A DNA stretch of 64,000 bases from positions 62,001-126,000 of the forward strand of contig JAPLDQ010000035.1 of the NCBI GenBank assembly GCA_026391675.1. Reading direction: 5' to 3'. Positions 1 through 64,000 of this stretch are shown here, piece by piece (position 1 is the first letter of the stretch; each line of letters opens with the position of its first letter). The DNA comes from Bacteroidota bacterium (lineage in GTDB: Bacteria; Bacteroidota; Bacteroidia; Bacteroidales; JACABE01). A program made the translations under genes and the position numbers. The notes below the pieces were generated by a model, which made no database searches, was not told the origin of the DNA, and worked only from the letters and a program-made list of their open reading frames with translations.

Positions 1-887
1 ATGGATAATGCAGTGCCACCGGCACCAGCCTGAAATGAGAAACCATCCTTGATAATTCCTGCTTCATCGCAGAATTGAGCTGTCCATTCAGCCAATAACA
101 AACGGTCAGGACTTTTAGTAATTTCAGTGGTTCCGGAAACAATTTTTTCAGGAATGCCGATTTTTTCCAATTGAACGACATAATCAACATAATTTCCCTG
201 AATCTGCCATGGAATACAGGGAAACGGAATTAAATTATCAGTTACAATAATAACTTTATCGGCATATTGGGAATCACCCAGTGCAAAGCCCAGTAATCCG
301 CATGCGGCAGGACCTCTGTCACCGGTTGCATTTCCGAATGGGTCAGCAGTTGGCGCTGCAATTACAGCAATATCAATATGTACTTCGCCATCCTGAATAG
401 CCTGATAACGGCCACCATGAGAACGTAGCACGCCAATACCGGCCATTTTGCCTTCGGTAGTAAATCTGCCCAAAGCACCGTTCATACTTCCCTCGATATG
501 ATGAATAGTACCATCTTCAAGGTATTTTATTAAGGTTGAATGGCATTCGAAGGATGCAGATGGGAACCAAACAAGGTTTTTAATACCCATTTCCTTAGCA
601 ATGTCAAAAATCTGGTCAGCTACTAAATCTCCATTTCTGAAATGATGGTGGGTTGAAATTGTCATTCCATCCTTCAATCCTGATTTTATCAACGCTTCTT
701 TTAAGTTTGGAATCAGTTTATTGCCATCAGCAGGAAAATCAGCACTGCTGACAATAGGTGTTGCATATTTTCTTCCACTGGGACGGTGTTTTCCAATTCC
801 CATATAAGGATAAACCTTTTGACCATTCACTTCTCCAGGAACAATGCGCCCTAAAGCATTTTTTTGTAGTTTATCATATTTTTTCAT
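1..887 (-). CDS. citF: Citrate lyase alpha subunit (CitF), 3' part outside window
   Basis: The reading frame opens with ATG at 887 and runs off the left edge, so about 295 residues are visible. Citrate lyase alpha transfers acetyl-ACP to citrate, making citryl-ACP and acetate. Segments match the family: an early GLKDGMTISTHHHFRNGDL block, a SHGGR motif, the stretch IDIAVIAAPTADPFGNATG and GPAACG before GFALGDS. The last visible residues, GFSFQAGAGGTALS, match the GFSMQTGTGG block of CitF. The start overlaps the stop of the upstream citDE gene by four bases (ATGA), which suggests translational coupling. CitC, CitX and CitG, needed to build the prosthetic group, are not in this window. The family assignment is firm; the C-terminus cannot be judged. 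Confidence 0.93.
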   Translation of the reverse strand, partial: MKKYDKLQKNALGRIVPGEVNGQKVYPYMGIGKHRPSGRKYATPIVSSADFPADGNKLIPNLKEALIKSGLKDGMTISTHHHFRNGDLVADQIFDIAKEMGIKNLVWFPSASFECHSTLIKYLEDGTIHHIEGSMNGALGRFTTEGKMAGIGVLRSHGGRYQAIQDGEVHIDIAVIAAPTADPFGNATGDRGPAACGLLGFALGDSQYADKVIIVTDNLIPFPCIPWQIQGNYVDYVVQLEKIGIPEKIVSGTTEITKSPDRLLLAEWTAQFCDEAGIIKDGFSFQAGAGGTALS

Positions 888-2107
888 GCTTCCATCCTCC
901 AGTCTTTAGCTAATTTTCCCATATTTATTGCAAGATCTATTGTTTTAATTGCTCTTTTCACTACAGGAGGGTCAATCATCTTTGTTCCTAATGAAACAAC
1001 ACCCAATCCCTTAGCAGTGGCATCATCAAAAGCCAGTACAATTTTCTTTGCTTTTTCTATTTCAGCAATATCCGGTGAAAAATATTCGTGTATCACTTTT
1101 ATTTGACGTGGATGAATACAGCCCATACCGTCAAAACCCAGTACTTTTGATTTTAATACATTTTCTTTTAAAGCATCCATATCAGCTATATCCGAAAAAA
1201 CTGAGTCGATTGGCTGAATTCCTGCAGCTCGACAGGCATTTACCACTACCGAACGGGCAAAGAATGATTCTGTTGCTTCGTTGGTACGTCTGCAGCCTAA
1301 ATCAGCAGTATAATCTTCCAGTCCGATTGCCATTGATACGATATTTGAAGCTGATAAAGCTATCTGGTAAGCATTCATAACGCCTTTGGCACTTTCAATA
1401 ATTGGCATCAGCCAGATTTCATTGCTGATGTTGTGCAATTTCTTCAGTTCGTTGATACGATTGTTTAAAACCAGAATCTGTCCGGTTTCTTCACATTTAG
1501 GGACTAAAATTAAATTCACATTATGGGGAACAATATAATCAAGGTCTTCAATTCCTTTAGGAATCTGATTTATGCGGACCATGCGTTCAGCTCCGTAAAA
1601 ATCAATAGCTCTAAGGGCATTTCTTACCAGAAATCTTGCTTCAAATTTTTTATCAACAGCCACAGCATCTTCTAAATCCAGTATAATTCCATTTGGTTGA
1701 TGAATTCCAGCATTTAACATTAAACTTGGTGAATTACCGGGTAAATAAAGTCTGGAAAATCTGTTTCTTTCTTTAGTTGTTGTGTAATTATTAGCTGCAA
1801 GCATGGCAGGTAAATAAGATTTATCTGAATTTACAAGCATTTTTATTGCAGCTTCTATACGGGCAGCCAGTACGCTTTCGATAGCACCTGTATCTTCAAT
1901 TAATAGTTTAGCATTTTTTATTTCAAAAAATTGCAAAATATGCAAAGCCAGACTTCTGTTAGCATTACCATAAAAAACATTTACTTTGCTCTGAATTTCA
2001 ATTTCCAAACCGCCCGATTTTGTAATTTCCAGACTTACAAAGCAATCTGAACGAATTCCTTTACCTTTATTCCCGGATAAGGCTATATTTTCGCTGCTAA
2101 ATTCCAT
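884..2107 (-). CDS. Fused citrate lyase acyl carrier protein and beta subunit (CitD-CitE)
   Basis: 407 residues from ATG at 2107; an upstream in-frame TTG at 2134 would add nine residues but lies over the likely -7 promoter element. Residues 1-90 look like the citrate lyase acyl carrier protein: GIRSDCFVSLEI around Ser20 corresponds to the serine carrying the phosphoribosyl-dephospho-CoA arm, followed by the VFYGNANRSLALHIL and EDTGAIESVLAARIEAA blocks. Residues 115-400 are a CitE/HpcH aldolase with LPGNSPSLMLNAG, DLEDAV, VRINQIPKG, MPIIESAKG (metal-binding Glu) and GLEDYTADLG. CitE splits citryl-ACP into oxaloacetate and acetyl-ACP. In enterobacteria these are separate genes; here the carrier is tethered to the lyase. 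It precedes citF with a 4-base overlap. Confidence 0.88.
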   Translation of the reverse strand: MEFSSENIALSGNKGKGIRSDCFVSLEITKSGGLEIEIQSKVNVFYGNANRSLALHILQFFEIKNAKLLIEDTGAIESVLAARIEAAIKMLVNSDKSYLPAMLAANNYTTTKERNRFSRLYLPGNSPSLMLNAGIHQPNGIILDLEDAVAVDKKFEARFLVRNALRAIDFYGAERMVRINQIPKGIEDLDYIVPHNVNLILVPKCEETGQILVLNNRINELKKLHNISNEIWLMPIIESAKGVMNAYQIALSASNIVSMAIGLEDYTADLGCRRTNEATESFFARSVVVNACRAAGIQPIDSVFSDIADMDALKENVLKSKVLGFDGMGCIHPRQIKVIHEYFSPDIAEIEKAKKIVLAFDDATAKGLGVVSLGTKMIDPPVVKRAIKTIDLAINMGKLAKDWRMEA

Positions 2108-2131
2108 AAAACAGATATTTATATTATATGC

Positions 2132-2139
2132 CAAAATTA
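2132..2139 (-). promoter_or_regulatory. Bacteroidota -7 promoter element for citDE-citF
   Basis: Minus strand reads TAATTTTG, a match to TAnnTTTG, 24 bases upstream of the citDE ATG. No clear -33 TTTG is visible. Confidence 0.5.
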
Positions 2140-2181
2140 ATTTTTTTATGGCAATCTAAAGTGGTAATTCAAAAAAAAACA

Positions 2182-2219
2182 AAAAAAAAGAGAGGTAATG
2201 GTTTACCTCTCTCTTTTTT
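2182..2219. terminator. Bidirectional rho-independent terminator
   Basis: Inverted repeat GAGAGGTAA / TTACCTCTC with a short loop, flanked by an A-run on the left and a T-run on the right, so it can end transcription from either side. On the minus strand it lies just downstream of the 53-residue lipoprotein gene. Confidence 0.85.
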
Positions 2220-2234
2220 ATCTGGTTAACAGAA

Positions 2235-2396
2235 TTATTTTACAGGAGCAGCAGCTGTATCAGCAACATGAGCTGTTGTATCAACAGCAGGAGTAGCTAA
2301 TGAATCTGTTTTTTTTGCTTCATCTTTTGCGCCTGAACCACAAGCAGAAATTGCTAAAATCCCTGCAACAAATAATAATCCGAATAATTTTTTCAT
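2235..2396 (-). CDS. Small lipoprotein, 53 residues, unknown function
   Basis: ATG at 2396 opens a 53-residue frame: a signal sequence MKKLFGLLFVAGILAISAC with lipobox A-I-S-A-C (Cys19), then a short tail rich in Asp, Ala and Thr (DEAKKTDSLATPAVDTT...). It has its own -7 element (TAGTTTTG at 2435-2442) and is closed by the terminator at 2182-2219, so it looks like a single-gene unit. The tail contains a DSLA motif that also recurs in the neighbouring 91-residue lipoprotein, so the two may be distant paralogues. Such tiny lipoproteins are common in Bacteroidota and have no assigned role. The coding call rests on the lipobox, promoter and terminator rather than on homology. Confidence 0.75.
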   Translation of the reverse strand: MKKLFGLLFVAGILAISACGSGAKDEAKKTDSLATPAVDTTAHVADTAAAPVK

Positions 2397-2434
2397 TTTA
2401 ATAATATTAAGTTATTGATTAATTAATTAACGAG

Positions 2435-2442
2435 CAAAACTA
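2435..2442 (-). promoter_or_regulatory. -7 promoter element for the 53-residue lipoprotein
   Basis: Minus strand reads TAGTTTTG, fitting TAnnTTTG, 38 bases upstream of the ATG at 2396. Confidence 0.5.
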
Positions 2443-2457
2443 CAAATAAAATGAATA

Positions 2458-2507
2458 TAAATAACAAAAAAGGGAAAATAGAAATATTTTCCCTTTTTTG
2501 TTATTTA
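2458..2507. terminator. Perfect 23-bp stem with GAAA loop, terminator-like
   Basis: Arms at 2458-2480 and 2485-2507 are perfectly complementary and enclose a GAAA tetraloop (plus strand). The core AAAAAAGGGAAAA / TTTTCCCTTTTTT gives a T-run in both directions. It sits immediately downstream of the 91-residue lipoprotein gene and most likely ends its transcript. Confidence 0.8.
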
Positions 2508-2518
2508 CTAAAAAAGAA

Positions 2519-2794
2519 TTATTTTGCTTTTTTAGCACCTTTTTTAGCTGGTTTAGCAGCAGTTGCAGTAGCAGCAGCAATTGAATCTTCAATTCTTTTT
2601 GCTTCAACTTTTGCTAATGAATCTTTTACAACTTGTTCAGCAGCAGCTAATGAATCATTAACTCTTTGTTGATCAACTTGTGCTAAAGAATCTTGGATTT
2701 TTTTCTCAGCTGCAGCTTTTTCTTCTGCGCTTGGTCCGCAAGCTACGAATGCTAACATTCCAGCAACTGCGATTACAGATAATACTTTTTTCAT
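2519..2794 (-). CDS. Small lipoprotein with DSLA repeats, unknown function
   Basis: 91 residues. The signal sequence MKKVLSVIAVAGMLAFVAC ends in a lipobox (Cys19). The mature part is strongly charged and helical, with a repeated unit (KIQDSLAQVDQ, RVNDSLAAAEQ, VVKDSLAKVEA, RIEDSIAAATA) spaced about 13-14 residues, which suggests a short coiled coil, and ends in a Lys/Ala-rich tail (KPAKKGAKKAK). A basic tail of this kind could contact nucleic acid, peptidoglycan or another acidic surface, but this is speculation. It has a -7 element at 2823-2830 and a strong terminator downstream, so it is probably monocistronic and well expressed. No known family was recognised. Confidence 0.82.
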   Translation of the reverse strand: MKKVLSVIAVAGMLAFVACGPSAEEKAAAEKKIQDSLAQVDQQRVNDSLAAAEQVVKDSLAKVEAKRIEDSIAAATATAAKPAKKGAKKAK

Positions 2795-2822
2795 TTGTCT
2801 TTACTATTATTAAAATTTGATG

Positions 2823-2830
2823 CAAAAGTA
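2823..2830 (-). promoter_or_regulatory. -7 promoter element for the 91-residue lipoprotein
   Basis: Minus strand reads TACTTTTG (TAnnTTTG), 28 bases upstream of the ATG at 2794. Confidence 0.55.
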
Positions 2831-2973
2831 AATAAATTTTTTAAAATAAAAACTTTTTTTTCTTTTTTTTTAAACAGTTCGCTGTTGATAAACATCATTA
2901 ACTGACTGTAAGTATTGATAATACAATAAAAATTAGCATTCTGAAAAATGACAATTAATTGAACTGTATTTTG

Positions 2974-2981
2974 TATTTTTG
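2974..2981 (+). promoter_or_regulatory. -7 promoter element ending 6 bases before the ATG
   Basis: TATTTTTG fits TAnnTTTG. The ATG of the LTA synthase-like gene is at 2988, so a start site 6-7 bases downstream of the element would fall on or beside the initiation codon, giving a leaderless or nearly leaderless mRNA. Confidence 0.5.
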
Positions 2982-2987
2982 CATTCT

Positions 2988-4928
2988 ATGAGCAAATACT
3001 TCCAATTTTTTTTAAGAAAAAAATGCTTAAATGCATATTTGGCTGTATCCTTACATCTATTAATTGTATTATTCCTGTTTACGCTGACGAGATTAGTTTT
3101 TTATTTTGCTAATCTCAAATATTTCAGTGGAATAGAATTTCATGGAATATTTATGATTTTTATCGGAGGTATACGCTTTGATTTATCCGGAATATTTATG
3201 CTAAATGCTGTTTACATTTTACTTCAATTAATTCCATTAAATATCCGGTTTAAAAACTGGTATCAAAAAACAGTATTAATGCTATTTTATATAACTAATA
3301 GTTTAGCATTATTTACAAATTTTGCGGATAGTATATATTTCAGGTTTACAGCAAAGCGATTAACCGGTGATATATTTAATTTTTTAAGTGTTGGCGGTGA
3401 CTTTGGCAAATTATTACCTCAATTTATTGTCGATTATTGGTATATCGCATTATTATTGATAATTTTCGTTGTTATCTTTATTAAAGTAATCAGTAATATA
3501 AAGTTAAAAGAAACAAAAATTGGTAGTTTTAAAATATTCTTTAAACAATTAACCCTGTTTGTAATTTCATTATTTATTACAATTGTTGGAATAAGGGGTG
3601 GTTTTCAACTTAAACCTATAGATATAATAAATGCCAGCAACTATGCCGAAAACAAAAATCTGCCTTTAGTATTAAATTCACCCTTCACTATATTTAAAAC
3701 GATTGGATTGCCTGTATTAAACAATAAAGTTTACATATCAGACAGCAGCAAGCTTAATGATATCTACATACCCCTACAGTTACCTCATGAAAATAAAGCA
3801 TCATTCAGAAAACTTAATGTAGTAATCATAATTCTAGAAAGTTTTTCTCAGGAACATATTGGTGCTTTAAATCATATTAAGGGCTATACAGGTTTTACAC
3901 CTTTTTTGGATTCTTTAATGCATAAAGGAGCTTATATCAAAGGTTTCGCTAACGGAAAACGTTCTATCGAAGGCATTCCTGCTATATTAGCCGGAATTCC
4001 AACCCTGATGAATGAATCATACATTACGTCGTTGTACGCCGGTAATAAAATAAACAGTCTGGCCAGTTTGCTGAAAACCAAAGGATACAATACTTCATTT
4101 TATCATGGCGGGAGTAATGGAACCATGGGTTTTGAATCATTTACTAAAATAGCAGGTTTCGGCACTTATTATGGCCGCAGCCAGTATAACAATGAAACGG
4201 ATTATGACGGCAAATGGGGAATATGGGATGAGCCTTTTCTGCAAAACTATGCAAAGCAGTTAAATCTGACAACTCAGCCATTTCTTTCAGCTGTTTTTAC
4301 ACTATCTTCACATCATCCGTATAAAGTACCCGATAAATATAAAGGAAAGTTCAGAAAAGGAAAGCTCGATATACAGGAAAGCATCATGTATGCTGATTAT
4401 TCATTGCAAAAATTCTTTGAAACCGCAAGCAAAATGCCCTGGTACGACAGTACTTTATTTGTAATTACTGCTGACCATACTTCAGAAGCTGACCTGGAAT
4501 ATTATAAAAACAATATTGGTATGTATGCAATTCCTATTTTATTTTATTTACCCAACGGAAGTTTAAATATTAATCACCAGCAGATTGGCCAGCAGATAGA
4601 TATTATGCCATCGATACTCGATTTTCTGAACTTTGATAAACCTTATTTCGCTTTTGGCACTTCCGTTTTTGATACTTCAAAACCACATTTTAACATAAGC
4701 TATCTTAATGAAGAATATCAGTTGATAAAAGACAATTATGCGTTGAAATTTGATGGAGAAAAATTTGTAAGTCTTTACCAGATTTCACAGGATTCATTAT
4801 TACAACACAACCTTATAAATACTGAAGTTAAAGAAAAAAAAGAAATGGAAGTATTTTTGAAAGCACTGATACAACAGTACAATAATAGTCTGATTAATAA
4901 TAAGATGCTGTTTGAAGGCAGAAATTAG
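2988..4928 (+). CDS. LTA synthase/MdoB-like phosphoglycerol transferase family protein
   Basis: 646 residues from ATG at 2988 (an in-frame TTG at 2979 lies inside the promoter element). The N-terminal ~250 residues hold about five membrane spans. The rest is an alkaline-phosphatase/sulfatase-type domain facing the periplasm. It begins at NVVIIILESFSQEH (metal-ligand Glu), carries the nucleophile region FANGKRSIEGIPAIL (Ser or neighbouring residue in place of the LtaS Thr) and has the metal-binding pair in ITADHTSE. Family members move phosphoglycerol or phosphoethanolamine groups from phospholipids to glycans or lipids. Bacteroidota do not make classical LTA, so the substrate is unknown; the lipid kinase that follows 27 bases later would fit recycling of the diacylglycerol released. 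Confidence 0.9.
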   Translation: MSKYFQFFLRKKCLNAYLAVSLHLLIVLFLFTLTRLVFYFANLKYFSGIEFHGIFMIFIGGIRFDLSGIFMLNAVYILLQLIPLNIRFKNWYQKTVLMLFYITNSLALFTNFADSIYFRFTAKRLTGDIFNFLSVGGDFGKLLPQFIVDYWYIALLLIIFVVIFIKVISNIKLKETKIGSFKIFFKQLTLFVISLFITIVGIRGGFQLKPIDIINASNYAENKNLPLVLNSPFTIFKTIGLPVLNNKVYISDSSKLNDIYIPLQLPHENKASFRKLNVVIIILESFSQEHIGALNHIKGYTGFTPFLDSLMHKGAYIKGFANGKRSIEGIPAILAGIPTLMNESYITSLYAGNKINSLASLLKTKGYNTSFYHGGSNGTMGFESFTKIAGFGTYYGRSQYNNETDYDGKWGIWDEPFLQNYAKQLNLTTQPFLSAVFTLSSHHPYKVPDKYKGKFRKGKLDIQESIMYADYSLQKFFETASKMPWYDSTLFVITADHTSEADLEYYKNNIGMYAIPILFYLPNGSLNINHQQIGQQIDIMPSILDFLNFDKPYFAFGTSVFDTSKPHFNISYLNEEYQLIKDNYALKFDGEKFVSLYQISQDSLLQHNLINTEVKEKKEMEVFLKALIQQYNNSLINNKMLFEGRN

Positions 4929-4955
4929 AATTAAAAATTAAAAAATATAAAAAGC

Positions 4956-5834
4956 TTGGAAAAGCAAAAGATTGTTTTTATCATTAACCCGATATCGGGT
5001 ATAGTCAAAAAAGAAAATATTGGCAATCAGATTATTATGTATCTTGATAAGGAGAAATATAATTATCAGATTGCCTATACCGAATTTGCCAAACATGCTA
5101 TTGAACTTTCAAAACAGCATGTTGAAAATGGAGCAGATATTATTGTTGCCGTAGGAGGCGACGGCTCTATAAATGAAGTGGTAAACGGGCTCAAAGGAAG
5201 CAAGGTGAAATTAGGAATTATTCCATTAGGTTCAGGCAATGGTCTGGCAAGATTTCTGAAAATTCCTTTTCAGATAAAAGAGGCGATAGAAGTGATTAAT
5301 AAAGCAAATACAATTGCCATTGACACAGTAAATGTTAATGAAATCGTTTTTGTGAGCATTGCCGGTATAGGTTTTGATGCGTTGGTAGCCAAACGTTTTG
5401 CGAAATACCATAAGAGAGGTTTCTGGTCTTATCTTACTATTGCCACCAAAGAATACAGGATGTACCGTCCCCGTAAATATGAACTTACCATCAATGGAGA
5501 AATAATTACCCGTCGTGCTTTGATGGTAGTTTTTGCCAATTCCGACCAGTTTGGCTATAATACATCTATTGCCCCACATGCCAGTATTGAAGACGGCTTG
5601 GTTGATGTTTGCATCGTTAAAAAAATTCCGGTTTATAAAATGTTTTTCTTTGTACAGCTGCTGTTTTTAAAACAGCTTTATAAGACCAAATACCTTGAAA
5701 TCATTAAAACGGATGAAGTTTTTATTACAAGAAAAAGAAACAAAGTGGTAAATATTGACGGTGACCCTGTTAAGATTGCAAAAGATCTTCATATTAAAGT
5801 AAATCATTTAGCGTTAAACGTAATCATTCCTTAA
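4956..5834 (+). CDS. Diacylglycerol kinase family lipid kinase (YegS/DagK-like)
   Basis: 292 residues. It has the family hallmarks: FIINPISG near the N-terminus, VGGDGSINEVVNG (nucleotide binding) around residue 65 and LGIIPLGSGNGLARFL. The C-terminal half is a beta-sandwich ending in a NIDGDPV motif. The only start that keeps the conserved IVFIINPISG intact is TTG at 4956, because the frame is closed upstream and no ATG is available, so a TTG start is proposed. It follows the phosphoglycerol-transferase-like gene by 27 bases and the next gene starts 3 bases after its stop, so the three form one transcription unit. Likely role: phosphorylation of diacylglycerol or a related lipid at the inner membrane. 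Confidence 0.9.
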   Translation: MEKQKIVFIINPISGIVKKENIGNQIIMYLDKEKYNYQIAYTEFAKHAIELSKQHVENGADIIVAVGGDGSINEVVNGLKGSKVKLGIIPLGSGNGLARFLKIPFQIKEAIEVINKANTIAIDTVNVNEIVFVSIAGIGFDALVAKRFAKYHKRGFWSYLTIATKEYRMYRPRKYELTINGEIITRRALMVVFANSDQFGYNTSIAPHASIEDGLVDVCIVKKIPVYKMFFFVQLLFLKQLYKTKYLEIIKTDEVFITRKRNKVVNIDGDPVKIAKDLHIKVNHLALNVIIP

Positions 5835-5837
5835 GTT

Positions 5838-6173
5838 ATGGCAAAAAAAGACAAACCAATTGGCATAGTTTATTCTACCAACCCCGATTTTCAATATCAG
5901 TTTGATGCTGAAGATGTTCAGGAAACTCTGCCACCACGACAGCAGAATTTAAAGATATTGCTGGATAAAAAGCAAAGAGGCGGTAAAAAAGTTACCTTAG
6001 TTACCGGCTTTACAGGAAGCGATGATGATTTATCTGACTTGGGCAAAATGCTCAAAACCAAATGCGGCGTAGGTGGTACGGCCAAAGACGGAGAAATACT
6101 GATACAGGGCGATTTCAGGGATAAAGTACTGGAAATCCTCCTGAAATTGGAATACAAGGCAAAGAAGATTTAA
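5838..6173 (+). CDS. eIF1/SUI1-like translation factor (YciH family)
   Basis: 111 residues. The C-terminal 70 residues form the SUI1 fold: [44 protein letters not shown] matches the conserved K-x-V-T-x-I-x-G-F and KxCGxGGTxKDGEIxIQGD core. The basic [20 protein letters not shown] segment precedes it. Bacterial YciH homologues bind the ribosome and affect initiation fidelity, but the physiological role in Bacteroidota is unclear. The gene starts 3 bases after the lipid kinase stop and converges on the DUF192 gene with a 4-base overlap of the two ends. Confidence 0.9.
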
Positions 6174-6664
6174 AAACTGACCTTATCCCCTGCTTTAATA
6201 GTATATTTATCACAAAAGCCGGCATTTACCTCAACTACATACATAGCATCCTTATTGGATGGCAATGATTCTTCAGATAAGGGAATAGCTGATTTCTGTA
6301 TGGAAACAATTTTTTTATCGGCTCCAACATAAATGATATCCAAAGAAATATAAGTATTCTTCATCCAGAAATTACGTGGTGCAGCATCATCAAACACAAA
6401 CAACATCCCCTGTAATTCTTCCATATTTCTGCGGTACATCAGCCCTTTTTCACGGGAAAATTCATCTTTGGCTATTTCAATGGCAATGCTTACTAAGAGC
6501 TTATTTTCAGCACTGATAAAATTTAAATCACCCTGTTTTTTAAATGCATTTTCCTGCTCTTGCTTTGGGGCAATAGTTTCTGCTGGTTTTTCCTTTGGCT
6601 TTTGATGGCAGGCAGTGAGGAGGATGATAGTGATGAGAAAGATGATGAGCGAAGGTTTTTTCAT
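6170..6664 (-). CDS. DUF192 lipoprotein
   Basis: 164 residues from ATG at 6664, chosen because [19 protein letters not shown] is a complete lipoprotein signal (Cys19). A longer in-frame extension to 6835 is open but reads through a dispersed palindromic repeat at 6757-6833 and would bury the signal peptide. The mature part carries DUF192: a [23 protein letters not shown] block, the [15 protein letters not shown] signature and an [19 protein letters not shown]-terminus. DUF192 proteins are small beta-barrels found in many secreted or lipid-anchored proteins; no reaction is established. It sits alone on the minus strand, tail to tail with the eIF1-like gene. Confidence 0.88.
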
Positions 6665-6756
6665 GGGTTTTGAGTTCATAAGGTTTATAAAGTTTGTAAA
6701 GTTATAAAGATTATAGATTATTTTGTGATAATACCAGCAAATTTCATTAAGAAAAA

Positions 6757-6833
6757 GAGATGCTTCACTTTCGTTCAGCATGACAATACGAACAGTTGTC
6801 CTTTTTTTGTCATGCTGACGAAGGAAGCATCTC
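6757..6833. repeat. Dispersed palindromic repeat, complete copy 1
   Basis: Imperfect inverted repeat with ends GAGATGCTTC and GAAGCATCTC; the inner arms include CAGCATGACAA and TTGTCATGCTG. Related copies lie at 35866-35945 and 43210-43236. Confidence 0.8.
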
Positions 6834-6859
6834 ATCAGATACCTTTAATTGTCATGCAC

Positions 6860-6886
6860 TTTATGTGATTTAAGTACTTTAAGTAC
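6860..6886. repeat. Three phased 9-base units
   Basis: TTTATGTGA, TTTAAGTAC, TTTAAGTAC in a row. The same 9-base theme, reverse complemented, occurs at 39902-39946. Confidence 0.6.
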
Positions 6887-6900
6887 TCACTTCTGGAAGT

Positions 6901-7236
6901 TTAGCATTCCCTGCTTTCCCATTCAGCTTTGAGTTTTTCTCTTTCTTCGGGGCTCAGTTTCATCCATTTATGATGCATATCATGCATTTCGCTATGGCAT
7001 TTATGATGCTTATGCATACCATTAAAGCCACCAAAGAGTATTTTGGCAAGTATCAGTATGCCCAGCGCTTGCCAGAAACTTACTATGCCAACGCCTGTAA
7101 CAGCATGCAAAACATTATTCCATAAATACATAACGATTGTACCAAATACAAAAATACCGGCTGCCACTGCCATTGGAATAAATACTATTTTCCAGCCACG
7201 GTGGGCTTTACCTCTTTCATTTCCACAACATTTCAT
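6901..7236 (-). CDS. Small membrane protein with His-rich metal-binding-like tail
   Basis: 111 residues from ATG at 7236, chosen because it follows the sigma-factor stop by 19 bases; the longer frame would overlap the sigma gene. Residues 15-38 and 46-68 are predicted membrane spans. The tail has HKHHKCHSEMHDMHHKWMKL, seven His plus Cys and Met, followed by an acidic/basic helix (SPEEREKLKAEWESREC). The N-terminus also has a CC pair (MKCCGNE). The SPEER-type helix recalls the metal-sensing Spy/CnrX-type proteins, but there is no clear homology. Co-transcription behind an ECF sigma gene makes a role as metal-responsive partner or sigma modulator plausible; no canonical anti-sigma zinc motif is seen. 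Confidence 0.8.
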   Translation of the reverse strand: MKCCGNERGKAHRGWKIVFIPMAVAAGIFVFGTIVMYLWNNVLHAVTGVGIVSFWQALGILILAKILFGGFNGMHKHHKCHSEMHDMHHKWMKLSPEEREKLKAEWESREC

Positions 7237-7255
7237 TTCTTTAAATTTTAAATTA

Positions 7256-7816
7256 TTAATCTTTATACAATTCTTCAAGCCTTTTGCGAAGGTGCACCAC
7301 TGCATAATGCTTGCGTGATATGATCGTTTTAATACTCTCACCGCTGCTGTCGGCTATTTCCTGCAGACTTATATCATCGAGCTCGTGCTTGACATATACT
7401 TCACGTTGTTTATCGGGCAATTCGGCAAGGGCAGCAAAAAATTTCTCCCTGAAATTCTCATTTTCCACAAGCAAATGAGGATTGATGTGGTCTGTGAGTA
7501 AATTATCAGGGTAATGCAGTTCTCCGTCCTCGTTCTCATAGATAAAATCTTCGAGCGCAAGAGTTTTCTGTTTTCTTTTTCTGTCCAAAATGGTATTCCG
7601 GCTTACCTTATACAACCAGGCACTGAGCTGTTCAATAGGTTCTGTGTCCATAACGCTCATCAGCTTATACCATACATCCTGTAATATATCTTCGGCATCC
7701 TCATTGCTGCTTACCCTCGAGCGGATAAACTTAAATAATGAGCTACCGTAATCTTTTACAGCGTATTGTATGCGTTGCTGAAACTGAGCCATCGGGATTG
7801 CTGTTAATTCGTCCAT
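7256..7816 (-). CDS. ECF sigma factor (sigma-70 family)
   Basis: 186 residues. Region 2 is at about 15-95, with the core DAEDILQDVWYKL and AWLYKVSRNTILDRKRKQK. Region 4 is at about 130-182, with LPDKQREVYVKHELDDISLQEIADSSGESIKTIISRKHYAVVHLRKRL, a helix-turn-helix. Length and spacing fit a minimal ECF factor without a C-terminal extension. A -7 element TAATTTTG lies at 7863-7870. It is followed 19 bases later by the His-rich membrane protein gene rather than by a recognisable FecR or zinc-finger anti-sigma. It therefore probably directs RNA polymerase to a small regulon in response to a signal sensed by that partner (inference). Confidence 0.93.
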   Translation of the reverse strand: MDELTAIPMAQFQQRIQYAVKDYGSSLFKFIRSRVSSNEDAEDILQDVWYKLMSVMDTEPIEQLSAWLYKVSRNTILDRKRKQKTLALEDFIYENEDGELHYPDNLLTDHINPHLLVENENFREKFFAALAELPDKQREVYVKHELDDISLQEIADSSGESIKTIISRKHYAVVHLRKRLEELYKD

Positions 7817-7862
7817 ATAATTAAGTAGACGAATGGTTGGTTAATTTACTTTAAATTTATTT

Positions 7863-7870
7863 CAAAATTA
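7863..7870 (-). promoter_or_regulatory. -7 promoter element for the ECF sigma gene
   Basis: Minus strand TAATTTTG, 46 bases upstream of the ATG at 7816. Confidence 0.4.
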
Positions 7871-7883
7871 GTGAAATAATTAA

Positions 7884-7915
7884 TTTGTTGATGTGCTGAT
7901 TCGATAATATGTTAA
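7884..7915. repeat. Phased 8-base degenerate array
   Basis: Four consecutive octamers TTTGTTGA, TGTGCTGA, TTCGATAA, TATGTTAA. Part of a family of short-period arrays in this window. Confidence 0.6.
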
Positions 7916-7984
7916 TTTTCAGCGTTTGAGCTTTTTATTGAGTAAAGTAAATAAAAATACCTGCCTCTCAGTATAACGATTAAA

Positions 7985-8033
7985 TTCTAACTTCTAATTT
8001 CTGCCTTCTAATTTCTAATTTTCTCCTTTCTCC
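7985..8033. repeat. Phased 7-base degenerate array overlapping a stop codon
   Basis: Seven consecutive heptamers starting TTCT or TTTC: TTCTAAC, TTCTAAT, TTCTGCC, TTCTAAT, TTCTAAT, TTTCTCC, TTTCTCC. The stop codon and last codons of the endonuclease-like gene (stop at 8015-8017) lie inside the array. Confidence 0.8.
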
Positions 8034-9082
8034 AGATCCATATAAACCGGTAGATGGTCGCTGAAACCGCCGGTATATCTCGGACCGGTATAGGTTCTGA
8101 ATGTTTTCACACCCATATAGGTTTCGTCAGGCTGAAGTAAAAAATCTGCTTTGTAAATAAAAGCACGCATATTTTTTACATGCCAGCTTTTACTGTTTTT
8201 CACCAATGCAGTCGAAACTATCATCTGGTCAATGAGGCTCCATTGTTCGCGGAATTTATTGGTACCAATTTTTTCTTCAGCTTTCAGTTTACACATTAAA
8301 TTATATAAATCAGCGCCTGTCAGTTCATTGGTATCACATTTGGATTTCAGGTATTGCAATATGCTTTCATCCGTGGGTTCATCATTAAAATCGCCCATAA
8401 TTACAATGTTGGCATCAGGATTTACAGCTAAAATACTGTCCACTTTGGTCCATAAAAATCTTGCCACATAATTTCTTTTGGAAATCGTTATCATGGCTCC
8501 GCCAAATTTGGAAGGGAAATGGTTGACGAATAAATGCAAAGTATCTTTGCTTGCCGTAAGGCCCTTTACATATAAGACATCCCGGGTTCTGGCTGCCGTA
8601 TCAAAAGGGAAAATAATACGTAAAGGTTGATGAAAGACGGGTTTAAATTTATCGGGCCGATAGAGCATGGCCACATCAATTCCCCGTGGGTCGGGCGAAT
8701 CGTAATGTATGTATCTGTAATTGAATTTACGCAGCGGAGTACCTGCAGCCAGTTCGCTCACCACCCATTTGTTTTCCACCTCACAAACTCCAATGATTTC
8801 AGGTGGTTCCCATCCACCGATACTTGCAATTACCTTATAAATATGATTTAATTTGCAGTTGTACTTTTCCCTGCCCCAGTGTTTCATTCCGAAAGCTGTA
8901 AAATCATCATCATTGGCAATACTGTCGTTATGCGTATCATAGAAGTTTTCCAGATTATAAAACATGATGCGCAAACCATTACGGCCACGCACTTCTTCAT
9001 CAAAATCCTGTAACGGTTTATTTTCCTGTAGAAAAGCTGTTAATGGAAGGAATAAAAGGCAAAGGAAAAATATCTTTTTCAT
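8015..9082 (-). CDS. Secreted endonuclease/exonuclease/phosphatase family protein
   Basis: 355 residues with an N-terminal signal peptide (MKKIFFLCLLFLPLTAFLQ). The domain is of the EEP (DNase I-like) type: LRIMFYNLENFYDTHND at the start (catalytic Asn), GVCEVENKWV with the metal-binding Glu, FVNHFPSK (His), VIMGDFNDEP and FSDHLPVYMDL with the catalytic Asp-His pair at the end. All catalytic blocks are present, so it should be an active phosphodiesterase outside the cytoplasm, on nucleic acid, nucleotide or phospholipid. It stands alone between the sigma operon and uvrA. Its last codons are made of the heptamer array at 7985-8033. Confidence 0.88.
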   Translation of the reverse strand: MKKIFFLCLLFLPLTAFLQENKPLQDFDEEVRGRNGLRIMFYNLENFYDTHNDSIANDDDFTAFGMKHWGREKYNCKLNHIYKVIASIGGWEPPEIIGVCEVENKWVVSELAAGTPLRKFNYRYIHYDSPDPRGIDVAMLYRPDKFKPVFHQPLRIIFPFDTAARTRDVLYVKGLTASKDTLHLFVNHFPSKFGGAMITISKRNYVARFLWTKVDSILAVNPDANIVIMGDFNDEPTDESILQYLKSKCDTNELTGADLYNLMCKLKAEEKIGTNKFREQWSLIDQMIVSTALVKNSKSWHVKNMRAFIYKADFLLQPDETYMGVKTFRTYTGPRYTGGFSDHLPVYMDLEKGEN

Positions 9083-9175
9083 AGTCTCCTGAGTTAATAA
9101 TGAGTTAGTTTTAGCAGTTTTAGACTACGAAGTTAAATAAAATAAATTGAATCTGAGATTTCCGGATAAAAAATA

Positions 9176-12001
9176 TTACAGTACTTCTTTCAGGTATTCA
9201 GCTGTATAACCGATATTTTGTTTGCAGATTTCTTCGGGTGTACCTTCAGCTATGATAATGCCGCCTTTCTGTCCGCCTTCGGGACCAATATCAATAATGT
9301 GGTCAGCTACTTTTATTACATCCAGATTATGTTCAATTACCAAAACGGTATTGCCTTTTTCAACCAGTTTATTCAGCACTTCAAGCAATACGCGTATGTC
9401 CTCAAAATGAAGGCCGGTAGTTGGTTCATCAAGTATATAAAGGGTTTTTCCTGTATCTTTCTTTGATAATTCGGTAGCCAGTTTGATACGCTGTGCCTCG
9501 CCACCCGAAAGTGTGGTGGATTGCTGTCCCAGCGTGATATAGCCAAGACCAACATCTCTTAATGTTTTAATCTTTATAAGTATGGAAGGGATATTTTCAA
9601 AAAACTCGACGGCCTGGTCAATATCCATATTCAATACATCATTGATGGATTTACCCTTGAATCTGATTTCAAGTGTTTCGCGGTTATAACGTTTACCACC
9701 ACAACTTTCGCAGGGGACGTAAACATCAGGCAGAAAATTCATTTCTATGGTACGCAAACCGGCACCACCACAGGTTTCACATCTTCCGCCCTTTACATTA
9801 AACGAAAAACGTCCTGGAAGGTAGCCCCTGATTTTAGCATCTGGCAAGGCTGCAAACAATTTACGGATTTCATCAAAAACACCTACATAGGTAGCAGGAT
9901 TGGAACGCGGTGTTCTTCCAATGGGCGACTGGTCAATCTCTATGACTTTGTCAATATGCTTAATGCCTTCAAATCCTTTATAGGACAAAGGATGTTTGTC
10001 AGAACGGTAGAAATGCCTGCTTAATATCGGATGCAAAGTTTCATTTATCAGACTGGACTTACCGCTTCCCGAGACACCGGTTACACAAATGAAGATACCC
10101 AAAGGTAATTTAAGATTAACATTCTTAAGATTGTTTCCTGTTGCCCCTTTTAAAACCAGAAATTCGCCATTTGGCTCACGGCGTTTGTGCGGAACTTTTA
10201 TTTCTTTTATCCCCTGCAAATAATCACAGGTAATGGTATGACAATGTTTCATCTCATCCGGCTTGCCTGCTGCAACTATTCTCCCGCCATGTATGCCTGC
10301 TCCCGGGCCGATATCTATAACATAATCGGCATTTAATATCATTTCTTTATCATGTTCAACCACAATAACCGAATTTCCGATATCACGCAAATCCTTCAGG
10401 GCTTTAATCAAACGCAGATTATCCCGCTGATGCAGACCTATGCTCGGTTCGTCCAGTATATAAAGCACACCTACCAGTTTTGAACCTATTTGTGTTGCCA
10501 GCCGGATGCGTTGTGATTCTCCGCCGGATAAACTCTTTGACGGACGGTTCAACGTAAGATAATCAATACCAACATCCAGTAAAAAACTAATGCGGGTTTG
10601 TATTTCCCTTACAATTTCATAAGCAATGCTTTGTTTCCGCTCATCCAGTTTATCATTGATGTTTTCAAACCATTCCCTGAGCACTATCATATCCATGTTG
10701 GAGAGTTCAGCAATGTTATTATCGCCAATCTTAAAATGCAGGGATTCCTTTTTTAAGCGGCTGCCGTGACATTCAGGACAAGGAATTTTATTCATAAAAT
10801 TACCGGCCCATTTTTTAATGCCCTGCGGAGCACTGTCTGTATTCTGATTGGATATAAAATTGATAACTCCTTCAAATGTGATAGCATAAGATGTGGTTAT
10901 TCCTAAATAATCGTTTTTTACCTTCAACACTTCATCCGAACCATATAAAATATTATTCATGGCTTCTTCAGGAATTTCTTCAATAGGAGCATCAAGACTG
11001 AACTTGTGTTTTTCGGCAATGGCTTCGAGTTGTTTGAATATCCAGCTGGTTTTATGGGCACCTATAGGTATTATCCCACCCTGATTGATAGATTTTTTCT
11101 TATCCGGAATGATTTTATTGAAATCCATTTCAGCTATTTCACCCAGTCCATTGCAATGCGGGCAGGCGCCATAAGGCGAATTGAAAGAAAATGAATTGGG
11201 TTCAGGCTCACTGTATGCAATACCGGTATGCGGGCACATCAATAGCCTGCTGTAATGGCGAACTTCGCTACCATCATTTTCAATCACCATCAGCATGCCT
11301 TTACCATGACGCAATGCCAGCTGAACCGCTTGTGTAATGCGCTGCGTAGCATCTTCATCAACTTTAATCCTGTCAATTACAACTTCAATATCATGGATTT
11401 TGTAACGGTCCAGCTGCATACCAAAGCTGATTTCCTTAATTTCACCATCAATGCGGACTTTCAGAAATCCCTGTTTGCGGATTTGTTCGAACAAATCACG
11501 GTAATGTCCTTTGCGGCCCTTTACCAAAGGGGCTAATATGCTGATTCCTTTATTGGAAAACCGTTCTTTTATAGCTTCAATAATCTGTGTTTCTGTATAG
11601 CGCACCATTTTTTCACCGCTAAGGTAAGAATAGGCATCAGCCACGCGGGCATACAACAAACGCAGAAAATCATAAATCTCAGTAATGGTACCTACTGTAG
11701 AACGAGGATTCTTGCCGGTAGTCTTTTGTTCGATGGAAATAACGGGACTTAAGCCGGTGATTTCATCCACATCAGGGCGTTCAAGATTGCCGATAAACTG
11801 ACGGGCGTAAGCCGAAAAAGTTTCCATGTAACGCCTCTGTCCTTCGGCATATATGGTATCAAAAGCCAGTGATGATTTACCGCTACCGCTCAAACCGGTA
11901 ATAACAACCAGTTTGTCGCGTGGAATGCTGACATCAATGTTCTTCAGGTTATGTGCTCTCGCACCGTATATTTCAAGCTTTTTTGCGTCGTTATCGGGCA
12001 T
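9176..12001 (-). CDS. uvrA: Excinuclease ABC subunit A
   Basis: 941 residues from ATG at 12001 (an upstream TTG at 12028 overlaps the -7 element). Two ABC modules: the first Walker [21 protein letters not shown] near residue 37 and the second [13 protein letters not shown] near 640. ABC signatures [13 protein letters not shown] and [13 protein letters not shown] are each followed by [12 protein letters not shown] or [12 protein letters not shown]. Zinc-finger pairs are present: CPHTG...[12 protein letters not shown] and CETCGGAG...CESCGG. Length matches typical UvrA. It recognises DNA lesions with UvrB in nucleotide excision repair. No uvrB or uvrC in the window. Promoter TACCTTTG at 12026-12033. 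Confidence 0.98.
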
Positions 12002-12025
12002 CGGATGGTTTTTCAAAAACGGCTG

Positions 12026-12033
12026 CAAAGGTA
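12026..12033 (-). promoter_or_regulatory. -7 promoter element for uvrA
   Basis: Minus strand TACCTTTG (TAnnTTTG), 24 bases upstream of the uvrA ATG. No LexA-like palindrome is obvious next to it. Confidence 0.55.
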
Positions 12034-12043
12034 GTAAATATTT

Positions 12044-12075
12044 AGTGATTTTTGGATTTGACGGTTTGGTGATTT
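12044..12075. repeat. Phased 8-base degenerate array
   Basis: Octamers AGTGATTT, TTGGATTT, GACGGTTT, GGTGATTT in a row just upstream of the uvrA promoter. Confidence 0.5.
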
Positions 12076-12184
12076 GTTAAATTATGAATTTATAACATTC
12101 AGATGATGATGCTTAACTTATTAGAATAAAAATGTTAAATTTGACTTTTCAAAAATGCAATTATGCCTTGGTTTCAGTTATTTA

Positions 12185-12643
12185 TTAGTTGTTAAAAATT
12201 TCAATCGGATTGAATTTATGCTTTCTGTCTTTTACAATTAAAGTAGTTGATGGTGCTTTTGATTTGGAAGCAAAAACTATATCGTGACCAATACATAAGC
12301 CCATAACGATATTAAGTTCTGTTTTATTTTCTTCTAAATACTGAGCCTGACCAGCAGGATTGCACATTACACCTTTAACTTCTTCACCTAAATACTCATT
12401 TGCTGGTAATTTACCACATCTGCAATCAACGGTATAAACATCAAAATCTTCTGTTAGTATTTCTTTTAAATAATTCGTCTCTTTTTGTAAGGAGATACAA
12501 TTAGCAATTCCTATTCTTTTAAGCCCTGATAATTTAGCATAATTTCTGATTTCTACAATTCTATTTTCACCCATAGCCAGTGCATTTTCAGCTATTTTCA
12601 TAATTTCAATATCAGAATCATTATATAATGCTTTTTGTTCCAT
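12185..12643 (-). CDS. DUF1847 protein, short form
   Basis: 152 residues. Matches DUF1847 across EIRNYAKLSGLKRIGIANCISL, GVMCNPAGQAQYLEENKTELNIVMGLCIGHD and SKAPSTTLIVKDRKHKFNP. Conserved Cys are in ANC, DCRCG, MCNP and GLCIGHD. Many DUF1847 proteins carry an N-terminal cysteine cluster and are longer; that part appears to be missing here. The family is believed to bind metal but has no known reaction. It is the last gene of the nine-gene redox operon, 4 bases after the rhodanese-thioredoxin gene, so a role in sulfur or thiol chemistry is likely by context only. Confidence 0.82.
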   Translation of the reverse strand: MEQKALYNDSDIEIMKIAENALAMGENRIVEIRNYAKLSGLKRIGIANCISLQKETNYLKEILTEDFDVYTVDCRCGKLPANEYLGEEVKGVMCNPAGQAQYLEENKTELNIVMGLCIGHDIVFASKSKAPSTTLIVKDRKHKFNPIEIFNN

Positions 12644-12647
12644 ATTT

Positions 12648-13358
12648 TTAAAGATTTTCTTTTAATAGCTCTATTAACTGAGCTTTTGAGTGTGCTCCTG
12701 TTTTTTTGTATAAGACTTTAGTATTTTTAAGTATCATAATTGTAGGCACACTTTTAATTTTATAAGTTGCTGCTATTTCCTTGTTTTGCTCAACATCTAT
12801 CTTAATTACCTTCACTTTATCCCTCATTTCATCAGCAATTTCTTTCAAAACCGGAGCCATTACTTTGCATGGGCCACACCATTCGGCAAAAAAATCAACT
12901 AAAACCAATTTATCTTTATTTAGTAAGCTTTTGAACTGGGACTGACTCATTTCATCTTTTGCAGCAGTTGTGGAAGTTGTTTCGGGTAATGCAGCAGCAC
13001 GCCACTTCATCATTCCACCAGAAAGATCATAAATAACTTTAAAACCCTTTGATTGCATTAACTTAGCAGCATATGCGCTTCTGCTTCCACTTAAACAATA
13101 AACAAAAACAGCTTTATTCCTGTCCAGTTTATTTATAAGATTCGTGAAATTATTATCATTAATATTGATATTAATTGCATTCTTTATATGACTTTGATTA
13201 AACTCATTCGGAGTTCGGACATCAACAACCGGAGCTTTGGGCAGTTCATTCATCTTTTTCTGAAAATCAACCGGACTTAAATTCTGTGCATACGAATTTA
13301 ATCCAATGAATATCAATATAGATAACATGCTTAAGAAAATGGATTTACTATTTTTCAT
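12648..13358 (-). CDS. Exported rhodanese-thioredoxin fusion
   Basis: 236 residues: signal peptide (MKNSKSIFLSMLSILIFIGLNSYAQ), a rhodanese domain at about 35-125 and a thioredoxin domain at about 135-236. The rhodanese has VDVRTPNEFNQSHIKNAINI and the catalytic loop VYCLSGSRSA with its Cys. The thioredoxin has VDFFAEWCGPCKVMAPVL and the cis-Pro segment KSVPTIM. A rhodanese takes sulfane sulfur onto its Cys as a persulfide, and the fused thioredoxin can reduce it, releasing sulfide. An exported version would work on thiosulfate or polysulfide in the periplasm. It lies 26 bases downstream of the Fe-S membrane protein gene in the same operon. Confidence 0.92.
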   Translation of the reverse strand: MKNSKSIFLSMLSILIFIGLNSYAQNLSPVDFQKKMNELPKAPVVDVRTPNEFNQSHIKNAINININDNNFTNLINKLDRNKAVFVYCLSGSRSAYAAKLMQSKGFKVIYDLSGGMMKWRAAALPETTSTTAAKDEMSQSQFKSLLNKDKLVLVDFFAEWCGPCKVMAPVLKEIADEMRDKVKVIKIDVEQNKEIAATYKIKSVPTIMILKNTKVLYKKTGAHSKAQLIELLKENL

Positions 13359-13384
13359 TTTATTGTTTTTTATTATTTTATTAA

Positions 13385-13897
13385 TTAAACTTTATAGGTT
13401 AAACTACCGTTTGGACAAACGGCAACACATTCCAGGCATTTTGAACAAGTATAACTATCTCCCGGTTTTTCAGTTTTAGGTTTATACAAACTGTATTTTG
13501 CCGGTTCCATTGCAACTATATAACATTTCTTATCGCAGGCACCACAATTCAGGCAACTGTCGGTGTTGAGTTTTATTCTGAAAAATGAGAACTTATTCAA
13601 CCAACCGGAGACCCATGCTATTGGACATCCTAATTTATGATATTGATACATTTGCTTTATTTTTCCATCAGCATTCATACTCATAAGAATTTCCATAATC
13701 AATCCCATAGGGCACAACCAACGGCAAAAAACTTTACCAAAAATAAAACCAAGTAAAATGCCTGCAAGCACAATATACCAAAGCGAAATGTGATATTGAG
13801 AAATGGCAAAATATAGAGCAATTCCTGAAATTGCCAATATTGCAATTCTTTTATCAACAAGTAATTTTAAAATTTTATTTCCAGATTGAATTCTCAT
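13385..13897 (-). CDS. Membrane ferredoxin, NapH/NosR-like, two [4Fe-4S] sites
   Basis: 170 residues. Residues 14-34 and 36-55 are membrane spans. They are followed by the FCRWLCPMG motif typical of NapH/NosR/CcoG proteins. Two ferredoxin motifs follow: CLNCGACDKKCY (CxxCxxCxxxC with Tyr in place of the usual Pro) and CSKCLECVAVCP. The N-terminus MRIQSGNK is short and basic, so the loop and clusters are probably cytoplasmic. Related proteins pass electrons from quinol or ferredoxin to an exported reductase. In this operon it is a candidate electron donor to the thioredoxins, since no CcdA or DsbD homologue is present (inference). Confidence 0.9.
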   Translation of the reverse strand: MRIQSGNKILKLLVDKRIAILAISGIALYFAISQYHISLWYIVLAGILLGFIFGKVFCRWLCPMGLIMEILMSMNADGKIKQMYQYHKLGCPIAWVSGWLNKFSFFRIKLNTDSCLNCGACDKKCYIVAMEPAKYSLYKPKTEKPGDSYTCSKCLECVAVCPNGSLTYKV

Positions 13898-13905
13898 TAA
13901 GCTTG

Positions 13906-14715
13906 TTATTTGATAATTATTGTTTTTGTTGATGAAGTATGGGCTTTAAAATAGCCTAAAGCATTATTGCTAATATTAGAAACAGGGTTTGCTGGCGTAG
14001 CACTTGATTGGTTAATATTAAGATTAAGACCAAAAAAATAATTATATACAGCTTCATCTATGCATTGCATATCCACTTTTACAATATCATTTTTAGTCGC
14101 TTTAACTCTAAGCGGTCGGTTCGATACCAATCCGTTAAATCCGAAATCACTTTGAATAAAAATATCTTTTTGTATGGTATCGTTTCTGGTAACAACAAAC
14201 TGGAAAAAATTAGCAACATTAGCCGGATCTGTATATACAGGAGTCATTCTCACTATACTATTACTTCCTGTTCCGCCACCAAATGGGCCACCATGGCTGG
14301 TTCCGCTTGAGTTACTATCAATTAGTTGAATATATTCCAGATTAACAATCTGAGGTATTGTTGAACTTGCACTATAAGTTTCAGTGTTAATTTTAACATG
14401 CATAGTGTATGTTTGCCCTGATATACCTTTTAAACTATCATTGGTGTAAATTCCGGGTTTAGTTTCTGTCAAAGTATCTGTTTTATTGGTATTCAAATCG
14501 ATAATTGTAACAAATGCCCCGCTAACAGCTGGATTTGGAATAGTTTCGTCAAAATTTATAGTTTTTGTTATTTTAACACTACATTCTCCTGACAAATTAC
14601 TTAAGTTTCCTTCAATTACAATTCTAGGATTGCTTTTGTTAAGGTTAATTTCTATTTCCTTTTTACAAGAAATCAATAAAATTGCAGCTGATAATATTAT
14701 TATATATTTATTCAT
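13906..14715 (-). CDS. DUF4249 outer-membrane lipoprotein
   Basis: 269 residues with lipoprotein signal MNKYIIILSAAILLISC (Cys17). The mature part begins KKEIEINLNKSNPRIVIEGNLSNLSGECSVKITKTINFDE, the typical DUF4249 opening, with beta-rich domain patterns further on (GAFVTIIDLNTNKTDTLTE, GQTYTMHVKINTETYSASSTIP). DUF4249 genes are regularly found directly after TonB-dependent receptors in Bacteroidota, as here (gap 4 bases), and are thought to be their surface partners. The ligand is unknown. There is a GTSHGGPFGGGTGS insert around residue 140. Its presence inside a thioredoxin operon is unusual. Confidence 0.88.
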   Translation of the reverse strand: MNKYIIILSAAILLISCKKEIEINLNKSNPRIVIEGNLSNLSGECSVKITKTINFDETIPNPAVSGAFVTIIDLNTNKTDTLTETKPGIYTNDSLKGISGQTYTMHVKINTETYSASSTIPQIVNLEYIQLIDSNSSGTSHGGPFGGGTGSNSIVRMTPVYTDPANVANFFQFVVTRNDTIQKDIFIQSDFGFNGLVSNRPLRVKATKNDIVKVDMQCIDEAVYNYFFGLNLNINQSSATPANPVSNISNNALGYFKAHTSSTKTIIIK

Positions 14716-14719
14716 TTTG

Positions 14720-17011
14720 TTAAAATTTAAAATTCCACGAAATTGAAGGTACCCATCTGAACAATGTAGTTTGAACAGCTACTGTTTTATTAGGATCGCT
14801 TGCACTTTGTTCAAAATCTATAACATAAGCATTTTCCCAACCATAAGCATTATACAGACTAAATGATAATTCAGAATTAAAGTGCTTTCTTTCTTTAAAT
14901 TTATAGGTAAGACCCAAATCTAAGCGATGATAGTCAGGCATTCTGTATCCATTCCTGCTTGTATACAGCCAGGATGTTTGTCCGGCAATTTCATATTTTC
15001 CACTAGGGAAAGTAACTGCATTTCCTGTCTGATATACCCATATCGCAGAAACATTCAGTCGCTTACTAATATCATACATTACAACAATTGAAATATCATG
15101 GGTGCGGTCTTGTCTGGAAGGATACCATCCGTTATTATTAATTCCATCAATCTGTTTTTCAGTGCGCGATAATGTATATCCTATCCAACCGGTTAATTTT
15201 CCTTTATTTTTTTTCAGCAGGAACTCAACACCATAAGCTCTGCCTTTTCCGAACAATAACTGTGTTTCAATTACACGGTTACGTTCATCTGCAGCATCTT
15301 TATAGTCAACCTGATTTTGCATCCATTTGTAATAGGTTTCAACACTAAATTCAAATGTATTTTCTTTGAAATTATGGAAATAACCTAAAGAAACCTGATC
15401 GCCGATTTCGGGTTTTATGATATTTGTATTCATTACCCATTTATCTGTTGGACTTGTTGTAACAGAATTATTAATAAGATGTAAGTTTTGTGTATTGCGG
15501 CTGTATGCGATTTTAAGCGAATTACTATTTTCAATAATATAATTCATCGAAAGCCGGGGTTCAAGGTTGACATAGTTTTTTACTGGTGAACTTTGATTAA
15601 TCGTATCAATTATATTTTTTTGATTATCTAATACATAATAATTACTACCACCCAGTACCGTAAAATCAGACAATCTGAGGCCATAGCTTAATTTTATTTT
15701 TTCGGACAATTGCCTTTCATTTGAAATATATAAAGCGGATTCCAGTCCGTTCCTTATATCAGAAAGATTTTCAGTGCTTGTAGCATCTGTAATTTTCCCT
15801 GGTATAACTGTATGATAAATTACATTATAACCTATCCTCCATTCATTGTTATTATTAAAAAAATACTGAATTTCCTGTTTAACATTCCAGTCTCTTACCC
15901 TGGAAAGTATTGAAAATGGATTGGCATTATTTAACAGATTGATATTATAGTCATAATTGCTATAAATCAATGATGTATTTGAAAAAAGTTTATCATTAAA
16001 TAAATGATTATATCTGATAGTTGCTGTTGAATTACCCCAGTCTATTGCAAATCTGTTATTTAAAGACAAAACATCTCTGCCAAAATATCCGGAAACGAAT
16101 ATCTGGTCCTTATCAGAAAAACGATAATTGAATTTAGTATTTAAATCATAGAAATACAGTTGATTATCTTTAAATTGATCAGATAATTTAAGAAAAATAT
16201 CAGCATAAGTTCTTCTTCCTGAAATCAGAAAAGAAGATTTACCTTTTTGGATGGGACCTTCAACATTCAGTTTAGAAGAAATTAAACCTATGCTTCCATT
16301 GGCACCAAAACTCTGATTGTTTCCATCATTCATTTTTAAATCAACAACTGATGAAATCCGGCCCCCAAACTGAGCCGGTGCAGTTCCTTTGTAAAGTGTT
16401 ACCTCTTTTATAGCATCAGAATTAAATGTCGAAAAGAAACCCATTAAATGCGAGGCATTGTAAACAGGTGCATCATCCAACAAAATAAGATTTTGATCAA
16501 TACTACCTCCCCGAACGGTAAATCCGCTTTGTCCTTCACCTGCCGATTTTACACCGGGTAATAATTGCAAGGTTTTCAATATATCTTTTTCTCCAAAAAT
16601 TACAGGGAGTTTACTGATTGTAATAATATTCAGTTTCTCCATTCCCATTTGTGATTGCGTAATACGGCTATTATCTCTGGTTGATGATATTACGACTTCA
16701 TTAAGTTGGAGACTATTTCCTGTCATGATTACATTGAGCTTTTTGCTTTCAGTCAGGTCAACTTTAATAAGCTGCTCCTGATATCCAATATATGAAAATA
16801 GCAACTCATAACTTCCCTTAGCTAAAGTTAAAGAATAATAACCATAGGTATTGGCTGTAACACCAACCTGTTTGTTGGCTTTATTAACAACACTGGCTCC
16901 TATTAGCGTTTCTCCGTTTTTTTTATCTGTGATATACCCACTAATTGTATAAGATTGAGCAAAAAGAGAATAACTTAAGAAAAGTAAAAAAGTGGATAGT
17001 ATATATTTCAT
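14720..17011 (-). CDS. TonB-dependent receptor with CarboxypepD_reg-like domain
   Basis: 763 residues: signal peptide (ends YSLFAQS), carboxypeptidase-regulatory-like domain at 22-105 (ISGYITDKKNGETLIGASV), plug domain at about 120-230 with LLPGVKSAGEGQSGFTVRGGSIDQNLILLDDAPVYN, and a beta-barrel to the C-terminal WNFKF (aromatic end). No SusC-type signature is evident and its partner is DUF4249, not SusD. It takes up an unknown ligand across the outer membrane using TonB energy. It lies 2 bases after the DUF2892 gene stop in the redox operon. Possible ligands suggested by context are a metal or metallophore for Fe-S/heme proteins, or a sulfur compound; neither can be decided from sequence. 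Confidence 0.94.
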   Translation of the reverse strand: MKYILSTFLLFLSYSLFAQSYTISGYITDKKNGETLIGASVVNKANKQVGVTANTYGYYSLTLAKGSYELLFSYIGYQEQLIKVDLTESKKLNVIMTGNSLQLNEVVISSTRDNSRITQSQMGMEKLNIITISKLPVIFGEKDILKTLQLLPGVKSAGEGQSGFTVRGGSIDQNLILLDDAPVYNASHLMGFFSTFNSDAIKEVTLYKGTAPAQFGGRISSVVDLKMNDGNNQSFGANGSIGLISSKLNVEGPIQKGKSSFLISGRRTYADIFLKLSDQFKDNQLYFYDLNTKFNYRFSDKDQIFVSGYFGRDVLSLNNRFAIDWGNSTATIRYNHLFNDKLFSNTSLIYSNYDYNINLLNNANPFSILSRVRDWNVKQEIQYFFNNNNEWRIGYNVIYHTVIPGKITDATSTENLSDIRNGLESALYISNERQLSEKIKLSYGLRLSDFTVLGGSNYYVLDNQKNIIDTINQSSPVKNYVNLEPRLSMNYIIENSNSLKIAYSRNTQNLHLINNSVTTSPTDKWVMNTNIIKPEIGDQVSLGYFHNFKENTFEFSVETYYKWMQNQVDYKDAADERNRVIETQLLFGKGRAYGVEFLLKKNKGKLTGWIGYTLSRTEKQIDGINNNGWYPSRQDRTHDISIVVMYDISKRLNVSAIWVYQTGNAVTFPSGKYEIAGQTSWLYTSRNGYRMPDYHRLDLGLTYKFKERKHFNSELSFSLYNAYGWENAYVIDFEQSASDPNKTVAVQTTLFRWVPSISWNFKF

Positions 17012-17013
17012 TC

Positions 17014-17220
17014 TTAGCTTCTTTTTTTAATTGTTTTTATCCCTAAGGGCAAATATAATGGACAAAATCCCATTAGTGCTGTAAGTATAAAAACGGCAGA
17101 AATGATAAATAAAATAATTGCGAATGTTCCTGAAATTACATTCGTAAAATACAAAATTGCAACAACAACAGCTACCAATATCCTGATAATTCTGTCAATA
17201 TTTCCCATGTTTTTTTTCAT
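17014..17220 (-). CDS. DUF2892 (YgaP-like) inner-membrane protein
   Basis: 68 residues. MKKNMGNIDRIIRILVAVVVAILYFTNVISG, then a second span around GTFAIILFIISAVFILTALMGFCPLYLPLGI, then a basic end (KTIKKRS). The NIDRIIR start and the GFCPLYxxLGI motif are the DUF2892 signature. In some bacteria this domain is fused to a rhodanese (YgaP) and linked with sulfur export or persulfide handling. Here it is free, but a rhodanese-thioredoxin protein is encoded in the same operon, which keeps the association. The gap to the upstream thioredoxin gene is 20 bases. Confidence 0.9.
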   Translation of the reverse strand: MKKNMGNIDRIIRILVAVVVAILYFTNVISGTFAIILFIISAVFILTALMGFCPLYLPLGIKTIKKRS

Positions 17221-17240
17221 GATTTTTTTAATTTAATGAA

Positions 17241-17660
17241 TTAATTATTTTGATTTAATTGTTCCCACAAAAATTCTTTTTGCATTACACCTGTAAAACG
17301 GTCAATTTCTTTACCATCTTTAAAGAGAATCAAAGTTGGAATTGTTCGTATATCAAATTTAGTAGCAAGTATCTGACAATCATCTACATTCAATTTACCA
17401 ATTCGGGCTTCTTCATTGATTTTACCGGCAATATCATTTAAAATAGGGTCTTGTGTTTTACAAGGCATACACCATTCAGCCCAAAAATCAACCAATACAA
17501 TGCCTTTGTTGATTTCTTTCTGGAAATTAGTAACATTCAGATGTATGATTTTATCATTTTCAGTTTCAATGGGTGTATACTGCCTCTTATTATAGTTATA
17601 ATATAAGTAAATGAAAAAAATTACAAATCCTGAGCTTAGTAAAATTAGAGTTGTGTTCAT
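17241..17660 (-). CDS. Membrane-tethered thioredoxin
   Basis: 139 residues. Residues 4-22 form one membrane span (TLILLSSGFVIFFIYLYY), followed by a linker with NKRQY and a thioredoxin domain at 42-139 with VDFWAEWCMPCKTQDPIL (CMPC in place of CGPC) and the cis-Pro segment IRTIPTLILF. The positive charges just after the span favour a cytoplasmic thioredoxin domain, but with such a short N-terminus the orientation is uncertain. It lies between the thioredoxin reductase and DUF2892 genes, so it is the likely acceptor of the reductase or of the membrane Fe-S protein. Confidence 0.9.
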   Translation of the reverse strand: MNTTLILLSSGFVIFFIYLYYNYNKRQYTPIETENDKIIHLNVTNFQKEINKGIVLVDFWAEWCMPCKTQDPILNDIAGKINEEARIGKLNVDDCQILATKFDIRTIPTLILFKDGKEIDRFTGVMQKEFLWEQLNQNN

Positions 17661-17697
17661 CTTATTGATTTATAGGGTATTGATTAAATAAAATTTG

Positions 17698-18633
17698 TTA
17701 AATATCAGATTTTCTTTTATGCAAATATTCTGAAACTGCCATTGCGGCAATTGTTGCTTCACCTACGGAAGTTGTAATCTGCCTGTATCGTTTTGCAATG
17801 GCGTCTCCTGCTGCATAAACGCCTTCAATATTGGTAGACATATTATTATCTACAAGAATCTCACCCCATTGATTCATTTTTATCTTGTCTGTTAAAAATT
17901 CAGTATTGGGGACATAACCTATGAAAATGAAAACACCATCTGTTTTGTGATTATTGATTTCGCCAGTTTTCAGGTTTTTAATATCAACACTTTCAAGTTT
18001 GTCATTGCCATGAAAGGCGACAATACCTGATTCCATTATAAAATTAATTTTTTCGTGATTACCGGCTTCATCCACAGCATACTGAAAAGCCTGAAAATGA
18101 TCAAACTGATGAACAATTGTTGCTTTAGAAACATATTTGCATAATGAAACGCTTTCTTCAAATGCTGAATTCCCACCACCAACCACAACTATTTCCTTAT
18201 CAGTAAAAAAATCGCCATCGCAGGTTGCACAATAAGAAATTCCTTTCCCTTTAAATAAATCCTCACCTTCCACATTCAGGGTTCTTGATCTTCCACCCGG
18301 AGCTAATATGACTGAATCGGAAGTATAAATAGTACCATCAGATAAAACCACATTTTTTATCGTTGTATCAAGAACCAAATCTTTAATCATGATATTGGAT
18401 TTTACTTCACAACCAAAACTTATAGCTTGCTTTTTCATAATATTGGATAGCTGATATCCATTGATGTTTTCAACTCCCGGATAATTGGCAATTTCGTGTG
18501 TCAGCACCATCTGGCCTCCAACAGTTCCTTCATTCAGAATCAAGGTTTTTAATCTTGCCCTTGAGAGATAGATACCCGCTGTAAGCCCGGCCGGTCCTCC
18601 TCCGATTAAGATAACATCAAAGTGATTTTGCAT
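17698..18633 (-). CDS. Thioredoxin reductase-like flavoprotein, NADPH motif absent
   Basis: 311 residues. FAD site GGGPAGLTAGIYLSRA at 11-26, redox-active CATC at 135-138, second nucleotide motif VVGGGNSAFEE at 150-160, C-terminal GVYAAGDAI. The usual HRRxxxR motif that grips the NADPH 2'-phosphate is replaced by HQFDHFQ at 175-181. The enzyme may therefore use NADH, or be fed by ferredoxin or another donor as in some anaerobe-type reductases. It reduces a thioredoxin; four thioredoxin-fold proteins are encoded in this operon or near it. The start is 5 bases after the upstream CX6C thioredoxin-like gene. Confidence 0.93.
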   Translation of the reverse strand: MQNHFDVILIGGGPAGLTAGIYLSRARLKTLILNEGTVGGQMVLTHEIANYPGVENINGYQLSNIMKKQAISFGCEVKSNIMIKDLVLDTTIKNVVLSDGTIYTSDSVILAPGGRSRTLNVEGEDLFKGKGISYCATCDGDFFTDKEIVVVGGGNSAFEESVSLCKYVSKATIVHQFDHFQAFQYAVDEAGNHEKINFIMESGIVAFHGNDKLESVDIKNLKTGEINNHKTDGVFIFIGYVPNTEFLTDKIKMNQWGEILVDNNMSTNIEGVYAAGDAIAKRYRQITTSVGEATIAAMAVSEYLHKRKSDI

Positions 18634-18638
18634 ATCTA

Positions 18639-18995
18639 TTATGATTTTTGTAGTTGCCCGAATTCCTGATTCAAAATGGACGTAACCTGTTCCATTGTTT
18701 GAATACTTGAAGTTGCTTTTACTACTTTCCCATTTTTATAATAAATGGTAAATGGAATTCCCATAAATCCCTTTACTTCTGATAAATTACGGATTACTTG
18801 AGATTCAGGATTATCAAATTCCATATCAAAAAACTGAACATGAGAGTATTTATTTTCAATTTCTTCAGCTATTCCATATACAGGAATGCACATGGGACCC
18901 ATACGGCCACATATTACCATTACATTTTCATTTTCTCCGATAACTTTAGCATGGTCAGCTGCTGTTTCGAGGTGTTTTAGATTTGTGTATAACAT
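18639..18995 (-). CDS. Thioredoxin-fold protein with CX6C motif
   Basis: 118 residues from ATG at 18995 (a TTG at 19025 sits in the promoter element). A thioredoxin fold is suggested by NVMVICGRMGPMCIPVYGIAEEIENKY, a helix after the Cys pair, FFDMEFDNPES, and the cis-Pro segment KGFMGIPFTIYYKNGKVV. The canonical CGPC is replaced by C-GRMGPM-C, a six-residue spacing. It is the first gene of the operon and immediately precedes the thioredoxin reductase-like gene, so it may be that enzyme's dedicated partner or may carry a metal or persulfide instead of doing standard dithiol exchange. The family is recognised as thioredoxin-like only. Confidence 0.82.
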   Translation of the reverse strand: MLYTNLKHLETAADHAKVIGENENVMVICGRMGPMCIPVYGIAEEIENKYSHVQFFDMEFDNPESQVIRNLSEVKGFMGIPFTIYYKNGKVVKATSSIQTMEQVTSILNQEFGQLQKS

Positions 18996-19022
18996 AAGTT
19001 TTAATTTTAATAATTTATGATG

Positions 19023-19030
19023 CAAAATTA
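19023..19030 (-). promoter_or_regulatory. -7 promoter element of the nine-gene redox operon
   Basis: Minus strand TAATTTTG, 27 bases upstream of the first ATG (18995). Gaps between the nine genes down to 12185 are 2-37 bases, so one transcript is likely. Confidence 0.55.
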
Positions 19031-19062
19031 TCTTATATAAATCTTTATTTAATGGATTTAGC

Positions 19063-19078
19063 CTTGTATTGCCACAAG
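19063..19078. promoter_or_regulatory. Candidate Crp/Fnr-type operator, CTTGT-N6-ACAAG
   Basis: Perfect 5-6-5 inverted repeat in the divergent gap between the redox operon and a Crp/Fnr gene. Its centre is about 53 bases upstream of the predicted leftward start site. Confidence 0.35.
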
Positions 19079-19107
19079 ATAAAGCTTGAATTACAACAAC
19101 ATATTCA

Positions 19108-19130
19108 TTGATTTAAAACAATTATTTGTT
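19108..19130. promoter_or_regulatory. Overlapping palindromes, candidate Fnr-like operator
   Basis: TTGATTTAAAACAA (19108-19121) is one base from the Fnr consensus TTGATN4ATCAA and overlaps AACAATTATTTGTT (19117-19130), a perfect AACAA-N4-TTGTT repeat. It lies just upstream of the rightward -7 element at 19140, a position suited to autoregulation. Confidence 0.4.
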
Positions 19131-19139
19131 GAATTTAAT

Positions 19140-19147
19140 TAGCTTTG
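19140..19147 (+). promoter_or_regulatory. -7 promoter element for the first Crp/Fnr gene
   Basis: TAGCTTTG, 20 bases upstream of the ATG at 19168. Confidence 0.5.
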
Positions 19148-19167
19148 CAAAATAATTTAATAAGTGA

Positions 19168-19863
19168 ATGAAAACGGTACTAGAAACGGATCAGGATTTT
19201 ATCTGTAATATTGAAGCACCCTGTTTTCAAATGCTTTCGCAAGAAGAAGCTGAACTGGTAAGGGCCGGAAAGACTCAGGTTTTTTTCCGTAAAGGTGATA
19301 ATCTGACCAAGCAAGGTGCATTTGCGTCTTATGTATTGTTTATTATTTCAGGATTGGCAAAACAATATATTGAAGGTGACAGTTCAAGGAGCTTCAATCT
19401 TAGAATTATAAAACCGGGTGAATTTGTAGGGCTTTCTGCTGTGTTTACAAAAAACAAATTTAATTATTCTTCTGTAGCAATCACTGACTGTCAGGTATAT
19501 TTGATAGAAAAAGAATCAATAGCAAACATAGTGCAGCAAAATGGTATGTTTGGTTTTAACATAATAAAAAGGTATTGCGAACAAAATGGAAATCTGTTTG
19601 ATACATTGCGGAATATGATGTTTAAACAAATGAATGGACGTATTGCAGATACATTATTATATTTAGATGGTCTTAAATCTCAAATTCCTGAGATATTCCA
19701 AATCCTTTCAAGGAGAGATATAGCCGATTTCGCAGGTATATCGACCGAAAGCGCTGTTAAACTGCTTAAATCATTTGAAAAAGATAGTTTAATTGAACTT
19801 CACGAGAAAGACATTGTACTTATTGATTATAATTCATTAAAAGAGATAAGTAAGAAAGGATAG
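19168..19863 (+). CDS. Crp/Fnr family regulator 1
   Basis: 231 residues. The N-terminal cyclic-nucleotide-binding-type beta-roll spans about 20-140 (FRKGDNLTKQGAFASYVLFIISGLAKQYIEG, IIKPGEFVGLSAVF). A C-terminal winged helix-turn-helix at about 150-225 includes NGRIADTLLYL and RRDIADFAGISTESAVKLLKSFEKDSLIELHEKDIVLID. Two cysteines at 13 and 19 lie near the N-terminus, fewer than the four of an Fe-S Fnr. It is divergent from the nine-gene redox operon and probably controls it. Candidate operators are in the shared gap. The gene ends tail to tail with the second Crp/Fnr gene, 11 bases apart. Confidence 0.92.
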   Translation: MKTVLETDQDFICNIEAPCFQMLSQEEAELVRAGKTQVFFRKGDNLTKQGAFASYVLFIISGLAKQYIEGDSSRSFNLRIIKPGEFVGLSAVFTKNKFNYSSVAITDCQVYLIEKESIANIVQQNGMFGFNIIKRYCEQNGNLFDTLRNMMFKQMNGRIADTLLYLDGLKSQIPEIFQILSRRDIADFAGISTESAVKLLKSFEKDSLIELHEKDIVLIDYNSLKEISKKG

Positions 19864-19874
19864 ATAAAAAACCA

Positions 19875-20555
19875 CTAACCCTTTTCACTTATCTGTCTGA
19901 GAAGTTTATCGTTTAGAATTGTTATCTGACGGCCATTTACTTCCAGAATTTTATCATTGTTAAATTCGGTAAATATACGGCTGCAACTTTCACGGGAAAT
20001 ACCTGCCAATGCAGCTAACTCCTCTCTGGTAACCGGTAATCTGAAAGTATTTGAATTGTAAATGATATTGGCAAAAAACAAAATAACATCAGCAACCCTA
20101 CCTATGTTTTGTTTTTGAGCATTATTAAGGCAGTTATGAAAATTCTGAAGTTCACTTTTGCTCATGTCTAAAATAATCTGATAAGCAAAATCGCCATTTT
20201 CATAAATTAACTTTTTGAACATATCAACATTAATAAAACAAACTGTAGTCGGCTCCAGTGCAGTTGCAGAAAAATGGTTTTTCTTATCACCAAAACTACT
20301 GGGAAGACAAATATATGCAGGAGCTTTTGTTATTTTAATGATTTTATCTTTAATACTTCCTTCAATATGAATCTTAACCAAACCGGATTTAAGATAAGCC
20401 ACATTGGTTGAATGCGCATCCTGTTTGATAATGATATCACCCGGCTGGAAATGAGTTTCAGCACAATTTTCACCCAGCATAAATAATTCAGCTTCATTAA
20501 GCTGTTGCGCAGCATCTGATTTTAAATTACATAACTGACAGATAGTCTTGTTCAT
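19875..20555 (-). CDS. Crp/Fnr family regulator 2
   Basis: 226 residues. The beta-roll domain includes FQPGDIIIKQDAHSTNVAYLKSGLVKIHIEG. The C-terminal helix-turn-helix is well conserved (NIGRVADVILFFA, RLPVTREELAALAGISRESCSRIFTEFNNDKILEVNGRQITI). The N-terminus MNKTICQLCNLKS has a CxxC pair, with Cys31 (ENCAET) and a mid-domain Cys (YICLPS) as possible further ligands, so an Fe-S cluster of Fnr type is possible but not shown. It is divergent from the octaheme cytochrome gene and so is the likely regulator of the sulfur-respiration genes to the right. Its fold is the same as regulator 1 but the two are only distantly similar. Confidence 0.92.
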   Translation of the reverse strand: MNKTICQLCNLKSDAAQQLNEAELFMLGENCAETHFQPGDIIIKQDAHSTNVAYLKSGLVKIHIEGSIKDKIIKITKAPAYICLPSSFGDKKNHFSATALEPTTVCFINVDMFKKLIYENGDFAYQIILDMSKSELQNFHNCLNNAQKQNIGRVADVILFFANIIYNSNTFRLPVTREELAALAGISRESCSRIFTEFNNDKILEVNGRQITILNDKLLRQISEKG

Positions 20556-20583
20556 TTTGAATATTTTTTAGTATTACAGATTG

Positions 20584-20591
20584 CAAATATA
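20584..20591 (-). promoter_or_regulatory. -7 promoter element for Crp/Fnr regulator 2
   Basis: Minus strand TATATTTG, 28 bases upstream of the ATG at 20555. Confidence 0.55.
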
Positions 20592-20600
20592 ATAAAATAT

Positions 20601-20636
20601 GTGCGCTATATCACATTATAATTTGTTAAAGCGCAC
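20601..20636. promoter_or_regulatory. Inverted repeat GTGCGCT...AGCGCAC in divergent promoter region
   Basis: Perfect 7-bp arms at 20601-20607 and 20630-20636 separated by 22 bases, upstream of the -7 element at 20670. GC-rich arms in AT-rich surroundings suggest a protein site or hairpin. Confidence 0.4.
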
Positions 20637-20669
20637 AACCAATTATAGTGTTATAAAATTAACAAGACT

Positions 20670-20677
20670 TAATTTTG
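20670..20677 (+). promoter_or_regulatory. -7 promoter element of the octaheme/YeeE/cytochrome operon
   Basis: TAATTTTG, about 72 bases before the ATG at 20750; predicts a leader of roughly 65 bases. Confidence 0.45.
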
Positions 20678-20706
20678 CAAACGTAATTTTTATTCATATT
20701 TAATAT

Positions 20707-20735
20707 ATGTGCCTTTAGGACGGCCAATTGCACAT
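20707..20735 (+). promoter_or_regulatory. ATGTGC...GCACAT inverted repeat in the operon leader
   Basis: Perfect 6-bp arms 17 bases apart, 14 bases before the octaheme ATG. Could be an RNA hairpin over the initiation region or a protein site. Confidence 0.3.
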
Positions 20736-20749
20736 TCAATTTATCTTTT

Positions 20750-22186
20750 ATGAGAATTTTTTTATCAAAAATTTATAAACTCCGCTTCATCGGAATAGCG
20801 CTATTGCTGATAATAGTGGCAACTTCATGCAATAATGGCTCCAAAACCAGCAAGGATTCAGGGCAAGTCCCTGAAAATCCACTTACAGGACGCTTGCAGC
20901 CTCATCTGGATCACTCTGCCTATTTCAAGGATACAATTGATTCACCGCAAAAAGTGACCCGTATGTGCCTCAAATGCCACCCAAATAGTGCTAAAGAAGT
21001 AATGCAAACGGCGCACTGGACATGGATAAGCGGTGATGTTGTAAGGAATGGTAAAACAGTGCTTCTTGGAAAGCGTAATCAGATCAATAACTTTTGCATC
21101 AGTGTAGTTGGCAACTGGGGTTCCTGTGTAATATGCCATGCCGGATATGGCTGGGGAGACATGAGTTTCGACTTTTCAAAAGAAGAAAATGTTGACTGTA
21201 TTGTATGCCACGATGGTTCAGGCACATATTCAAAAACAAAGCTTGGTATGCCTAATAAATCTGTCAATTTACGTGTAGTTGCTGCAAGTGTACGCCGGCC
21301 CTATCGGGAGAATTGCGGTATCTGTCATTTCAATGGCGGTGGTGGTATGGGAGTAAAACATGGAGACCTTGACGAATCTTTACTGAATGCAAACCAGGAG
21401 CTTGACTACCACATGGGAAAGCTCAATTTTCAATGTATAGATTGCCATAAAACACACAATCATGTTATTTCCGGTAAATTGAATACCACATATACTGAAA
21501 AGACCAGGGCAATCCGTTTTGGATGTGAGAATTGTCATACCGATAAACCACATAAAGACCACCGGATCAATGAACACACTGATAGAATAGCCTGTCAAAC
21601 CTGCCACATACCTGAGTTTGCCAGAAAGTACCCGACAAAAATGACATGGGACTGGTCGAAAGCAGGTGACTCCAACAGAAAAGACAGTCCGCACGAATAC
21701 CTGAAGATAAAGGGTGAATTCCATTATGAGGAAGATGTAATTCCCACTTACGCCTGGTATACGGGAAAAATGGATCGTTACGTACTTGGGGACAAGCTCG
21801 ATTCAGAAACTGAGCACAACATGAATCATCCGATTGGTTCACGCAATAATCCCAAGGCAAAGATTTGGCCTTTTAAAGTGCATCATGCCAACCAACCCTA
21901 TGATCCGGTAAATAACATAATTATACCTCCGTTAACCAGTGGAGAAGGCGGATACTGGACCAAGTTTGACTGGGCATATGCCATAAAGAAAGGTGCAGAA
22001 ATCAATGGTTTGCCCTATAGTGGCAAATATGGCTTTACACATACAAAGATGTATTGGCCGATTACACATATGGTTACAATAAAAAAGAATGCATTGAGCT
22101 GTAAGCAATGTCATTCTTCCGGAGGCCGTTTGAACTGGAAAGAACTGGGATATGACCATGATCCGCTTCAGGTAGTTAAGCAATAA
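20750..22186 (+). CDS. Octaheme c-type cytochrome, tetrathionate reductase (Otr) family, lipoprotein
   Basis: 478 residues with lipoprotein signal (IIVATSC, Cys27). Eight CxxCH heme sites begin at residues 73, 126, 150, 189, 229, 259, 282 and 451. The spacing, the CLKCHPNSAKEVMQTAHWTW opening and NWGSCVICHAGYGWG agree with the Shewanella-type octaheme tetrathionate reductase family. That enzyme reduces tetrathionate, and also nitrite and hydroxylamine in vitro, at a heme with a lysine axial ligand; which Lys serves here cannot be told by eye. It heads a four-gene rightward operon with two sulfur transporter halves and a membrane multiheme cytochrome b/c protein. Likely a lipid-anchored terminal reductase for a sulfur oxyanion. 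Confidence 0.9.
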   Translation: MRIFLSKIYKLRFIGIALLLIIVATSCNNGSKTSKDSGQVPENPLTGRLQPHLDHSAYFKDTIDSPQKVTRMCLKCHPNSAKEVMQTAHWTWISGDVVRNGKTVLLGKRNQINNFCISVVGNWGSCVICHAGYGWGDMSFDFSKEENVDCIVCHDGSGTYSKTKLGMPNKSVNLRVVAASVRRPYRENCGICHFNGGGGMGVKHGDLDESLLNANQELDYHMGKLNFQCIDCHKTHNHVISGKLNTTYTEKTRAIRFGCENCHTDKPHKDHRINEHTDRIACQTCHIPEFARKYPTKMTWDWSKAGDSNRKDSPHEYLKIKGEFHYEEDVIPTYAWYTGKMDRYVLGDKLDSETEHNMNHPIGSRNNPKAKIWPFKVHHANQPYDPVNNIIIPPLTSGEGGYWTKFDWAYAIKKGAEINGLPYSGKYGFTHTKMYWPITHMVTIKKNALSCKQCHSSGGRLNWKELGYDHDPLQVVKQ

Positions 22187-22208
22187 TCACAATATAAAAA
22201 ATTGTACA

Positions 22209-22730
22209 ATGAAAAAAATACCAAAAAAAGTCAAAAATCCATATTTTGCCGGAACTATACTCGGAGTGGTTCTTTTTGCTGCTTTTGCATTAACGCACAG
22301 TGGTTTGGGTGCCTCAGGAGCAATCAGCCGCATACAGGTGGCTATTACAAAATTGTTCTGGTCAGCACATGTTGACCGTGTAGGTACTTTTGCTGCTATG
22401 GGAGCAGGCGACCGCAATGCCCTGGATCACCCAAGCATGTTTCTTTTAATCGGAACATTTGCCGGAGGTTTGATTTCTGCATGGTATAATGGCAGATTAA
22501 AAATTGAAATTTTCAAGGGTCCGAAAATAACAAATTATCAACGGCTTTTCTTTGCGCTTTTAGGTGGAATAATTATGGGATACGGAGCACGTTTTGCACG
22601 TGGTTGTACATCAGGACAGGCTTTATCAGGAGGTGCGGTTCTTTCACTGGGAAGTTGGGCATTTATGTTCAGTGTATTTTTAGGAGGCTATGCTGTTGCA
22701 TATTTTGTACGTCGTCTTTGGGCTGATTAA
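22209..22730 (+). CDS. YeeE/YedE family transporter, first half
   Basis: 173 residues, about four membrane helices. The motif GYGARFARGCTSGQALSGGAVLSLGSWAF, with a conserved Cys in GCTSG, is the YeeE/YedE signature. TsuA of this family moves thiosulfate through a channel lined by conserved cysteines. The protein is about half the length of TsuA, and the next gene supplies a second YeeE/YedE domain, so the two probably form one transporter. The start is 22 bases after the octaheme gene stop. Likely substrate: thiosulfate or sulfane sulfur (inference from family and context). Confidence 0.9.
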   Translation: MKKIPKKVKNPYFAGTILGVVLFAAFALTHSGLGASGAISRIQVAITKLFWSAHVDRVGTFAAMGAGDRNALDHPSMFLLIGTFAGGLISAWYNGRLKIEIFKGPKITNYQRLFFALLGGIIMGYGARFARGCTSGQALSGGAVLSLGSWAFMFSVFLGGYAVAYFVRRLWAD

Positions 22731-22753
22731 TTTAAAAAAAGGAGAAATTTATT

Positions 22754-23950
22754 ATGTTACCTGTTGATATTATTGCAGAACTTGGAAAAGCCGGCGGATA
22801 TGCGGTCTTCTTCCTGATTGGTACCGGATTTGGCATTGCGCTGGAATTGGCCGGATTTGGTGATTCACGCCGTCTGGCAGCTCAGTTCTATTTAAAAGAC
22901 ATGACAGTCTTAAAAACAATGTTTACAGGTATTCTTGTAGCCTGTCTTCTGATTTTTCTTTCAGCAGCATTGGGGCTGCTTGATTTCTCTCAGCTTGCTG
23001 TTAACCAAACATTCCTTTGGCCCGGTATTGTCGGAGGACTCATTATGGGTGTTGGCTTCATCGTTGGTGGCTATTGCCCCGGAACTTCGCTTGTGGCAAC
23101 TGCAAGTTTCAAAATCGACGGACTTTTCTTCCTTGTCGGAACAGTTATAGGCGCCGGTCTGTTTGGAGAATCCTTACCGGCATTTGAAGATTTCTGGAAT
23201 TCTTCTTTCACCGACCGTTTTCTGGTCTCCGACTGGTTGGGATGGTCCATTGGTGCTACAGTGTTTGGGGTGACAATTTTTGCTTTAGTTATGTTTTACG
23301 TTGCTGAAAAAGTGGAAGAATATTTTAAATATAAAGCTACCGGAAATGCATGGTCATGGAAAATTACTAAACGTCCATATCTTTATGGCGCAGGAATATT
23401 GATAGCTGTTGCAGCATTGATTTGGGCTATCGGGCAACCTGATCCGATACGTAAATGGAAAATAATGGAAAATAAGTATTCCGGACAGCTTGTGTCAAGA
23501 GCTGTATTTATTCATCCACTGGAATATGTAAAAACAAATAACGAATCCACAATTAAACTCATTACCCTTGACCTGCGACCGAATAAGGATTTTGCTGCAT
23601 TTCATCTGGCTGGCTCAGAAAATGTAAAACTTGATAATCTTTTAGATGCTAAGTTTATAGCACCACTTGCTCAGCTTCCACCTAACGGAGTTGTCGTTCT
23701 CCTGGCAGATAACGATTCAATCTCCATCAAAGCATGGCAATACCTGAAAGTTCAGGGAGTAATTAATTTATATATACTTGAAAACGGTTTACACAACTGG
23801 AATAGCCTTTTTGCTGATAAAACAATTCACGGGAAGACATTCAATCCTGCTTCTCCACCGGTAGAAGTACTTCAATTATTCCCTAAAAATACATATATAA
23901 CCAAAATCAAAATAGGTTCCAAGAAACGTGCAGGAGGACTTTGCAGCTAA
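22754..23950 (+). CDS. YeeE/YedE transporter half fused to a cysteine-less rhodanese domain
   Basis: 398 residues. Residues 10-230 contain five or six membrane helices with GTGFGIALELAGFGDSRRLAAQFY and the Cys-bearing FIVGGYCPGTSLVATASFKIDG. Residues 260-370 resemble a rhodanese: LITLDLRPNKDFAAFHLAGSENV and ENGLHNWNSLF match the fold, but the catalytic loop reads VVVLLADNDSISIKAW with no cysteine. The domain is therefore unlikely to carry a persulfide itself and may act as a docking or gating module. It has a good purine-rich ribosome site (AAAGGAGAAA) before ATG at 22754. A CSS-type end (AGGLCS) gives one terminal Cys. Confidence 0.88.
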   Translation: MLPVDIIAELGKAGGYAVFFLIGTGFGIALELAGFGDSRRLAAQFYLKDMTVLKTMFTGILVACLLIFLSAALGLLDFSQLAVNQTFLWPGIVGGLIMGVGFIVGGYCPGTSLVATASFKIDGLFFLVGTVIGAGLFGESLPAFEDFWNSSFTDRFLVSDWLGWSIGATVFGVTIFALVMFYVAEKVEEYFKYKATGNAWSWKITKRPYLYGAGILIAVAALIWAIGQPDPIRKWKIMENKYSGQLVSRAVFIHPLEYVKTNNESTIKLITLDLRPNKDFAAFHLAGSENVKLDNLLDAKFIAPLAQLPPNGVVVLLADNDSISIKAWQYLKVQGVINLYILENGLHNWNSLFADKTIHGKTFNPASPPVEVLQLFPKNTYITKIKIGSKKRAGGLCS

Positions 23951-23965
23951 TTTTTATTAAATCTT

Positions 23966-25855
23966 ATGAATAAATTATCTTCAACATTAAAAATACTAAG
24001 CTTTCTGATAATTTTCAGATTGCTATCACCGCAGGCGACAGCACAAACCGCTACAATTTTCGCTCCATCCAATATGGAGTGCATAAGCTGCCATGAAAAA
24101 AAGATTTCCATGCATGCATATAATGCTTCTGTCCATCATTCGCTGATGTGCACGGCCTGTCACGTTAAAGATGAAACAAAACAGCCGGTAGTTAAGATTT
24201 TAGCAGGAAAAAAACTGTGTAATGTTTCATTTAAACCCATGAATTGCGGCAGTTGCCACAATTCAGTTGTGAAAGAACATGAAGCAAGTGTTCACAACGC
24301 TCAGCGGCTTCCTGTCACCTGCTCAAAATGCCATGTAGACATCCATAATATAACTTCTATCAAAAATAATAAGCTGGCTTCTGCCAAACTTTGCGGAGAA
24401 TGTCATAAGAAAGTATCACACTATTTCAATTCTATACATTATCAGGCACTTGTCAAAGGAAATATGGATGCACCCGGCTGCATTGATTGTCATGGTAATC
24501 ATAATATTAATAAAATTGATAATGACGCTCAGGGGAGATCGTTTCATACACAGGCATGTTTGAAGTGCCACGCTGATGTGAAAATGATGATACGTAACAA
24601 AGTGACCACCATTGCACCTGAAACCTATTTTGAAAGCTATCATGGTAAAAACATGCGGCTCGGCTATCCGGAAAAGGTTGCAGGCTGTTCAGACTGCCAT
24701 AGCTCACACAATATTCTTCCTGCAAAGGATAGCAATTCAACTATTAATAAAGCTCATTTAGCCAATACCTGCAAACAATGTCACAAGGATTCCGGTAATA
24801 AATTTACCAGGTTTATTGCTCATGCAGAACCCACCAACCACAGTAAGTTTCCTCTGCTTTTCTGGGTTACAAATAGCATGAATGCCCTATTGATAGGAAC
24901 CTTCCTTTTCTTCTGGATTCATTCTTTACTCTGGGCATTCAGGGGCTTTGTCGAAAAAAGACAAATTCGCAATGCAGCTTTCTTTAATAAACCTGCAGCT
25001 GCTTCCAGGCAACATCAGAAAATCAACAGAAAAGTTTACAGACGCTTCAAACCAGTTCATATAATTCTTCATTTGTTTGTCGTGACAAGTTTTCTTGGAT
25101 TGGCTTTAACCGGTCTTCCGTTGAAATTTAATCATACCCTGTGGGGCAAGGCATTAATGAGTTTTTATGGTGGATCCGCTAACGCCGGTTTGATTCACAG
25201 GATTTGTGCCGTCATTACTTTTGGTTATTTAATTGTAGCCATGGTGATGAGCTGCCATTTTCTGTTTTCTAAAAAAATATCAAATGAAAGCTTTTTCCAA
25301 CGCCTTTTTGGTTATGATTCCCTTTTCCCTAACCGTAAAGATTTTCGCGATATAAAGGCAATGTTTCGCTGGTTCTTTTTCAAAGGACCAAAGCCAAAAT
25401 TTGACAGATGGACTTATTGGGAAAAGTTTGATTTTCTGGCCGTTTTCTGGGGCGTAGCCATTATCGGGTCAAGCGGATTACTCCTTTGGTTTCCTGAATT
25501 CTTTGGAAAATTCCTGCCGGGTTGGCTTTTTAACGTTGCAACCATCATTCATTCAGACGAGGCGCTGTTGGCTGTAGGTTTCATCTTTACCATCCATTTC
25601 TTCAACACTCACTTCCGTTTTGAGAAGTTTCCGATGGACTTTGTCATATTCAACGGTCAGGTAACGGAGGAAGAAATGATAGACGAACGCAGTGAACAGT
25701 GGGAGCGTTATCAAAAGCAAGGTATTACTGAAGACTTCGAAGTGCATAAACCCACTCCTCTCATCTGGGAAGTTGCCATGCGCGTGTTTGGCTTGCTGGC
25801 TGTACTTATCGGTATCACACTTGCATTACTGATAATATATACCTTCATCAGTTAA
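23966..25855 (+). CDS. Nine-heme cytochrome c fused to cytochrome b-type membrane domain
   Basis: 629 residues. A signal sequence (to about residue 27) is followed by nine CxxCH sites beginning at 39, 62, 94, 119, 143, 172, 198, 241 and 269. Then comes a membrane domain from about 295 to the end with His-bearing helices (PVHIILHLFVVTSFLGLALTGLPLKF, LIHRICAVITFGYLIVAMVMSCHF, FTIHFFNTHFR), as in cytochrome b-type quinol dehydrogenases of thiosulfate reductase or formate dehydrogenase. This architecture takes electrons from quinol in the membrane and carries them out through the c-hemes. In this operon the natural acceptor is the octaheme lipoprotein. The gap to the preceding gene is 15 bases. 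Confidence 0.9.
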   Translation: MNKLSSTLKILSFLIIFRLLSPQATAQTATIFAPSNMECISCHEKKISMHAYNASVHHSLMCTACHVKDETKQPVVKILAGKKLCNVSFKPMNCGSCHNSVVKEHEASVHNAQRLPVTCSKCHVDIHNITSIKNNKLASAKLCGECHKKVSHYFNSIHYQALVKGNMDAPGCIDCHGNHNINKIDNDAQGRSFHTQACLKCHADVKMMIRNKVTTIAPETYFESYHGKNMRLGYPEKVAGCSDCHSSHNILPAKDSNSTINKAHLANTCKQCHKDSGNKFTRFIAHAEPTNHSKFPLLFWVTNSMNALLIGTFLFFWIHSLLWAFRGFVEKRQIRNAAFFNKPAAASRQHQKINRKVYRRFKPVHIILHLFVVTSFLGLALTGLPLKFNHTLWGKALMSFYGGSANAGLIHRICAVITFGYLIVAMVMSCHFLFSKKISNESFFQRLFGYDSLFPNRKDFRDIKAMFRWFFFKGPKPKFDRWTYWEKFDFLAVFWGVAIIGSSGLLLWFPEFFGKFLPGWLFNVATIIHSDEALLAVGFIFTIHFFNTHFRFEKFPMDFVIFNGQVTEEEMIDERSEQWERYQKQGITEDFEVHKPTPLIWEVAMRVFGLLAVLIGITLALLIIYTFIS

Positions 25856-25988
25856 GGAGGGCATTAATTCTGCATAAGTTTTAAATGGCTGTTTGCAGAT
25901 CTTTGGCTTATTCTTTTAGTTGAAATAAATGAACCATATAAAAAAAATAAGAGGCTGTCTCAAAAGTCTTTATGAACCTCTAAATTTT

Positions 25989-26064
25989 CTCTGTGTAACT
26001 CTGTGTAAATTATTAAATATTTATTACACAGAGAATTAATGAGAAGTCACAGAGTTACACAGAG
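25989..26064. repeat. Long inverted repeat with 17-bp perfect arms
   Basis: CTCTGTGTAACTCTGTG at 25989-26005 and its exact complement at 26048-26064. Just upstream (25949-25966) is GAGGCTGTCTCAAAAGTC, resembling insertion-sequence ends seen in other bacteria, but no transposase is present. The whole gap 25856-26087 holds no gene. Confidence 0.75.
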
Positions 26065-26087
26065 GTTGATATTCAAGTAAATTAAAC

Positions 26088-26393
26088 TTAATTCCCATTG
26101 ATATAAGCTTCAGCAACGGCGTTAACATCACCGGAACAGCCTCTAATTACTTCTATATTGTGCATATTCAAAACATTCATTGCACCTTCACCCATATTTC
26201 CGGCTAACATTATACTAACTCCTTTTTCATACAAAACCGATGCAATATTCGATTTACAACCACAACCTACTAGTGATGGAAGTATTTCTGTTTCAATAAT
26301 TTTATTATCATTAATGGTAAAAACCGAATACATTTCGCAATGTCCGAAATGACCGTCCACTAAGTTTCCTCTTGTTGGAATTGCTATTTTCAT
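26088..26393 (-). CDS. NifB/NifX-type dinitrogenase iron-molybdenum cofactor family protein
   Basis: 101 residues: MKIAIPTRGNLVDGHFGHCEMYSVFTI opening with the conserved GHFGHC motif, a central PSLVGCGCKSNIA with extra cysteines, GNMGEGAMNVLNMHNIEVIRG and a C-terminal GCSGDVNAVAEAY. This small ribonuclease-H-like fold binds iron-sulfur or molybdenum-iron cofactors in nitrogen fixation proteins, but free-standing versions occur widely in anaerobes with unknown roles. It is the second gene after a DUF134 protein, one base apart, a pairing common in anaerobes. No nif genes are seen. Confidence 0.9.
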   Translation of the reverse strand: MKIAIPTRGNLVDGHFGHCEMYSVFTINDNKIIETEILPSLVGCGCKSNIASVLYEKGVSIMLAGNMGEGAMNVLNMHNIEVIRGCSGDVNAVAEAYINGN

Positions 26394-26394
26394 T

Positions 26395-26808
26395 TTATTT
26401 TATTTGATTTATATTTATTAATTCGTTTTTATTAAAAGTTGTACAATCTTCACATTTTTTATGATTTTCAATTCCTTCAATTAGTTTGAAGCACTTTTTG
26501 CATTTATACCATTCTTTTTCAAATTCCACATTTCCGCCTTCAATTTCAATAGATAAGCATTCAGCAAAGGCTTTGGCAATTTTCTTTAAAGCATTATTAT
26601 AAATACGTGTAAATGTCGGTCTTGAAACATTCATACGTTCCGCTGCTTCATCCTGGGCCAGATTATTGTAATTTACCAGTTTAAAACTTTCATATTCATC
26701 AAACTGAAGTTTTATAGTTTTATTTTCGCAAAAAGGCATGCCAAAGGGTTTAAAACCATTCATCTGCGGTGGATTACATATTCTGCGATTTCTAAAAGGT
26801 CGTGGCAT
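26395..26808 (-). CDS. DUF134 (UPF0251) DNA-binding protein with C-terminal zinc-ribbon-like part
   Basis: 137 residues. The N-terminus MPRPFRNRRICNPPQMNGFKPFG is the DUF134 signature. A helix-turn-helix follows: ESFKLVNYNNLAQDEAAERMNVSRPTFTRIYNNALKKIAKAF. The C-terminus has CKKCFKLIEGIENHKKCEDC, a likely zinc site. DUF134 proteins are predicted regulators of neighbouring NifX-like genes. A perfect palindrome ATGAAC-CTAC-GTTCAT lies beside its own -7 element (26825-26832), a plausible autoregulatory site. Confidence 0.88.
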   Translation of the reverse strand: MPRPFRNRRICNPPQMNGFKPFGMPFCENKTIKLQFDEYESFKLVNYNNLAQDEAAERMNVSRPTFTRIYNNALKKIAKAFAECLSIEIEGGNVEFEKEWYKCKKCFKLIEGIENHKKCEDCTTFNKNELININQIK

Positions 26809-26824
26809 ATAATATTTATTTTTG

Positions 26825-26832
26825 CAAAAGTA
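26825..26832 (-). promoter_or_regulatory. -7 promoter element for DUF134-nifX-like operon
   Basis: Minus strand TACTTTTG, 16 bases upstream of the ATG at 26808. Confidence 0.55.
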
Positions 26833-26848
26833 ATGAACCTACGTTCAT
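26833..26848. promoter_or_regulatory. Palindromic operator candidate ATGAAC-CTAC-GTTCAT
   Basis: Perfect 6-4-6 inverted repeat between two divergent -7 elements, directly abutting the leftward one. Position fits binding by the DUF134 protein. Confidence 0.45.
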
Positions 26849-26866
26849 AATACAAATTTAATTTAG

Positions 26867-26874
26867 TATTTTTG
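26867..26874 (+). promoter_or_regulatory. -7 promoter element for the thioesterase gene
   Basis: TATTTTTG, 14 bases upstream of the ATG at 26889. Confidence 0.55.
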
Positions 26875-26888
26875 TAAAAAAATTCGTT

Positions 26889-27278
26889 ATGAAGAATGAA
26901 GAAAAAATAAATCAATCAGAAACACGTCAATTTAAAGTTATAATACCCGGCGTTTTGAATGCGCATAATACATTATTTGGAGGCATTGCACTACAATGGA
27001 TGGATGAAGTTGCTTACATCACAGCAACAAGATTTACCAGGCAAAAGGTAGTTACTGTTTTTTCTGACAAAATAAATTTTAAACATGCAGTACCTTATGG
27101 TACAATTGTCGAAATTATAGGAAGAGTTATTGATGTTGGCCTCGTAAAACTGGATGTAAAAGTTGAAATTTACCTTGAGCAAATGTTTGCTGAAGGAAGA
27201 GAAAAAGTTATTGAAGGCAAATTTACTTTTGCTGCTGTAAATGAGAATGGTAAACCGATGAAAATCAATCAAAATTAA
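26889..27278 (+). CDS. Hotdog-fold acyl-CoA thioesterase
   Basis: 129 residues. The YciA/BACH-type pattern is clear: VIIPGVLNAHNTLFGGIALQWMDEVAYITATRFTRQKVVTVFSDKINF, then PYGTIVEIIGRVIDVGLVKLDVKVEI. The N-x-x-x-T/N-x-F-G-G-x-x-x-x-W-M-D-E helix carries the catalytic Asp. Such enzymes hydrolyse acyl-CoA to free acid and CoA in the cytoplasm. It has its own promoter, divergent from DUF134, and ends only 84 bases before the sulfide:quinone oxidoreductase gene. A functional link with that gene is not evident. Confidence 0.92.
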   Translation: MKNEEKINQSETRQFKVIIPGVLNAHNTLFGGIALQWMDEVAYITATRFTRQKVVTVFSDKINFKHAVPYGTIVEIIGRVIDVGLVKLDVKVEIYLEQMFAEGREKVIEGKFTFAAVNENGKPMKINQN

Positions 27279-27281
27279 TTC

Positions 27282-27297
27282 TTATCATTATTGATAA
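27282..27297. promoter_or_regulatory. Palindrome TTATCA-N4-TGATAA at the sqr promoter
   Basis: Perfect 6-4-6 inverted repeat overlapping the likely -33 region of the following gene; resembles the half sites used by Fnr-like proteins (TGATA). Confidence 0.35.
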
Positions 27298-27321
27298 ACA
27301 TAAATATTTTTTGTATTTTTG
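27290..27321 (+). promoter_or_regulatory. Promoter of the sulfide:quinone oxidoreductase gene
   Basis: ATTG at 27290-27293 (-33-like), a 20-base spacer and TATTTTTG at 27314-27321 (-7). This is the best full match to the Bacteroidota promoter in the window. It predicts a leader of about 35 bases. Confidence 0.6.
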
Positions 27322-27361
27322 ATAACATAATTAATATTATTATTTATTAAAACAAAGCACT

Positions 27362-28819
27362 ATGGCTACAGTAGTTGTTCTTGGTGCCGGAATTGCAGGT
27401 CATACGGCAACAGCTTTTCTTAAAAAGGAACTGGGGAAAGAACATGATGTAATTGTAATCAGCCCTTCTCCTTATTATCAGTGGATTCCTTCCAATATAT
27501 GGGTAGGCGTTGGCCGGATGAAAGTGGATCAGGTAAGGTTTCCGCTGGAAAAAGTATATAAAAAGTGGGGGGTTATTTTTCATCAGGCCAAAGCTTTGAG
27601 CATACATCCCAATGGAGATGAAAACACTGTAAAACCCTTTGTAATGGCTGAATATACTAAAGAAGACAAGGCCGGAGTTCCGTTAAAGGTAGAATTTGAT
27701 TTCCTGGTTAATGCTACCGGACCCAAATTAAATTTTGAAGCGACTGAAGGTTTAGGCCCGAACGGGTTTACTTCATCCGTATGTGCTTATTCCCATGCAA
27801 CTGATGCCTGGGAAAAGCTTCAGCAGGTTTTTAAGAAACTTGAAAACGGAGAAAAACAAAAAATAGTTATTGGCACCGGACATCCTATGGCAACATGCCA
27901 GGGTGCTGCTTTTGAATATATACTAAATGTTGCTTACGAACTAAAACAGAGAAAACTTAGCGATAAGGCTGAATTATTCTGGCTTACCAACGAATACGAA
28001 CTGGGCGATTTTGGGATGTCGGGCGCTTATGTTAGAAGGAACGGCTATATTACTTCAACAAAAATATTTGCCGAATCAGTTTTGGCCGAAAATAATGTAA
28101 AGTGGATTAAAAGAGCAGGTGTTAAAAAAGTGGAAGACGGATTGATACATTATGAAACCCTAGCCGGAGAGTATAAAACCCAGGAATTTGATTTTGCCAT
28201 GCTTATCCCATCCTTTGCAGGTGCGGGTTTAAAAGCTTATGATAAACTTGGTGAGGATATTACTTCTGTTTTGTTTGCACCCAATGGATTTATGAAGGTT
28301 GATGCTGATTATTCACCTAAAACTTACGAAGAATTTAATATTAAAGATTGGCCGGAAACCTATCAGAATCCGGGCTATAAAAATATTTTTGCTGTTGGTA
28401 TTGCTTTTGCTCCACCTCATCCTATTTCCAAACCACAGACAAATCCCAACGGAACTTCAATTTTTCCGACTCCACCACGAACAGGTATGCCTTCGGGAGT
28501 TACAGGTAAAATTACGGCTCAGAATATTGCAGCCTGGATACTAAAAGGTGATGATAGCCTGAAACATCGTGCTTCGATGGGAAAAATGGGCGCTGCCTGT
28601 ATCGTTTCCGCAGGCTTTAATCTATTTAAAGGTCAGGCAGCAACCATGACCGTAAATCCTATTGTACCCGACTGGGAAAAATATCCGGATTACGGACGGG
28701 ATATTAATTATACCGTCGGCGAAATTGGTCTGGCAGGGCACTGGATGAAATTAATGCTACATTATATGTTTATTCACAAAGCCAAAGGTTATCCCTTCTG
28801 GTGGCTGATACCTGAATAA
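27362..28819 (+). CDS. Sulfide:quinone oxidoreductase-type FAD oxidoreductase
   Basis: 485 residues. N-terminal FAD site VVVLGAGIAGHTA. Three well-placed cysteines: Cys141 (SSVCAYSHA), Cys179 (HPMATCQGAAFEY) and Cys413 (MGAACIVSAGFN), in contexts seen in SQR-type enzymes. FPTPPRTGMPSGVTGKITAQNIAAWI matches the family C-terminal half, and the C-terminus has amphipathic stretches (HWMKLMLHYMFIHKAKGYPFWW) suited to monotopic membrane binding. SQR oxidises sulfide to sulfane sulfur and gives electrons to quinone. The exact SQR type cannot be fixed by eye, and related flavocytochrome-c-type subunits are an alternative. A 53-residue gene follows 43 bases later. Confidence 0.8.
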   Translation: MATVVVLGAGIAGHTATAFLKKELGKEHDVIVISPSPYYQWIPSNIWVGVGRMKVDQVRFPLEKVYKKWGVIFHQAKALSIHPNGDENTVKPFVMAEYTKEDKAGVPLKVEFDFLVNATGPKLNFEATEGLGPNGFTSSVCAYSHATDAWEKLQQVFKKLENGEKQKIVIGTGHPMATCQGAAFEYILNVAYELKQRKLSDKAELFWLTNEYELGDFGMSGAYVRRNGYITSTKIFAESVLAENNVKWIKRAGVKKVEDGLIHYETLAGEYKTQEFDFAMLIPSFAGAGLKAYDKLGEDITSVLFAPNGFMKVDADYSPKTYEEFNIKDWPETYQNPGYKNIFAVGIAFAPPHPISKPQTNPNGTSIFPTPPRTGMPSGVTGKITAQNIAAWILKGDDSLKHRASMGKMGAACIVSAGFNLFKGQAATMTVNPIVPDWEKYPDYGRDINYTVGEIGLAGHWMKLMLHYMFIHKAKGYPFWWLIPE

Positions 28820-28862
28820 TTAAACATTGAAAGTATTTAATAATTATTAAAAAAATAGCCAT

Positions 28863-29024
28863 ATGGAAAATAAAAATATTCCCAAAGTATATTACGAAGA
28901 ATCATATCCTCCTGTGCCTACAAAAAGTGTGAAATTCTGGAGGTCATGCGTATTATGGCAAACCTACCGCTTCTTCGTATTGAATTTTAAAGTAATGAAA
29001 ATCGTTGCCTTTGGGCATAATTAG
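28863..29024 (+). CDS. Small aromatic-rich protein downstream of sqr, 53 residues
   Basis: ATG at 28863, stop at 29022-29024. The sequence starts MENKNIPKVYYEESYPPVPT and continues with a hydrophobic, aromatic and basic helix: KSVKFWRSCVLWQTYRFFV, then LNFKVMKIVAFGHN. It has one Cys. The amphipathic, membrane-hugging character and position 43 bases after the SQR-type gene suggest a small subunit or membrane anchor for that enzyme. Short proteins with a similar FWR...W.hhRF..hNhKhh pattern sit beside SQR genes in other sulfur bacteria, as far as I recall, but I cannot confirm homology. Absence of a separate promoter supports co-transcription. Confidence 0.65.
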   Translation: MENKNIPKVYYEESYPPVPTKSVKFWRSCVLWQTYRFFVLNFKVMKIVAFGHN

Positions 29025-29116
29025 GGTTTACAAAGCATTACTTCAGATGGATACTAATGGTTTAACTTATTAAAAAAGCAAATAGTAATTATTTGGTGAT
29101 TTAGCTATTCATTAAA

Positions 29117-30040
29117 CTATTCTTCTATTTTCGGCAGATTCCTTTTCAGCATCTGATAGCCTGTTCTTTCCAGAGCAGTATGTTTAAACAGCTTATTGAA
29201 ATCCGGTTTTGACAGCTGATGCCAGTCCTGCTTCGTCATTTTCTTTAGTTCTTCTTTGGGTTGCAGATCAGTGTCATGATTTGGCTTGGCAAAGCGGATA
29301 TTCCAGGGGCAAACATCCTGACAGATATCGCAGCCATAAATCCAGTCCTGTTGGTTTGCCATCATTTCGGTAGTAAGTTCATTTTTGTATGAATTTGTCA
29401 GATAGGAAAGGCACTTACGGGCATCCAGCTGATAAGGTGCCACAATAGCTGATGAAGGGCAGGCATCCATGCATTTGGTACAGCTTCCGCAGAGATTTTC
29501 CGTAGGCTCGTCATACGCCAGCTCAACATCTGTAATAATTTCACCGATAGAGAAGAAGGAACCTGCTTTAGGGCTTATTAAACAGGTATTTTTACCTATC
29601 CAGCCCAGACCACCTCTGGCAGCCCAGACCTTATCCATTACAGGTGCCGAATCGCAATAGGCTATGGCATTGGCAGCCGGTATTTCTGAATGAATAAATT
29701 CAATTAGCTCATTTAACCTTGATTTGATGATATAATGATAATCCTTGCCATATGCGTATTTGGCAATGTTGTACTTATCCTTTCCGGCTATTTTTTCTTC
29801 AGGATAATAATTGAGCAATACACTGATAACTGATTTTGCATTCTCTATTATATTTTCCGGATTTGTTCTTTTTTCAATGTTGTTTTCCATGTATTGCATC
29901 TCGCCATGGAAGCCTTTTTCGAGCCATTGATTGAGATAAGTCTTTTCATTTTCTAAGGATGTAACTGCAGCAATACCACAATTAGAAAAGCCAAATTCAG
30001 AGGCTTTCTTCTTGACTTGTATTGTGATATCTTTTTGCAT
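29117..30040 (-). CDS. queG: Epoxyqueuosine reductase
   Basis: 307 residues. Hallmarks: GFSNCGIAAV near the start, YAYGKDYHYIIKSRL, GWIGKNTCLISPKAGSFFSIGEIITD, then two [4Fe-4S] motifs CGSCTKCMDACPSSAI and CDICQDVCPWN. The catalytic Asp region AYCDSAPVMDKVWAARGGLG is present. The enzyme uses cobalamin and Fe-S clusters to reduce epoxyqueuosine to queuosine in tRNA. Length is shorter than E. coli QueG because the C-terminal HEAT-like repeats are missing, as in many Bacteroidota. It stands alone between repeat-rich gaps. Confidence 0.96.
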   Translation of the reverse strand: MQKDITIQVKKKASEFGFSNCGIAAVTSLENEKTYLNQWLEKGFHGEMQYMENNIEKRTNPENIIENAKSVISVLLNYYPEEKIAGKDKYNIAKYAYGKDYHYIIKSRLNELIEFIHSEIPAANAIAYCDSAPVMDKVWAARGGLGWIGKNTCLISPKAGSFFSIGEIITDVELAYDEPTENLCGSCTKCMDACPSSAIVAPYQLDARKCLSYLTNSYKNELTTEMMANQQDWIYGCDICQDVCPWNIRFAKPNHDTDLQPKEELKKMTKQDWHQLSKPDFNKLFKHTALERTGYQMLKRNLPKIEE

Positions 30041-30056
30041 TGGAATTTGTTTTAAC

Positions 30057-30090
30057 CACTAAGGCACTAAGAACACTAAGTTTCACTAAG
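30057..30090. repeat. CACTAAG direct repeats
   Basis: Four copies of CACTAAG separated by 1-3 bases just upstream of queG; the same unit occurs in the array at 33557-33604. Confidence 0.6.
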
Positions 30091-30174
30091 AGAATAATTG
30101 TTAAAATTCGTTAATTTGGCTTACTTACGACATTCTCATTTAACTCAACAATATTAAACCAAAACCTGCTAAAG

Positions 30175-30223
30175 TTTACTGTATACTATTTACTGGTAAC
30201 TGAAAACTGTTAACTGTTTTTAA
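30175..30223. repeat. Phased 7-base degenerate array overlapping the tdk stop
   Basis: Consecutive heptamers TTTACTG, TATACTA, TTTACTG, GTAACTG, AAAACTG, TTAACTG, TTTTTAA. The tdk stop codon (30210-30212) is part of the sixth unit. Confidence 0.75.
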
Positions 30224-30788
30224 TTTCGTTATAGCACTTACGGCAAAGCGGTTCGTAGGTATCTGTTTCGCCCAGCATTACCAGTTTGTCGTTCTGGACG
30301 GTACGGTGCGAATAATGCGCCAGGTTACCGCAGCTCATACAAATGGCATGTACTTTTGTCACATCTTCGGCCACTGCCATCAGGCGGGGTATCGGGCCAA
30401 AAGGATTACCAAGGTAATCCATATCCAAACCGGCTACTATTACCCTTACCCCTCTGTCGGCTAAGGTATTGCATACATTATAGAGTTCTTCATCAAAAAA
30501 CTGGGCTTCGTCAATGCCGATTACACTGGCATCTTCCACATACAATAAAATCTGGGAAGCGGTTTCAACAGGTGTTGAAGGAATAGCATTTTCATTATGC
30601 GAAACCACATTGATTTCATCATAACGGGTATCCACAGCCGGTTTAAATATCTCCACCTTCTGTTTTGCAATTTTGGCACGGTTCAGCCGGCGGATCAGTT
30701 CTTCGGTTTTACCCGAAAACATCGAACCACATATTACCTCTATACATCCTCTTTTTCCTGTACTATTTTCAGTATTCTCAAAAAACAT
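30210..30788 (-). CDS. tdk: Thymidine kinase, type II
   Basis: 192 residues. P-loop [18 protein letters not shown] at about residue 21, [12 protein letters not shown] (Walker B), the [22 protein letters not shown] lasso region and a zinc site from [11 protein letters not shown] and CRKCYNE. It phosphorylates thymidine in the salvage pathway. Length is typical. A -7 element TATATTTG lies at 30810-30817. The last codons and stop lie inside a heptamer array. Confidence 0.97.
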
Positions 30789-30809
30789 CTATGTAATTTA
30801 AAGTTTTTG

Positions 30810-30817
30810 CAAATATA
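30810..30817 (-). promoter_or_regulatory. -7 promoter element for tdk
   Basis: Minus strand TATATTTG, 21 bases upstream of the ATG at 30788. Confidence 0.5.
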
Positions 30818-30848
30818 TCATTTTTAATTTTTTTATTACTAAAAATAT

Positions 30849-30856
30849 TATTTTTG
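30849..30856 (+). promoter_or_regulatory. -7 promoter element ending 6 bases before an ATG
   Basis: TATTTTTG with the ATG of the next gene at 30863; predicts a leaderless mRNA. Confidence 0.5.
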
Positions 30857-30862
30857 TAATGA

Positions 30863-32050
30863 ATGAAGAAATGCATTTTAGTAATATTCTTTTTAAGTTC
30901 CAGCCTGATAATCAGGGCTGGAATCATACAAATTCTTATTGTTGATGGACAGTCACAACAACCAGTTCCCTTTGCAAGTGTTTATTTTAATAAATATTCC
31001 GGTGCAATCAGCGGTATAAGTGGCAGTTGCAGTATTAATATCTCAACATTCAAACCCAATGATACCTTATGGATTAGCTGTATCGGATATAATCGTAAGG
31101 CATTATTAATGAAATATATCGATACGCTTAATGTAAATAAAATCAGTTTAAATCCAGTAGTTTATCAATTGAATTCTGTCGAAATAATAACTAAAGCTAT
31201 CAGTCCATATGAATTATTATCAGATGCCTTTAAAAAAATAAAACAAAATTGTGAAAACAGCAGAAAATATTATAAAGCAAGCTATTTTGAACAGATAAGA
31301 GATTTTGATGATTTAAGAAAATGGCATACGCGAACCGTAAATAGTGCAATTATTTTAGATGACCCTGGCTATAATGGTTTGCATAATGATTTGTTTGGTA
31401 TCAAAGAGGATGTTTATTTTGTAGGGATTAATAAAAATAAAGCCGACAGTCTGGTAAAGGTTCCAACTTCTGAAGGAAATTATTTGAAATGGACCCTGGA
31501 AGAAAATTATTGCCGTTATAAATGCAAAGGTTTTAATTCTCCTGATTTGTATAATTATTCGATAAAATCTAGCTATTTCGACAGTACGTTGAAAACAGAT
31601 ATTATTGAAATCAGCATTATACCAAAGAATCCAAAAAAAGATGAATTATATGCAGAGGTATTTATAAGCAGTACAGATCATAAAATTTTTAAAATTCACA
31701 AACTAATTAATCTGGAACAATATCCTGATCCGGTAATGAAATATGACAAAGATTATTATGTATACTTAAATTCTGATGTAGTAGAAATATTTAAATTGAA
31801 TAATGATAATAAAATGGTATTATCCTATATTAAATATGAGTTTGGAGATGGCTTTTTTTATTATGATCGCAACAAACCTCATATTGTTTCTAAAAAATTC
31901 CTGGAATATAAGTGTATAGGCGAAATTGAAAATGGTGCAGCTGTCGTGAAGAAATTGCCAAAGATGGAAAATTCATCCAATATTTACGATCAGAAGATTA
32001 TGAAAAACAAAGCCTTTTGGTTGGATTATAATATTATTCTTAAAGAATAA
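30863..32050 (+). CDS. Exported protein with CarboxypepD_reg-like domain, unknown function
   Basis: 395 residues. A signal peptide (MKKCILVIFFLSSSLIIRAG) is followed by a carboxypeptidase-regulatory-like beta-sandwich at 22-100 (IIQILIVDGQSQQPVPFASVYFNKYSGAISG, SCIGYNRKAL, LNPVVYQLNSVEIITK). The rest resembles the domain common after it in Bacteroidota surface proteins (SPYELLSDAFKKIKQNCENSRKYYKASYFEQIRD and KKDELYAEVFISSTDHKIFKIH), without a TonB barrel. The role is unknown; such proteins sit at the outer membrane or periplasm. It is transcribed alone and its promoter suggests a leaderless message. Confidence 0.85.
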   Translation: MKKCILVIFFLSSSLIIRAGIIQILIVDGQSQQPVPFASVYFNKYSGAISGISGSCSINISTFKPNDTLWISCIGYNRKALLMKYIDTLNVNKISLNPVVYQLNSVEIITKAISPYELLSDAFKKIKQNCENSRKYYKASYFEQIRDFDDLRKWHTRTVNSAIILDDPGYNGLHNDLFGIKEDVYFVGINKNKADSLVKVPTSEGNYLKWTLEENYCRYKCKGFNSPDLYNYSIKSSYFDSTLKTDIIEISIIPKNPKKDELYAEVFISSTDHKIFKIHKLINLEQYPDPVMKYDKDYYVYLNSDVVEIFKLNNDNKMVLSYIKYEFGDGFFYYDRNKPHIVSKKFLEYKCIGEIENGAAVVKKLPKMENSSNIYDQKIMKNKAFWLDYNIILKE

Positions 32051-32052
32051 AA

Positions 32053-32103
32053 AATCGTTAATCATCATTCATAAACTTGATTTAAGAACAACGATTAACG
32101 ATT
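32053..32103. repeat. Dispersed hairpin repeat (ATTTAAGAACAAC family), copy 1
   Basis: Inverted repeat AATCGTTAATC / GATTAACGATT, with ATTTAAGAACAAC before the right arm. A second copy lies at 43653-43702. It could act as terminator for the preceding gene. Confidence 0.75.
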
Positions 32104-32106
32104 GAA

Positions 32107-32154
32107 TATTAACACATTATCGTATCAACACATTACCGAATTAACACATTTTCC
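32107..32154. repeat. Phased 8-base array overlapping the fumC stop
   Basis: Octamers TATTAACA, CATTATCG, TATCAACA, CATTACCG, AATTAACA, CATTTTCC, alternating two motifs (16-base super-period). The fumC stop codon (32141-32143) is inside. Confidence 0.7.
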
Positions 32155-33523
32155 TTGGATCAACCCAGAGTGTAAATTCCTCATCGGTTACCAGTCCTGA
32201 TTCCAGTGCAGCTTCGCGTAAGGTTTTGTTTTCCTTATGGGCTTTTTTGGCAATCATGGCTGCGTTATCGTAACCAATATGGGTATTCAGCGCAGTAACC
32301 AGCATCAATGAGTTTTCAAGGTTCTTGTTGATGAAAGTCATATTGGCTTCTATGCCAATGGCACAGTTATCATTATAAGAAACACAGGCATCGCCCAATA
32401 AACGGGCTGCTTGCAATAAATTATAAATCATAACCGGTTTAAATACGTGCAACTGGAAATGACCGTGTGTACCTGCCACAGAAATGGCTGCATCATTACC
32501 AATAACCTGGGCACAAACCATGGATAAAGCTTCATTCTGTGTTGGATTTACTTTACCCGGCATAATGGAAGAACCCGGTTCGTTTTCAGGAAGATGGATT
32601 TCGCCGATTCCGCAACGTGGACCTGAAGCCAGTAAACGGGTATCGTTGGCAATTTTCATCAGACTGATGGCCAATGTTTTTAAAGCACCAGAAGTTTCCA
32701 CCACAGCATCATGTGCTGCCAGTGATTCAAACTTATTGGGGGCAGTAATAAAAGGCAAACCTGTTAATTCAGCTATTTTTTTTGCGACAAGCACATCATA
32801 ACCTTTAGGCGTATTTAAGCCCGTACCAACGGCGGTACCGCCCAATGCCAGTTCGGCCATGTGTTCCAGCGTATTTTTTATAGCTTTTACACCATGATCA
32901 ATTTGCGAAACATAGGCAGAAAATTCCTGACCTAAGGTAAGCGGAGTTGCATCCATCAGGTGTGTACGCCCTGTTTTTACTATATTCTTAAACTCTTCCG
33001 ATTTCTTTGCCAGTGTTTCCCTTAGTTTCAGTGCACCCGGTATGGTAACATCAACCAGCATCTTGTATCCGGCTATGCTCATAGCTGTAGGAAAAGTATC
33101 ATTAGACGACTGCGATTTGTTAACATCATCATTGGGATGGATAATGGTTTTTTCACCCAGCACGCCGCCATTCAAAACATGAGCACGGTTGGCAATTACT
33201 TCGTTCAGGTTCATATTGCTTTGTGTACCTGAACCGGTTTGCCAGATTACCAATGGAAACTGGTCGTCCAGCTTGCCTTCCAGTATTTCATCGCAAACCT
33301 TTGAGATTAATTCACATTTTTCTTTGGGCAACACACCCAGTTCAAAATTGGCCAGGGCTGCAGCTTTCTTTAAAATAGCAAAAGCCCATATTATTTCTTT
33401 TGGCATGGATGCAGGCTCACCGATTTTAAAATTTTCAACGGAGCGTTGTGTCTGTGCTCCCCAGTATTTATCAGCAGGAACTTCTATAGGTCCCATGGTG
33501 TCTTTCTCAGTTCTTGTTTTCAT
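32141..33523 (-). CDS. fumC: Class II fumarate hydratase
   Basis: 460 residues. The superfamily signature [17 protein letters not shown] is present near residue 315, with [18 protein letters not shown], a [23 protein letters not shown] block and the [19 protein letters not shown] motif that mark FumC rather than aspartase (aspartase cannot be excluded by motif alone, but length and wording fit FumC). It interconverts fumarate and malate in the cytoplasm and fits with the methylmalonyl-CoA and citrate genes in the window. The 3' end lies in an octamer array. Confidence 0.94.
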
Positions 33524-33556
33524 AATATATTTGGTTTAAATTATTTATATTTTTGC

Positions 33557-33604
33557 CACAAAGGCACTAAGACACTAAGAAATTAAGCCTTTGTGTCTTT
33601 GTGG
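33557..33604. repeat. Palindromic phased 8-base array
   Basis: Octamers CACAAAGG, CACTAAGA, CACTAAGA, AATTAAGC, CTTTGTGT, CTTTGTGG; the outer units form an inverted repeat (GCCACAAAG ... CTTTGTGGC). Lies between fumC and the arsC-like gene. Confidence 0.75.
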
Positions 33605-33618
33605 CCAATATTGATTTT

Positions 33619-33960
33619 TTAAATAAATTTTTCAAGGTTTTCAACCGGATCACCCAGTACGGCACTATGGTCTTTTTCCACAATCGGCCGTTGGATTAAA
33701 TTTGGATATTCCACCAGTATTTTCACCCATTCATCATCATTAAATTTTTTGCCTTTAAACTGCTTTTTATACACCTCTTCCTGCGTTCTGATGATATCCT
33801 GAGGCTTTTTGTTCAGTTTGTCCAATAATAACTGCAATTGCTTTTCATTCATCGGATTTTTGATATAATCAATAATATCAACCTTCAGGGCTTTATCAGT
33901 AAGATATTGTAAACCGGCTCTGGATTTGCGGCAACGCGGATTATGGTATATTTTCAACAT
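33619..33960 (-). CDS. ArsC/Spx family protein (arsenate reductase-like)
   Basis: 113 residues. The YHNPRCRKSRAGLQYL opening places the single active Cys10, and IIDYIKNPMNEKQLQLLLDKL, IIRTQEEVYKKQF and NLIQRPIVEKDHSAVLGDPVENL match ArsC of the glutaredoxin-linked family (the RPIV Arg is kept). Homologues labelled YfgD/ArsC are often not shown to act on arsenate. No ars operon is present, so a general thiol or oxyanion reductase role is equally possible. Confidence 0.9.
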   Translation of the reverse strand: MLKIYHNPRCRKSRAGLQYLTDKALKVDIIDYIKNPMNEKQLQLLLDKLNKKPQDIIRTQEEVYKKQFKGKKFNDDEWVKILVEYPNLIQRPIVEKDHSAVLGDPVENLEKFI

Positions 33961-34119
33961 TTTTTACTAAATTTTAGTTTAAGATGTAAAAATATAAAAA
34001 CTTTATAAAAAAATGAAGCTTTTATGAATTTTTAAATGTGATAAAATAAATATAGGGGTATTTATGAAATAAATTTATCATACTATCAATACAATTATCA
34101 GATTAGTTGTTAAAACTAG

Positions 34120-35163
<1,044 letters not shown>

Positions 35164-35172
35164 TACTTATTG

Positions 35173-35796
35173 TTATTTCCGTCCGAAATCGGCCGGGATT
35201 TCGCCCCAGTTTTCTGTATCCCATTTTAGTATGGGGTTTTGCCAGGAATTTTCCTTTAACCATTTTTCGGCCCTGGCAATTAAATCAAAAAGGACATCGT
35301 TCTGAGGGATTTGTTCCAGTTTGGTTTTGGCTTTTTTGCCTCTTACCCAGGCGATGGCTGTAATAGAATCGCTGTAAACAGGCAATGCTGAGTTCTGCTT
35401 TTGCAGCATAGCAAGGGCATGAACCAAAGCCAGGAATTCTCCTATATTATTGGTGCCCTGTTCGAAAGGGCCCTGATGAAAAATCTCTTCTTTTGTAGCC
35501 GTATCAACGCATCTGTATTCCATCATTCCCGGATTACCGGCACAGGCAGCATCAACTGATATACTCGGTGTTATTATTCTGTGGCTTACTGCAGTTGTAT
35601 TTGCTTTTGCTGATTTTGGCTTTCCCATATAGAGATGGGGTTTGGATTTGAATGCCTTTTCAGCGGTTTCCAGACTTTCAAATGATTTGTATAAAGCAGC
35701 TTCAAAACCTTTTATATGCATCTCGCATTCAGGCCACGAAGTAAAAATACCGGTCTGATGTCCTTTCCAAACTACATAGTACTTCTGTTTCGCCAT
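35173..35796 (-). CDS. Ribonuclease H with N-terminal viroplasmin domain
   Basis: 207 residues. Residues 3-45 (KYYVVWKGHQTGIFTSWPECEMHIKGFEAALYKSF) are the small viroplasmin/RNase HI N-terminal domain that binds RNA:DNA hybrids. The rest is a type 1 RNase H domain: ISVDAACAGNPGMMEYR (first Asp), NNIGEFLALVHAL (Glu), PVYSDSITAIAWV (Asp) and a distal DLIARAEKWL. It removes RNA from hybrids. This two-domain arrangement is common in Bacteroidota and in eukaryotic RNase H1. Confidence 0.94.
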   Translation of the reverse strand: MAKQKYYVVWKGHQTGIFTSWPECEMHIKGFEAALYKSFESLETAEKAFKSKPHLYMGKPKSAKANTTAVSHRIITPSISVDAACAGNPGMMEYRCVDTATKEEIFHQGPFEQGTNNIGEFLALVHALAMLQKQNSALPVYSDSITAIAWVRGKKAKTKLEQIPQNDVLFDLIARAEKWLKENSWQNPILKWDTENWGEIPADFGRK

Positions 35797-35865
35797 AGGT
35801 AATTGATGATAAAATGATTATACGTAATATAAATTTGTTTCTATCTTTAATTAAATTTTCCATTT

Positions 35866-35945
35866 GTCATGCTGACGAAGGAAGCATCTCTTTCATTAAT
35901 AATACTAAACTTTATGAGATTCCTCACTATCGTTCGGAATGACAA
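35866..35945. repeat. Dispersed palindromic repeat, complete copy 2
   Basis: Left arm starts GTCATGCTGACGAAGGAAGC; right arm ends CGTTCGGAATGACA. Same family as 6757-6833 and 43210-43236. Confidence 0.8.
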
Positions 35946-35954
35946 AAATTCCAT

Positions 35955-37046
35955 TTACTTTTCAGTATAACTGTCTATCAGTTTCTGAGCGGCTATGTAT
36001 GGACTTATTTCATTGTTCAATATGGCTTGCTGCAATTTGGGGATTAGATTTAATATGGCTTTATTGTGATAGAACTTTTCCTTCAGCCTTTCATCAATCA
36101 TTTCAAACATAATCTGTTTAGCCTGCTGCTGTCTTTTCTGATAAAAATAGTCGTTTGCCTTGGTAAATAACTGATATTTTTCAATAATTTCCCAGATATT
36201 TTCAACACCTTCATGTGTGTAAGCAGAGCAAGTGGCTACTTCGGGTATCCAGCCTGATTCAGTGGGAGGAAATAAATGTAAGGCATTTTTATACTGCGTC
36301 ATAGCCAGAGAAGCCATCTTTTTATTATCTCCGTCTGCTTTATTAATGGCGATGGCATCAGCCATTTCCATTATACCACGTTTAATTCCCTGTAATTCAT
36401 CACCGGCATTGCCCAGCATGAGTAATAAAAAGAAATCAACCATGGCATGTACGGCAGTTTCTGACTGACCAACACCCACCGTTTCAACAAAAATTATATT
36501 AAACCCTGCAGCTTCACACAAAATTATGGTTTCGCGGGTTTTGCGTGCAACACCACCCAAAGAACCGGCTGAGGGCGAAGGACGAATAAAAGCATTGGCA
36601 TCTGTTGACAATGCTTCCATTCGTGTTTTATCACCTAATATACTTCCTTTTGAACGCTGGCTGCTGGGATCTATGGCCAGAACAGCCAGTTTATTTCCAG
36701 CATTGCATAAATTTTTACCCAAAGCTTCAATAAATGTACTTTTACCCACACCCGGAACACCTGTAATACCTATCCGTATTGAGTTTCCGGCATAAGGTAA
36801 ACACCTGGCAATAATTTGCTGCGCAATGGCCTGGTGTTCTGGCAAAGCACTTTCAATCAATGTAATTGCCTTGCTTAAAATGGTGCGGTTGCCTTTAATG
36901 ATACCTTCAAGGTATTCATCAATTGAAAAAACAGGGGTTTTCCTGCCTGTTAATTCCTTCTTTAACTGAGGATTAACAGACGAAGGTTGTTCAATACCCT
37001 GCTGAACTTTTAATGCCGACTGAATTTTTTTTGGCTTGCTACCCAT
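35955..37046 (-). CDS. MeaB/ArgK-type GTPase, methylmalonyl-CoA mutase chaperone
   Basis: 363 residues. P-loop GITGVPGVGKSTFIEALG at about residue 95, DPSSQRSKGSILGDKTRM (switch III-like), FVETVGVGQSE (switch) and NKADGDN (base recognition). These are MeaB hallmarks. MeaB uses GTP to load and protect adenosylcobalamin in methylmalonyl-CoA mutase, whose two subunits are encoded at 47943 and 59791 in this window. It lies 17 bases after a thioesterase gene on the same strand, so the two are likely co-transcribed. Confidence 0.95.
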   Translation of the reverse strand: MGSKPKKIQSALKVQQGIEQPSSVNPQLKKELTGRKTPVFSIDEYLEGIIKGNRTILSKAITLIESALPEHQAIAQQIIARCLPYAGNSIRIGITGVPGVGKSTFIEALGKNLCNAGNKLAVLAIDPSSQRSKGSILGDKTRMEALSTDANAFIRPSPSAGSLGGVARKTRETIILCEAAGFNIIFVETVGVGQSETAVHAMVDFFLLLMLGNAGDELQGIKRGIMEMADAIAINKADGDNKKMASLAMTQYKNALHLFPPTESGWIPEVATCSAYTHEGVENIWEIIEKYQLFTKANDYFYQKRQQQAKQIMFEMIDERLKEKFYHNKAILNLIPKLQQAILNNEISPYIAAQKLIDSYTEK

Positions 37047-37063
37047 TTAATAAATTTAGAAAC

Positions 37064-37507
37064 TTAACGTTTTTTTAAAGCAATAGCTTGTCTTTGTAAC
37101 TCAATATCTTCCGGAAGAACTGCTATCATTTCCAATCCATGAGGAGTTGGTTTTGTATCCTTGTTTACATGAACAAATGTTGCAAACCCATCTACCAATG
37201 GTACATCAGGTTCTTCAATAGTGCCAACACTTACATATGCCGTTAAGCTGGTAGTGCCGCAATAAATGATTTTACTGTGATAACAAATTGTTTCACCTAG
37301 TTTTACACTTTTTGAAAAACACATGCCATGTATTTTAAGGCAAATAATATTTCTTGGATCAACTATGCTCGATGCAGCAATAAACCCTGATTCAACAAAC
37401 CATTCAGCCCCTCTTCCGGCATACAGCGTTCCGTGGTGGTTCAAATCTTCACTTTTTACTAAACGATAAGTCGTGAACTTCTTAACTTCTTTTTTTCTGA
37501 TAATCAT
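37064..37507 (-). CDS. Hotdog-fold acyl-CoA thioesterase
   Basis: 147 residues. TYRLVKSEDLNHHGTLYAGRGAEWFVESGFIAASSIVDPRNIICLKIHGMCFSKSVKLGE is the acyl-CoA thioesterase pattern, with N-H-H-G-T-L-Y-A-G in place of the usual N-x-x-x-T-L-F-G-G, and a likely Glu (VES) where many enzymes have Asp. The C-terminus TPHGLEMIAVLPEDIELQRQAIALKKR is a basic tail. It heads a unit with meaB, which suggests a link with propionyl- or methylmalonyl-CoA metabolism. A promoter element lies 14 bases upstream of the ATG. Confidence 0.85.
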   Translation of the reverse strand: MIIRKKEVKKFTTYRLVKSEDLNHHGTLYAGRGAEWFVESGFIAASSIVDPRNIICLKIHGMCFSKSVKLGETICYHSKIIYCGTTSLTAYVSVGTIEEPDVPLVDGFATFVHVNKDTKPTPHGLEMIAVLPEDIELQRQAIALKKR

Positions 37508-37521
37508 AATTGGTTTTTTTG

Positions 37522-37529
37522 CAAAATTA
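37522..37529 (-). promoter_or_regulatory. -7 promoter element for thioesterase-meaB
   Basis: Minus strand TAATTTTG, 14 bases upstream of the ATG at 37507. Confidence 0.55.
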
Positions 37530-37618
37530 CATCTAATTTCTGAATGAAAAGGTTTAAGATCAAGGAAAATTTTAATAAAAATTAATGGATTGAAATTCTG
37601 AAGTTAATTTGGAAATCG

Positions 37619-38194
37619 CTAAAAATGAATGAGTTCCTGATACAGCATTTGGGTTGGTAATCCCATTACATTGAAATATGAACCTTCAATATGTTCAATC
37701 CCCACATAACCAATCCATTCCTGAACTCCGTATGCTCCGGCTTTATCGAATGGTTTATATTTTGTGATATAATAGTTTATTTCTTCGTCGCTTAAATGCC
37801 TGAAATACACATTGCTCAAGGCATAAAAACTATGTTGTTTTTCTTTTGCTTTTAAACAAACACCGGTGATAACCTGATGCATTCTTCCTGAAATCTGCTG
37901 TAAAATATCAAATGCATCCTTCTCATCTCTTGGTTTTCCGAGTACTTTGTCTTCAATGGCTACAATAGTATCTGCCGCAATTATCAGCGTATTTTCTTTT
38001 AGTTCAGCAGTTATAGCATTAGCCTTAACTTCGGCCAGATAAACCGGTATTTGCAATAAGGGCATTGCTGCAGGATAGATTTCTTCGGCATCAGTAACAA
38101 TAACCCTGAAATCAAAACCCATATCCTTTAACAACTGTTGCCTGCGCGGTGATTGTGAAGCAAGGATGATATCGTATTTAGCAAAATTTATCAT
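37619..38194 (-). CDS. Maf-like nucleoside triphosphate pyrophosphatase
   Basis: 191 residues. IILASQSPRRQQLLKDMGFDFRVI (SxSPRR motif), AADTIVAIEDKVLGKPRDEKDAF and GAYGVQEWIGYVGIEHIEGSYFNVMGLPT are diagnostic of Maf. It removes modified or canonical nucleoside triphosphates (dTTP/UTP type). The start codon overlaps the stop of the prenyltransferase gene by 4 bases, so it is the second gene of that operon. Confidence 0.96.
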   Translation of the reverse strand: MINFAKYDIILASQSPRRQQLLKDMGFDFRVIVTDAEEIYPAAMPLLQIPVYLAEVKANAITAELKENTLIIAADTIVAIEDKVLGKPRDEKDAFDILQQISGRMHQVITGVCLKAKEKQHSFYALSNVYFRHLSDEEINYYITKYKPFDKAGAYGVQEWIGYVGIEHIEGSYFNVMGLPTQMLYQELIHF

Positions 38195-39135
38195 GGCTGA
38201 AGATTATAATAAATACCAAACATGGTAAGTATGCCGATTACCATCATAATTTTGGTAAGATTGCTGATGAAGTGATAATCTTCCTGCGCTTTGGCTGTCC
38301 AGATTTTATATCCTAAAAATACAAATGGTAATTGCACTGTAATCATTAAAATTCCTGCAAAATAGCCTAAGTCCATATCCTTAAGCTTCATCTGAAAAAA
38401 AGCTAAGATAGCAACTGACAGAAATGATAAGAGTGCAGCAATTTTTTTGGTATTTTCAACACCAACTACTACAGGCAAGGTAGTACAACCCCATTTTGAA
38501 TCGCCTTCCATATCTTCAATATCCTTGATAAATTCCCTGATAAGGGTAATTATAAAGGAAAATAATGCATATGCAAATATAAAATAGCTGATGGTCCAGT
38601 ATATTTTGAGTCCTTCGGTAAAAACAAGAGGATTATTTCTGACAGCAAAAAATTCAAATAACCATACTATTATCAGTAAAAATCCGCCTAAAAATGCAAT
38701 TACAAAATTACCCCACAGAAACAAGCGCTTATATTTAAGCGAATAGAAATAAAACATGGCAATACAAACCAGAAACGAAAGGCCCAGATTGATGGAACCC
38801 ACCTTATAACCCAGATAAACACCAATCAAAACAGCCACTGTATTCATGATTACATAAATAATGTTGGCTTTTTTTTCTGAAATGCTGTTATCAACAATCA
38901 GTTTATCCGGTTTATTGATTCTGTCGATTTGTAAATCAAAAATATCATTGATAATATAGCCGGCAGCAGCCAGTAATACTATAGCAAAAACAAGCAAAAG
39001 AAAATCCAGGTCACCCATCTGCAGGCTGATATTCTGTAATTTATAAAATGGGGCAATAATAAAATAGCGGGTAAAATATTGAATCAGAATAATGATTAAA
39101 AGGTTTTTCCAACGTATCAGCTTAAGAAAATTCAT
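38191..39135 (-). CDS. UbiA-type prenyltransferase (geranylgeranylglycerol-phosphate transferase-like)
   Basis: 314 residues, about eight membrane helices. First Asp-rich motif NDIFDLQIDRINKPDK at about residue 64 and second motif in REFIKDIEDMEGDSKWGCTTLPVVVG. Such enzymes attach a prenyl chain to an acceptor at the membrane. Bacteroidota homologues are often labelled geranylgeranylglycerol-phosphate geranylgeranyltransferase, but the acceptor (lipid, quinone or heme precursor) cannot be read from sequence. Promoter TAATTTTG at 39161-39168; maf follows with a 4-base overlap. Confidence 0.88.
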   Translation of the reverse strand: MNFLKLIRWKNLLIIILIQYFTRYFIIAPFYKLQNISLQMGDLDFLLLVFAIVLLAAAGYIINDIFDLQIDRINKPDKLIVDNSISEKKANIIYVIMNTVAVLIGVYLGYKVGSINLGLSFLVCIAMFYFYSLKYKRLFLWGNFVIAFLGGFLLIIVWLFEFFAVRNNPLVFTEGLKIYWTISYFIFAYALFSFIITLIREFIKDIEDMEGDSKWGCTTLPVVVGVENTKKIAALLSFLSVAILAFFQMKLKDMDLGYFAGILMITVQLPFVFLGYKIWTAKAQEDYHFISNLTKIMMVIGILTMFGIYYNLQP

Positions 39136-39160
39136 TTTTGATAGATTTATAGAATTCGGG

Positions 39161-39168
39161 CAAAATTA
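39161..39168 (-). promoter_or_regulatory. -7 promoter element for the UbiA-maf operon
   Basis: Minus strand TAATTTTG, 25 bases upstream of the ATG at 39135. Confidence 0.5.
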
Positions 39169-39247
39169 CAAATTTATCAATCATTTTTATTTAAGAAATG
39201 TTAGTTTTGTGTTTTAAATATGGAAGTTGGGAATTTTTTCATCAGAA

Positions 39248-39275
39248 TTCTGACTTCTAAATTCTAAATTCAAAC
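39248..39275. repeat. Phased 7-base array just upstream of a start codon
   Basis: TTCTGAC, TTCTAAA, TTCTAAA, TTCAAAC; the ATG of the next gene follows 6 bases later, so the array forms its leader. Confidence 0.7.
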
Positions 39276-39281
39276 TTTAAA

Positions 39282-39872
39282 ATGAACTTTCTGGCACACG
39301 TATATCTATCGGGTAATGATGAAAAGCTGATTATCGGCAACCTGATAGCTGATGCAGTTAAAGGAAAACAGATAGAAAATTTTGAAGAAGGTATAGTAAA
39401 AGGGATAAAACTTCATCGCCTGATTGACACTTTTACTGATAATCATGAAGTTTTTAAACAAAGTGCAGCCCGGCTGGAACCGGTTTACAAGAAATATGCT
39501 GTAGTAATCGCTGATATCTTTTATGATCATTTCTTAGCCAAGGATTTTCATCTTTATTCAAATATATCATTATCACATACCGCTCATCATACTTACAGCA
39601 TTTTAATCAGGAATTATGCGATTTTACCTCCGCGCAGTAAAAGAATGCTCCCTTTTATGGCAACACAAAACTGGCTGGAAGGGTATGCAAATCTTAGGGA
39701 TTTACAAAGGGTATTTAATGGTATGTCGCGCAGGGCAAGTTTTGTATCGGGTATGGAAAATGCAATTGTTGATTTAAAGAAAGATTACAATGCCTTTGAA
39801 TCTGAATTTCATTTGTTTTTTCCTGATATGATTAATTATGTGAAAAGTGTAATGGCGTCAGGGCAAATATAA
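39282..39872 (+). CDS. AcpH-like ACP phosphodiesterase (DUF479)
   Basis: 196 residues. MNFLAHVYLSGNDEKLIIGNLIADAVKGKQ is the AcpH opening, with His and Asp ligands. GIKLHRLIDTFTDNH gives the HD-type His/Asp set, and DIFYDHFLAKDFH and MATQNWLEGYANL follow. AcpH removes the 4'-phosphopantetheine arm from acyl carrier protein using manganese. Bacteroidota members keep the motifs, but activity on ACP is inferred. Note that the window also encodes a CitD-type carrier domain bearing a related prosthetic group. Its leader is a heptamer array. Confidence 0.9.
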   Translation: MNFLAHVYLSGNDEKLIIGNLIADAVKGKQIENFEEGIVKGIKLHRLIDTFTDNHEVFKQSAARLEPVYKKYAVVIADIFYDHFLAKDFHLYSNISLSHTAHHTYSILIRNYAILPPRSKRMLPFMATQNWLEGYANLRDLQRVFNGMSRRASFVSGMENAIVDLKKDYNAFESEFHLFFPDMINYVKSVMASGQI

Positions 39873-39901
39873 TTGTTTCATTAACATTATTCTATTACCA
39901 G

Positions 39902-39946
39902 AGAAGTACCTAAAATACTTAGATTACTTAAAGTACTTAAAGTTGT
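39902..39946. repeat. Phased 9-base degenerate array
   Basis: AGAAGTACC, TAAAATACT, TAGATTACT, TAAAGTACT, TAAAGTTGT. Reverse complement theme of the 9-mers at 6860-6886. Confidence 0.65.
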
Positions 39947-39972
39947 TGTAATTTATTCCTGGTTACGCAAAT

Positions 39973-40049
39973 ATTTTACATTTTACATTTACCATCATAA
40001 ATTTCACATCTTATTTCTGCCTTCCACCTTCTGCCTTTATATCTTTGTA
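39973..40049. repeat. Longest phased 7-base array in the window (11 units)
   Basis: Units ATTTTAC, ATTTTAC, ATTTACC, ATCATAA, ATTTCAC, ATCTTAT, TTCTGCC, TTCCACC, TTCTGCC, TTTATAT, CTTTGTA stay in phase. The last two contain the promoter element of the next gene. Confidence 0.75.
40040..40047 (+). promoter_or_regulatory. -7 promoter element for the HD phosphodiesterase gene
   Basis: TATCTTTG, 62 bases upstream of the ATG at 40110. Confidence 0.45.
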
Positions 40050-40109
40050 TCTAAAAACTTTACTACTTTCGTTTAATTTTCTTAATTTCGTATTTTAAAC
40101 TCAAGCAAA

Positions 40110-42158
40110 ATGCGCTTTTCATTCCTGAACATCAGAAATCAATATGCCGGTGTTTACAAAATATTTCTTTTGGTTATCAGTATCATACTATTGGTTGCAT
40201 TATTCCCCCGCGAAGGCACCTTTAAATACGATTTCCAAAAGGGAAAATACTGGAAACACGACGACCTGATTGCTCCTTTTGATTTTGCCATTAACAAATC
40301 CGAAGAAGAAATCACAACTGAAAAGGCAGTATTGCTCAATAATACAAAACCCTATTTCAGGATTGACCTCACACAAACCACCGGAAAACGAAAGGAATTA
40401 AGTACATTAATCATTCAGAAATGTAAAGAAACAAAATGTAAAGTCAAACCCGAGGCTTTGCTGAGCATTTATGATACCCTCATCAATACCGGTATTATTG
40501 AGCCGGTTCCCGAAATCGAAAACCAGCCCAAAGAATTCAGGATTATTATAATTAAAAACAATATTGCCGAAGAAAAAGAACTCGGCAACTTTTTTACGAT
40601 AAATCTGGCCGACAAATTCATAAAAAATGAAGTAAACAAGCTTAAACTGATAAATGCTGCTGATTTTACAGTATTAATAGAAAATGCCCTGGTTCAGAAT
40701 CTTAAATTTGATCATTTTACTACCGAAAAAGAAACCCAGAATCTGGTTTCCGGCTTATCCACCGCCAAAGGCATGGTCGAAAACGGACAGCTCATCATTT
40801 CAAAAGGAGAACTGATTACTGCCGATAAATTTCAGATATTGCAATCGCTCAAGAAAGATTATGAAACGCAGCTGGGTTCCAGTTCCGAATATTATTCAAT
40901 ATTACTGGGACAAATCATACTGCTTTCAATATCAATAACAGTGCTCGTGCTATTCCTGAGGGCATTCCGCAAAAATGTGCTGGCTGATAATAAAAATCTC
41001 CTGTTTATTTTATTGCTGATTTACATTATGGTTTTTGTAACCAGCCTTGTTATAAAAACGGATGCCACCTATATCTACATCGTACCCATTTGTCTGGTTG
41101 CAGTTATCGTTCGTGTATTTTTCGATACCAGGCTTTCATTGTTTGTTCATCTGGTAACCATTATCATCATCGGATTTCTGGTACCCAACAGCTTTGATTT
41201 TGTTTTCATACAGATGATTACAGGAATTATTACCATTATCAGTGTTGCCAATCTCGAAAAAAGAGCGCAGTTCTTTATGACCTCCTTTTATATTTTTATT
41301 ACCTATTCAGCTTTGTATATTGGCATTTTACTGATACAGAACGGAAATATACCAAAGGAATCGATAAAAGTATTCGCCATGTTTGCGGCCAGTGCCTTGC
41401 TCACCTTATTTTCGTATCCGCTGATATTTATTTTCGAAAAATTATTTGGCTATGTAACGGATGTTTCCCTTATGGAACTGAGCAATACCAATTCAAAGCT
41501 TTTGCGTGAACTGGCAGCCAAAACACCGGGAACCTTCCAGCATTCCATGCAGATTGCCAACCTGGTGGAAGAAGTAATTTTTGAAATAGGAGGAAATGCT
41601 CTGCTGGCAAGAGCCGGAGCCATGTATCATGATATCGGCAAAATAGAAATGCCCATGTATTTTATCGAAAATCAAAATACATCCTTTAATCCGCATTCGG
41701 AATTATCCTATGGCGAAAGTGCCGAAATCATTATCAGTCACGTAAGCAAAGGCATTAAAATAGCCCGTAAGCATAATATTCCTGAACAAATCATTGATTT
41801 TATCCGCACGCATCATGGTACCCGCCGGACCGATTTCTTCTATCAGCAGTTCAAAAGCGAATATCCTGAAGAGACAATCAATGAAGCCAGCTACACCTAT
41901 AAAGGACCTATTCCCTATTCCAAAGAAACTGCTGTTTTAATGATGGTGGATTCCGTTGAAGCTGCATCCAGAAGTCTGAAAACCCATGACGAAGCCAGCA
42001 TAGACGATTTGGTTGAAAATATTATCAACGAACAGATTGAAGGCAAACAGTTTGTAAACAGCAATATAACCTTCAGGGATATTGATAAAATCAAAAGTAT
42101 TTTAAAGAAAAAACTGATTAATATTTATCATGTTAGGATTGAATACCATAGTGTTTGA
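40110..42158 (+). CDS. PgpH-type membrane HD phosphodiesterase (c-di-AMP)
   Basis: 682 residues. An N-terminal span is followed by the 7TMR-HDED extracellular part (residues 35-265), about seven membrane helices (270-455) and a cytoplasmic HDIG domain from about 470. FQHSMQIANLVEEV, YHDIGKIEMP (HD pair) and SYGESAEIIISHVSKGIKIARKHNIPEQIIDFIRTHHGT carry the metal ligands, as in Listeria PgpH, which hydrolyses cyclic di-AMP. No cyclase is present in the window. It is a single gene with its own promoter. Confidence 0.94.
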   Translation: MRFSFLNIRNQYAGVYKIFLLVISIILLVALFPREGTFKYDFQKGKYWKHDDLIAPFDFAINKSEEEITTEKAVLLNNTKPYFRIDLTQTTGKRKELSTLIIQKCKETKCKVKPEALLSIYDTLINTGIIEPVPEIENQPKEFRIIIIKNNIAEEKELGNFFTINLADKFIKNEVNKLKLINAADFTVLIENALVQNLKFDHFTTEKETQNLVSGLSTAKGMVENGQLIISKGELITADKFQILQSLKKDYETQLGSSSEYYSILLGQIILLSISITVLVLFLRAFRKNVLADNKNLLFILLLIYIMVFVTSLVIKTDATYIYIVPICLVAVIVRVFFDTRLSLFVHLVTIIIIGFLVPNSFDFVFIQMITGIITIISVANLEKRAQFFMTSFYIFITYSALYIGILLIQNGNIPKESIKVFAMFAASALLTLFSYPLIFIFEKLFGYVTDVSLMELSNTNSKLLRELAAKTPGTFQHSMQIANLVEEVIFEIGGNALLARAGAMYHDIGKIEMPMYFIENQNTSFNPHSELSYGESAEIIISHVSKGIKIARKHNIPEQIIDFIRTHHGTRRTDFFYQQFKSEYPEETINEASYTYKGPIPYSKETAVLMMVDSVEAASRSLKTHDEASIDDLVENIINEQIEGKQFVNSNITFRDIDKIKSILKKKLINIYHVRIEYHSV

Positions 42159-42180
42159 TGTTTAAATTTTGAAGGGGAAA

Positions 42181-42212
42181 TTAGTTATTAGTTTATTGAG
42201 TTATTAAGTTAT
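42181..42212. repeat. Phased 8-base degenerate array
   Basis: TTAGTTAT, TAGTTTAT, TGAGTTAT, TAAGTTAT directly after the HD phosphodiesterase gene. Confidence 0.7.
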
Positions 42213-42221
42213 TGTGCTAAA

Positions 42222-42254
42222 AAACCTAACAGATTTTAAAAACCTGTTAGGTTT
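42222..42254. terminator. Hairpin AAACCTAACAG / CTGTTAGGTTT
   Basis: Perfect 11-bp arms with an 11-base loop. Elements of this sequence are dispersed repeats in many Bacteroidota genomes; it may act as terminator, but there is no strong T-run. Confidence 0.55.
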
Positions 42255-42298
42255 AAGAAATTTTTGAATTATAAATTAAAAAATAATAAATAAGAAAT

Positions 42299-43147
42299 AT
42301 GATTTTTATGAATAAACGGATAACCTCAGTATTGATGTTTTTAATGATGTCAATTTGCTTTTTTATCAATGGCAGAGGACAGCAAATCAATGCCGGGCAG
42401 GAGAAAAGAATATTTAAACCCGGTTTTCAGCAAATTCTTGATTCAGCCAATCTTAAAGGTTCAATATTGGTTTATGATGAACAAAGGCAGATATATTTTT
42501 CCAACGATTTCAAATGGGCTGAAAAAGGAAGATTGCCGGCATCAACTTTCAAAATTGTGAATTCAATAATCGGTATTGAAGCCGGTATAATAGAAAATGA
42601 AAAAAGCATTTTTAAATGGGATGGTAAGAAAAGAAAATTAGCGGTCTGGGAAAGGGATCTAAACCTGAAAGAAGCATTTCAGGAATCTTGTGTTCCCTGC
42701 TATCAGGAAGTTGCAAGGAAAATAGGATTTAGCAGAATGCAACAATATTTGAAAAATCTGGATTATGGCAATATGCAGTTTGATACCACTACTGTAGATT
42801 TATTTTGGCTGGAAGGTAATTCAAAAATTAGTCAGTTTCAGCAAATCGATTTCTTAAAACGATTTTATTTTTCTAAACTTCCCATCAGTAAAAAAACTGA
42901 AAGTATAGTAAAAATTTTATTGATAGTTGATAAAAATAACAGCTACAGCCTTAGCGGTAAATCGGGCTGGGCCATGAGAGATGGTTATAACAACGGCTGG
43001 TATGTTGGTTATATAGAAGCAGAAAATAAAGTCTATTTTTTTGCTGTAAACATTGACCCAAAACAAAATTTCGACATCGATTATTTTGCACAAATCAGAA
43101 AGGAAATTACACTAAAAGCATTGATGCAGCTGAGGATAATAAAATAG
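42299..43147 (+). CDS. Class D (OXA-type) beta-lactamase homologue
   Basis: 282 residues. A signal sequence to about residue 28 is followed by a serine beta-lactamase fold with all class D motifs: STFK at 82-85 (nucleophile Ser82, carboxylated Lys85), SCV at 130-132 (S-x-V), YGN at 156-158, a Trp at 170 in LFWLEG and KSG at 221-223 followed by GW. The enzyme should hydrolyse beta-lactams or be a related periplasmic penicillin-recognising protein. The full motif set favours activity. An alternative start is ATG at 42308 (MNKR). There are no mobility genes next to it and base composition matches neighbours, so it looks resident. Confidence 0.93.
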   Translation: MIFMNKRITSVLMFLMMSICFFINGRGQQINAGQEKRIFKPGFQQILDSANLKGSILVYDEQRQIYFSNDFKWAEKGRLPASTFKIVNSIIGIEAGIIENEKSIFKWDGKKRKLAVWERDLNLKEAFQESCVPCYQEVARKIGFSRMQQYLKNLDYGNMQFDTTTVDLFWLEGNSKISQFQQIDFLKRFYFSKLPISKKTESIVKILLIVDKNNSYSLSGKSGWAMRDGYNNGWYVGYIEAENKVYFFAVNIDPKQNFDIDYFAQIRKEITLKALMQLRIIK

Positions 43148-43209
43148 ATATGATTGTTTTCTGAGAAATAGAAATGTATTTCTTTGAATTAAGCGAAACT
43201 GTCTATTTT

Positions 43210-43236
43210 GTCATGCTGAACGAAGTGAAGCATCTC
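43210..43236. repeat. Dispersed palindromic repeat, half copy 3
   Basis: Only the left arm (GTCATGCTGAACGAAGTGAA to CATCTC) is present. It lies 62 bases downstream of the beta-lactamase gene. Confidence 0.7.
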
Positions 43237-43281
43237 ATCATTTTGATTTTTTTTAATAGTAATCAGATTTTCAAAAAATTA

Positions 43282-43584
43282 CTACCCACCTTCTGAACAA
43301 TATTTACACGATAATGTAAAAAATATGATTGCCCAAATTATATATGCTACAATATAAAGTATCATCATCATAAAATGAAGCTTTGTTTTTGCTTGATTAT
43401 TGGATGGTTTCTTAAATATCGGTAAATATAATATTGCGAAAATAATGTATAAAATAGAAAATAATAAGTTAGAATAATGATGATTTGCAATTTGTTGAGC
43501 TATTGGAAGAACAAAAAAATAAGAAATTCCATTAACAAGGAAAAATAATATTATTAAATGAATTTCTCTCTTTTTATAATTCAT
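43282..43584 (-). CDS. Small integral membrane protein, unknown function
   Basis: 100 residues, about three or four membrane spans (IHLIILFFLVNGISYFFVL, LLFSILYIIFAILYLPIF, LHFMMMILYIVAYIIWAIIFFTL) with a MNYKKRE basic start and a Cys-containing C-terminus (SCKYCSEGG). No family was recognised. No strong promoter element is visible. It may be a lone membrane protein between repeat-filled gaps; coding is supported by continuous hydrophobic pattern and composition only. Confidence 0.6.
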   Translation of the reverse strand: MNYKKREIHLIILFFLVNGISYFFVLPIAQQIANHHYSNLLFSILYIIFAILYLPIFKKPSNNQAKTKLHFMMMILYIVAYIIWAIIFFTLSCKYCSEGG

Positions 43585-43652
43585 ATTTCATTAATTTAAA
43601 CTTTGTTAATGAAGTATTTGGACAGGAATTTCTTCCTACTTCTGCATTCGTT

Positions 43653-43702
43653 AATCGTTAATCGCAATTTTTCTCATTTAAGAACAACAATTAACGATTT
43701 TT
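43653..43702. repeat. Dispersed hairpin repeat (ATTTAAGAACAAC family), copy 2
   Basis: AATCGTTAAT left arm, ATTTAAGAACAACAATTAAC and CGATT right arm; second copy of the element at 32053-32103. Confidence 0.75.
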
Positions 43703-43733
43703 GAATTAAGATTAAAAAGTCCTACAACCCAAT

Positions 43734-43773
43734 CCCCCAATAACTTAATAACCTAATAACCAATAACTAACTA
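43734..43773. repeat. Phased 7/8-base array abutting the C69 peptidase stop
   Basis: CCCCCAAT, AACTTAAT, AACCTAAT, then AACCAAT and AACTAAC; the stop codon of the peptidase gene (43771-43773) follows directly. Confidence 0.65.
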
Positions 43774-45375
43774 AAAGAGTTCATCATATTTTGTCCACAA
43801 AAAATCCCCCAGATCCCAGGCTTTTTTTACTACTTTATTGCCCCAGTCATTGGTATATCTGGTAAGACCTTCTATCGCCTGTTTGTTTTTCTTTTGGTTC
43901 ATCAACTGCAAAGCATCATTTTCAATTTTTGCCTGATTGTCGAACATTTCTTTCTGCCAGGGTTTCCAAACCTTGTCTATATCCTTGCGCATATCGCCCC
44001 AGCGGTGAGCCGCCAGTGTACCCAGTCTGTTAAATGCCCACCATGCCGATTCCATAGTATATCCCCTGGTCCTGCCCGGTGTTTTGTAAGGTAAAGGTAA
44101 ATCAGTAGTGCTGCAGTATACAGGAATATAAACTGAAGTAGCAATATTGTCAAGTGCCAGCCATACCAGCCCGCCTATTTCATCGGGCAGCCAGCTCCGC
44201 GACTGGGTAATGGTTCCATACATGGTATACCAGCGGGCTATGGGTCTTTCGCCACGCCAGCCCCAGCCGCCGTTGATATGCAGCATCTTGTTCATATCAT
44301 AGGGCATTTGCGGATTTGCCATGGGTGATATCTGCATTTTACCACTGTCATTGGCAACAGTAAGGTCTTTTGTCATATCAAATGGCGTTCCTTCGTAATA
44401 ATCGCTGAAGATACGTTTCATCCATTCCAGCGTTACCGGCTTATCCGGTTTTACTGAGAAAGGATAATTTTCGGCATTGGGATCTAATTTCAGGGATGGT
44501 GCCATTAGGTCTAATACCCGCCATTCTCTCCTTCGGGAAGCAAATGAAGTTCTGCTTTCAGGAGCATAAGCGTAACAAAATCTGAAAGTTTCCTGGCCTT
44601 CTTTATACCAGCCGTTTTCTTTGGCCACGCTGTATATATTTTCGGATGCCATAAAATAATCCGGATTTTTCAGGTCAATTTCTTTAATGGTACTTGCGTT
44701 GGCATTTACACCAACCTGGTCGTCAGGGACACGTTGTGCAACCCAAACTGCGCCCACTTTATCCTTGCCGGGACCAACTATCTCAAAATGCCAAACTTCC
44801 TGTTTGTCGGCTATGGTCAGGCATTCGCCTGCATCGCTCCAGCCATATTCCTTGCAGAGTTTACCGGCTAAGCTGATGGCATCACGGGCAGTGCTGCATC
44901 TTTCCAGCATCAGCTGGCATAACTGAATGCAATCAATCATACCCTTATTGGATTGCAGGCTTTCTCTGCCTCCGAAAGTGGATTCTCCGATGGCCAGTTG
45001 CTTTTCATTCATACAGGGATAAGCTGTATTGATGAAAGCATAAGTTGTTTCAACCTGGGGTATTTCACCAATTTTATTGTACTGATAGGTCGGCATGGGA
45101 AAGCTATCGCAGGGAACACGGCGGTAAACAGCCTGCATACTGCCCTTTGGATATTTTTTTGCCGGTGTGATGTTTATTTCTGAACGTGTACGGTGACTGT
45201 CATCGGTATGGGATGTCTGCACACTGCCGTCAACAGAGGCTTTTTTACCCACGGTGATAGAAGTACATCCGTCAGGGAAATTAGCTTCCCAGTCGCTTTT
45301 ATCAATCTGAGCAATACTTATTGCCTGAAATGCGAAAAATACCGCAATTAAACTTAGCATTCCTTTTAATTTCAT
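43771..45375 (-). CDS. C69 family dipeptidase (PepD-like, U34), exported
   Basis: 534 residues with signal peptide (MKLKGMLSLIAVFFAFQAISIAQ). The N-terminal-nucleophile motif DGCTSITVGKKASVDGSVQTSHTDDSHRTR is characteristic of C69 dipeptidases, in which Cys34 becomes the catalytic residue after processing. Other matches are IGESTFGGRES, SLAGKLCKEYGWSDAGECLTIADKQEVWHFEIVG, VGVNANAS and RTRGYTMESAWWAFNRLGTLAAHRWGDMRKDI. It should act outside the cytoplasm on short peptides. It is a single gene, with a -7 element (TAAGTTTG) at 45403-45410. Confidence 0.93.
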   Translation of the reverse strand: MKLKGMLSLIAVFFAFQAISIAQIDKSDWEANFPDGCTSITVGKKASVDGSVQTSHTDDSHRTRSEINITPAKKYPKGSMQAVYRRVPCDSFPMPTYQYNKIGEIPQVETTYAFINTAYPCMNEKQLAIGESTFGGRESLQSNKGMIDCIQLCQLMLERCSTARDAISLAGKLCKEYGWSDAGECLTIADKQEVWHFEIVGPGKDKVGAVWVAQRVPDDQVGVNANASTIKEIDLKNPDYFMASENIYSVAKENGWYKEGQETFRFCYAYAPESRTSFASRRREWRVLDLMAPSLKLDPNAENYPFSVKPDKPVTLEWMKRIFSDYYEGTPFDMTKDLTVANDSGKMQISPMANPQMPYDMNKMLHINGGWGWRGERPIARWYTMYGTITQSRSWLPDEIGGLVWLALDNIATSVYIPVYCSTTDLPLPYKTPGRTRGYTMESAWWAFNRLGTLAAHRWGDMRKDIDKVWKPWQKEMFDNQAKIENDALQLMNQKKNKQAIEGLTRYTNDWGNKVVKKAWDLGDFLWTKYDELF

Positions 45376-45402
45376 ACTGTTTATTTTTATGGTTTAAAAA
45401 AA

Positions 45403-45410
45403 CAAACTTA
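45403..45410 (-). promoter_or_regulatory. -7 promoter element for the C69 dipeptidase
   Basis: Minus strand TAAGTTTG, 27 bases upstream of the ATG at 45375. Confidence 0.45.
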
Positions 45411-45450
45411 CAATAGTTTTGCCTAACAGCCAAATGGAATAAAGGTAAAA

Positions 45451-45516
45451 GTTAGAAGGCAGAAGGCAGAATGGTCGTTTGCGTCAAATTCTGAATTCTT
45501 ATTTCTAAATTCTACC
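45451..45516. repeat. Phased 7-base arrays in both orientations
   Basis: GTTAGAA, GGCAGAA, GGCAGAA at 45451-45471, then TTCTGAA, TTCTTAT, TTCTAAA, TTCTACC at 45489-45516; the two sets are roughly complementary and could pair. Confidence 0.7.
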
Positions 45517-45618
45517 TTTAATACGAAGCCCGGACCGACATCAAATACTTTACGCTACAAAACAAGCGAAATAAATTACGAATTACGAAAATCAATCTAC
45601 GAAGCCAGGACTGACCTT

Positions 45619-45781
45619 GAATAATTAATTGTACTAAAACAAGATTTAAAAATAGCGGTGGGACTGGCAAGCAATACAGAAGTCCCGAAGGAGAATACTA
45701 CAATAAAAGTATAAAAGTTATTATCGGGACAGCTTGTATTGCGCTGGATTTTTAAATCGTAGTTTTATCAATTAATTATTC
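45619..45781. other. Long structured palindromic element with alternative pairing
   Basis: In the 572-base gap 45376-45947, which has no gene. Four nested arm pairs: GAATAATTAATTG (45619) with 45769-45781, GATTTAAAAAT (45643) with 45748-45758, GCAATACA (45671) with 45735-45742, and GTCCCGA (45682) with 45724-45730. AGTCCC (45681-45686) can instead pair with GGGACT (45660-45665). Two near-repeats of CGAAGCC(C/A)GGAC(C/T)GAC precede it (about 45523 and 45600). It could be a small RNA, a non-autonomous mobile palindrome, or a recombination site. Confidence 0.7.
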
Positions 45782-45798
45782 GAAGTCTTGATCTTTTG

Positions 45799-45824
45799 TT
45801 ACTTTTCCATTAAGGGAAAAGTAA
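45799..45824. repeat. 10-bp hairpin TTACTTTTCC / GGAAAAGTAA
   Basis: Perfect arms with a 6-base loop in the same gap; possibly a terminator or dispersed repeat. Confidence 0.5.
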
Positions 45825-45927
45825 AAGAAATAAAAATTCAGATAATTTTTGAAGATTCATGACGATAAACTGGAGGTCAAATCACTAAAATTCACAGTAA
45901 ATTATCTTCATCGCTATTTAAAAAATG

Positions 45928-45935
45928 TATATTTG
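45928..45935 (+). promoter_or_regulatory. -7 promoter element for the metallophosphoesterase gene
   Basis: TATATTTG, 12 bases upstream of the ATG at 45948. Confidence 0.55.
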
Positions 45936-45947
45936 TAAAAAAAATAT

Positions 45948-46838
45948 ATGAAAAAACATATCTTACTAAGCCTTTTGCTTGTAATCGGTTTACATTTCAA
46001 TACCTTACAGGCACAAAAAGAAAACAGCTTCCGTTTTGTTTTTATGACGGATATTCATATGACATACGACCACAATGCTGCAGCCGGATTAAAGCAAGCC
46101 ATTAAAACTGCCGAAAGCTATAAACCTGATTTTATAGTTACCGGTGGCGACCTCATTATGGATGCACTGGACCAGACCTACAGCAGGGCAGATTCATTAT
46201 ACCGCTTATACGAAAAGCTTACAAAAAAAACAAAACTTCCTGTTTACAATTGTATGGGTAACCACGAAATCTGGGGCTGGGCAAGATCTGCTTCCGTTGA
46301 TACAACCAATGAAGAATATGGCAAAGGTATGTTTGTTAAACGCCTGGCACCTGCATATTATTCAGTAGATTTACATGGCTGGCATTTTATTTTTTTATCA
46401 TCCATACAGCGCGATTATAAAGGCGTGTATTTTGGAGGTATAGATGAAAAGCAGATGGAATGGCTCCGCAACGACCTGATAAAGACGGATGTTAAAACAC
46501 CTGTAGTTATTGTTACACATATCCCTTTAATGACGCTGCAGGCTCAATATTTTTACGGTTCCATGGCCAGTAATGGCCCGGGTGATGTAATAACCAATGC
46601 TAAAGATGTTCTTAAACTCTTTAATAAGCATAACTTAAAACTTGTTTTACAGGGTCATCTTCATTATTATGAAAAGATGGAAGTCAATAACATCAGTTTT
46701 ATTACCGGTGGTGCTGTCAGTGCATCCTGGTGGTCAGGCCCATACCACGGCACTGAAGAAGGTTTTGTAGTATTGGATATAAAAGGAAATAAAATAAAAG
46801 CCAATTATCACGATTTTGGCTGGAAGGCTGTAAAATAA
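45948..46838 (+). CDS. Exported metallophosphoesterase
   Basis: 296 residues with signal peptide (MKKHILLSLLLVIGLHFNTLQAQ). Calcineurin-like motifs in order: FMTDIHMTYDHN (D-x-H), VTGGDLIMD (GGD), NCMGNHEIWG (GNHE), VVIVTHIPL (H) and VLQGHLHYYEKM (GHxH). All metal ligands are present, so it should be an active phosphatase or phosphodiesterase in the periplasm. The substrate is unknown. It is transcribed alone and closed by a hairpin shared with the convergent peroxiredoxin gene. Confidence 0.94.
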   Translation: MKKHILLSLLLVIGLHFNTLQAQKENSFRFVFMTDIHMTYDHNAAAGLKQAIKTAESYKPDFIVTGGDLIMDALDQTYSRADSLYRLYEKLTKKTKLPVYNCMGNHEIWGWARSASVDTTNEEYGKGMFVKRLAPAYYSVDLHGWHFIFLSSIQRDYKGVYFGGIDEKQMEWLRNDLIKTDVKTPVVIVTHIPLMTLQAQYFYGSMASNGPGDVITNAKDVLKLFNKHNLKLVLQGHLHYYEKMEVNNISFITGGAVSASWWSGPYHGTEEGFVVLDIKGNKIKANYHDFGWKAVK

Positions 46839-46885
46839 AAAACAGGATACATCATATTTTACAAATGATATACCCTGTTTATTAC
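46839..46885. terminator. Imperfect hairpin between convergent genes
   Basis: AAACAGG...ATCAT on the left pairs with ATGAT...CCCTGTTT on the right with one bulge, between the phosphoesterase and peroxiredoxin stops. Confidence 0.6.
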
Positions 46886-46915
46886 AAAGCTTTTTGAGCT
46901 TCTGATTTTTAAATT

Positions 46916-47647
46916 TTAATCCAGTTTTTTAAATATCATATACCATGATATTTCGTATTGTTTTGGATCATTTTTTGCAGCATTTGCATTATCACTTCCT
47001 CCGTTTTTATTAAAAGGAATCAGTACATCACCACCGGGTTGCCAGTTGGCAGGTGTCATCACTGTATTTGTTTTAACAGTTTGCATGGCAATAACCATTC
47101 TTTTTATTTCTTCAATATTCCTGCCAACTTCCATAGGATAAAAGGAAACCGCCCTGATTTTATTTTCAGGATCAATAATAAAGACTCCTCTTACATTTTT
47201 AGTTTCGTTAGTTGAAGAATGTATCATTCCATAAGCTCTTGCTATCGTTCTGCTATAGTCATCAACAAGCGGAAATTTAATACTTGCAGTTTCTCTTTTC
47301 TTATAAGAAAGTGTCTCTAAGGACTTTTTCCAGTTATTATGGCTTTCCAGATTATCAGTGGAAACTACAATAATGCTTACGCCCAGTTTCTCAAATTCCT
47401 GTTGCATATTAGCCAGTTCGAGTAATTCCGATGAACATACCGGAGTAAAATCCATAGGATGGCTAAAGATAATTTTCCAGTTTTTCCCAAAATCTTTAGG
47501 AAAATGTAGGGTGCCATTGGTTGATTCTGCTGTAAAAGCTGGTGCATTTTCTCCTAACATAGGAATCCTGTTTTCCATAGTTCCTTGTGCATAAATTATT
47601 GATGCTGAAAATGCTAAAGCAATAAGTAAAAATACGATTTTTTTCAT
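46916..47647 (-). CDS. Exported 1-Cys-type peroxiredoxin (Prx6-like)
   Basis: 243 residues with signal peptide (MKKIVFLLIALAFSASIIYAQ). The peroxidatic site is FSHPMDFTPVCSSELLEL, with the P-x-x-x-T/S-x-x-C motif. VRGVFIIDPENKIRAVSFYPMEVGRNIEEIKRMVIAMQ and MTPANWQPGGDVLIP match the Prx6/1-Cys group; no clear resolving Cys is seen. It reduces hydrogen peroxide and organic peroxides in the periplasm, with an unknown electron donor. The redox operon at 12-19 kb encodes exported thioredoxin domains that could serve (inference). Confidence 0.93.
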   Translation of the reverse strand: MKKIVFLLIALAFSASIIYAQGTMENRIPMLGENAPAFTAESTNGTLHFPKDFGKNWKIIFSHPMDFTPVCSSELLELANMQQEFEKLGVSIIVVSTDNLESHNNWKKSLETLSYKKRETASIKFPLVDDYSRTIARAYGMIHSSTNETKNVRGVFIIDPENKIRAVSFYPMEVGRNIEEIKRMVIAMQTVKTNTVMTPANWQPGGDVLIPFNKNGGSDNANAAKNDPKQYEISWYMIFKKLD

Positions 47648-47898
47648 TTTTGATTTTATTTAGAATGTTTATAAATAATTTTAATTAACAGTTTAAATCA
47701 GAATATGTTTCTTAATAGTTGTTAATTCTTTCTCGTTATCAGCAATTTAAATGACTTAATTTTTTACATTGCCTGTAAATATTAACAAATCCTTTTGAAA
47801 TTAAATTAAACATTGCTTAAAAAAACTGTGAATATTTTTTCCATTCATTCAATAAAGAAATTTATTAAAAAACTAATTTTAATAAATATAATAATTTC

Positions 47899-47906
47899 TA
47901 CCTTTG
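47899..47906 (+). promoter_or_regulatory. -7 promoter element for the mutase large subunit
   Basis: TACCTTTG, 36 bases upstream of the ATG at 47943. The rest of the gap 47648-47942 is AT-rich with no gene or clear repeat. Confidence 0.55.
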
Positions 47907-47942
47907 CACTCAGAACTTAAGCATTATAAAATCTAAGATATA

Positions 47943-50096
47943 ATGAGACCCGATTTTTCAAAAATTGATTTTAAACCCACAAATTCGGCCAATACATCTT
48001 TTGCTGAATGGGAAAAAAAGGCAGAAATTCAGAAAGACTGGATTACTCCTGAGCAAATAACACTAAAACCTGTATATGGAGATGATGACCTTAAGGGAAT
48101 GGAACACCTCAACTATGCTGCAGGCCTTCCTCCTTTTTTAAGAGGACCATACTCTACCATGTATGTGATGAAACCATGGACAATCAGGCAGTATGCAGGA
48201 TTTTCAACTGCTGAGGAGTCCAATGCATTTTATCGCCGCAACCTGGCTGCAGGCCAGAAAGGTTTGTCGGTAGCATTCGATCTGGCTACACACCGCGGTT
48301 ATGATTCCGACCACGAAAGGGTGGAAGGTGATGTAGGCAAAGCCGGTGTTGCTATAGATTCTATCCTTGACATGAAAATTCTGTTTGACCAGATTCCATT
48401 GGATAAAATGTCGGTTTCAATGACCATGAATGGGGCTGTATTGCCTGTACTTGCATTTTATATCGTTGCAGCGGAAGAGCAGGGTGTGAGCATGGAAAAC
48501 CTTAGCGGAACCATACAAAATGATATTTTAAAAGAATTCATGGTGCGTAACACTTATATTTATCCACCATTGCCTTCTATGAAAATTATAGCCGATATTT
48601 TTGAGTTTACTTCAAAGAATATGCCTAAATTCAATTCTATCAGTATTTCCGGATATCACATGCAGGAAGCAGGCGCTACAGCTGATATTGAGCTGGCCTA
48701 TACACTGGCTGACGGACTGGAATATCTAAGAGCAGGCGTGAATGCCGGTATGGATATCGATGCATTTGCTCCCCGCTTATCATTTTTCTGGGCAGTGGGC
48801 ATGAATCATTTTATGGAAATTGCCAAAATGCGTGCGGCACGTATGCTTTGGGCAAAACTGGTTAAACAGTTCAATCCTAAAAATCCAAAATCACTGGCGT
48901 TAAGAACCCATTGTCAGACCTCCGGCTGGAGTTTAACTGAACAGGACCCGTTCAATAATGTCAGCCGTACCTGCATCGAAGCCATGGCTGCAGCTTTGGG
49001 ACATACCCAATCACTGCATACCAATGCCCTTGACGAAGCTATTGCATTACCTACAGATTTTTCAGCACGTATTGCCCGTAATACCCAGATTTATATTCAG
49101 GAAGAAACCAATATTTGTAAAGTCGTTGACCCATGGGCAGGTTCATATTATGTTGAAACCCTGACTAAAGAACTTGCAGATAAAGCATGGGCACTAATTC
49201 AGGAAGTAGAAGAACTGGGTGGTATGGCAAAAGCCATAGAAACCGGTGTTCCTAAAATGCGTATTGAAGAAGCTGCCGCCCGCAAACAAGCCAGAATCGA
49301 TGCTAAAAAAGATACCATAGTTGGTATTAATAAATACCGTCTGGAAAAAGAGGATCCAATAGAAACATTAGAAGTTGACAATACAGCAGTAAGGATTTCC
49401 CAGATTAAAAGATTGGAGAAACTACGTGCTGAACGCAATAACGAAGAAGTTAAACTTGCCCTTGCCGCTTTAACCAAAGCTGCAGAAAGCGGCGAAGGTA
49501 ATTTACTGGCGCTGGCCATTGATGCCAGCCGCAAACGTGCCAGTTTAGGCGAAATTTCATCAGCATTAGAAACAATTTATGGAAGGTATAAAGCAGTGAT
49601 ACGTTCAATTTCGGGAGTTTATTCCCACGAATCAAAAGATAATGAAAGTTTCAAAAAAGCCTGCGAACTGGCTGATAAATTTGCTGAAACTGAAGGCCGA
49701 CGCCCAAGGATAATGATTGCCAAAATGGGACAGGACGGACATGACAGAGGTGCTAAAGTAGTATCTACCGGCTATGCTGATATCGGTTTTGATGTAGATA
49801 TCGGACCATTGTTCCAAACCCCGGCAGAAGCTGCCAAACAAGCAGTGGAAAATGATGTGCATATTTTAGGTGTTTCATCTCTGGCTGCCGGTCATAAAAC
49901 ATTGGTTCCTCAGGTAATTGCCGAGCTTAAAAAACATGGCCGCGAAGATATTATGGTGATTGTTGGTGGTGTAATTCCATCACAGGATTATGATTTTCTT
50001 TACAAAGCAGGTGCTATAGCAATATTCGGACCGGGAACCGTTATTTCTGACTGTGCCATCAAAATGCTGGAAATTCTGATTGAAGCAAGAAAATAA
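47943..50096 (+). CDS. mutB: Methylmalonyl-CoA mutase large (catalytic) subunit
   Basis: 717 residues. The N-terminal barrel has [46 protein letters not shown] and [25 protein letters not shown]. The C-terminal cobalamin domain (about 580-717) carries [29 protein letters not shown], the D-x-H-x-x-G cobalt-ligand motif, and [26 protein letters not shown]. It interconverts methylmalonyl-CoA and succinyl-CoA, the core of propionate formation or use in Bacteroidota. The small subunit gene is 9.7 kb away on the other strand, and the MeaB chaperone gene is at 35955. Confidence 0.98.
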
Positions 50097-50138
50097 CAGA
50101 ATTCTTTTTTACTTCAATTTACTTGGTCTTTATCTATA

Positions 50139-50166
50139 AAAAAGTTGTTATCTTTAACAACTTTTT
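50139..50166 (+). terminator. Rho-independent terminator after mutB
   Basis: AAAAAGTTGTTA / TAACAACTTTTT, 12-bp perfect stem with a TCTT loop and a T-run. It separates mutB from the next gene. Confidence 0.9.
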
Positions 50167-50202
50167 TTATTTCACATCTTACAACTTCAGAAGAATAAGG
50201 CT

Positions 50203-51894
50203 ATGGAAGTATATCACTTTTTAAAATACCACAAAGACTTTACTTTTGAAAGGTTTGTCACTCAAAACAATTCAAACATCATATATTGCTTTGATCTGGA
50301 AGATAGTATACAGGATGTATTCGATACAGTAAATACAAAAACGCTGAAAGCAAGCCACAGAGATTTTATAAAATCAATATTACATTCAAATTCAACAATT
50401 GCAGAAAACCTGAAAATTGGAATACGAATAAACGCCGTTAATACTGATGAACAAGAATTGGACATCGCAACATTGGCTGAATTAAAAGGAATTCACACTA
50501 TACTGCTGCCTAAAACATCCGGTATTGATGAAATTAATGATTTAATCTCCTTGCTCGAAAGAAACAAGGTGCAATATCAGGAAATCATTCCTATTATAGA
50601 ATCAAAAACGGGAATGACAAACCTGGAAAGTATTGCCGCTCAAAAATCATTAAAAGTAAAACACATCGCTTTCGGACATTGCGATTATAACCTTGATGTT
50701 GCTATTTATCCTTTTTTTCATCAAACATCCAGAGAATACTGGAATTGGATAGAAAAAATACAGGCTGTTATTCAATCTTATGATTTAAAATTTATCAACT
50801 CTGCTTTTTTAGAATTAAATAACGATTCAGCTTTCAATGCAATGCTTTCCAGTCTGCATTCAATTTATAGGAATGAATGCGGACAATGTACATTAACACT
50901 TAAACAACTTGAATTATGTAAAGCGTTTGATAATACAGCCATCCCATTGTTTTCAAAATTACAGCACCGTTTAAACCTTAAAACAGAATATGCTGTTGCT
51001 GAAAACTATGTAACTCAATTTGAAAACTATAATAACAAAAAAGGATTTTCAATAAATAGTGATAATAAAACATTTTTATCACCACATGAATATATTGCTG
51101 CAAAAAAATATTTAGCAAAAAAAGAATACCCTGAATTTAAATTTTGTTTTGTTGGGGGCTGTTTTCCTGTACAGGGTAATATACTTTTTGAGGATCTTTT
51201 TCATCAGGTATTGAAAAATAAAATTGAAAATAATACAGATATTAATTTCATTATCAATATTATCCGATACGAACGCTTATCAAATTGTATTCAAAAAGTC
51301 GATACTTTTACTAAAAACCAGACAATTGATGCCGTTGTTTTTTCAATCAGACCAGAGCCAATGTTACGTTTATCAAAATTATCCTATAAATTTATTAATA
51401 ATAAAGGTGAAAAAAAACGGACATTCAATCTCCCCTTTTTAAAGCTGCTTAGTCCCGAAAAATACGATCTGCTTTCTATTGAGCAACGCTATTTTCCACC
51501 TGTCAGAATAGAAAAATCCAATAAAATTAACATCGGATTAAATCTTAATTTACTGTTTGGCTATTTAATTGGCAATCATCGTTATGCGATGAAAATTTAT
51601 TTGCAATTGGTGACGGATTTGATAGTTTTTTGTAAAAGCAAAAATTTTCCCGTTATAATTATAAGTCCGGCATTAAGGACAAGTAGTATTTCTGAAAAAT
51701 ATCTATCGAAAAGATTTGATAAATTCATCCATAAAAATAAATCTATATTCAACGGAAACTATATTATCGGTTCAGATCTGAAAAAAGACGGTAAAAATTT
51801 ATTTTTTAATAATGGAATTCATGCCAATGAATACTATCATGAACTAATAGCAAACAGAGTTTTTGATAAATTAAATCATTTGCCTCATTCATAA
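50203..51894 (+). CDS. Fusion of CitE-like aldolase domain and SGNH hydrolase-like domain
   Basis: 563 residues. Residues 1-225 resemble HpcH/CitE aldolases: YCFDLEDSIQD (28-38), GIRINAVNTDEQELD (Arg75), TILLPKTSG, IIPIIESKTGM (metal Glu133) and HIAFGHCDYNLD (metal Asp161). Residues 225-310 form a linker. Residues 312-560 look like an SGNH/GDSL-type hydrolase: FCFVGGCFPVQGN at the nucleophile block, with Cys or Gly where GDSL normally sits, DAVVFSIRPEPMLRL (block III-like), FPVIIISPALRT and FNNGIHANEYYHELIANRVF (the His block, Asn in place of Asp). The combination was not one I recognise. The second domain's catalytic serine is not obvious. It stands alone after a terminator. Confidence 0.75.
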   Translation: MEVYHFLKYHKDFTFERFVTQNNSNIIYCFDLEDSIQDVFDTVNTKTLKASHRDFIKSILHSNSTIAENLKIGIRINAVNTDEQELDIATLAELKGIHTILLPKTSGIDEINDLISLLERNKVQYQEIIPIIESKTGMTNLESIAAQKSLKVKHIAFGHCDYNLDVAIYPFFHQTSREYWNWIEKIQAVIQSYDLKFINSAFLELNNDSAFNAMLSSLHSIYRNECGQCTLTLKQLELCKAFDNTAIPLFSKLQHRLNLKTEYAVAENYVTQFENYNNKKGFSINSDNKTFLSPHEYIAAKKYLAKKEYPEFKFCFVGGCFPVQGNILFEDLFHQVLKNKIENNTDINFIINIIRYERLSNCIQKVDTFTKNQTIDAVVFSIRPEPMLRLSKLSYKFINNKGEKKRTFNLPFLKLLSPEKYDLLSIEQRYFPPVRIEKSNKINIGLNLNLLFGYLIGNHRYAMKIYLQLVTDLIVFCKSKNFPVIIISPALRTSSISEKYLSKRFDKFIHKNKSIFNGNYIIGSDLKKDGKNLFFNNGIHANEYYHELIANRVFDKLNHLPHS

Positions 51895-51964
51895 ACGGAA
51901 TTGAAATTGCTGATTTATATTTTAATTAAATATGATTTTATATACACATTGGTTTAAAATATAT

Positions 51965-51972
51965 TAGATTTG
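51965..51972 (+). promoter_or_regulatory. -7 promoter element for the lipoprotein gene
   Basis: TAGATTTG, 73 bases upstream of the ATG at 52046. Confidence 0.4.
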
Positions 51973-52045
51973 TAAGCAACTTTTTTTAAATAAAAATTGT
52001 CTTAAACAAATAACAATATTTTATCATTCACTAAATCAATTTAAA

Positions 52046-52753
52046 ATGAAATCAAAAAAATATTTTTTTGCTGTAATTATGATAATCGTAGGCATAGTTG
52101 CACTCAATGCCTGTAAAAAGGATGTCAGCCCTTCCAATTATACACCTTATGTTGATCCATATCCAGTAGGTAATTATACTTCCGGACTTGGAATCAATCC
52201 GGGTAAACCTGTTTGCAAACCATTTATTCTTCCTCAAAATGTAGAATTAATGGGTGAAATTCATAGTGCTACATTTAAGTCAACGAATTTTGACAAATTA
52301 ACCCAGAATGCAAATGACTTCCTGATTACTCCAAAAACTACTTTTCTTGAATTAGGTTCAGGTTCTTTAGTAAATGTATATTTAAAATTGTACAATAAAA
52401 ATTCAGTCCCAACAACTGTGATTATTCCCGGCGGTCTGATGTTCTGTCCCGGAGATACCAATGCACAGACTGGAACTACAACACAAAATGATACTATTAT
52501 TATTCCGCCTCATGATAGTACAGGTTGTCATATCAAGACTTATTGTACCAATCTTCATAAACATGTACCCAGCAGCACTACTTATTCAATGTTAGGTACA
52601 ACATTAAACAGTGAATTATTTAATCTGGTTCAGATCTTAAAAACCAAAAAGAAATTGCCTCAGGGCTCTCAGGTTCAAAGTATTATCTGGCATATTACCG
52701 ATCAGGGTGGTATGACAGATGCTGACAGAACATATCTGAACAGTCTGCCTTAG
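52046..52753 (+). CDS. Lipoprotein of unknown function with several cysteines
   Basis: 235 residues. Lipoprotein signal MKSKKYFFAVIMIIVGIVALNAC (Cys23). The mature part has a proline/tyrosine-rich start (KKDVSPSNYTPYVDPYPVGNYTSG), beta-type segments (TFLELGSGSLVNVYLKLYNKNSVPTTVIIPGGLMFCPGDTNAQ) and a C-terminal part with CHIKTYCTNLHKHVPSSTTY and QSIIWHITDQGGMTDADRTYLNSLP. Cys residues at KPVCKPF, MFCPGD, TGCHI and TYCTN could form disulfides. The LQ..IW.ITD/GG pattern resembles thioester-domain-like surface proteins, but no family can be named. It is a single gene between a weak promoter and a strong terminator. Confidence 0.8.
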   Translation: MKSKKYFFAVIMIIVGIVALNACKKDVSPSNYTPYVDPYPVGNYTSGLGINPGKPVCKPFILPQNVELMGEIHSATFKSTNFDKLTQNANDFLITPKTTFLELGSGSLVNVYLKLYNKNSVPTTVIIPGGLMFCPGDTNAQTGTTTQNDTIIIPPHDSTGCHIKTYCTNLHKHVPSSTTYSMLGTTLNSELFNLVQILKTKKKLPQGSQVQSIIWHITDQGGMTDADRTYLNSLP

Positions 52754-52780
52754 TTTTATATTATTAAATTATAAAGCACC

Positions 52781-52810
52781 AAAAAGCCTGACAAATTGTC
52801 AGGCTTTTTT
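52781..52810 (+). terminator. Rho-independent terminator before htpG
   Basis: AAAAAGCCTGACA / TGTCAGGCTTTTT, perfect 13-bp stem, loop AAT, with a T-run. Confidence 0.95.
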
Positions 52811-52857
52811 ATTGGCATAGCCTTTGTTATTAGCTGCTGAAACTAAAAATAATTAAA

Positions 52858-54756
52858 ATGCAAACAGGTAAAATTAACGTTCATACGGAAAATATTTTTC
52901 CCATCATTAAAAAATTCTTATACTCTGACCACGAAATCTTTTTACGAGAGTTGATTTCAAATGCAGTAGATGCCAGTCAGAAGCTTAAAACGCTTTCTTC
53001 TATGGGCAAATTTAAAGGAGAATTAGGTGACTTAACAATACAGGTCAGTTTCGACAAAAAAGAAAAAACCATTACTATTAGCGATAAAGGTATTGGTATG
53101 ACTGCAGAAGAGGTTGAAAAATATATCAATCAGATTGCTTTTTCAGGTGCTGAAGAATTCCTTGAAAAATACAAAGGTAAAAGCGAAGCTGATGCCAATG
53201 CACTGATTGGACATTTCGGATTAGGATTTTACTCTTCCTTTATGGTTTCCAAAGAAGTAGAAATCCAGACAAAATCATATACTGCCGGAAGTAAAGCTGT
53301 AAAATGGGTTTGCGATGGCAGTCCTGAATATACGTTGACAGAAATCAAGAAAAAAGAAAGAGGAACTGATATTATTCTTCATATAGCTGATGATTCGGAA
53401 GAATTTTTAGAAGAACACAAATTACTGGATTTACTCAAAAAATATTGCAAATTTTTACCTGTTTCCATTCAATTTGGTATGGAAAAAACCTGGGAAAAAG
53501 TTGAAGGTGAAAAAGACGATAAAGGCAATGATAAAACAATTGAAGTTGAAAATGCCCGCATCATTAATAATACCAAACCATTATGGACAATCAAACCTTC
53601 TGAATTAACAGATGAAGATTATTCAAAATTTTACCATGAGCTTTATCCTTATACTTTTGAAGAACCATTGTTCAACATCCATTTAAATGTTGATTATCCT
53701 TTTAATCTGACAGGTATTTTATATTTCCCAAAAGTAAAGAAGAACCTGGAAGTGCAAAAAGACAAAATTCAGTTGTATTGCAACCAGGTATTTGTAACCG
53801 ATTCAGTTGAAGGTATAGTTCCTGATTTTCTGACATTACTGCATGGCGTTTTGGATTCACCTGATATTCCGCTGAATGTTTCGCGCAGCTATTTGCAAAG
53901 TGATGCCAATGTTAAGAAAATCTCAGGTCATATTACTAAAAAAGTAGCTGACAAGCTGGAAGATATTTTCAAAAACAAACGCGAAGAATTTGAAACTAAA
54001 TGGGACGATATCAAGGTATTTATTGAATATGGAATGATTACCGATGAAAAATTTGCCGAAAGAGCAGAAAAATTCTGTTTATTTAAAAATACCGAAGGCA
54101 GTTATTTTACCCTGGAAGATTACAAAGAAAAAATCAAAGATTTACAAACAGATAAGAACAAGAAAACAGTTTATCTTTATACCAATAATGTTGATGATCA
54201 ACACAGCTATATTCAGCAGGCTAAAGAAAAAGGCTATGATGTATTGGTAATGGATGGCGTTTTGGACAGTCATTTTATCAATTTGATGGAAAGAAAATTT
54301 GAGCAATCATCATTTGTCAGGGTTGATGCTGATACCATTGATAAGCTGATAAAAAAAGAGGATGAAATTCCTTCAAAATTAAGCGAGGCTGAAAAAGAAA
54401 AGCTTAAACCGATATTTGAGAAAAATGTTGAAAAAGCCAAATTCACCATTGTAATGGAAAGCATGAGTGAAACTGATCAGCCGGTAATTATCACTCAGCC
54501 TGAGTTTATGCGCCGTATGAAAGATATGTCGGCAATTAGCGGAGGTATGTCATATATGGGCACTATGCCAGATATGTATAATCTGGTTGTTAATATCAAT
54601 CATCCTTTAATCAGTCAGATATTGAATGAAACAGAAGAAAGCAATCAGGATAAAAAAGTGAAACAACTCACTGATTTAGCCTTACTTTCACAAAACTTAT
54701 TAAAAGGCGAAGCACTTACTGAATTTATTAAACGCAGTGTTGAAATAATAAAGTAA
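52858..54756 (+). CDS. htpG: HtpG (Hsp90 family chaperone)
   Basis: 632 residues. The ATP-binding GHKL domain is recognisable: LFLRELISNAVDASQKLKTLS, the ISDKGIGMTAEEV motif, IAFSGAEEFLEKYKG, GHFGLGFYSSFMVS and KERGTDIILHI. The middle domain has LYCNQVFVTDSVEGIVPDFLTLLHGVLDSPDIPLNVSRSYLQ with its catalytic Arg loop. A C-terminal dimerisation domain follows. It folds or holds client proteins in the cytoplasm. A purine-rich start context is lacking, as usual here. No HrcA/CIRCE site was seen. Confidence 0.98.
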   Translation: MQTGKINVHTENIFPIIKKFLYSDHEIFLRELISNAVDASQKLKTLSSMGKFKGELGDLTIQVSFDKKEKTITISDKGIGMTAEEVEKYINQIAFSGAEEFLEKYKGKSEADANALIGHFGLGFYSSFMVSKEVEIQTKSYTAGSKAVKWVCDGSPEYTLTEIKKKERGTDIILHIADDSEEFLEEHKLLDLLKKYCKFLPVSIQFGMEKTWEKVEGEKDDKGNDKTIEVENARIINNTKPLWTIKPSELTDEDYSKFYHELYPYTFEEPLFNIHLNVDYPFNLTGILYFPKVKKNLEVQKDKIQLYCNQVFVTDSVEGIVPDFLTLLHGVLDSPDIPLNVSRSYLQSDANVKKISGHITKKVADKLEDIFKNKREEFETKWDDIKVFIEYGMITDEKFAERAEKFCLFKNTEGSYFTLEDYKEKIKDLQTDKNKKTVYLYTNNVDDQHSYIQQAKEKGYDVLVMDGVLDSHFINLMERKFEQSSFVRVDADTIDKLIKKEDEIPSKLSEAEKEKLKPIFEKNVEKAKFTIVMESMSETDQPVIITQPEFMRRMKDMSAISGGMSYMGTMPDMYNLVVNINHPLISQILNETEESNQDKKVKQLTDLALLSQNLLKGEALTEFIKRSVEIIK

Positions 54757-54804
54757 TTATAGCGTTAAAAACTTGAAAAACAAATAATAATCAAAAAATT
54801 ATAC

Positions 54805-54812
54805 TAATTTTG
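54805..54812 (+). promoter_or_regulatory. -7 promoter element for lemA
   Basis: TAATTTTG, 44 bases upstream of the ATG at 54857. Confidence 0.45.
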
Positions 54813-54856
54813 TATAATTATAAAAATCAATTTATAAACAATTTAATAATACAACA

Positions 54857-55453
54857 ATGAATTTTAATAAAAAATGGATCATTATAATAGCTGTTGTTGC
54901 AGTTATTTTTCTAATCATTGGATCAATAGTTAGTATGTATAACAAAATGCCTACTTTGGAAGAAGGTGTTAACAGTCAATGGGCAAAAGTTGAAAGTGCT
55001 TACCAGCGTCGTTCTGATTTAATTCCAAATTTAGTAAATACAGTTAAAGGTGTTGCTAATTTTGAACAACAAACATTAACAGGCGTAATAGAAGCACGTG
55101 CCAATGCCAGTTCTGTAAAAATTGACCCGACTAAATTAACGCCTGAATCAATGCAAAAATTTCAGCAGGCTCAGAATGGTTTAGGTTCAGCACTATCAAA
55201 ATTAATGGTAGTAGTTGAAAGATATCCTGAATTAAAAGCAACACAGAATTTCCTGGAACTTCAGTCGCAACTTGAAGGAACTGAAAACCGTATAAACGTT
55301 GAAAGAAACAAATTTAACGAAGAAGCACAGAAATATAATTCTTTTATCAGAAGATTCCCGAATAATATGTTTGCCGGAATGTTTGGTTTCCAGAAGAAAG
55401 CATATTTTGAAGCAACAGCAGGAGCTGAAAAAGCACCCGAAGTTAAATTTTAA
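54857..55453 (+). CDS. LemA family protein
   Basis: 198 residues. An N-terminal membrane anchor (WIIIIAVVAVIFLIIGSIVSMY) is followed by the LemA helical domain: EGVNSQWAKVESAYQRRSDLIPNLVNTVKG, TLTGVIEARANA, LKATQNFLELQSQLEGTENRINVERNKFNEEAQKYN. The function of LemA is still unclear. The two TPM proteins that follow at 55534 and 56025 form the usual lemA-TPM unit, probably at the cell envelope. A strong hairpin lies between lemA and the first TPM gene. Confidence 0.95.
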   Translation: MNFNKKWIIIIAVVAVIFLIIGSIVSMYNKMPTLEEGVNSQWAKVESAYQRRSDLIPNLVNTVKGVANFEQQTLTGVIEARANASSVKIDPTKLTPESMQKFQQAQNGLGSALSKLMVVVERYPELKATQNFLELQSQLEGTENRINVERNKFNEEAQKYNSFIRRFPNNMFAGMFGFQKKAYFEATAGAEKAPEVKF

Positions 55454-55473
55454 AGAATTTATAAAAACAACTT

Positions 55474-55516
55474 ATCATAAGGTATAAAGTTGATTACTAA
55501 CTTTATACCTTATGAT
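55474..55516 (+). other. 18-bp hairpin between lemA and TPM gene 1
   Basis: ATCATAAGGTATAAAGTT (55474-55491) pairs perfectly with 55499-55516 across a GATTACT loop. No T-run follows, so it may be an RNA processing or stability signal within the operon rather than a terminator. Confidence 0.65.
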
Positions 55517-55533
55517 TTATATACAAATATATA

Positions 55534-55980
55534 ATGAGTAAAACAGCAGCTCAATTTTTTACAGATGAGCAAAAAGACGATATCAAACAAGCCATATTAA
55601 ACGCAGAATTAGACACATCAGGCGAAATACGAATTCATGTTGAAAATAATTGTCCTGGAGATGTTCTCGACCGTTCAGCTTATCTTTTCGAAAAGTTAGG
55701 CATGAAAAAAACAGCATTACGTAATGGTGTTTTGATTTATCTGGCTTTAAGTCACCGCAAATTTGCAATTATTGGTGATACTGGAATCAACGCTGTGGTA
55801 CCTGAAAATTTCTGGGATTCCATTAAAGATAATATGCTAAAAAATTTCAGGGAAGCTCAGTTTGCTGAAGGTATAATTTATGCTATCACCAAGTCAGGTG
55901 AACAGCTTAAGAAATATTTTCCTCATCAGCAGGATGATGTTAATGAACTTTCTGATGAAATTTCTTATGGAAATAACTAA
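55534..55980 (+). CDS. TPM domain protein 1, cytoplasmic
   Basis: 148 residues without a signal peptide. TPM-type fold: FTDEQKDDIKQAILNAELDTSGEIRIHVENN, YLFEKLGMKKTALRNGVLIYLALSHRKFAIIGDTGINAVVPENFWDSI and FREAQFAEGIIYAITKSGEQLKKYFP. It lacks the glycine-rich tail and membrane span of its neighbour, as is common for the first TPM gene of lemA-TPM clusters. Function unknown; related domains have been proposed to act in photosystem turnover in plants or as phosphatases, neither established here. Confidence 0.9.
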   Translation: MSKTAAQFFTDEQKDDIKQAILNAELDTSGEIRIHVENNCPGDVLDRSAYLFEKLGMKKTALRNGVLIYLALSHRKFAIIGDTGINAVVPENFWDSIKDNMLKNFREAQFAEGIIYAITKSGEQLKKYFPHQQDDVNELSDEISYGNN

Positions 55981-56024
55981 TCAGCATAGACAACTTTTTT
56001 TATCCATTTAATGTCTAATATATA

Positions 56025-56846
56025 ATGTCAGCATATACATACCAAAATATCAGGAAATTTTTACAGCAATGTTTATTTTTTGCTGCTTTTTTATTGCCGG
56101 TTTTAACGATAGCTCAGGATATTCCTGATAAACCAAATCCGCCAAGACTGGTCAATGATTATACCAATACGCTTACTCCCGAGGAAGTTAATAATCTGGA
56201 ATTTAAATTAAAAACATATGCTGATTCAACTTCTACACAAATTGTTATTGTTTTGGTTGATAACTTAAATGGCTATGAAAAAGCTGATTATGCATTTAAG
56301 TTGGGCGAAAAATGGGGAGTCGGACAAAAAGGATCTAATAACGGTATTGTCGTTTTGGTTAAACCAGTAGGAAAACAAGGAGAAAGAGGTGCGTTTATTG
56401 CACCCGGTTACGGTTTGGAACCTGTAATAACAGATGCATTATCCAAGAGAATTATTGAAAACGAGATGATCCCCAATTTCAGGGAAAATAAATTTTATGC
56501 AGGTTTAGACCAGGCAACTACGATATTAATGAAACTGGCTTCCGGTGAATTTCCTGCAGGTTATAATAAAAGCGACAAGTCAAAACGAAATAACTTTGCT
56601 TTTTTAATTCCAATTATTGTAATTTTCATTGTTTTAATTTTCATTAAAAAAGGTGGCAACGGAACGTATACAGGTGGAAGAGGCAATTCATTCTGGACAA
56701 CATTATTCTTACTTTCAGCTATGAATAATAGTGGTAGTGGCAGCTGGGGTAATTTTTCCGGCGGTGGTGGCAGCGGCGGAAGCGGTGGTTTTGGCGGCTT
56801 CGGTGGTGGTAGTTTTGGTGGTGGTGGTGCCGGTGGCAGCTGGTAA
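56025..56846 (+). CDS. TPM domain protein 2, membrane-anchored, Gly-rich tail
   Basis: 273 residues. An N-terminal signal-like sequence (to AQDIPDKP) is followed by a TPM domain: PPRLVNDYTNTLTPEEVNNLEFKLKTYADSTSTQIVIVLVDNLNGYEKADYAFKLGEKWGVGQKGSNNGIVVLV and GYGLEPVITDALSKRIIENEMIPNFRENKFYAGLDQATTILM. Then come one membrane span (FLIPIIVIFIVLIFIKKG) and a C-terminus of Gly-Gly-Ser/Phe repeats. This is the usual YgcG-like layout. It probably sits in the inner membrane with the TPM domain outside. Confidence 0.93.
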   Translation: MSAYTYQNIRKFLQQCLFFAAFLLPVLTIAQDIPDKPNPPRLVNDYTNTLTPEEVNNLEFKLKTYADSTSTQIVIVLVDNLNGYEKADYAFKLGEKWGVGQKGSNNGIVVLVKPVGKQGERGAFIAPGYGLEPVITDALSKRIIENEMIPNFRENKFYAGLDQATTILMKLASGEFPAGYNKSDKSKRNNFAFLIPIIVIFIVLIFIKKGGNGTYTGGRGNSFWTTLFLLSAMNNSGSGSWGNFSGGGGSGGSGGFGGFGGGSFGGGGAGGSW

Positions 56847-56871
56847 TTGTTGTTTATTAATTCAAAGATAC

Positions 56872-59019
56872 ATGTTAAAAATAAAGCAGATTATTATTTT
56901 TTGTTTTTTGCTTATCACAACTAATCTGCATACCTTTTCACAAATTACTATTAACAGTGGTATTGGAATGACACCACAGCAATTGGTACAAAACTTCCTT
57001 TTAGGAGGTGGTGTAACGGTTAGTAATGTAATGTTTAATAATTCTTCTGCAACAGTTAGTGTTTCCAATCAGATTGGCTCTTTTACAACAGCTTTACCCA
57101 CAAACTTAGGCTTTAACACTGGTTTATGCATTGCAACCGGAGGCATTCAGGTTGCTACCAGCGGAACCCTTACGGTTAATATTACCGGCCCTTCCTACAC
57201 ATCAGATCCTCAACTTCAAACCTTAAAACCCGGTAAATCTTTATATGATATTGCCCGCCTGGAATTTGATTTTATTCCCAGCTCTGATACCGTTAAATTC
57301 AGGTATGTTTTTGCATCCAATGAATACCTTACAGCTGTTTGTACAAATTACGACGATGTTTTTGGATTTTTTATAAGCGGTGCCAATCCTGCTGGCGGAA
57401 CCTATAATAATACAAATATTGCACTGGTTCCAGGAACAAATCTGCCTGTAAGTATTAATACGATAAACGGAGGAGTATCTAACGGAAACGTATCACCATG
57501 TTATTTGAATTACACCCAATATTTTCATACCCCCACACAAAATCTAACTTATAATGGTGCTACGGTGCCTTTAACAGCATGGGCCAAGGTTGTTCCATGT
57601 ACATCATACCATATAAAAATAGCTATTTGCGATGTTTCCAATGCTATTTATGATTCAGGTGTATTTCTAGAAGCGAACAGTTTTTCGAGTACCCCGGTTG
57701 CAATAAGTAAATTATTTACCTATCCATCAGCTTCTGATACTGCAATGATCAGAGGCTGCAATAATGCTGTCATCAAATTTAAATTACCAAACCGATTAAA
57801 TTATAATTATCCCATAGTATTGTTGAAACAGGGAACAGCTGTTAATGGCGTTGACTATCCAAGCATTCAGGATACAGTTTTTATACCTGCAAATACTGAT
57901 TCAATATTATTAACGATAGCTCCTTACAATAACTCAGGTTTTACTACACCTAAACTACTTCAATTGATTGTTAAAACCAGTAGTTGTCATTATGATACAC
58001 TTAGAATTACTATTTTACCTAATTTACCTTTAGTTGCCAAAGCCAAAGGTGATACAAGCCTGTGTAACAAAGCAAATGTTCCTATATCAGTAAGTGGTAC
58101 AGGTGGAATCCTTCCCTATTTATTTACTTGGAATAATAGTGATACCAACAGAAACAGAATAGTTAACCCAACTACAACTACATTATATAAGGTAACACTC
58201 AAGGATGCCTGTAATCAAACAGCTGTAGATTCAGTATTAGTAACTGTTTATCCAGCTTTTTCATTAAGTATTTCAGCCAATCCGAATACGATTTGTTCGG
58301 GAGAACCAGTACAGTTAAATGTATCGGGAGCACAAAAATATCTTTGGGGTTCAAATATATCTGATCCCAGCCTTATAACCCAGGATACTATGCACAACCC
58401 TGTTGTTAAACCAAAGCAAACCACTTTATATCGTGTTGTTGGAACTGATAGTCATGGTTGTAAAATAAGTGATTCAGTCAATGTAATAGTACATCCCTTA
58501 CTAAATGCTGCTATAATTGCGAATCCAAATCCGGTTTCCATATTTGACCCAACCGTTCATTTTATCGATGCATCAACAGGAAGCACAATTTGGTTCTGGG
58601 ATTGCGGTGATGGGTTTACAACAAATGTAAGGGATTTTAATCATACATATAGTAGTGCTAATCCTCAGAATTATCTGATTACTCTTATTGTCAGTAATGC
58701 AAGCGGATGTATGGATTCAGCAAAAATTGAACTAAAGGTTTTTCCTGAAATTAAACTATTTGTTCCTAATGCTTTTTCTCCATCTTCCACCATAAATAAT
58801 ATCTTTAAAGTTTATGGAGAAGGATTTGTTGGATTCAAAATGTTTATCTATAACAGATGGGGGCAATTGGTTTTCTTTACTGATAATTCAGATTATGGCT
58901 GGGATGGAAAATTTCTCAGCAATGATGCTGATGCAGGTATTTATATCTATTTGGTTTATTATAAAGACCTGATGGGTATTGAATACAGAAAAACCGGCAA
59001 TGTCACACTAATCAGATAA
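56872..59019 (+). CDS. Secreted choice-of-anchor L / PKD protein with T9SS type B C-terminal domain
   Basis: 715 residues from ATG at 56872, chosen because it begins a signal peptide (MLKIKQIIIFCFLLITTNLHTFSQ); earlier in-frame starts overlap the Gly-rich tail of the TPM gene. Residues 30-220 are a choice-of-anchor L domain (TINSGIGMTPQQLVQNFLLGGGVTVSN and the GFNTGLCIATGGI pattern). Ig-like segments follow at 340-530 and a PKD-like domain at 535-620 (FDPTVHFIDASTGSTIWFWDCGDGF). The C-terminal 85 residues (PEIKLFVPNAFSPSSTINNIFKVYGEG, IYNRWGQLVFFTDNSDYGWDGKF) are the gliding-type type B sorting domain for the type IX system. Likely a surface adhesin or structural protein. Confidence 0.9.
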   Translation: MLKIKQIIIFCFLLITTNLHTFSQITINSGIGMTPQQLVQNFLLGGGVTVSNVMFNNSSATVSVSNQIGSFTTALPTNLGFNTGLCIATGGIQVATSGTLTVNITGPSYTSDPQLQTLKPGKSLYDIARLEFDFIPSSDTVKFRYVFASNEYLTAVCTNYDDVFGFFISGANPAGGTYNNTNIALVPGTNLPVSINTINGGVSNGNVSPCYLNYTQYFHTPTQNLTYNGATVPLTAWAKVVPCTSYHIKIAICDVSNAIYDSGVFLEANSFSSTPVAISKLFTYPSASDTAMIRGCNNAVIKFKLPNRLNYNYPIVLLKQGTAVNGVDYPSIQDTVFIPANTDSILLTIAPYNNSGFTTPKLLQLIVKTSSCHYDTLRITILPNLPLVAKAKGDTSLCNKANVPISVSGTGGILPYLFTWNNSDTNRNRIVNPTTTTLYKVTLKDACNQTAVDSVLVTVYPAFSLSISANPNTICSGEPVQLNVSGAQKYLWGSNISDPSLITQDTMHNPVVKPKQTTLYRVVGTDSHGCKISDSVNVIVHPLLNAAIIANPNPVSIFDPTVHFIDASTGSTIWFWDCGDGFTTNVRDFNHTYSSANPQNYLITLIVSNASGCMDSAKIELKVFPEIKLFVPNAFSPSSTINNIFKVYGEGFVGFKMFIYNRWGQLVFFTDNSDYGWDGKFLSNDADAGIYIYLVYYKDLMGIEYRKTGNVTLIR

Positions 59020-59024
59020 TTCAA

Positions 59025-59759
59025 TTATTCAGCTATCATTAACGCTATCTGGTAATAATTATTAACAGCAGCAACAAGTTTTGTTTTTATGTAATATGAT
59101 TCAGTAAAACATTTAAAAGCATAAAACTCATGATTGGGTACATTAAATTCATCAAAAATCAATATATCACCTTTTTTAAGAAAAGGAGCCAGGCTTGTAA
59201 GTGCATATAATGTTGAGGAAAACAGGTCGGCATCTAAATGGATGATTTTTCTTTTACTGTTATGCATCGGTTGGCTAGCAATAAAATCAGGCAACGTATC
59301 CTGAAATAATCCTTTAAAAAAGCTAACCCTTTCATCATCAATTACAGGGATATTAGCATTCATATCTCCTTTTTTAAATGTTCCCCAGTTTTCGGGTAAA
59401 CCTTCAAAAGTATCAAATCCATAAAAAGAATTTTCCTTATTCTGATTGTTTGCTACCCACCATTTGATTGATTCGCCATGACAAACACCAAATTCAAGAT
59501 AATCAAATGCAGTTTCATTGACAGCTAATTTATTAATTACATATTGATACAACTGATATCTTTTGGCATAATTTCTTTTAAATGAATAAAAATCATTAAG
59601 AATATCATGCTTATCCTGTTCTGCAATCCATCTGCTGAGACTAATCGTATTTGATATCATTAATAATGGATTTCTGAGCCATCCTAAAAAAAGATGAGGT
59701 TTAAGAATTAATGTAAAACCTTTAAGTAACTGAGCAATTTTGATTATTATTTCTTTCAT
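59025..59759 (-). CDS. Class I SAM-dependent methyltransferase, TylF-like
   Basis: 244 residues. FDYLEFGVCHGESIKWWV is the SAM-binding motif I, NSFYGFDTFEGLPENW motif II, IHLDADLFSSTLYALTSLAPFLKKGDILIFDEFNV the metal-binding Asp region. This resembles TylF/MycF-type O-methyltransferases, which methylate sugars. The acceptor is unknown. The N-terminal 45 residues have a helical hydrophobic segment (IIKIAQLLKGFTLILKPHLFLGWL) that may bind membrane. It is transcribed leftward and ends 6 bases from the secreted-protein gene. Confidence 0.85.
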   Translation of the reverse strand: MKEIIIKIAQLLKGFTLILKPHLFLGWLRNPLLMISNTISLSRWIAEQDKHDILNDFYSFKRNYAKRYQLYQYVINKLAVNETAFDYLEFGVCHGESIKWWVANNQNKENSFYGFDTFEGLPENWGTFKKGDMNANIPVIDDERVSFFKGLFQDTLPDFIASQPMHNSKRKIIHLDADLFSSTLYALTSLAPFLKKGDILIFDEFNVPNHEFYAFKCFTESYYIKTKLVAAVNNYYQIALMIAE

Positions 59760-59790
59760 GTGTATTTTTTAAAGTAGCTTTTTTATTTTT

Positions 59791-61671
59791 CTAGATTACA
59801 CCTAAATATTCCTGATAGGCATTTAAAATAGTAATCACATTTGATTTAACATGAATAAACTCGTCAACGCCTGCATTTTTAAACATTTCAATCTGTGCAG
59901 CAGGATAACCGGCCACAGTAACATTAATTTCAGGATTTTGTTTTTTTAAAGATGCAGTTATTTCAGGAACAAGAGCTATATAATCTTCATCAGAGCTACA
60001 TATAACAACAATCTCGGCTTTGGAAGCCAGGGCAACTTTTACGCCTTCTTCTGCCGTTTTAAATCCATTGTTGTCAATTATTTCATATCCGGCACATCCA
60101 AAGAAATTAGCAGCAAAACTTGCACGTGCTTTCCGCATGGATAAACTACCAATAGTAAATAAAAATACAGCAGGTTTTTTATTCCCCTCATTAATATAAA
60201 TTTCCGTAGCTAAACGAAGGTCTTCAAATGCTTCAGCTCCACGGTATATATTCAATTTTTTATAAGTTGAGAATTTTTCTTCAGTAGTATCAATATCATC
60301 CTGAATTTTATCAAGCATTTCCTCTGTACTGTTCGGATACTGATTGGTTCCCAGAATAACGGTTTTTCTGTTTGCTATTTCAATATTACGAATCTGAGCT
60401 GTTTTTTCAATTTCGTTCTGTATAAATTCTTTTTTAACAGCTTCTGCAAAACCTCCGAATGCCTCAACCTTTTTAAATAAATCCCAGGCAAATGCTGCAA
60501 TGGAGTTGCATAAATTTTCGATATAGTATGAACCTGCTGAAGGATCAACAATTTTATCAAGATAGGATTCTTCTTTCAGAATTATCTGCTGATTGCGGGC
60601 TATACGGCCTGAGAAATCATCAGCATCCTTATAAGGTTCATCAAACGGGAGAACGGCTATCGAGTCGGCTCCGCCTATTGCTGCGGACATTGCTTCTGTA
60701 GTTGTACGCAACATGTTTACATAGGGATCATACACTGTTTTATTCCACATCGAAGTCGTATTGTGGATAAATACCTGCATTGCCTCTTTTGTTGTTGCAT
60801 TGTATTGTTCAACAATTTTAGCCCATAATAACCTGGCAGCTCTTATTTTAGCTATTTCCATAAAATAATTAGAGCCAATAGCAAAAGAAAATACAAATTC
60901 CGGAGCAATTTTATCAACTGCCATTCCTTTGTTAATTAACTGATAGAGGTATTCATTGGCAGAAGCCAGTGTAAAAGCTAATTCCTGAACACTGGAAGCC
61001 CCTGAATTATGGAAAAGATTTCCATTTACAGTTATTACTTTAAAGTTTGGTAATGATTTTTCGCAATTGGTAATCAATTGCTGTGCTTCATCAATGTTAT
61101 TTTCAAAAGAAGAATAAAATTCACCGTGAAGCAACAAATAACTTAATGGATCGAAATTAAAGGAACCAAAAACTTTTGTACTGTCAATTTTATTGTTTTT
61201 AATAAACTCCAGGAAAAAATCCAGTGTTTGCGGAAAAGAATGTGAAGAAATAAAATTAATTTTCACTTTTGTAATATCTATCCCTTTGAGCAATATCGCC
61301 ATATCCTGAGCTGTTTTAAGCATTTTAACCCTCAGTCCTATAGAAGTAGCACCTTTATTTACTGCATCAATGGCTTTTTTATTTGCATCAATAATATTTT
61401 CTTCTTCAATATCCTGACGGATATCCCAACTGTTGTTATTTGTTTTATTCCCTCTGATATAAGGAGCTTCACCCGGATTGGCCTTTAAATAAGATAAATC
61501 CTTTAAATCTTCGGCCCTGTAGTAAGGTTTAACCTTAATGCCTTCAAGGGTTTGCCAGATTAATTTTTTTTCATAATCAGCGCCTTTAAGATCTGCATTG
61601 ATAACGGCTTCCCATTCCTGGGTGCTAACACCAGGGAATTCTGAAAATAATGATGCGTTTTTATTTTCCAT
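59791..61671 (-). CDS. mutA: Methylmalonyl-CoA mutase small subunit
   Basis: 626 residues, homologous throughout to MutB. EFPGVSTQEWEAVINADLKGADYEKKLIWQTLEGIKVKPYYRAEDL opens the small-subunit pattern. The barrel is followed by a degenerate cobalamin domain at about 495-626: FTIGSLSMRKARASFAANFFGCAGYEI has no D-x-H-x-x-G cobalt ligand, as expected for the non-catalytic subunit. It is needed for stability of the heterodimer. In many Bacteroidota it is adjacent to mutB; here they are 9.7 kb apart on opposite strands. The end is 31 bases from the methyltransferase gene. Confidence 0.96.
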   Translation of the reverse strand: MENKNASLFSEFPGVSTQEWEAVINADLKGADYEKKLIWQTLEGIKVKPYYRAEDLKDLSYLKANPGEAPYIRGNKTNNNSWDIRQDIEEENIIDANKKAIDAVNKGATSIGLRVKMLKTAQDMAILLKGIDITKVKINFISSHSFPQTLDFFLEFIKNNKIDSTKVFGSFNFDPLSYLLLHGEFYSSFENNIDEAQQLITNCEKSLPNFKVITVNGNLFHNSGASSVQELAFTLASANEYLYQLINKGMAVDKIAPEFVFSFAIGSNYFMEIAKIRAARLLWAKIVEQYNATTKEAMQVFIHNTTSMWNKTVYDPYVNMLRTTTEAMSAAIGGADSIAVLPFDEPYKDADDFSGRIARNQQIILKEESYLDKIVDPSAGSYYIENLCNSIAAFAWDLFKKVEAFGGFAEAVKKEFIQNEIEKTAQIRNIEIANRKTVILGTNQYPNSTEEMLDKIQDDIDTTEEKFSTYKKLNIYRGAEAFEDLRLATEIYINEGNKKPAVFLFTIGSLSMRKARASFAANFFGCAGYEIIDNNGFKTAEEGVKVALASKAEIVVICSSDEDYIALVPEITASLKKQNPEINVTVAGYPAAQIEMFKNAGVDEFIHVKSNVITILNAYQEYLGVI

Positions 61672-61862
61672 TGTTTAAATTTATTAATCTTTAAAATCAG
61701 CGATTTTCAAAATATTGATAATCACTGATCTATATATATTTTTTTAAATTAATTTCAAAATATTTTTCAAAGCAAAATTATAAAATTTTATTTACCAATT
61801 TGCTTTTCATTTGCAATGATTTATTAATTATTTAAGCATGTATGACGAATTATATAAAATAG

Positions 61863-61870
61863 TATTTTTG
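61863..61870 (+). promoter_or_regulatory. -7 promoter element ending 4 bases before an ATG
   Basis: TATTTTTG, ATG at 61875; predicts a leaderless mRNA. Confidence 0.5.
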
Positions 61871-61874
61871 CTTT

Positions 61875-62645
61875 ATGGAATTATTTTTCAGAACATTTGG
61901 AAATGGCCAGCCATTTATTATACTGCATGGATTGTACGGGATGTCAGATAATTGGGTAACCCATGCAAAAAAGCTAGCAGAAAAGTATAAGGTCATTATA
62001 CCTGATATGCGAAATCATGGATTTTCAGCACAAAGTAAAATATTTAATTATGATGCAATGGCTGATGATATAGGAGAATTAATTGCTACACAACATCTTG
62101 ATAATCCTATAATTTTAGGGCATTCTATGGGAGGAAAAGTTGCCATGCGATTTGTAACGGATAATCCAACGCATGTTGCAAAGCTAATTGTTGTAGATAT
62201 GAGTATGCGGGAATATAAATTAAAGGATTTCCATATCCAGCTTATGTATGCTATGATGGATATTAATTTTTCCCAGATAAAATCCAGAAAAGAAGTTGAA
62301 GATATACTTGGCAAAACCATTGTTGACCAACGCATACTGTTGTTTATCATGAAAAATCTTTACCGTAAAGAAAATGAAAACTTTTCGTGGAAGCTAAATT
62401 TACCAGTCATTTTTGACAATTTAGAAGCAATACTCGAAGAAATAAAATGCAATCAAATATATCATAATCCGGCATTATTTATAAGAGGTGAAAATTCAGA
62501 TTATATATCAGATGCTGATTTTATTAAGATAAAACATTATTTTCCGGATGCTAACCTGAAAACAGTTCCGGATGCAGGACATTGGGTTCAGGCTGATCAA
62601 CCGGCTATATTTATGAATATTTTACAGGAATTTTTAAGCAAATAA
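61875..62645 (+). CDS. Alpha/beta hydrolase (YbfF-like)
   Basis: 256 residues. FIILHGLYGMSDNWVTHAKKLAEKYKVIIPDMRNHGFSAQ gives the oxyanion HG motif. ILGHSMGGKVAMRFV carries the nucleophile Ser in GHSMGG. FIRGENSDYISDADF is the acid region and DAGHWVQADQP holds the catalytic His. The full triad is visible. The short length and HG-LYG start match YbfF-type esterases. Substrate unknown. A terminator follows immediately. Confidence 0.94.
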   Translation: MELFFRTFGNGQPFIILHGLYGMSDNWVTHAKKLAEKYKVIIPDMRNHGFSAQSKIFNYDAMADDIGELIATQHLDNPIILGHSMGGKVAMRFVTDNPTHVAKLIVVDMSMREYKLKDFHIQLMYAMMDINFSQIKSRKEVEDILGKTIVDQRILLFIMKNLYRKENENFSWKLNLPVIFDNLEAILEEIKCNQIYHNPALFIRGENSDYISDADFIKIKHYFPDANLKTVPDAGHWVQADQPAIFMNILQEFLSK

Positions 62646-62682
62646 AAAACATGCAGGATTTGCGATAAACCCTGCATGTTTT
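62646..62682 (+). terminator. Rho-independent terminator
   Basis: AAAACATGCAGG / CCTGCATGTTTT with a 13-base loop, right after the hydrolase stop. Confidence 0.9.
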
Positions 62683-62725
62683 ATAATCTCCTGAACGTTT
62701 TAGTAAAAACGTAGTAAAATCATTA

Positions 62726-63637
62726 TTAGTATCTTACAATATCAATGGATGAAATTGCAGCATCAAGCGTAATATATATTTTATTTGGTGAAGTATTAAA
62801 ATTAGCTGTACGATATTTTTCATCTGAAGATTTTTGAAAACCTTCGATGTTTTTATCAGATAAAACATAATCACCTTTGAGTTCACAAGCAGAATTTTGG
62901 GGAATCATCACTTTAATTGATGAAACACCGGCATCAATACTAATGTTAACAACAGATAACCTGTCGCCAATCTTGAGTGTAATATCGGATGCACCACCAT
63001 CAAAATCCAGATTTCTTACTTTGAATTTTGAAAAATCAAAATTAACGTCAGAAGCACCGGCATCAATTTCAATATCCCAGATTGGGTTAGGATTTAATAA
63101 AAGCTTTGCTGAACCTCCATTTTCATTATCAATGCCATTTATAGTAAAAACATGATCTTTGGCTTTTATTTCTACAACTTTTGAACTGTCATTTTTAGTA
63201 ACCTGCAATTTATAATCATTATTGTTTCCGTTGCTCTCGAATGAAACCAGCTTAGTCGTTGGATCAATGATGCTAAAACTGCCGGCAGCAGCATCAAGCT
63301 TTAATGTTGCATATAAAGTTGTGGAATCATAAGTTTCTTCGAATTTTTGCTGAATATTGTTACATTTTGTATCATGAAACCGCCATCTCCAGCAAAAATC
63401 ATTATTGCTTTGATAAAAATTCATGAGTAATATTCCAACTATAAAAGCTAACAATGACAAGATAAACTTTATATAGTCTTTAACAGGAATAATAGAAATT
63501 CCCCATATAATAAAAATTAGAGGCCAAAGCTGAATGAATGCAAACCAGTTAAAGTGAATGATATTCATATTCCTCAAAATAATCATTATACCTATGGTTA
63601 TCAGTACGATACCCCAAAAAATGCCTTTGTATTTCAT
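62726..63637 (-). CDS. LiaF-like membrane protein with toast-rack C-terminal domain
   Basis: 303 residues. About four membrane spans in residues 1-80 (GIFWGIVLITIGIMIILRNMNII, WFAFIQLWPLIFIIWGISII, FILSLLAFIVGILLMNFY), then a repetitive beta-domain at 110-303 with repeats such as KLDAAAGSFSI, EIDAGASDVNFDFS, DFDGGASDITL and SIDAGVSSIKVMIP, ending SIDIVRY. The repeated (D)AxxS sites are typical of toast-rack/DUF4097 domains. LiaF is an inhibitor of the LiaRS envelope-stress system in Firmicutes. No LiaRS is seen here, so only an envelope role is inferred. Confidence 0.85.
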   Translation of the reverse strand: MKYKGIFWGIVLITIGIMIILRNMNIIHFNWFAFIQLWPLIFIIWGISIIPVKDYIKFILSLLAFIVGILLMNFYQSNNDFCWRWRFHDTKCNNIQQKFEETYDSTTLYATLKLDAAAGSFSIIDPTTKLVSFESNGNNNDYKLQVTKNDSSKVVEIKAKDHVFTINGIDNENGGSAKLLLNPNPIWDIEIDAGASDVNFDFSKFKVRNLDFDGGASDITLKIGDRLSVVNISIDAGVSSIKVMIPQNSACELKGDYVLSDKNIEGFQKSSDEKYRTANFNTSPNKIYITLDAAISSIDIVRY

Positions 63638-63788
63638 TGTTATATTATATTAAATTGCTGAAATCGTTTTAATTATAATGTGATTTTTTTATATATTTTT
63701 CAATTTTCGTCAATGGAATGTCCTTGATATTATTATTGCTTTTGCGTCTTCAGAACATGGACATTTCATTTTAATAAAATTTATATTA

Positions 63789-63995
63789 TTAATTATTATT
63801 CTTTTTACCAAGATTCCGCATCAGCATCGATACTCCGATTACAATCAATAATATTGGCCATAAATCGTGAAAATAGATGTGTGGTACAAAACGGGCTATC
63901 AGGAACAATACACCTAATGTTATTAGGACTAAGCCTCCTGTTAAATTTCCTTTATTTTTCTTTTTCTCTTTAATTGGGTCAAATTGATTTTCCAT
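63789..63995 (-). CDS. Short LiaI-LiaF-type membrane protein
   Basis: 68 residues from ATG at 63995. MENQFDPIKEKKKNKGNLTGGLVLITLGVLFLIARFVPHIYFHDLWPILLIVIGVSMLM shows two spans and the GGLxLIxLGxLFLxxxF and WPxLLIxIG motifs of DUF5668/LiaI-LiaF-TM. It precedes the larger LiaF-like gene by 151 bases. A basic cytoplasmic end (RNLGKKNNN) is present. The upstream region is outside the window. It may share a promoter with the larger gene. Confidence 0.85.
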   Translation of the reverse strand: MENQFDPIKEKKKNKGNLTGGLVLITLGVLFLIARFVPHIYFHDLWPILLIVIGVSMLMRNLGKKNNN

Positions 63996-64000
63996 ATTTT

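Follow-up and report, generated by a model that had tools for sequence, protein, structure and literature searches.

Similarity to described systems

The canonical NADPH-dependent TrxB/TrxA system resembles part of the locus described here in its reductase family, its CATC and GxGxxA motifs, and the thioredoxin fold of the reductase's partner. However, the locus has HQFDxFQA in place of HRRxxxR, CGRMGPMC in place of WCGPC, and a divergent gene for a Crp-type regulator. YgaP is a rhodanese with a DUF2892 membrane domain. A rhodanese and a YgaP-like transmembrane domain also occur together in our window (the whole stretch of DNA analysed, 64,000 nucleotides), but they are encoded by separate genes, and the rhodanese is exported, by prediction, and fused to thioredoxin. 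NapH/MauN proteins share a membrane part and two 4Fe-4S motifs with another product of the locus, although the protein found here is 170 amino acids long, has one CX3CP, and scores 41.3 bits against the NapH/MauN model TIGR02163, below its cut-off of 213.05.

FFTRs also lack the NADPH motif HRRxxxR, and the available text of one report describes clostridial FFTRs as lacking NAD(P)H motifs (PMC10880999), but GxGxxA is kept here. In its donor logic, the reductase appears closest to a Thermoplasma enzyme that the accessible part of its source describes as NADH-dependent (PMC6262447). In B. thetaiotaomicron, a TonB transporter gene adjoins a DUF4249 gene, and excerpts of a study of this BT2172-BT2173 pair report that its members act together (PMC11003636). 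In the window, by contrast, the receptor-DUF4249 pair is embedded in a thioredoxin operon.

An earlier note on this DNA had proposed a single transcription unit of nine same-strand genes with gaps of 2-37 bases. The nine-gene operon is real: all nine ORFs lie on the minus strand from 18995 to 12185, with recomputed gaps of 5, 37, 20, 2, 4, 8, 26 and 4 bases, and the domain calls proved correct in a Pfam and NCBIfam scan. Short gaps and one conserved promoter and operator support a single transcription unit, and the one terminator-like site in 11900-19300 is on the plus strand. Our favoured reading, of middling confidence, is that the operon works as a thiol-redox hub carrying exchangeable cargo, which here serves sulfane-sulfur handling and has the receptor pair under shared control.

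A conserved thioredoxin core

The operon extends a conserved core composed of a Crp/Fnr-type regulator, a CX6C thioredoxin, an altered reductase, and a membrane thioredoxin. It is more than a chance arrangement, since this core, together with the same divergent regulator, is found in many genomes. The first gene (18639-18995, minus strand) encodes a thioredoxin-fold protein of 118 amino acids with the motif CGRMGPMC. Its start is the ATG at 18995, and a TTG at 19025 merely lengthens the open frame. The protein has no Pfam match at E 0.01 and a weak thioredoxin match in NCBIfam, but AlphaFold gives it a thioredoxin fold (pLDDT 87.7), for which the best PDB match by VIA-align is 3gnj (Z 15.6, 108 residues, rmsd 2.1). 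The CXXC active site of thioredoxins is absent from this protein, and the CX6C motif is kept in 84 of 85 distinct orthologues. Of the 393 Bacteroidales genomes sampled, 103 have the gene.

The TrxB-like reductase (17698-18633, minus strand; NCBIfam) keeps CATC and GGGNSA, with HQFDHFQA where HRRxxxR is expected, and scores 330.1 bits against the canonical TrxB model TIGR01292, below the curated cut-off of 343.45. Its orthologues have CATC in 72/72 and HQFDxFQA in 68/72; the other four fall outside the pattern, and HRRD occurs in none of those matched. Another TrxB of the same genome carries VRRDELRA. The proposal of a donor-altered reductase is thus supported. A reading of the enzyme as an FFTR, which calls for loss of both motifs, was rejected since GxGxxA is retained as GGGNSA.

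The membrane-anchored thioredoxin (17241-17660, minus strand; Pfam) has a WCMPC motif and is predicted to be N-out/C-in. Among orthologue rows with a transmembrane segment, duplicates kept, 69/70 fit a cytoplasm-facing domain by the charge rule, although one of these 69, L083_8358, resembles a lipoprotein by eye. The protein therefore probably faces the cytoplasm.

Gene neighbourhoods were compared in 80 named-genome loci, the best 80 of 584 relatives and thus leaning to close kin. Near the CX6C gene we detected TrxB (at least 45% identity) in 72, CrpA, the regulator (at least 45%), in 70, and the membrane thioredoxin in 52. Locus labels are best blastp matches at E<=1e-4, of which the weak ones do not imply orthology; identity or distance thresholds were set for gene counts near CX6C and near NapH, and identical sequences were dropped for motif counts and upstream regions.

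No paper found in our literature search, whose coverage mostly excluded subscription journals, describes the core, which is apparently an undescribed but widespread Bacteroidales thioredoxin system with an odd active site, an altered reductase, and its own switch. With its CX6C gene in roughly one in four of the genomes sampled from the order, its altered active and donor sites and its conserved operator, this system would offer a concrete way into the management of reactive sulfur by anaerobic Bacteroidota. The core is present in the named strains Alkaliflexus imshenetskii, Geofilum rubicundum and Proteiniphilum acetatigenes, and is therefore open to experimental testing.

The divergent regulator and its putative operator

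CrpA, a Crp/Fnr-family regulator of 231 amino acids (19168-19863, plus strand), has the Pfam domains cNMP_binding and HTH_Crp_2. Cysteines are conserved among its orthologues at C13 (72/73), C19 (73/73), C108 (60/73) and C137 (64/73). Upstream of the operon are three TTG-N8-CAA palindromes (19108-19121, 19086-19099 and 19064-19077, minus strand), spaced by 22 bases, that form a putative CrpA operator. A Bacteroidota-type -7 promoter box, TAATTTTG (19023-19030, minus strand), lies at a position conserved in upstream regions; we take the consensus of such boxes to be TAnnTTTG. In a set of 85 upstream regions, from which those under 100 bases were excluded, this box occurs at -37 to -32 from the ATG in 40, versus 0.4% in shuffles.

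TTG-N8-CAA is found 68-69 bases before the box in 51/85 upstream regions, versus 0.004% of mononucleotide shuffles. These represent 43 distinct operator sequences, and the spaced motif is absent from the other 34. Among the 70 palindrome-box pairs in total, 51 are separated by 68 or 69 bases, and the middle palindrome of the window, 69 bases from its box, matches its relatives. Regardless of spacing, TTG-N8-CAA occurs in 54/85 regions versus 6% in shuffles, an enrichment that is partly post hoc because the motif was derived from the same sequences. The conserved distance argues for one regulated promoter. CrpA, with its conserved cysteines, would activate this promoter via TTG-N8-CAA, with position and conservation observed and binding presumed. 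A stricter operator, TTGT-N6-ACAA, was set aside, being present in 5/85 regions only. Searching the window's own genome for a wider regulon gave 6 operator matches versus 6 in the control, with no excess, and a sigma-70-type promoter scan gave 39 matches where 38.9 were expected.

The cysteines of CrpA would also suit a general disulfide- or oxidative-stress operon, in which a backup thioredoxin system is induced by thiol oxidation, the cargo serves repair, and the receptor is merely co-regulated. The available portions of two reports describe another Crp/Fnr member, P. gingivalis PgRsp, as redox-sensing (PMC6955866, PMC12040651), and of the 80 loci, 15 have Trx-Grx genes, 11 a member of a GroES-like family and 3 a member of an OsmC family (the latter two families named from a Pfam run on one member each). 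We nevertheless consider this explanation quite unlikely, as it leaves the YeeE, SQR, TauE and rhodanese cargo and an adjoining octaheme tetrathionate reductase (OTR) operon unexplained.

A bolder proposal is that the CX6C thioredoxin and HQFDxFQA reductase are a separate, undescribed Bacteroidales system. A Crp/Fnr regulator that carries cysteines and senses reactive sulfur would turn it on, and it would supply electrons, through one shared connection, to interchangeable sulfur and metalloid modules, among them an outer-membrane receptor for import of their substrate. We regard this proposal as possible but doubtful.

Electron supply to the exported thioredoxin

The earlier note had suggested a non-standard electron route to exported thioredoxins, with no CcdA/DsbD present. 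That absence holds for the operon but not for the genome, which has homologues elsewhere: PF02683 matches at C6 (90.2 bits) and C26 (43.4), and PF13386 matches at C36 (165.2) and C26 (83). With a DsbD-type frame of 718 amino acids and frames of the CcdA type, the genome has an ordinary means of supplying exported thioredoxin. The rhodanese-thioredoxin (12648-13358, minus strand; Pfam) has a signal peptide by eye and is predicted to be exported, but it alone is so predicted, as the membrane-anchored one is probably on the cytoplasmic side. Because a Thermoplasma TrxR without HRRxxxR uses NADH, according to the accessible part of its description (PMC6262447), loss of this motif need not mean an Fe-S donor, and by analogy the reductase can be NADH-dependent. 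The orientation of the membrane thioredoxin, the DsbD/CcdA homologues, and a possible NADH donor together weaken the case for an unusual route.

On the thiol-redox hub reading, the core would be a dedicated cytoplasmic thioredoxin chain, in which the HQFDxFQA reductase, probably driven by NADH, would reduce both the CX6C thioredoxin and the cytoplasm-facing membrane thioredoxin. The exported rhodanese-thioredoxin would take up persulfide sulfur in the periplasm and free it reductively. The DUF2892/YgaP-like membrane protein (PF11127; 17014-17220, minus strand) and the NapH-like Fe-S protein would act at the inner membrane. The last gene of the operon encodes a DUF1847 protein (12185-12643, minus strand; Pfam).

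Sulfur cargo and the neighbouring operon

The short NapH-like membrane protein (13385-13897, minus strand; Pfam and NCBIfam) has two 4Fe-4S motifs and 11 cysteines, all of which are present in 32/32 distinct sequences sharing 50% identity or more. The CX6C gene occurs in 21/26 genomes with NapH versus 103/393 overall (Fisher P 2.4e-9, uncorrected for relatedness); the 26-locus and 80-locus sets have 10 records in common. Within 9 kb of NapH, 25 loci contain genes for SQR-like proteins (7), SLAC1 (6), OTR (3), YeeE (2) and TauE (1). Near CX6C in the 80 loci, some on short contigs, are NapH (17), DUF2892 (18) and rhodanese-thioredoxin (at least 55% identity; 3). As these genes are present in a minority of loci, the sulfur part is optional. 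The swappable genes behind the core comprise SQR-like, SLAC1/TehA, TauE, YeeE, ArsM-like with radical SAM, Trx-TrxB fusion, rhodanese and NapH-like genes. Four further loci (L164, L170, L176, L178) have a full-length YeeE-type transporter (PF04143) behind the core on the same strand. A plasmid search with the NapH-like protein returned 2 distant Parabacteroides records.

Beyond CrpA lies CrpB, a second Crp/Fnr-family regulator (19875-20555, minus strand), which from its place probably regulates the neighbouring operon. This operon includes an octaheme tetrathionate reductase-family cytochrome c (20750-22186, plus strand) that passes TIGR04315 (547.3 bits, cut-off 375) and matches PDB 1sp3 at E 5.4e-129. 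Next is a split YeeE/YedE sulfur transporter (22209-23950, plus strand; Pfam), with the PF04143 C-half followed by the N-half fused to rhodanese. A multihaem cytochrome c with a cytochrome b561-like part under the Pfam cut-off (23966-25855, plus strand; Pfam/NCBIfam) is perhaps the quinol side of tetrathionate reductase. OTR and YeeE also lie beside the cluster at three loci of the same family (L037, L038, L039). Sulfane-sulfur handling fits best because the tetrathionate reductase/YeeE operon adjoins, and the proposed sulfur theme is further supported by SQR-like, TauE, YeeE and SLAC1 genes elsewhere. The adjoining operon might generate or import thiosulfate-type sulfur.

Cargo is mixed, and the ArsM-like methyltransferase, OsmC and GroES-like genes hint also at metalloid or general thiol stress. 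Three cysteines of arsenic methyltransferases have a role in As(III) binding, and three cysteines of the ArsM-like protein at L039 align with those of solved enzymes. The operon might belong to a hub for detoxification of arsenic, selenium or tellurium, in which the thioredoxin chain would restore the reductant that ArsM-type methylation and associated steps consume, and the receptor would act in metalloid traffic. Elsewhere in this genome, a second, paralogous cluster (L113) contains CrpA' (56%), OsmC, membrane thioredoxin, DUF2892, ArsM-like and radical SAM/SPASM genes, as well as a methyltransferase also matching TehB, a Trx-TrxB fusion and DUF302; SLAC1/TehA is found in other clusters, and genomes G001 and G003 have the receptor within the ArsM-type cluster. 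However, the ArsM-like score of 197.7 is under the cut-off of 263, the window's operon lacks an ArsM gene, its neighbour is the tetrathionate reductase/YeeE operon, and SQR-like, YeeE and TauE genes recur. We judge the metalloid explanation unlikely.

Receptor and DUF4249 genes

The TonB-dependent receptor (763 amino acids; 14720-17011, minus strand; Pfam) has CarbopepD_reg_2 and plug domains and adjoins a DUF4249 gene (13906-14715, minus strand; Pfam), whose product has an invariant Cys17, suggesting a lipoprotein by eye, and a beta-rich model. This model gave only generic beta-sandwich matches in the PDB (query TM 0.19-0.34 among the 50 matches listed). No SusD partner was detected at E 0.01 among ten proteins scanned, and the receptor's neighbours are DUF4249 and DUF2892. 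Within the hub, the receptor-DUF4249 pair would be co-regulated and carry a substrate or cofactor over the outer membrane.

Alternatively, the pair could be a neutral insertion, functionally unlinked to the operon. Members of its receptor family are common throughout the order, the NapH cluster of G001 lacks the receptor, and the precise receptor-DUF4249-NapH arrangement turned up in only two genomes, both of this genus. However, the receptor is on the same strand as its neighbours with flanking gaps of 2 and 4 bases, and undamaged receptors of 86-87% identity reside in the G001 and G003 clusters, although that of G002 is interrupted by an in-frame stop. Within the genus, the pair sits in one or other of two clusters; more broadly, it is inside clusters of six genomes from three families, and other clusters carry the thioredoxin module without a receptor.

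On a receptor tree, in-cluster versus outside placement needs at least two label changes, which speaks against a single origin of in-cluster receptors and also against neutral insertion, an explanation that we rate as improbable. The tree left out the G002 copy, 10/21 of its inner branches are open, and L105 and L107 were labelled as outside from stretches too short for a neighbourhood; L104 equals L129 in sequence, and three own-genome rows have very long branches. Most simply, the pair is an insert recruited twice or more, although gain followed by later loss could also fit. The suggested link between receptor and redox module thus gains support as some functional tie. The stronger idea in the note, uptake coupled straight to reduction, would be no more than tentative, in view of the clusters that have the module but no receptor and of the receptors placed outside such clusters.

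The receptor itself is not specific to these clusters: relatives at E<=1e-100 occur in 317/393 genomes, and of the 19 places whose surroundings were read, 13 are outside such clusters, including four (L121, L123, L125, L127) near ACR_tran RND efflux genes.

Modular thioredoxin operon

The nine genes (CX6C thioredoxin, TrxB-like reductase, membrane thioredoxin, DUF2892, TonB receptor, DUF4249, NapH-like, rhodanese-thioredoxin and DUF1847) form a real operon. It represents one form of a modular thioredoxin system that is widespread. On recomputation they occupy the minus strand from the ATG at 18995 to 12185, as the earlier note had placed them, with gaps of 5, 37, 20, 2, 4, 8, 26 and 4 bases, and the domains assigned there match Pfam and NCBIfam. 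In 11900-19300 we detected a single terminator-like site, and this belongs to the plus strand. The CX6C protein has no Pfam match at E 0.01; its predicted structure (built from 15 orthologues, pLDDT 87.7) has a thioredoxin fold, and its top PDB match is 3gnj (Z 15.6, 108 residues, rmsd 2.1). We found no description of the modular system in the literature searched.

NapH-like orthologues are present in 26 of 393 genomes sampled from the order Bacteroidales. The arrangement that recurs around them consists of a divergent gene for CrpA (a Crp/Fnr-type regulator), the CX6C thioredoxin, the reductase and the membrane thioredoxin, followed by variable genes. Within 9 kb of NapH at the 25 loci outside the window, some of which are on short contigs, CX6C, CrpA and the membrane thioredoxin were each found 15 times and the reductase 13 times. 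By best match, every one of these loci (25/25) has at least one further module gene within that distance, which at locus L084 is SLAC1 only. Scanning named genomes with a CX6C alignment yielded at least 589 pattern matches, of which at least 584 encode a relative. We kept the best 80 of these relatives; at set identity thresholds, their CX6C genes have nearby TrxB (72), CrpA (70), membrane thioredoxin (52), DUF2892 (18), NapH (17) and rhodanese-thioredoxin (3). The CX6C gene itself occurs in 103/393 genomes of the order (E<=1e-30) and in 20/395 sampled across the phylum (E<=1e-20). Of the 26 genomes with NapH, 21 carry it (Fisher P 2.4e-9, not corrected for relatedness), the exceptions being G006, G229, G233, G350 and G392. 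Locus L199, in a record titled candidate division TM6, has a cluster closely resembling that of L194 (Bacteroidetes), and is probably a mis-binned contig.

Active sites and regulation

Of 85 distinct orthologues, 84 retain the CX6C pair (CGRMGPMC in 83, CGRMDPMC in 1); the exception, at L150 (position 10001), reads LGRMGPMC and has lost the first cysteine. The reductase has CATC in 72/72 orthologues and retains GGGNSA, and its HRRxxxR position reads HQFDxFQA in 68 of the 72, the other 4 being unmatched by this pattern; L077 has HQFNHFQA there. A different TrxB of the window's genome has VRRDELRA. Clostridial FFTRs, a thioredoxin reductase class, lack GxGxxA as well as HRRxxxR, the two motifs for NAD(P)H, according to an excerpt of PMC10880999, whereas in the operon's reductase GxGxxA is present and HRRxxxR is replaced. 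A Thermoplasma enzyme that shares the absence of HRRxxxR uses NADH and not NADPH (PMC6262447, excerpt). Since the operon's reductase retains GxGxxA, NADH would be its simplest donor.

In 51 of 85 distinct regions upstream of the CX6C gene, a TTG-N8-CAA palindrome precedes TAnnTTTG, which we take to be the Bacteroidota -7 box, by 68 or 69 bases. This spaced arrangement arises in 0.004% of shuffles, and the real regions contain 43 different operator sequences. The window has three such palindromes at 22-base spacing, and it is the middle one whose distance to the box is conserved. CrpA orthologues (>=58% identity) conserve C13 (72/73), C19 (73/73), C108 (60/73) and C137 (64/73). We read CrpA as a cysteine-based activator acting at a single operon promoter, with TTG-N8-CAA as putative operator. 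The spaced motif matches the window's own genome 6 times, versus 6 for the reversed control, which gives no grounds for adding other genes to the regulon.

Receptor-DUF4249 pair

The receptor is real cargo of the operon. The exact gene order on which the earlier note relied is present in this genus, but was found in this genus only. Clusters of six genomes contain the pair: the window's, G001, G002, G003, G173 and G392, the last two from other families. In G002 the order matches the window's as far as DUF4249-NapH, NapH is followed by an additional thioredoxin, and the receptor is split by a stop. At L037 (9511-11802), the nearest relative's receptor gene is interrupted by an in-frame stop. 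In G001 and G003 the pair sits in ArsM-type clusters, and the NapH cluster of G001 has no receptor.

The receptor family is common (317/393 genomes of the order). In-cluster receptors fall at two places in its tree, where the starred branches force at least two changes, and those of G173 and G392 group at 100/100 with two non-cluster receptors, L123 and L125, both near RND genes. Two recruitments into clusters is the simplest reading. Receptor-DUF4249 relatives near RND efflux genes (ACR_tran) were seen at L121, L123, L125 and L127. BT2172-BT2173, likewise a TonB receptor with DUF4249, is described as a pair acting together in an excerpt of PMC11003636.

Electron route, cargo and function

A non-standard route to exported thioredoxins had been proposed, partly because CcdA/DsbD seemed absent; the genome matches PF02683 and PF13386 at three other places, one a 718-aa frame. 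The rhodanese-thioredoxin looks exported, and is the only operon thioredoxin that does, but the thioredoxin domain of the membrane thioredoxin is probably cytoplasmic, because positive charges follow the TM segment in 69 of the 70 rows having one (duplicates kept; 4 further rows lack the segment, and among the 69 is one possible lipoprotein). All 11 cysteines of the NapH-like protein are kept in 32/32 sequences. An Fe-S route through it to the periplasm is possible but not required.

CrpA (19168-19863) is divergent to the operon, and a second Crp/Fnr-type gene, CrpB, follows it, before a plus-strand operon (20750-25855). First in this adjoining operon is a cytochrome of the octaheme tetrathionate reductase family (TIGR04315, 547.3 bits; PDB 1sp3, E 5.4e-129). 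A YeeE/YedE transporter split over two genes follows, the second of them with a fused rhodanese domain, and then a multihaem cytochrome that includes a cytochrome b-like part. The operon also adjoins the cluster at L037, L038 and L039, from the window's family, and was not seen in the neighbourhood read at L040. Its presence next door supports a sulfur theme.

Cargo behind the core differs by genome, and includes SLAC1/TehA with DUF302, SQR-like, TauE, Trx-Grx, GroES-like and OsmC proteins; at L164, L170, L176 and L178, a methyltransferase is followed by full-length YeeE. A further module combines an ArsM-like methyltransferase, radical SAM/SPASM, a Trx-TrxB fusion and DUF302. By context, the operon's function is most likely sulfane-sulfur handling; alternatively, it may respond to metalloid or general thiol stress.

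The window's genome carries a second, paralogous cluster, of the ArsM-like kind, on a different contig (L113, 4777-12650). This cluster comprises a CrpA paralogue, OsmC, membrane thioredoxin, DUF2892, ArsM-like, radical SAM/SPASM, a methyltransferase also matching TehB, a Trx-TrxB fusion and DUF302. L074 (2250-3128) encodes a 292-aa protein with two Cys-rich stretches and no Pfam match at E 0.001, whose best-match relatives are in clusters L146, L157, L164 and L190.
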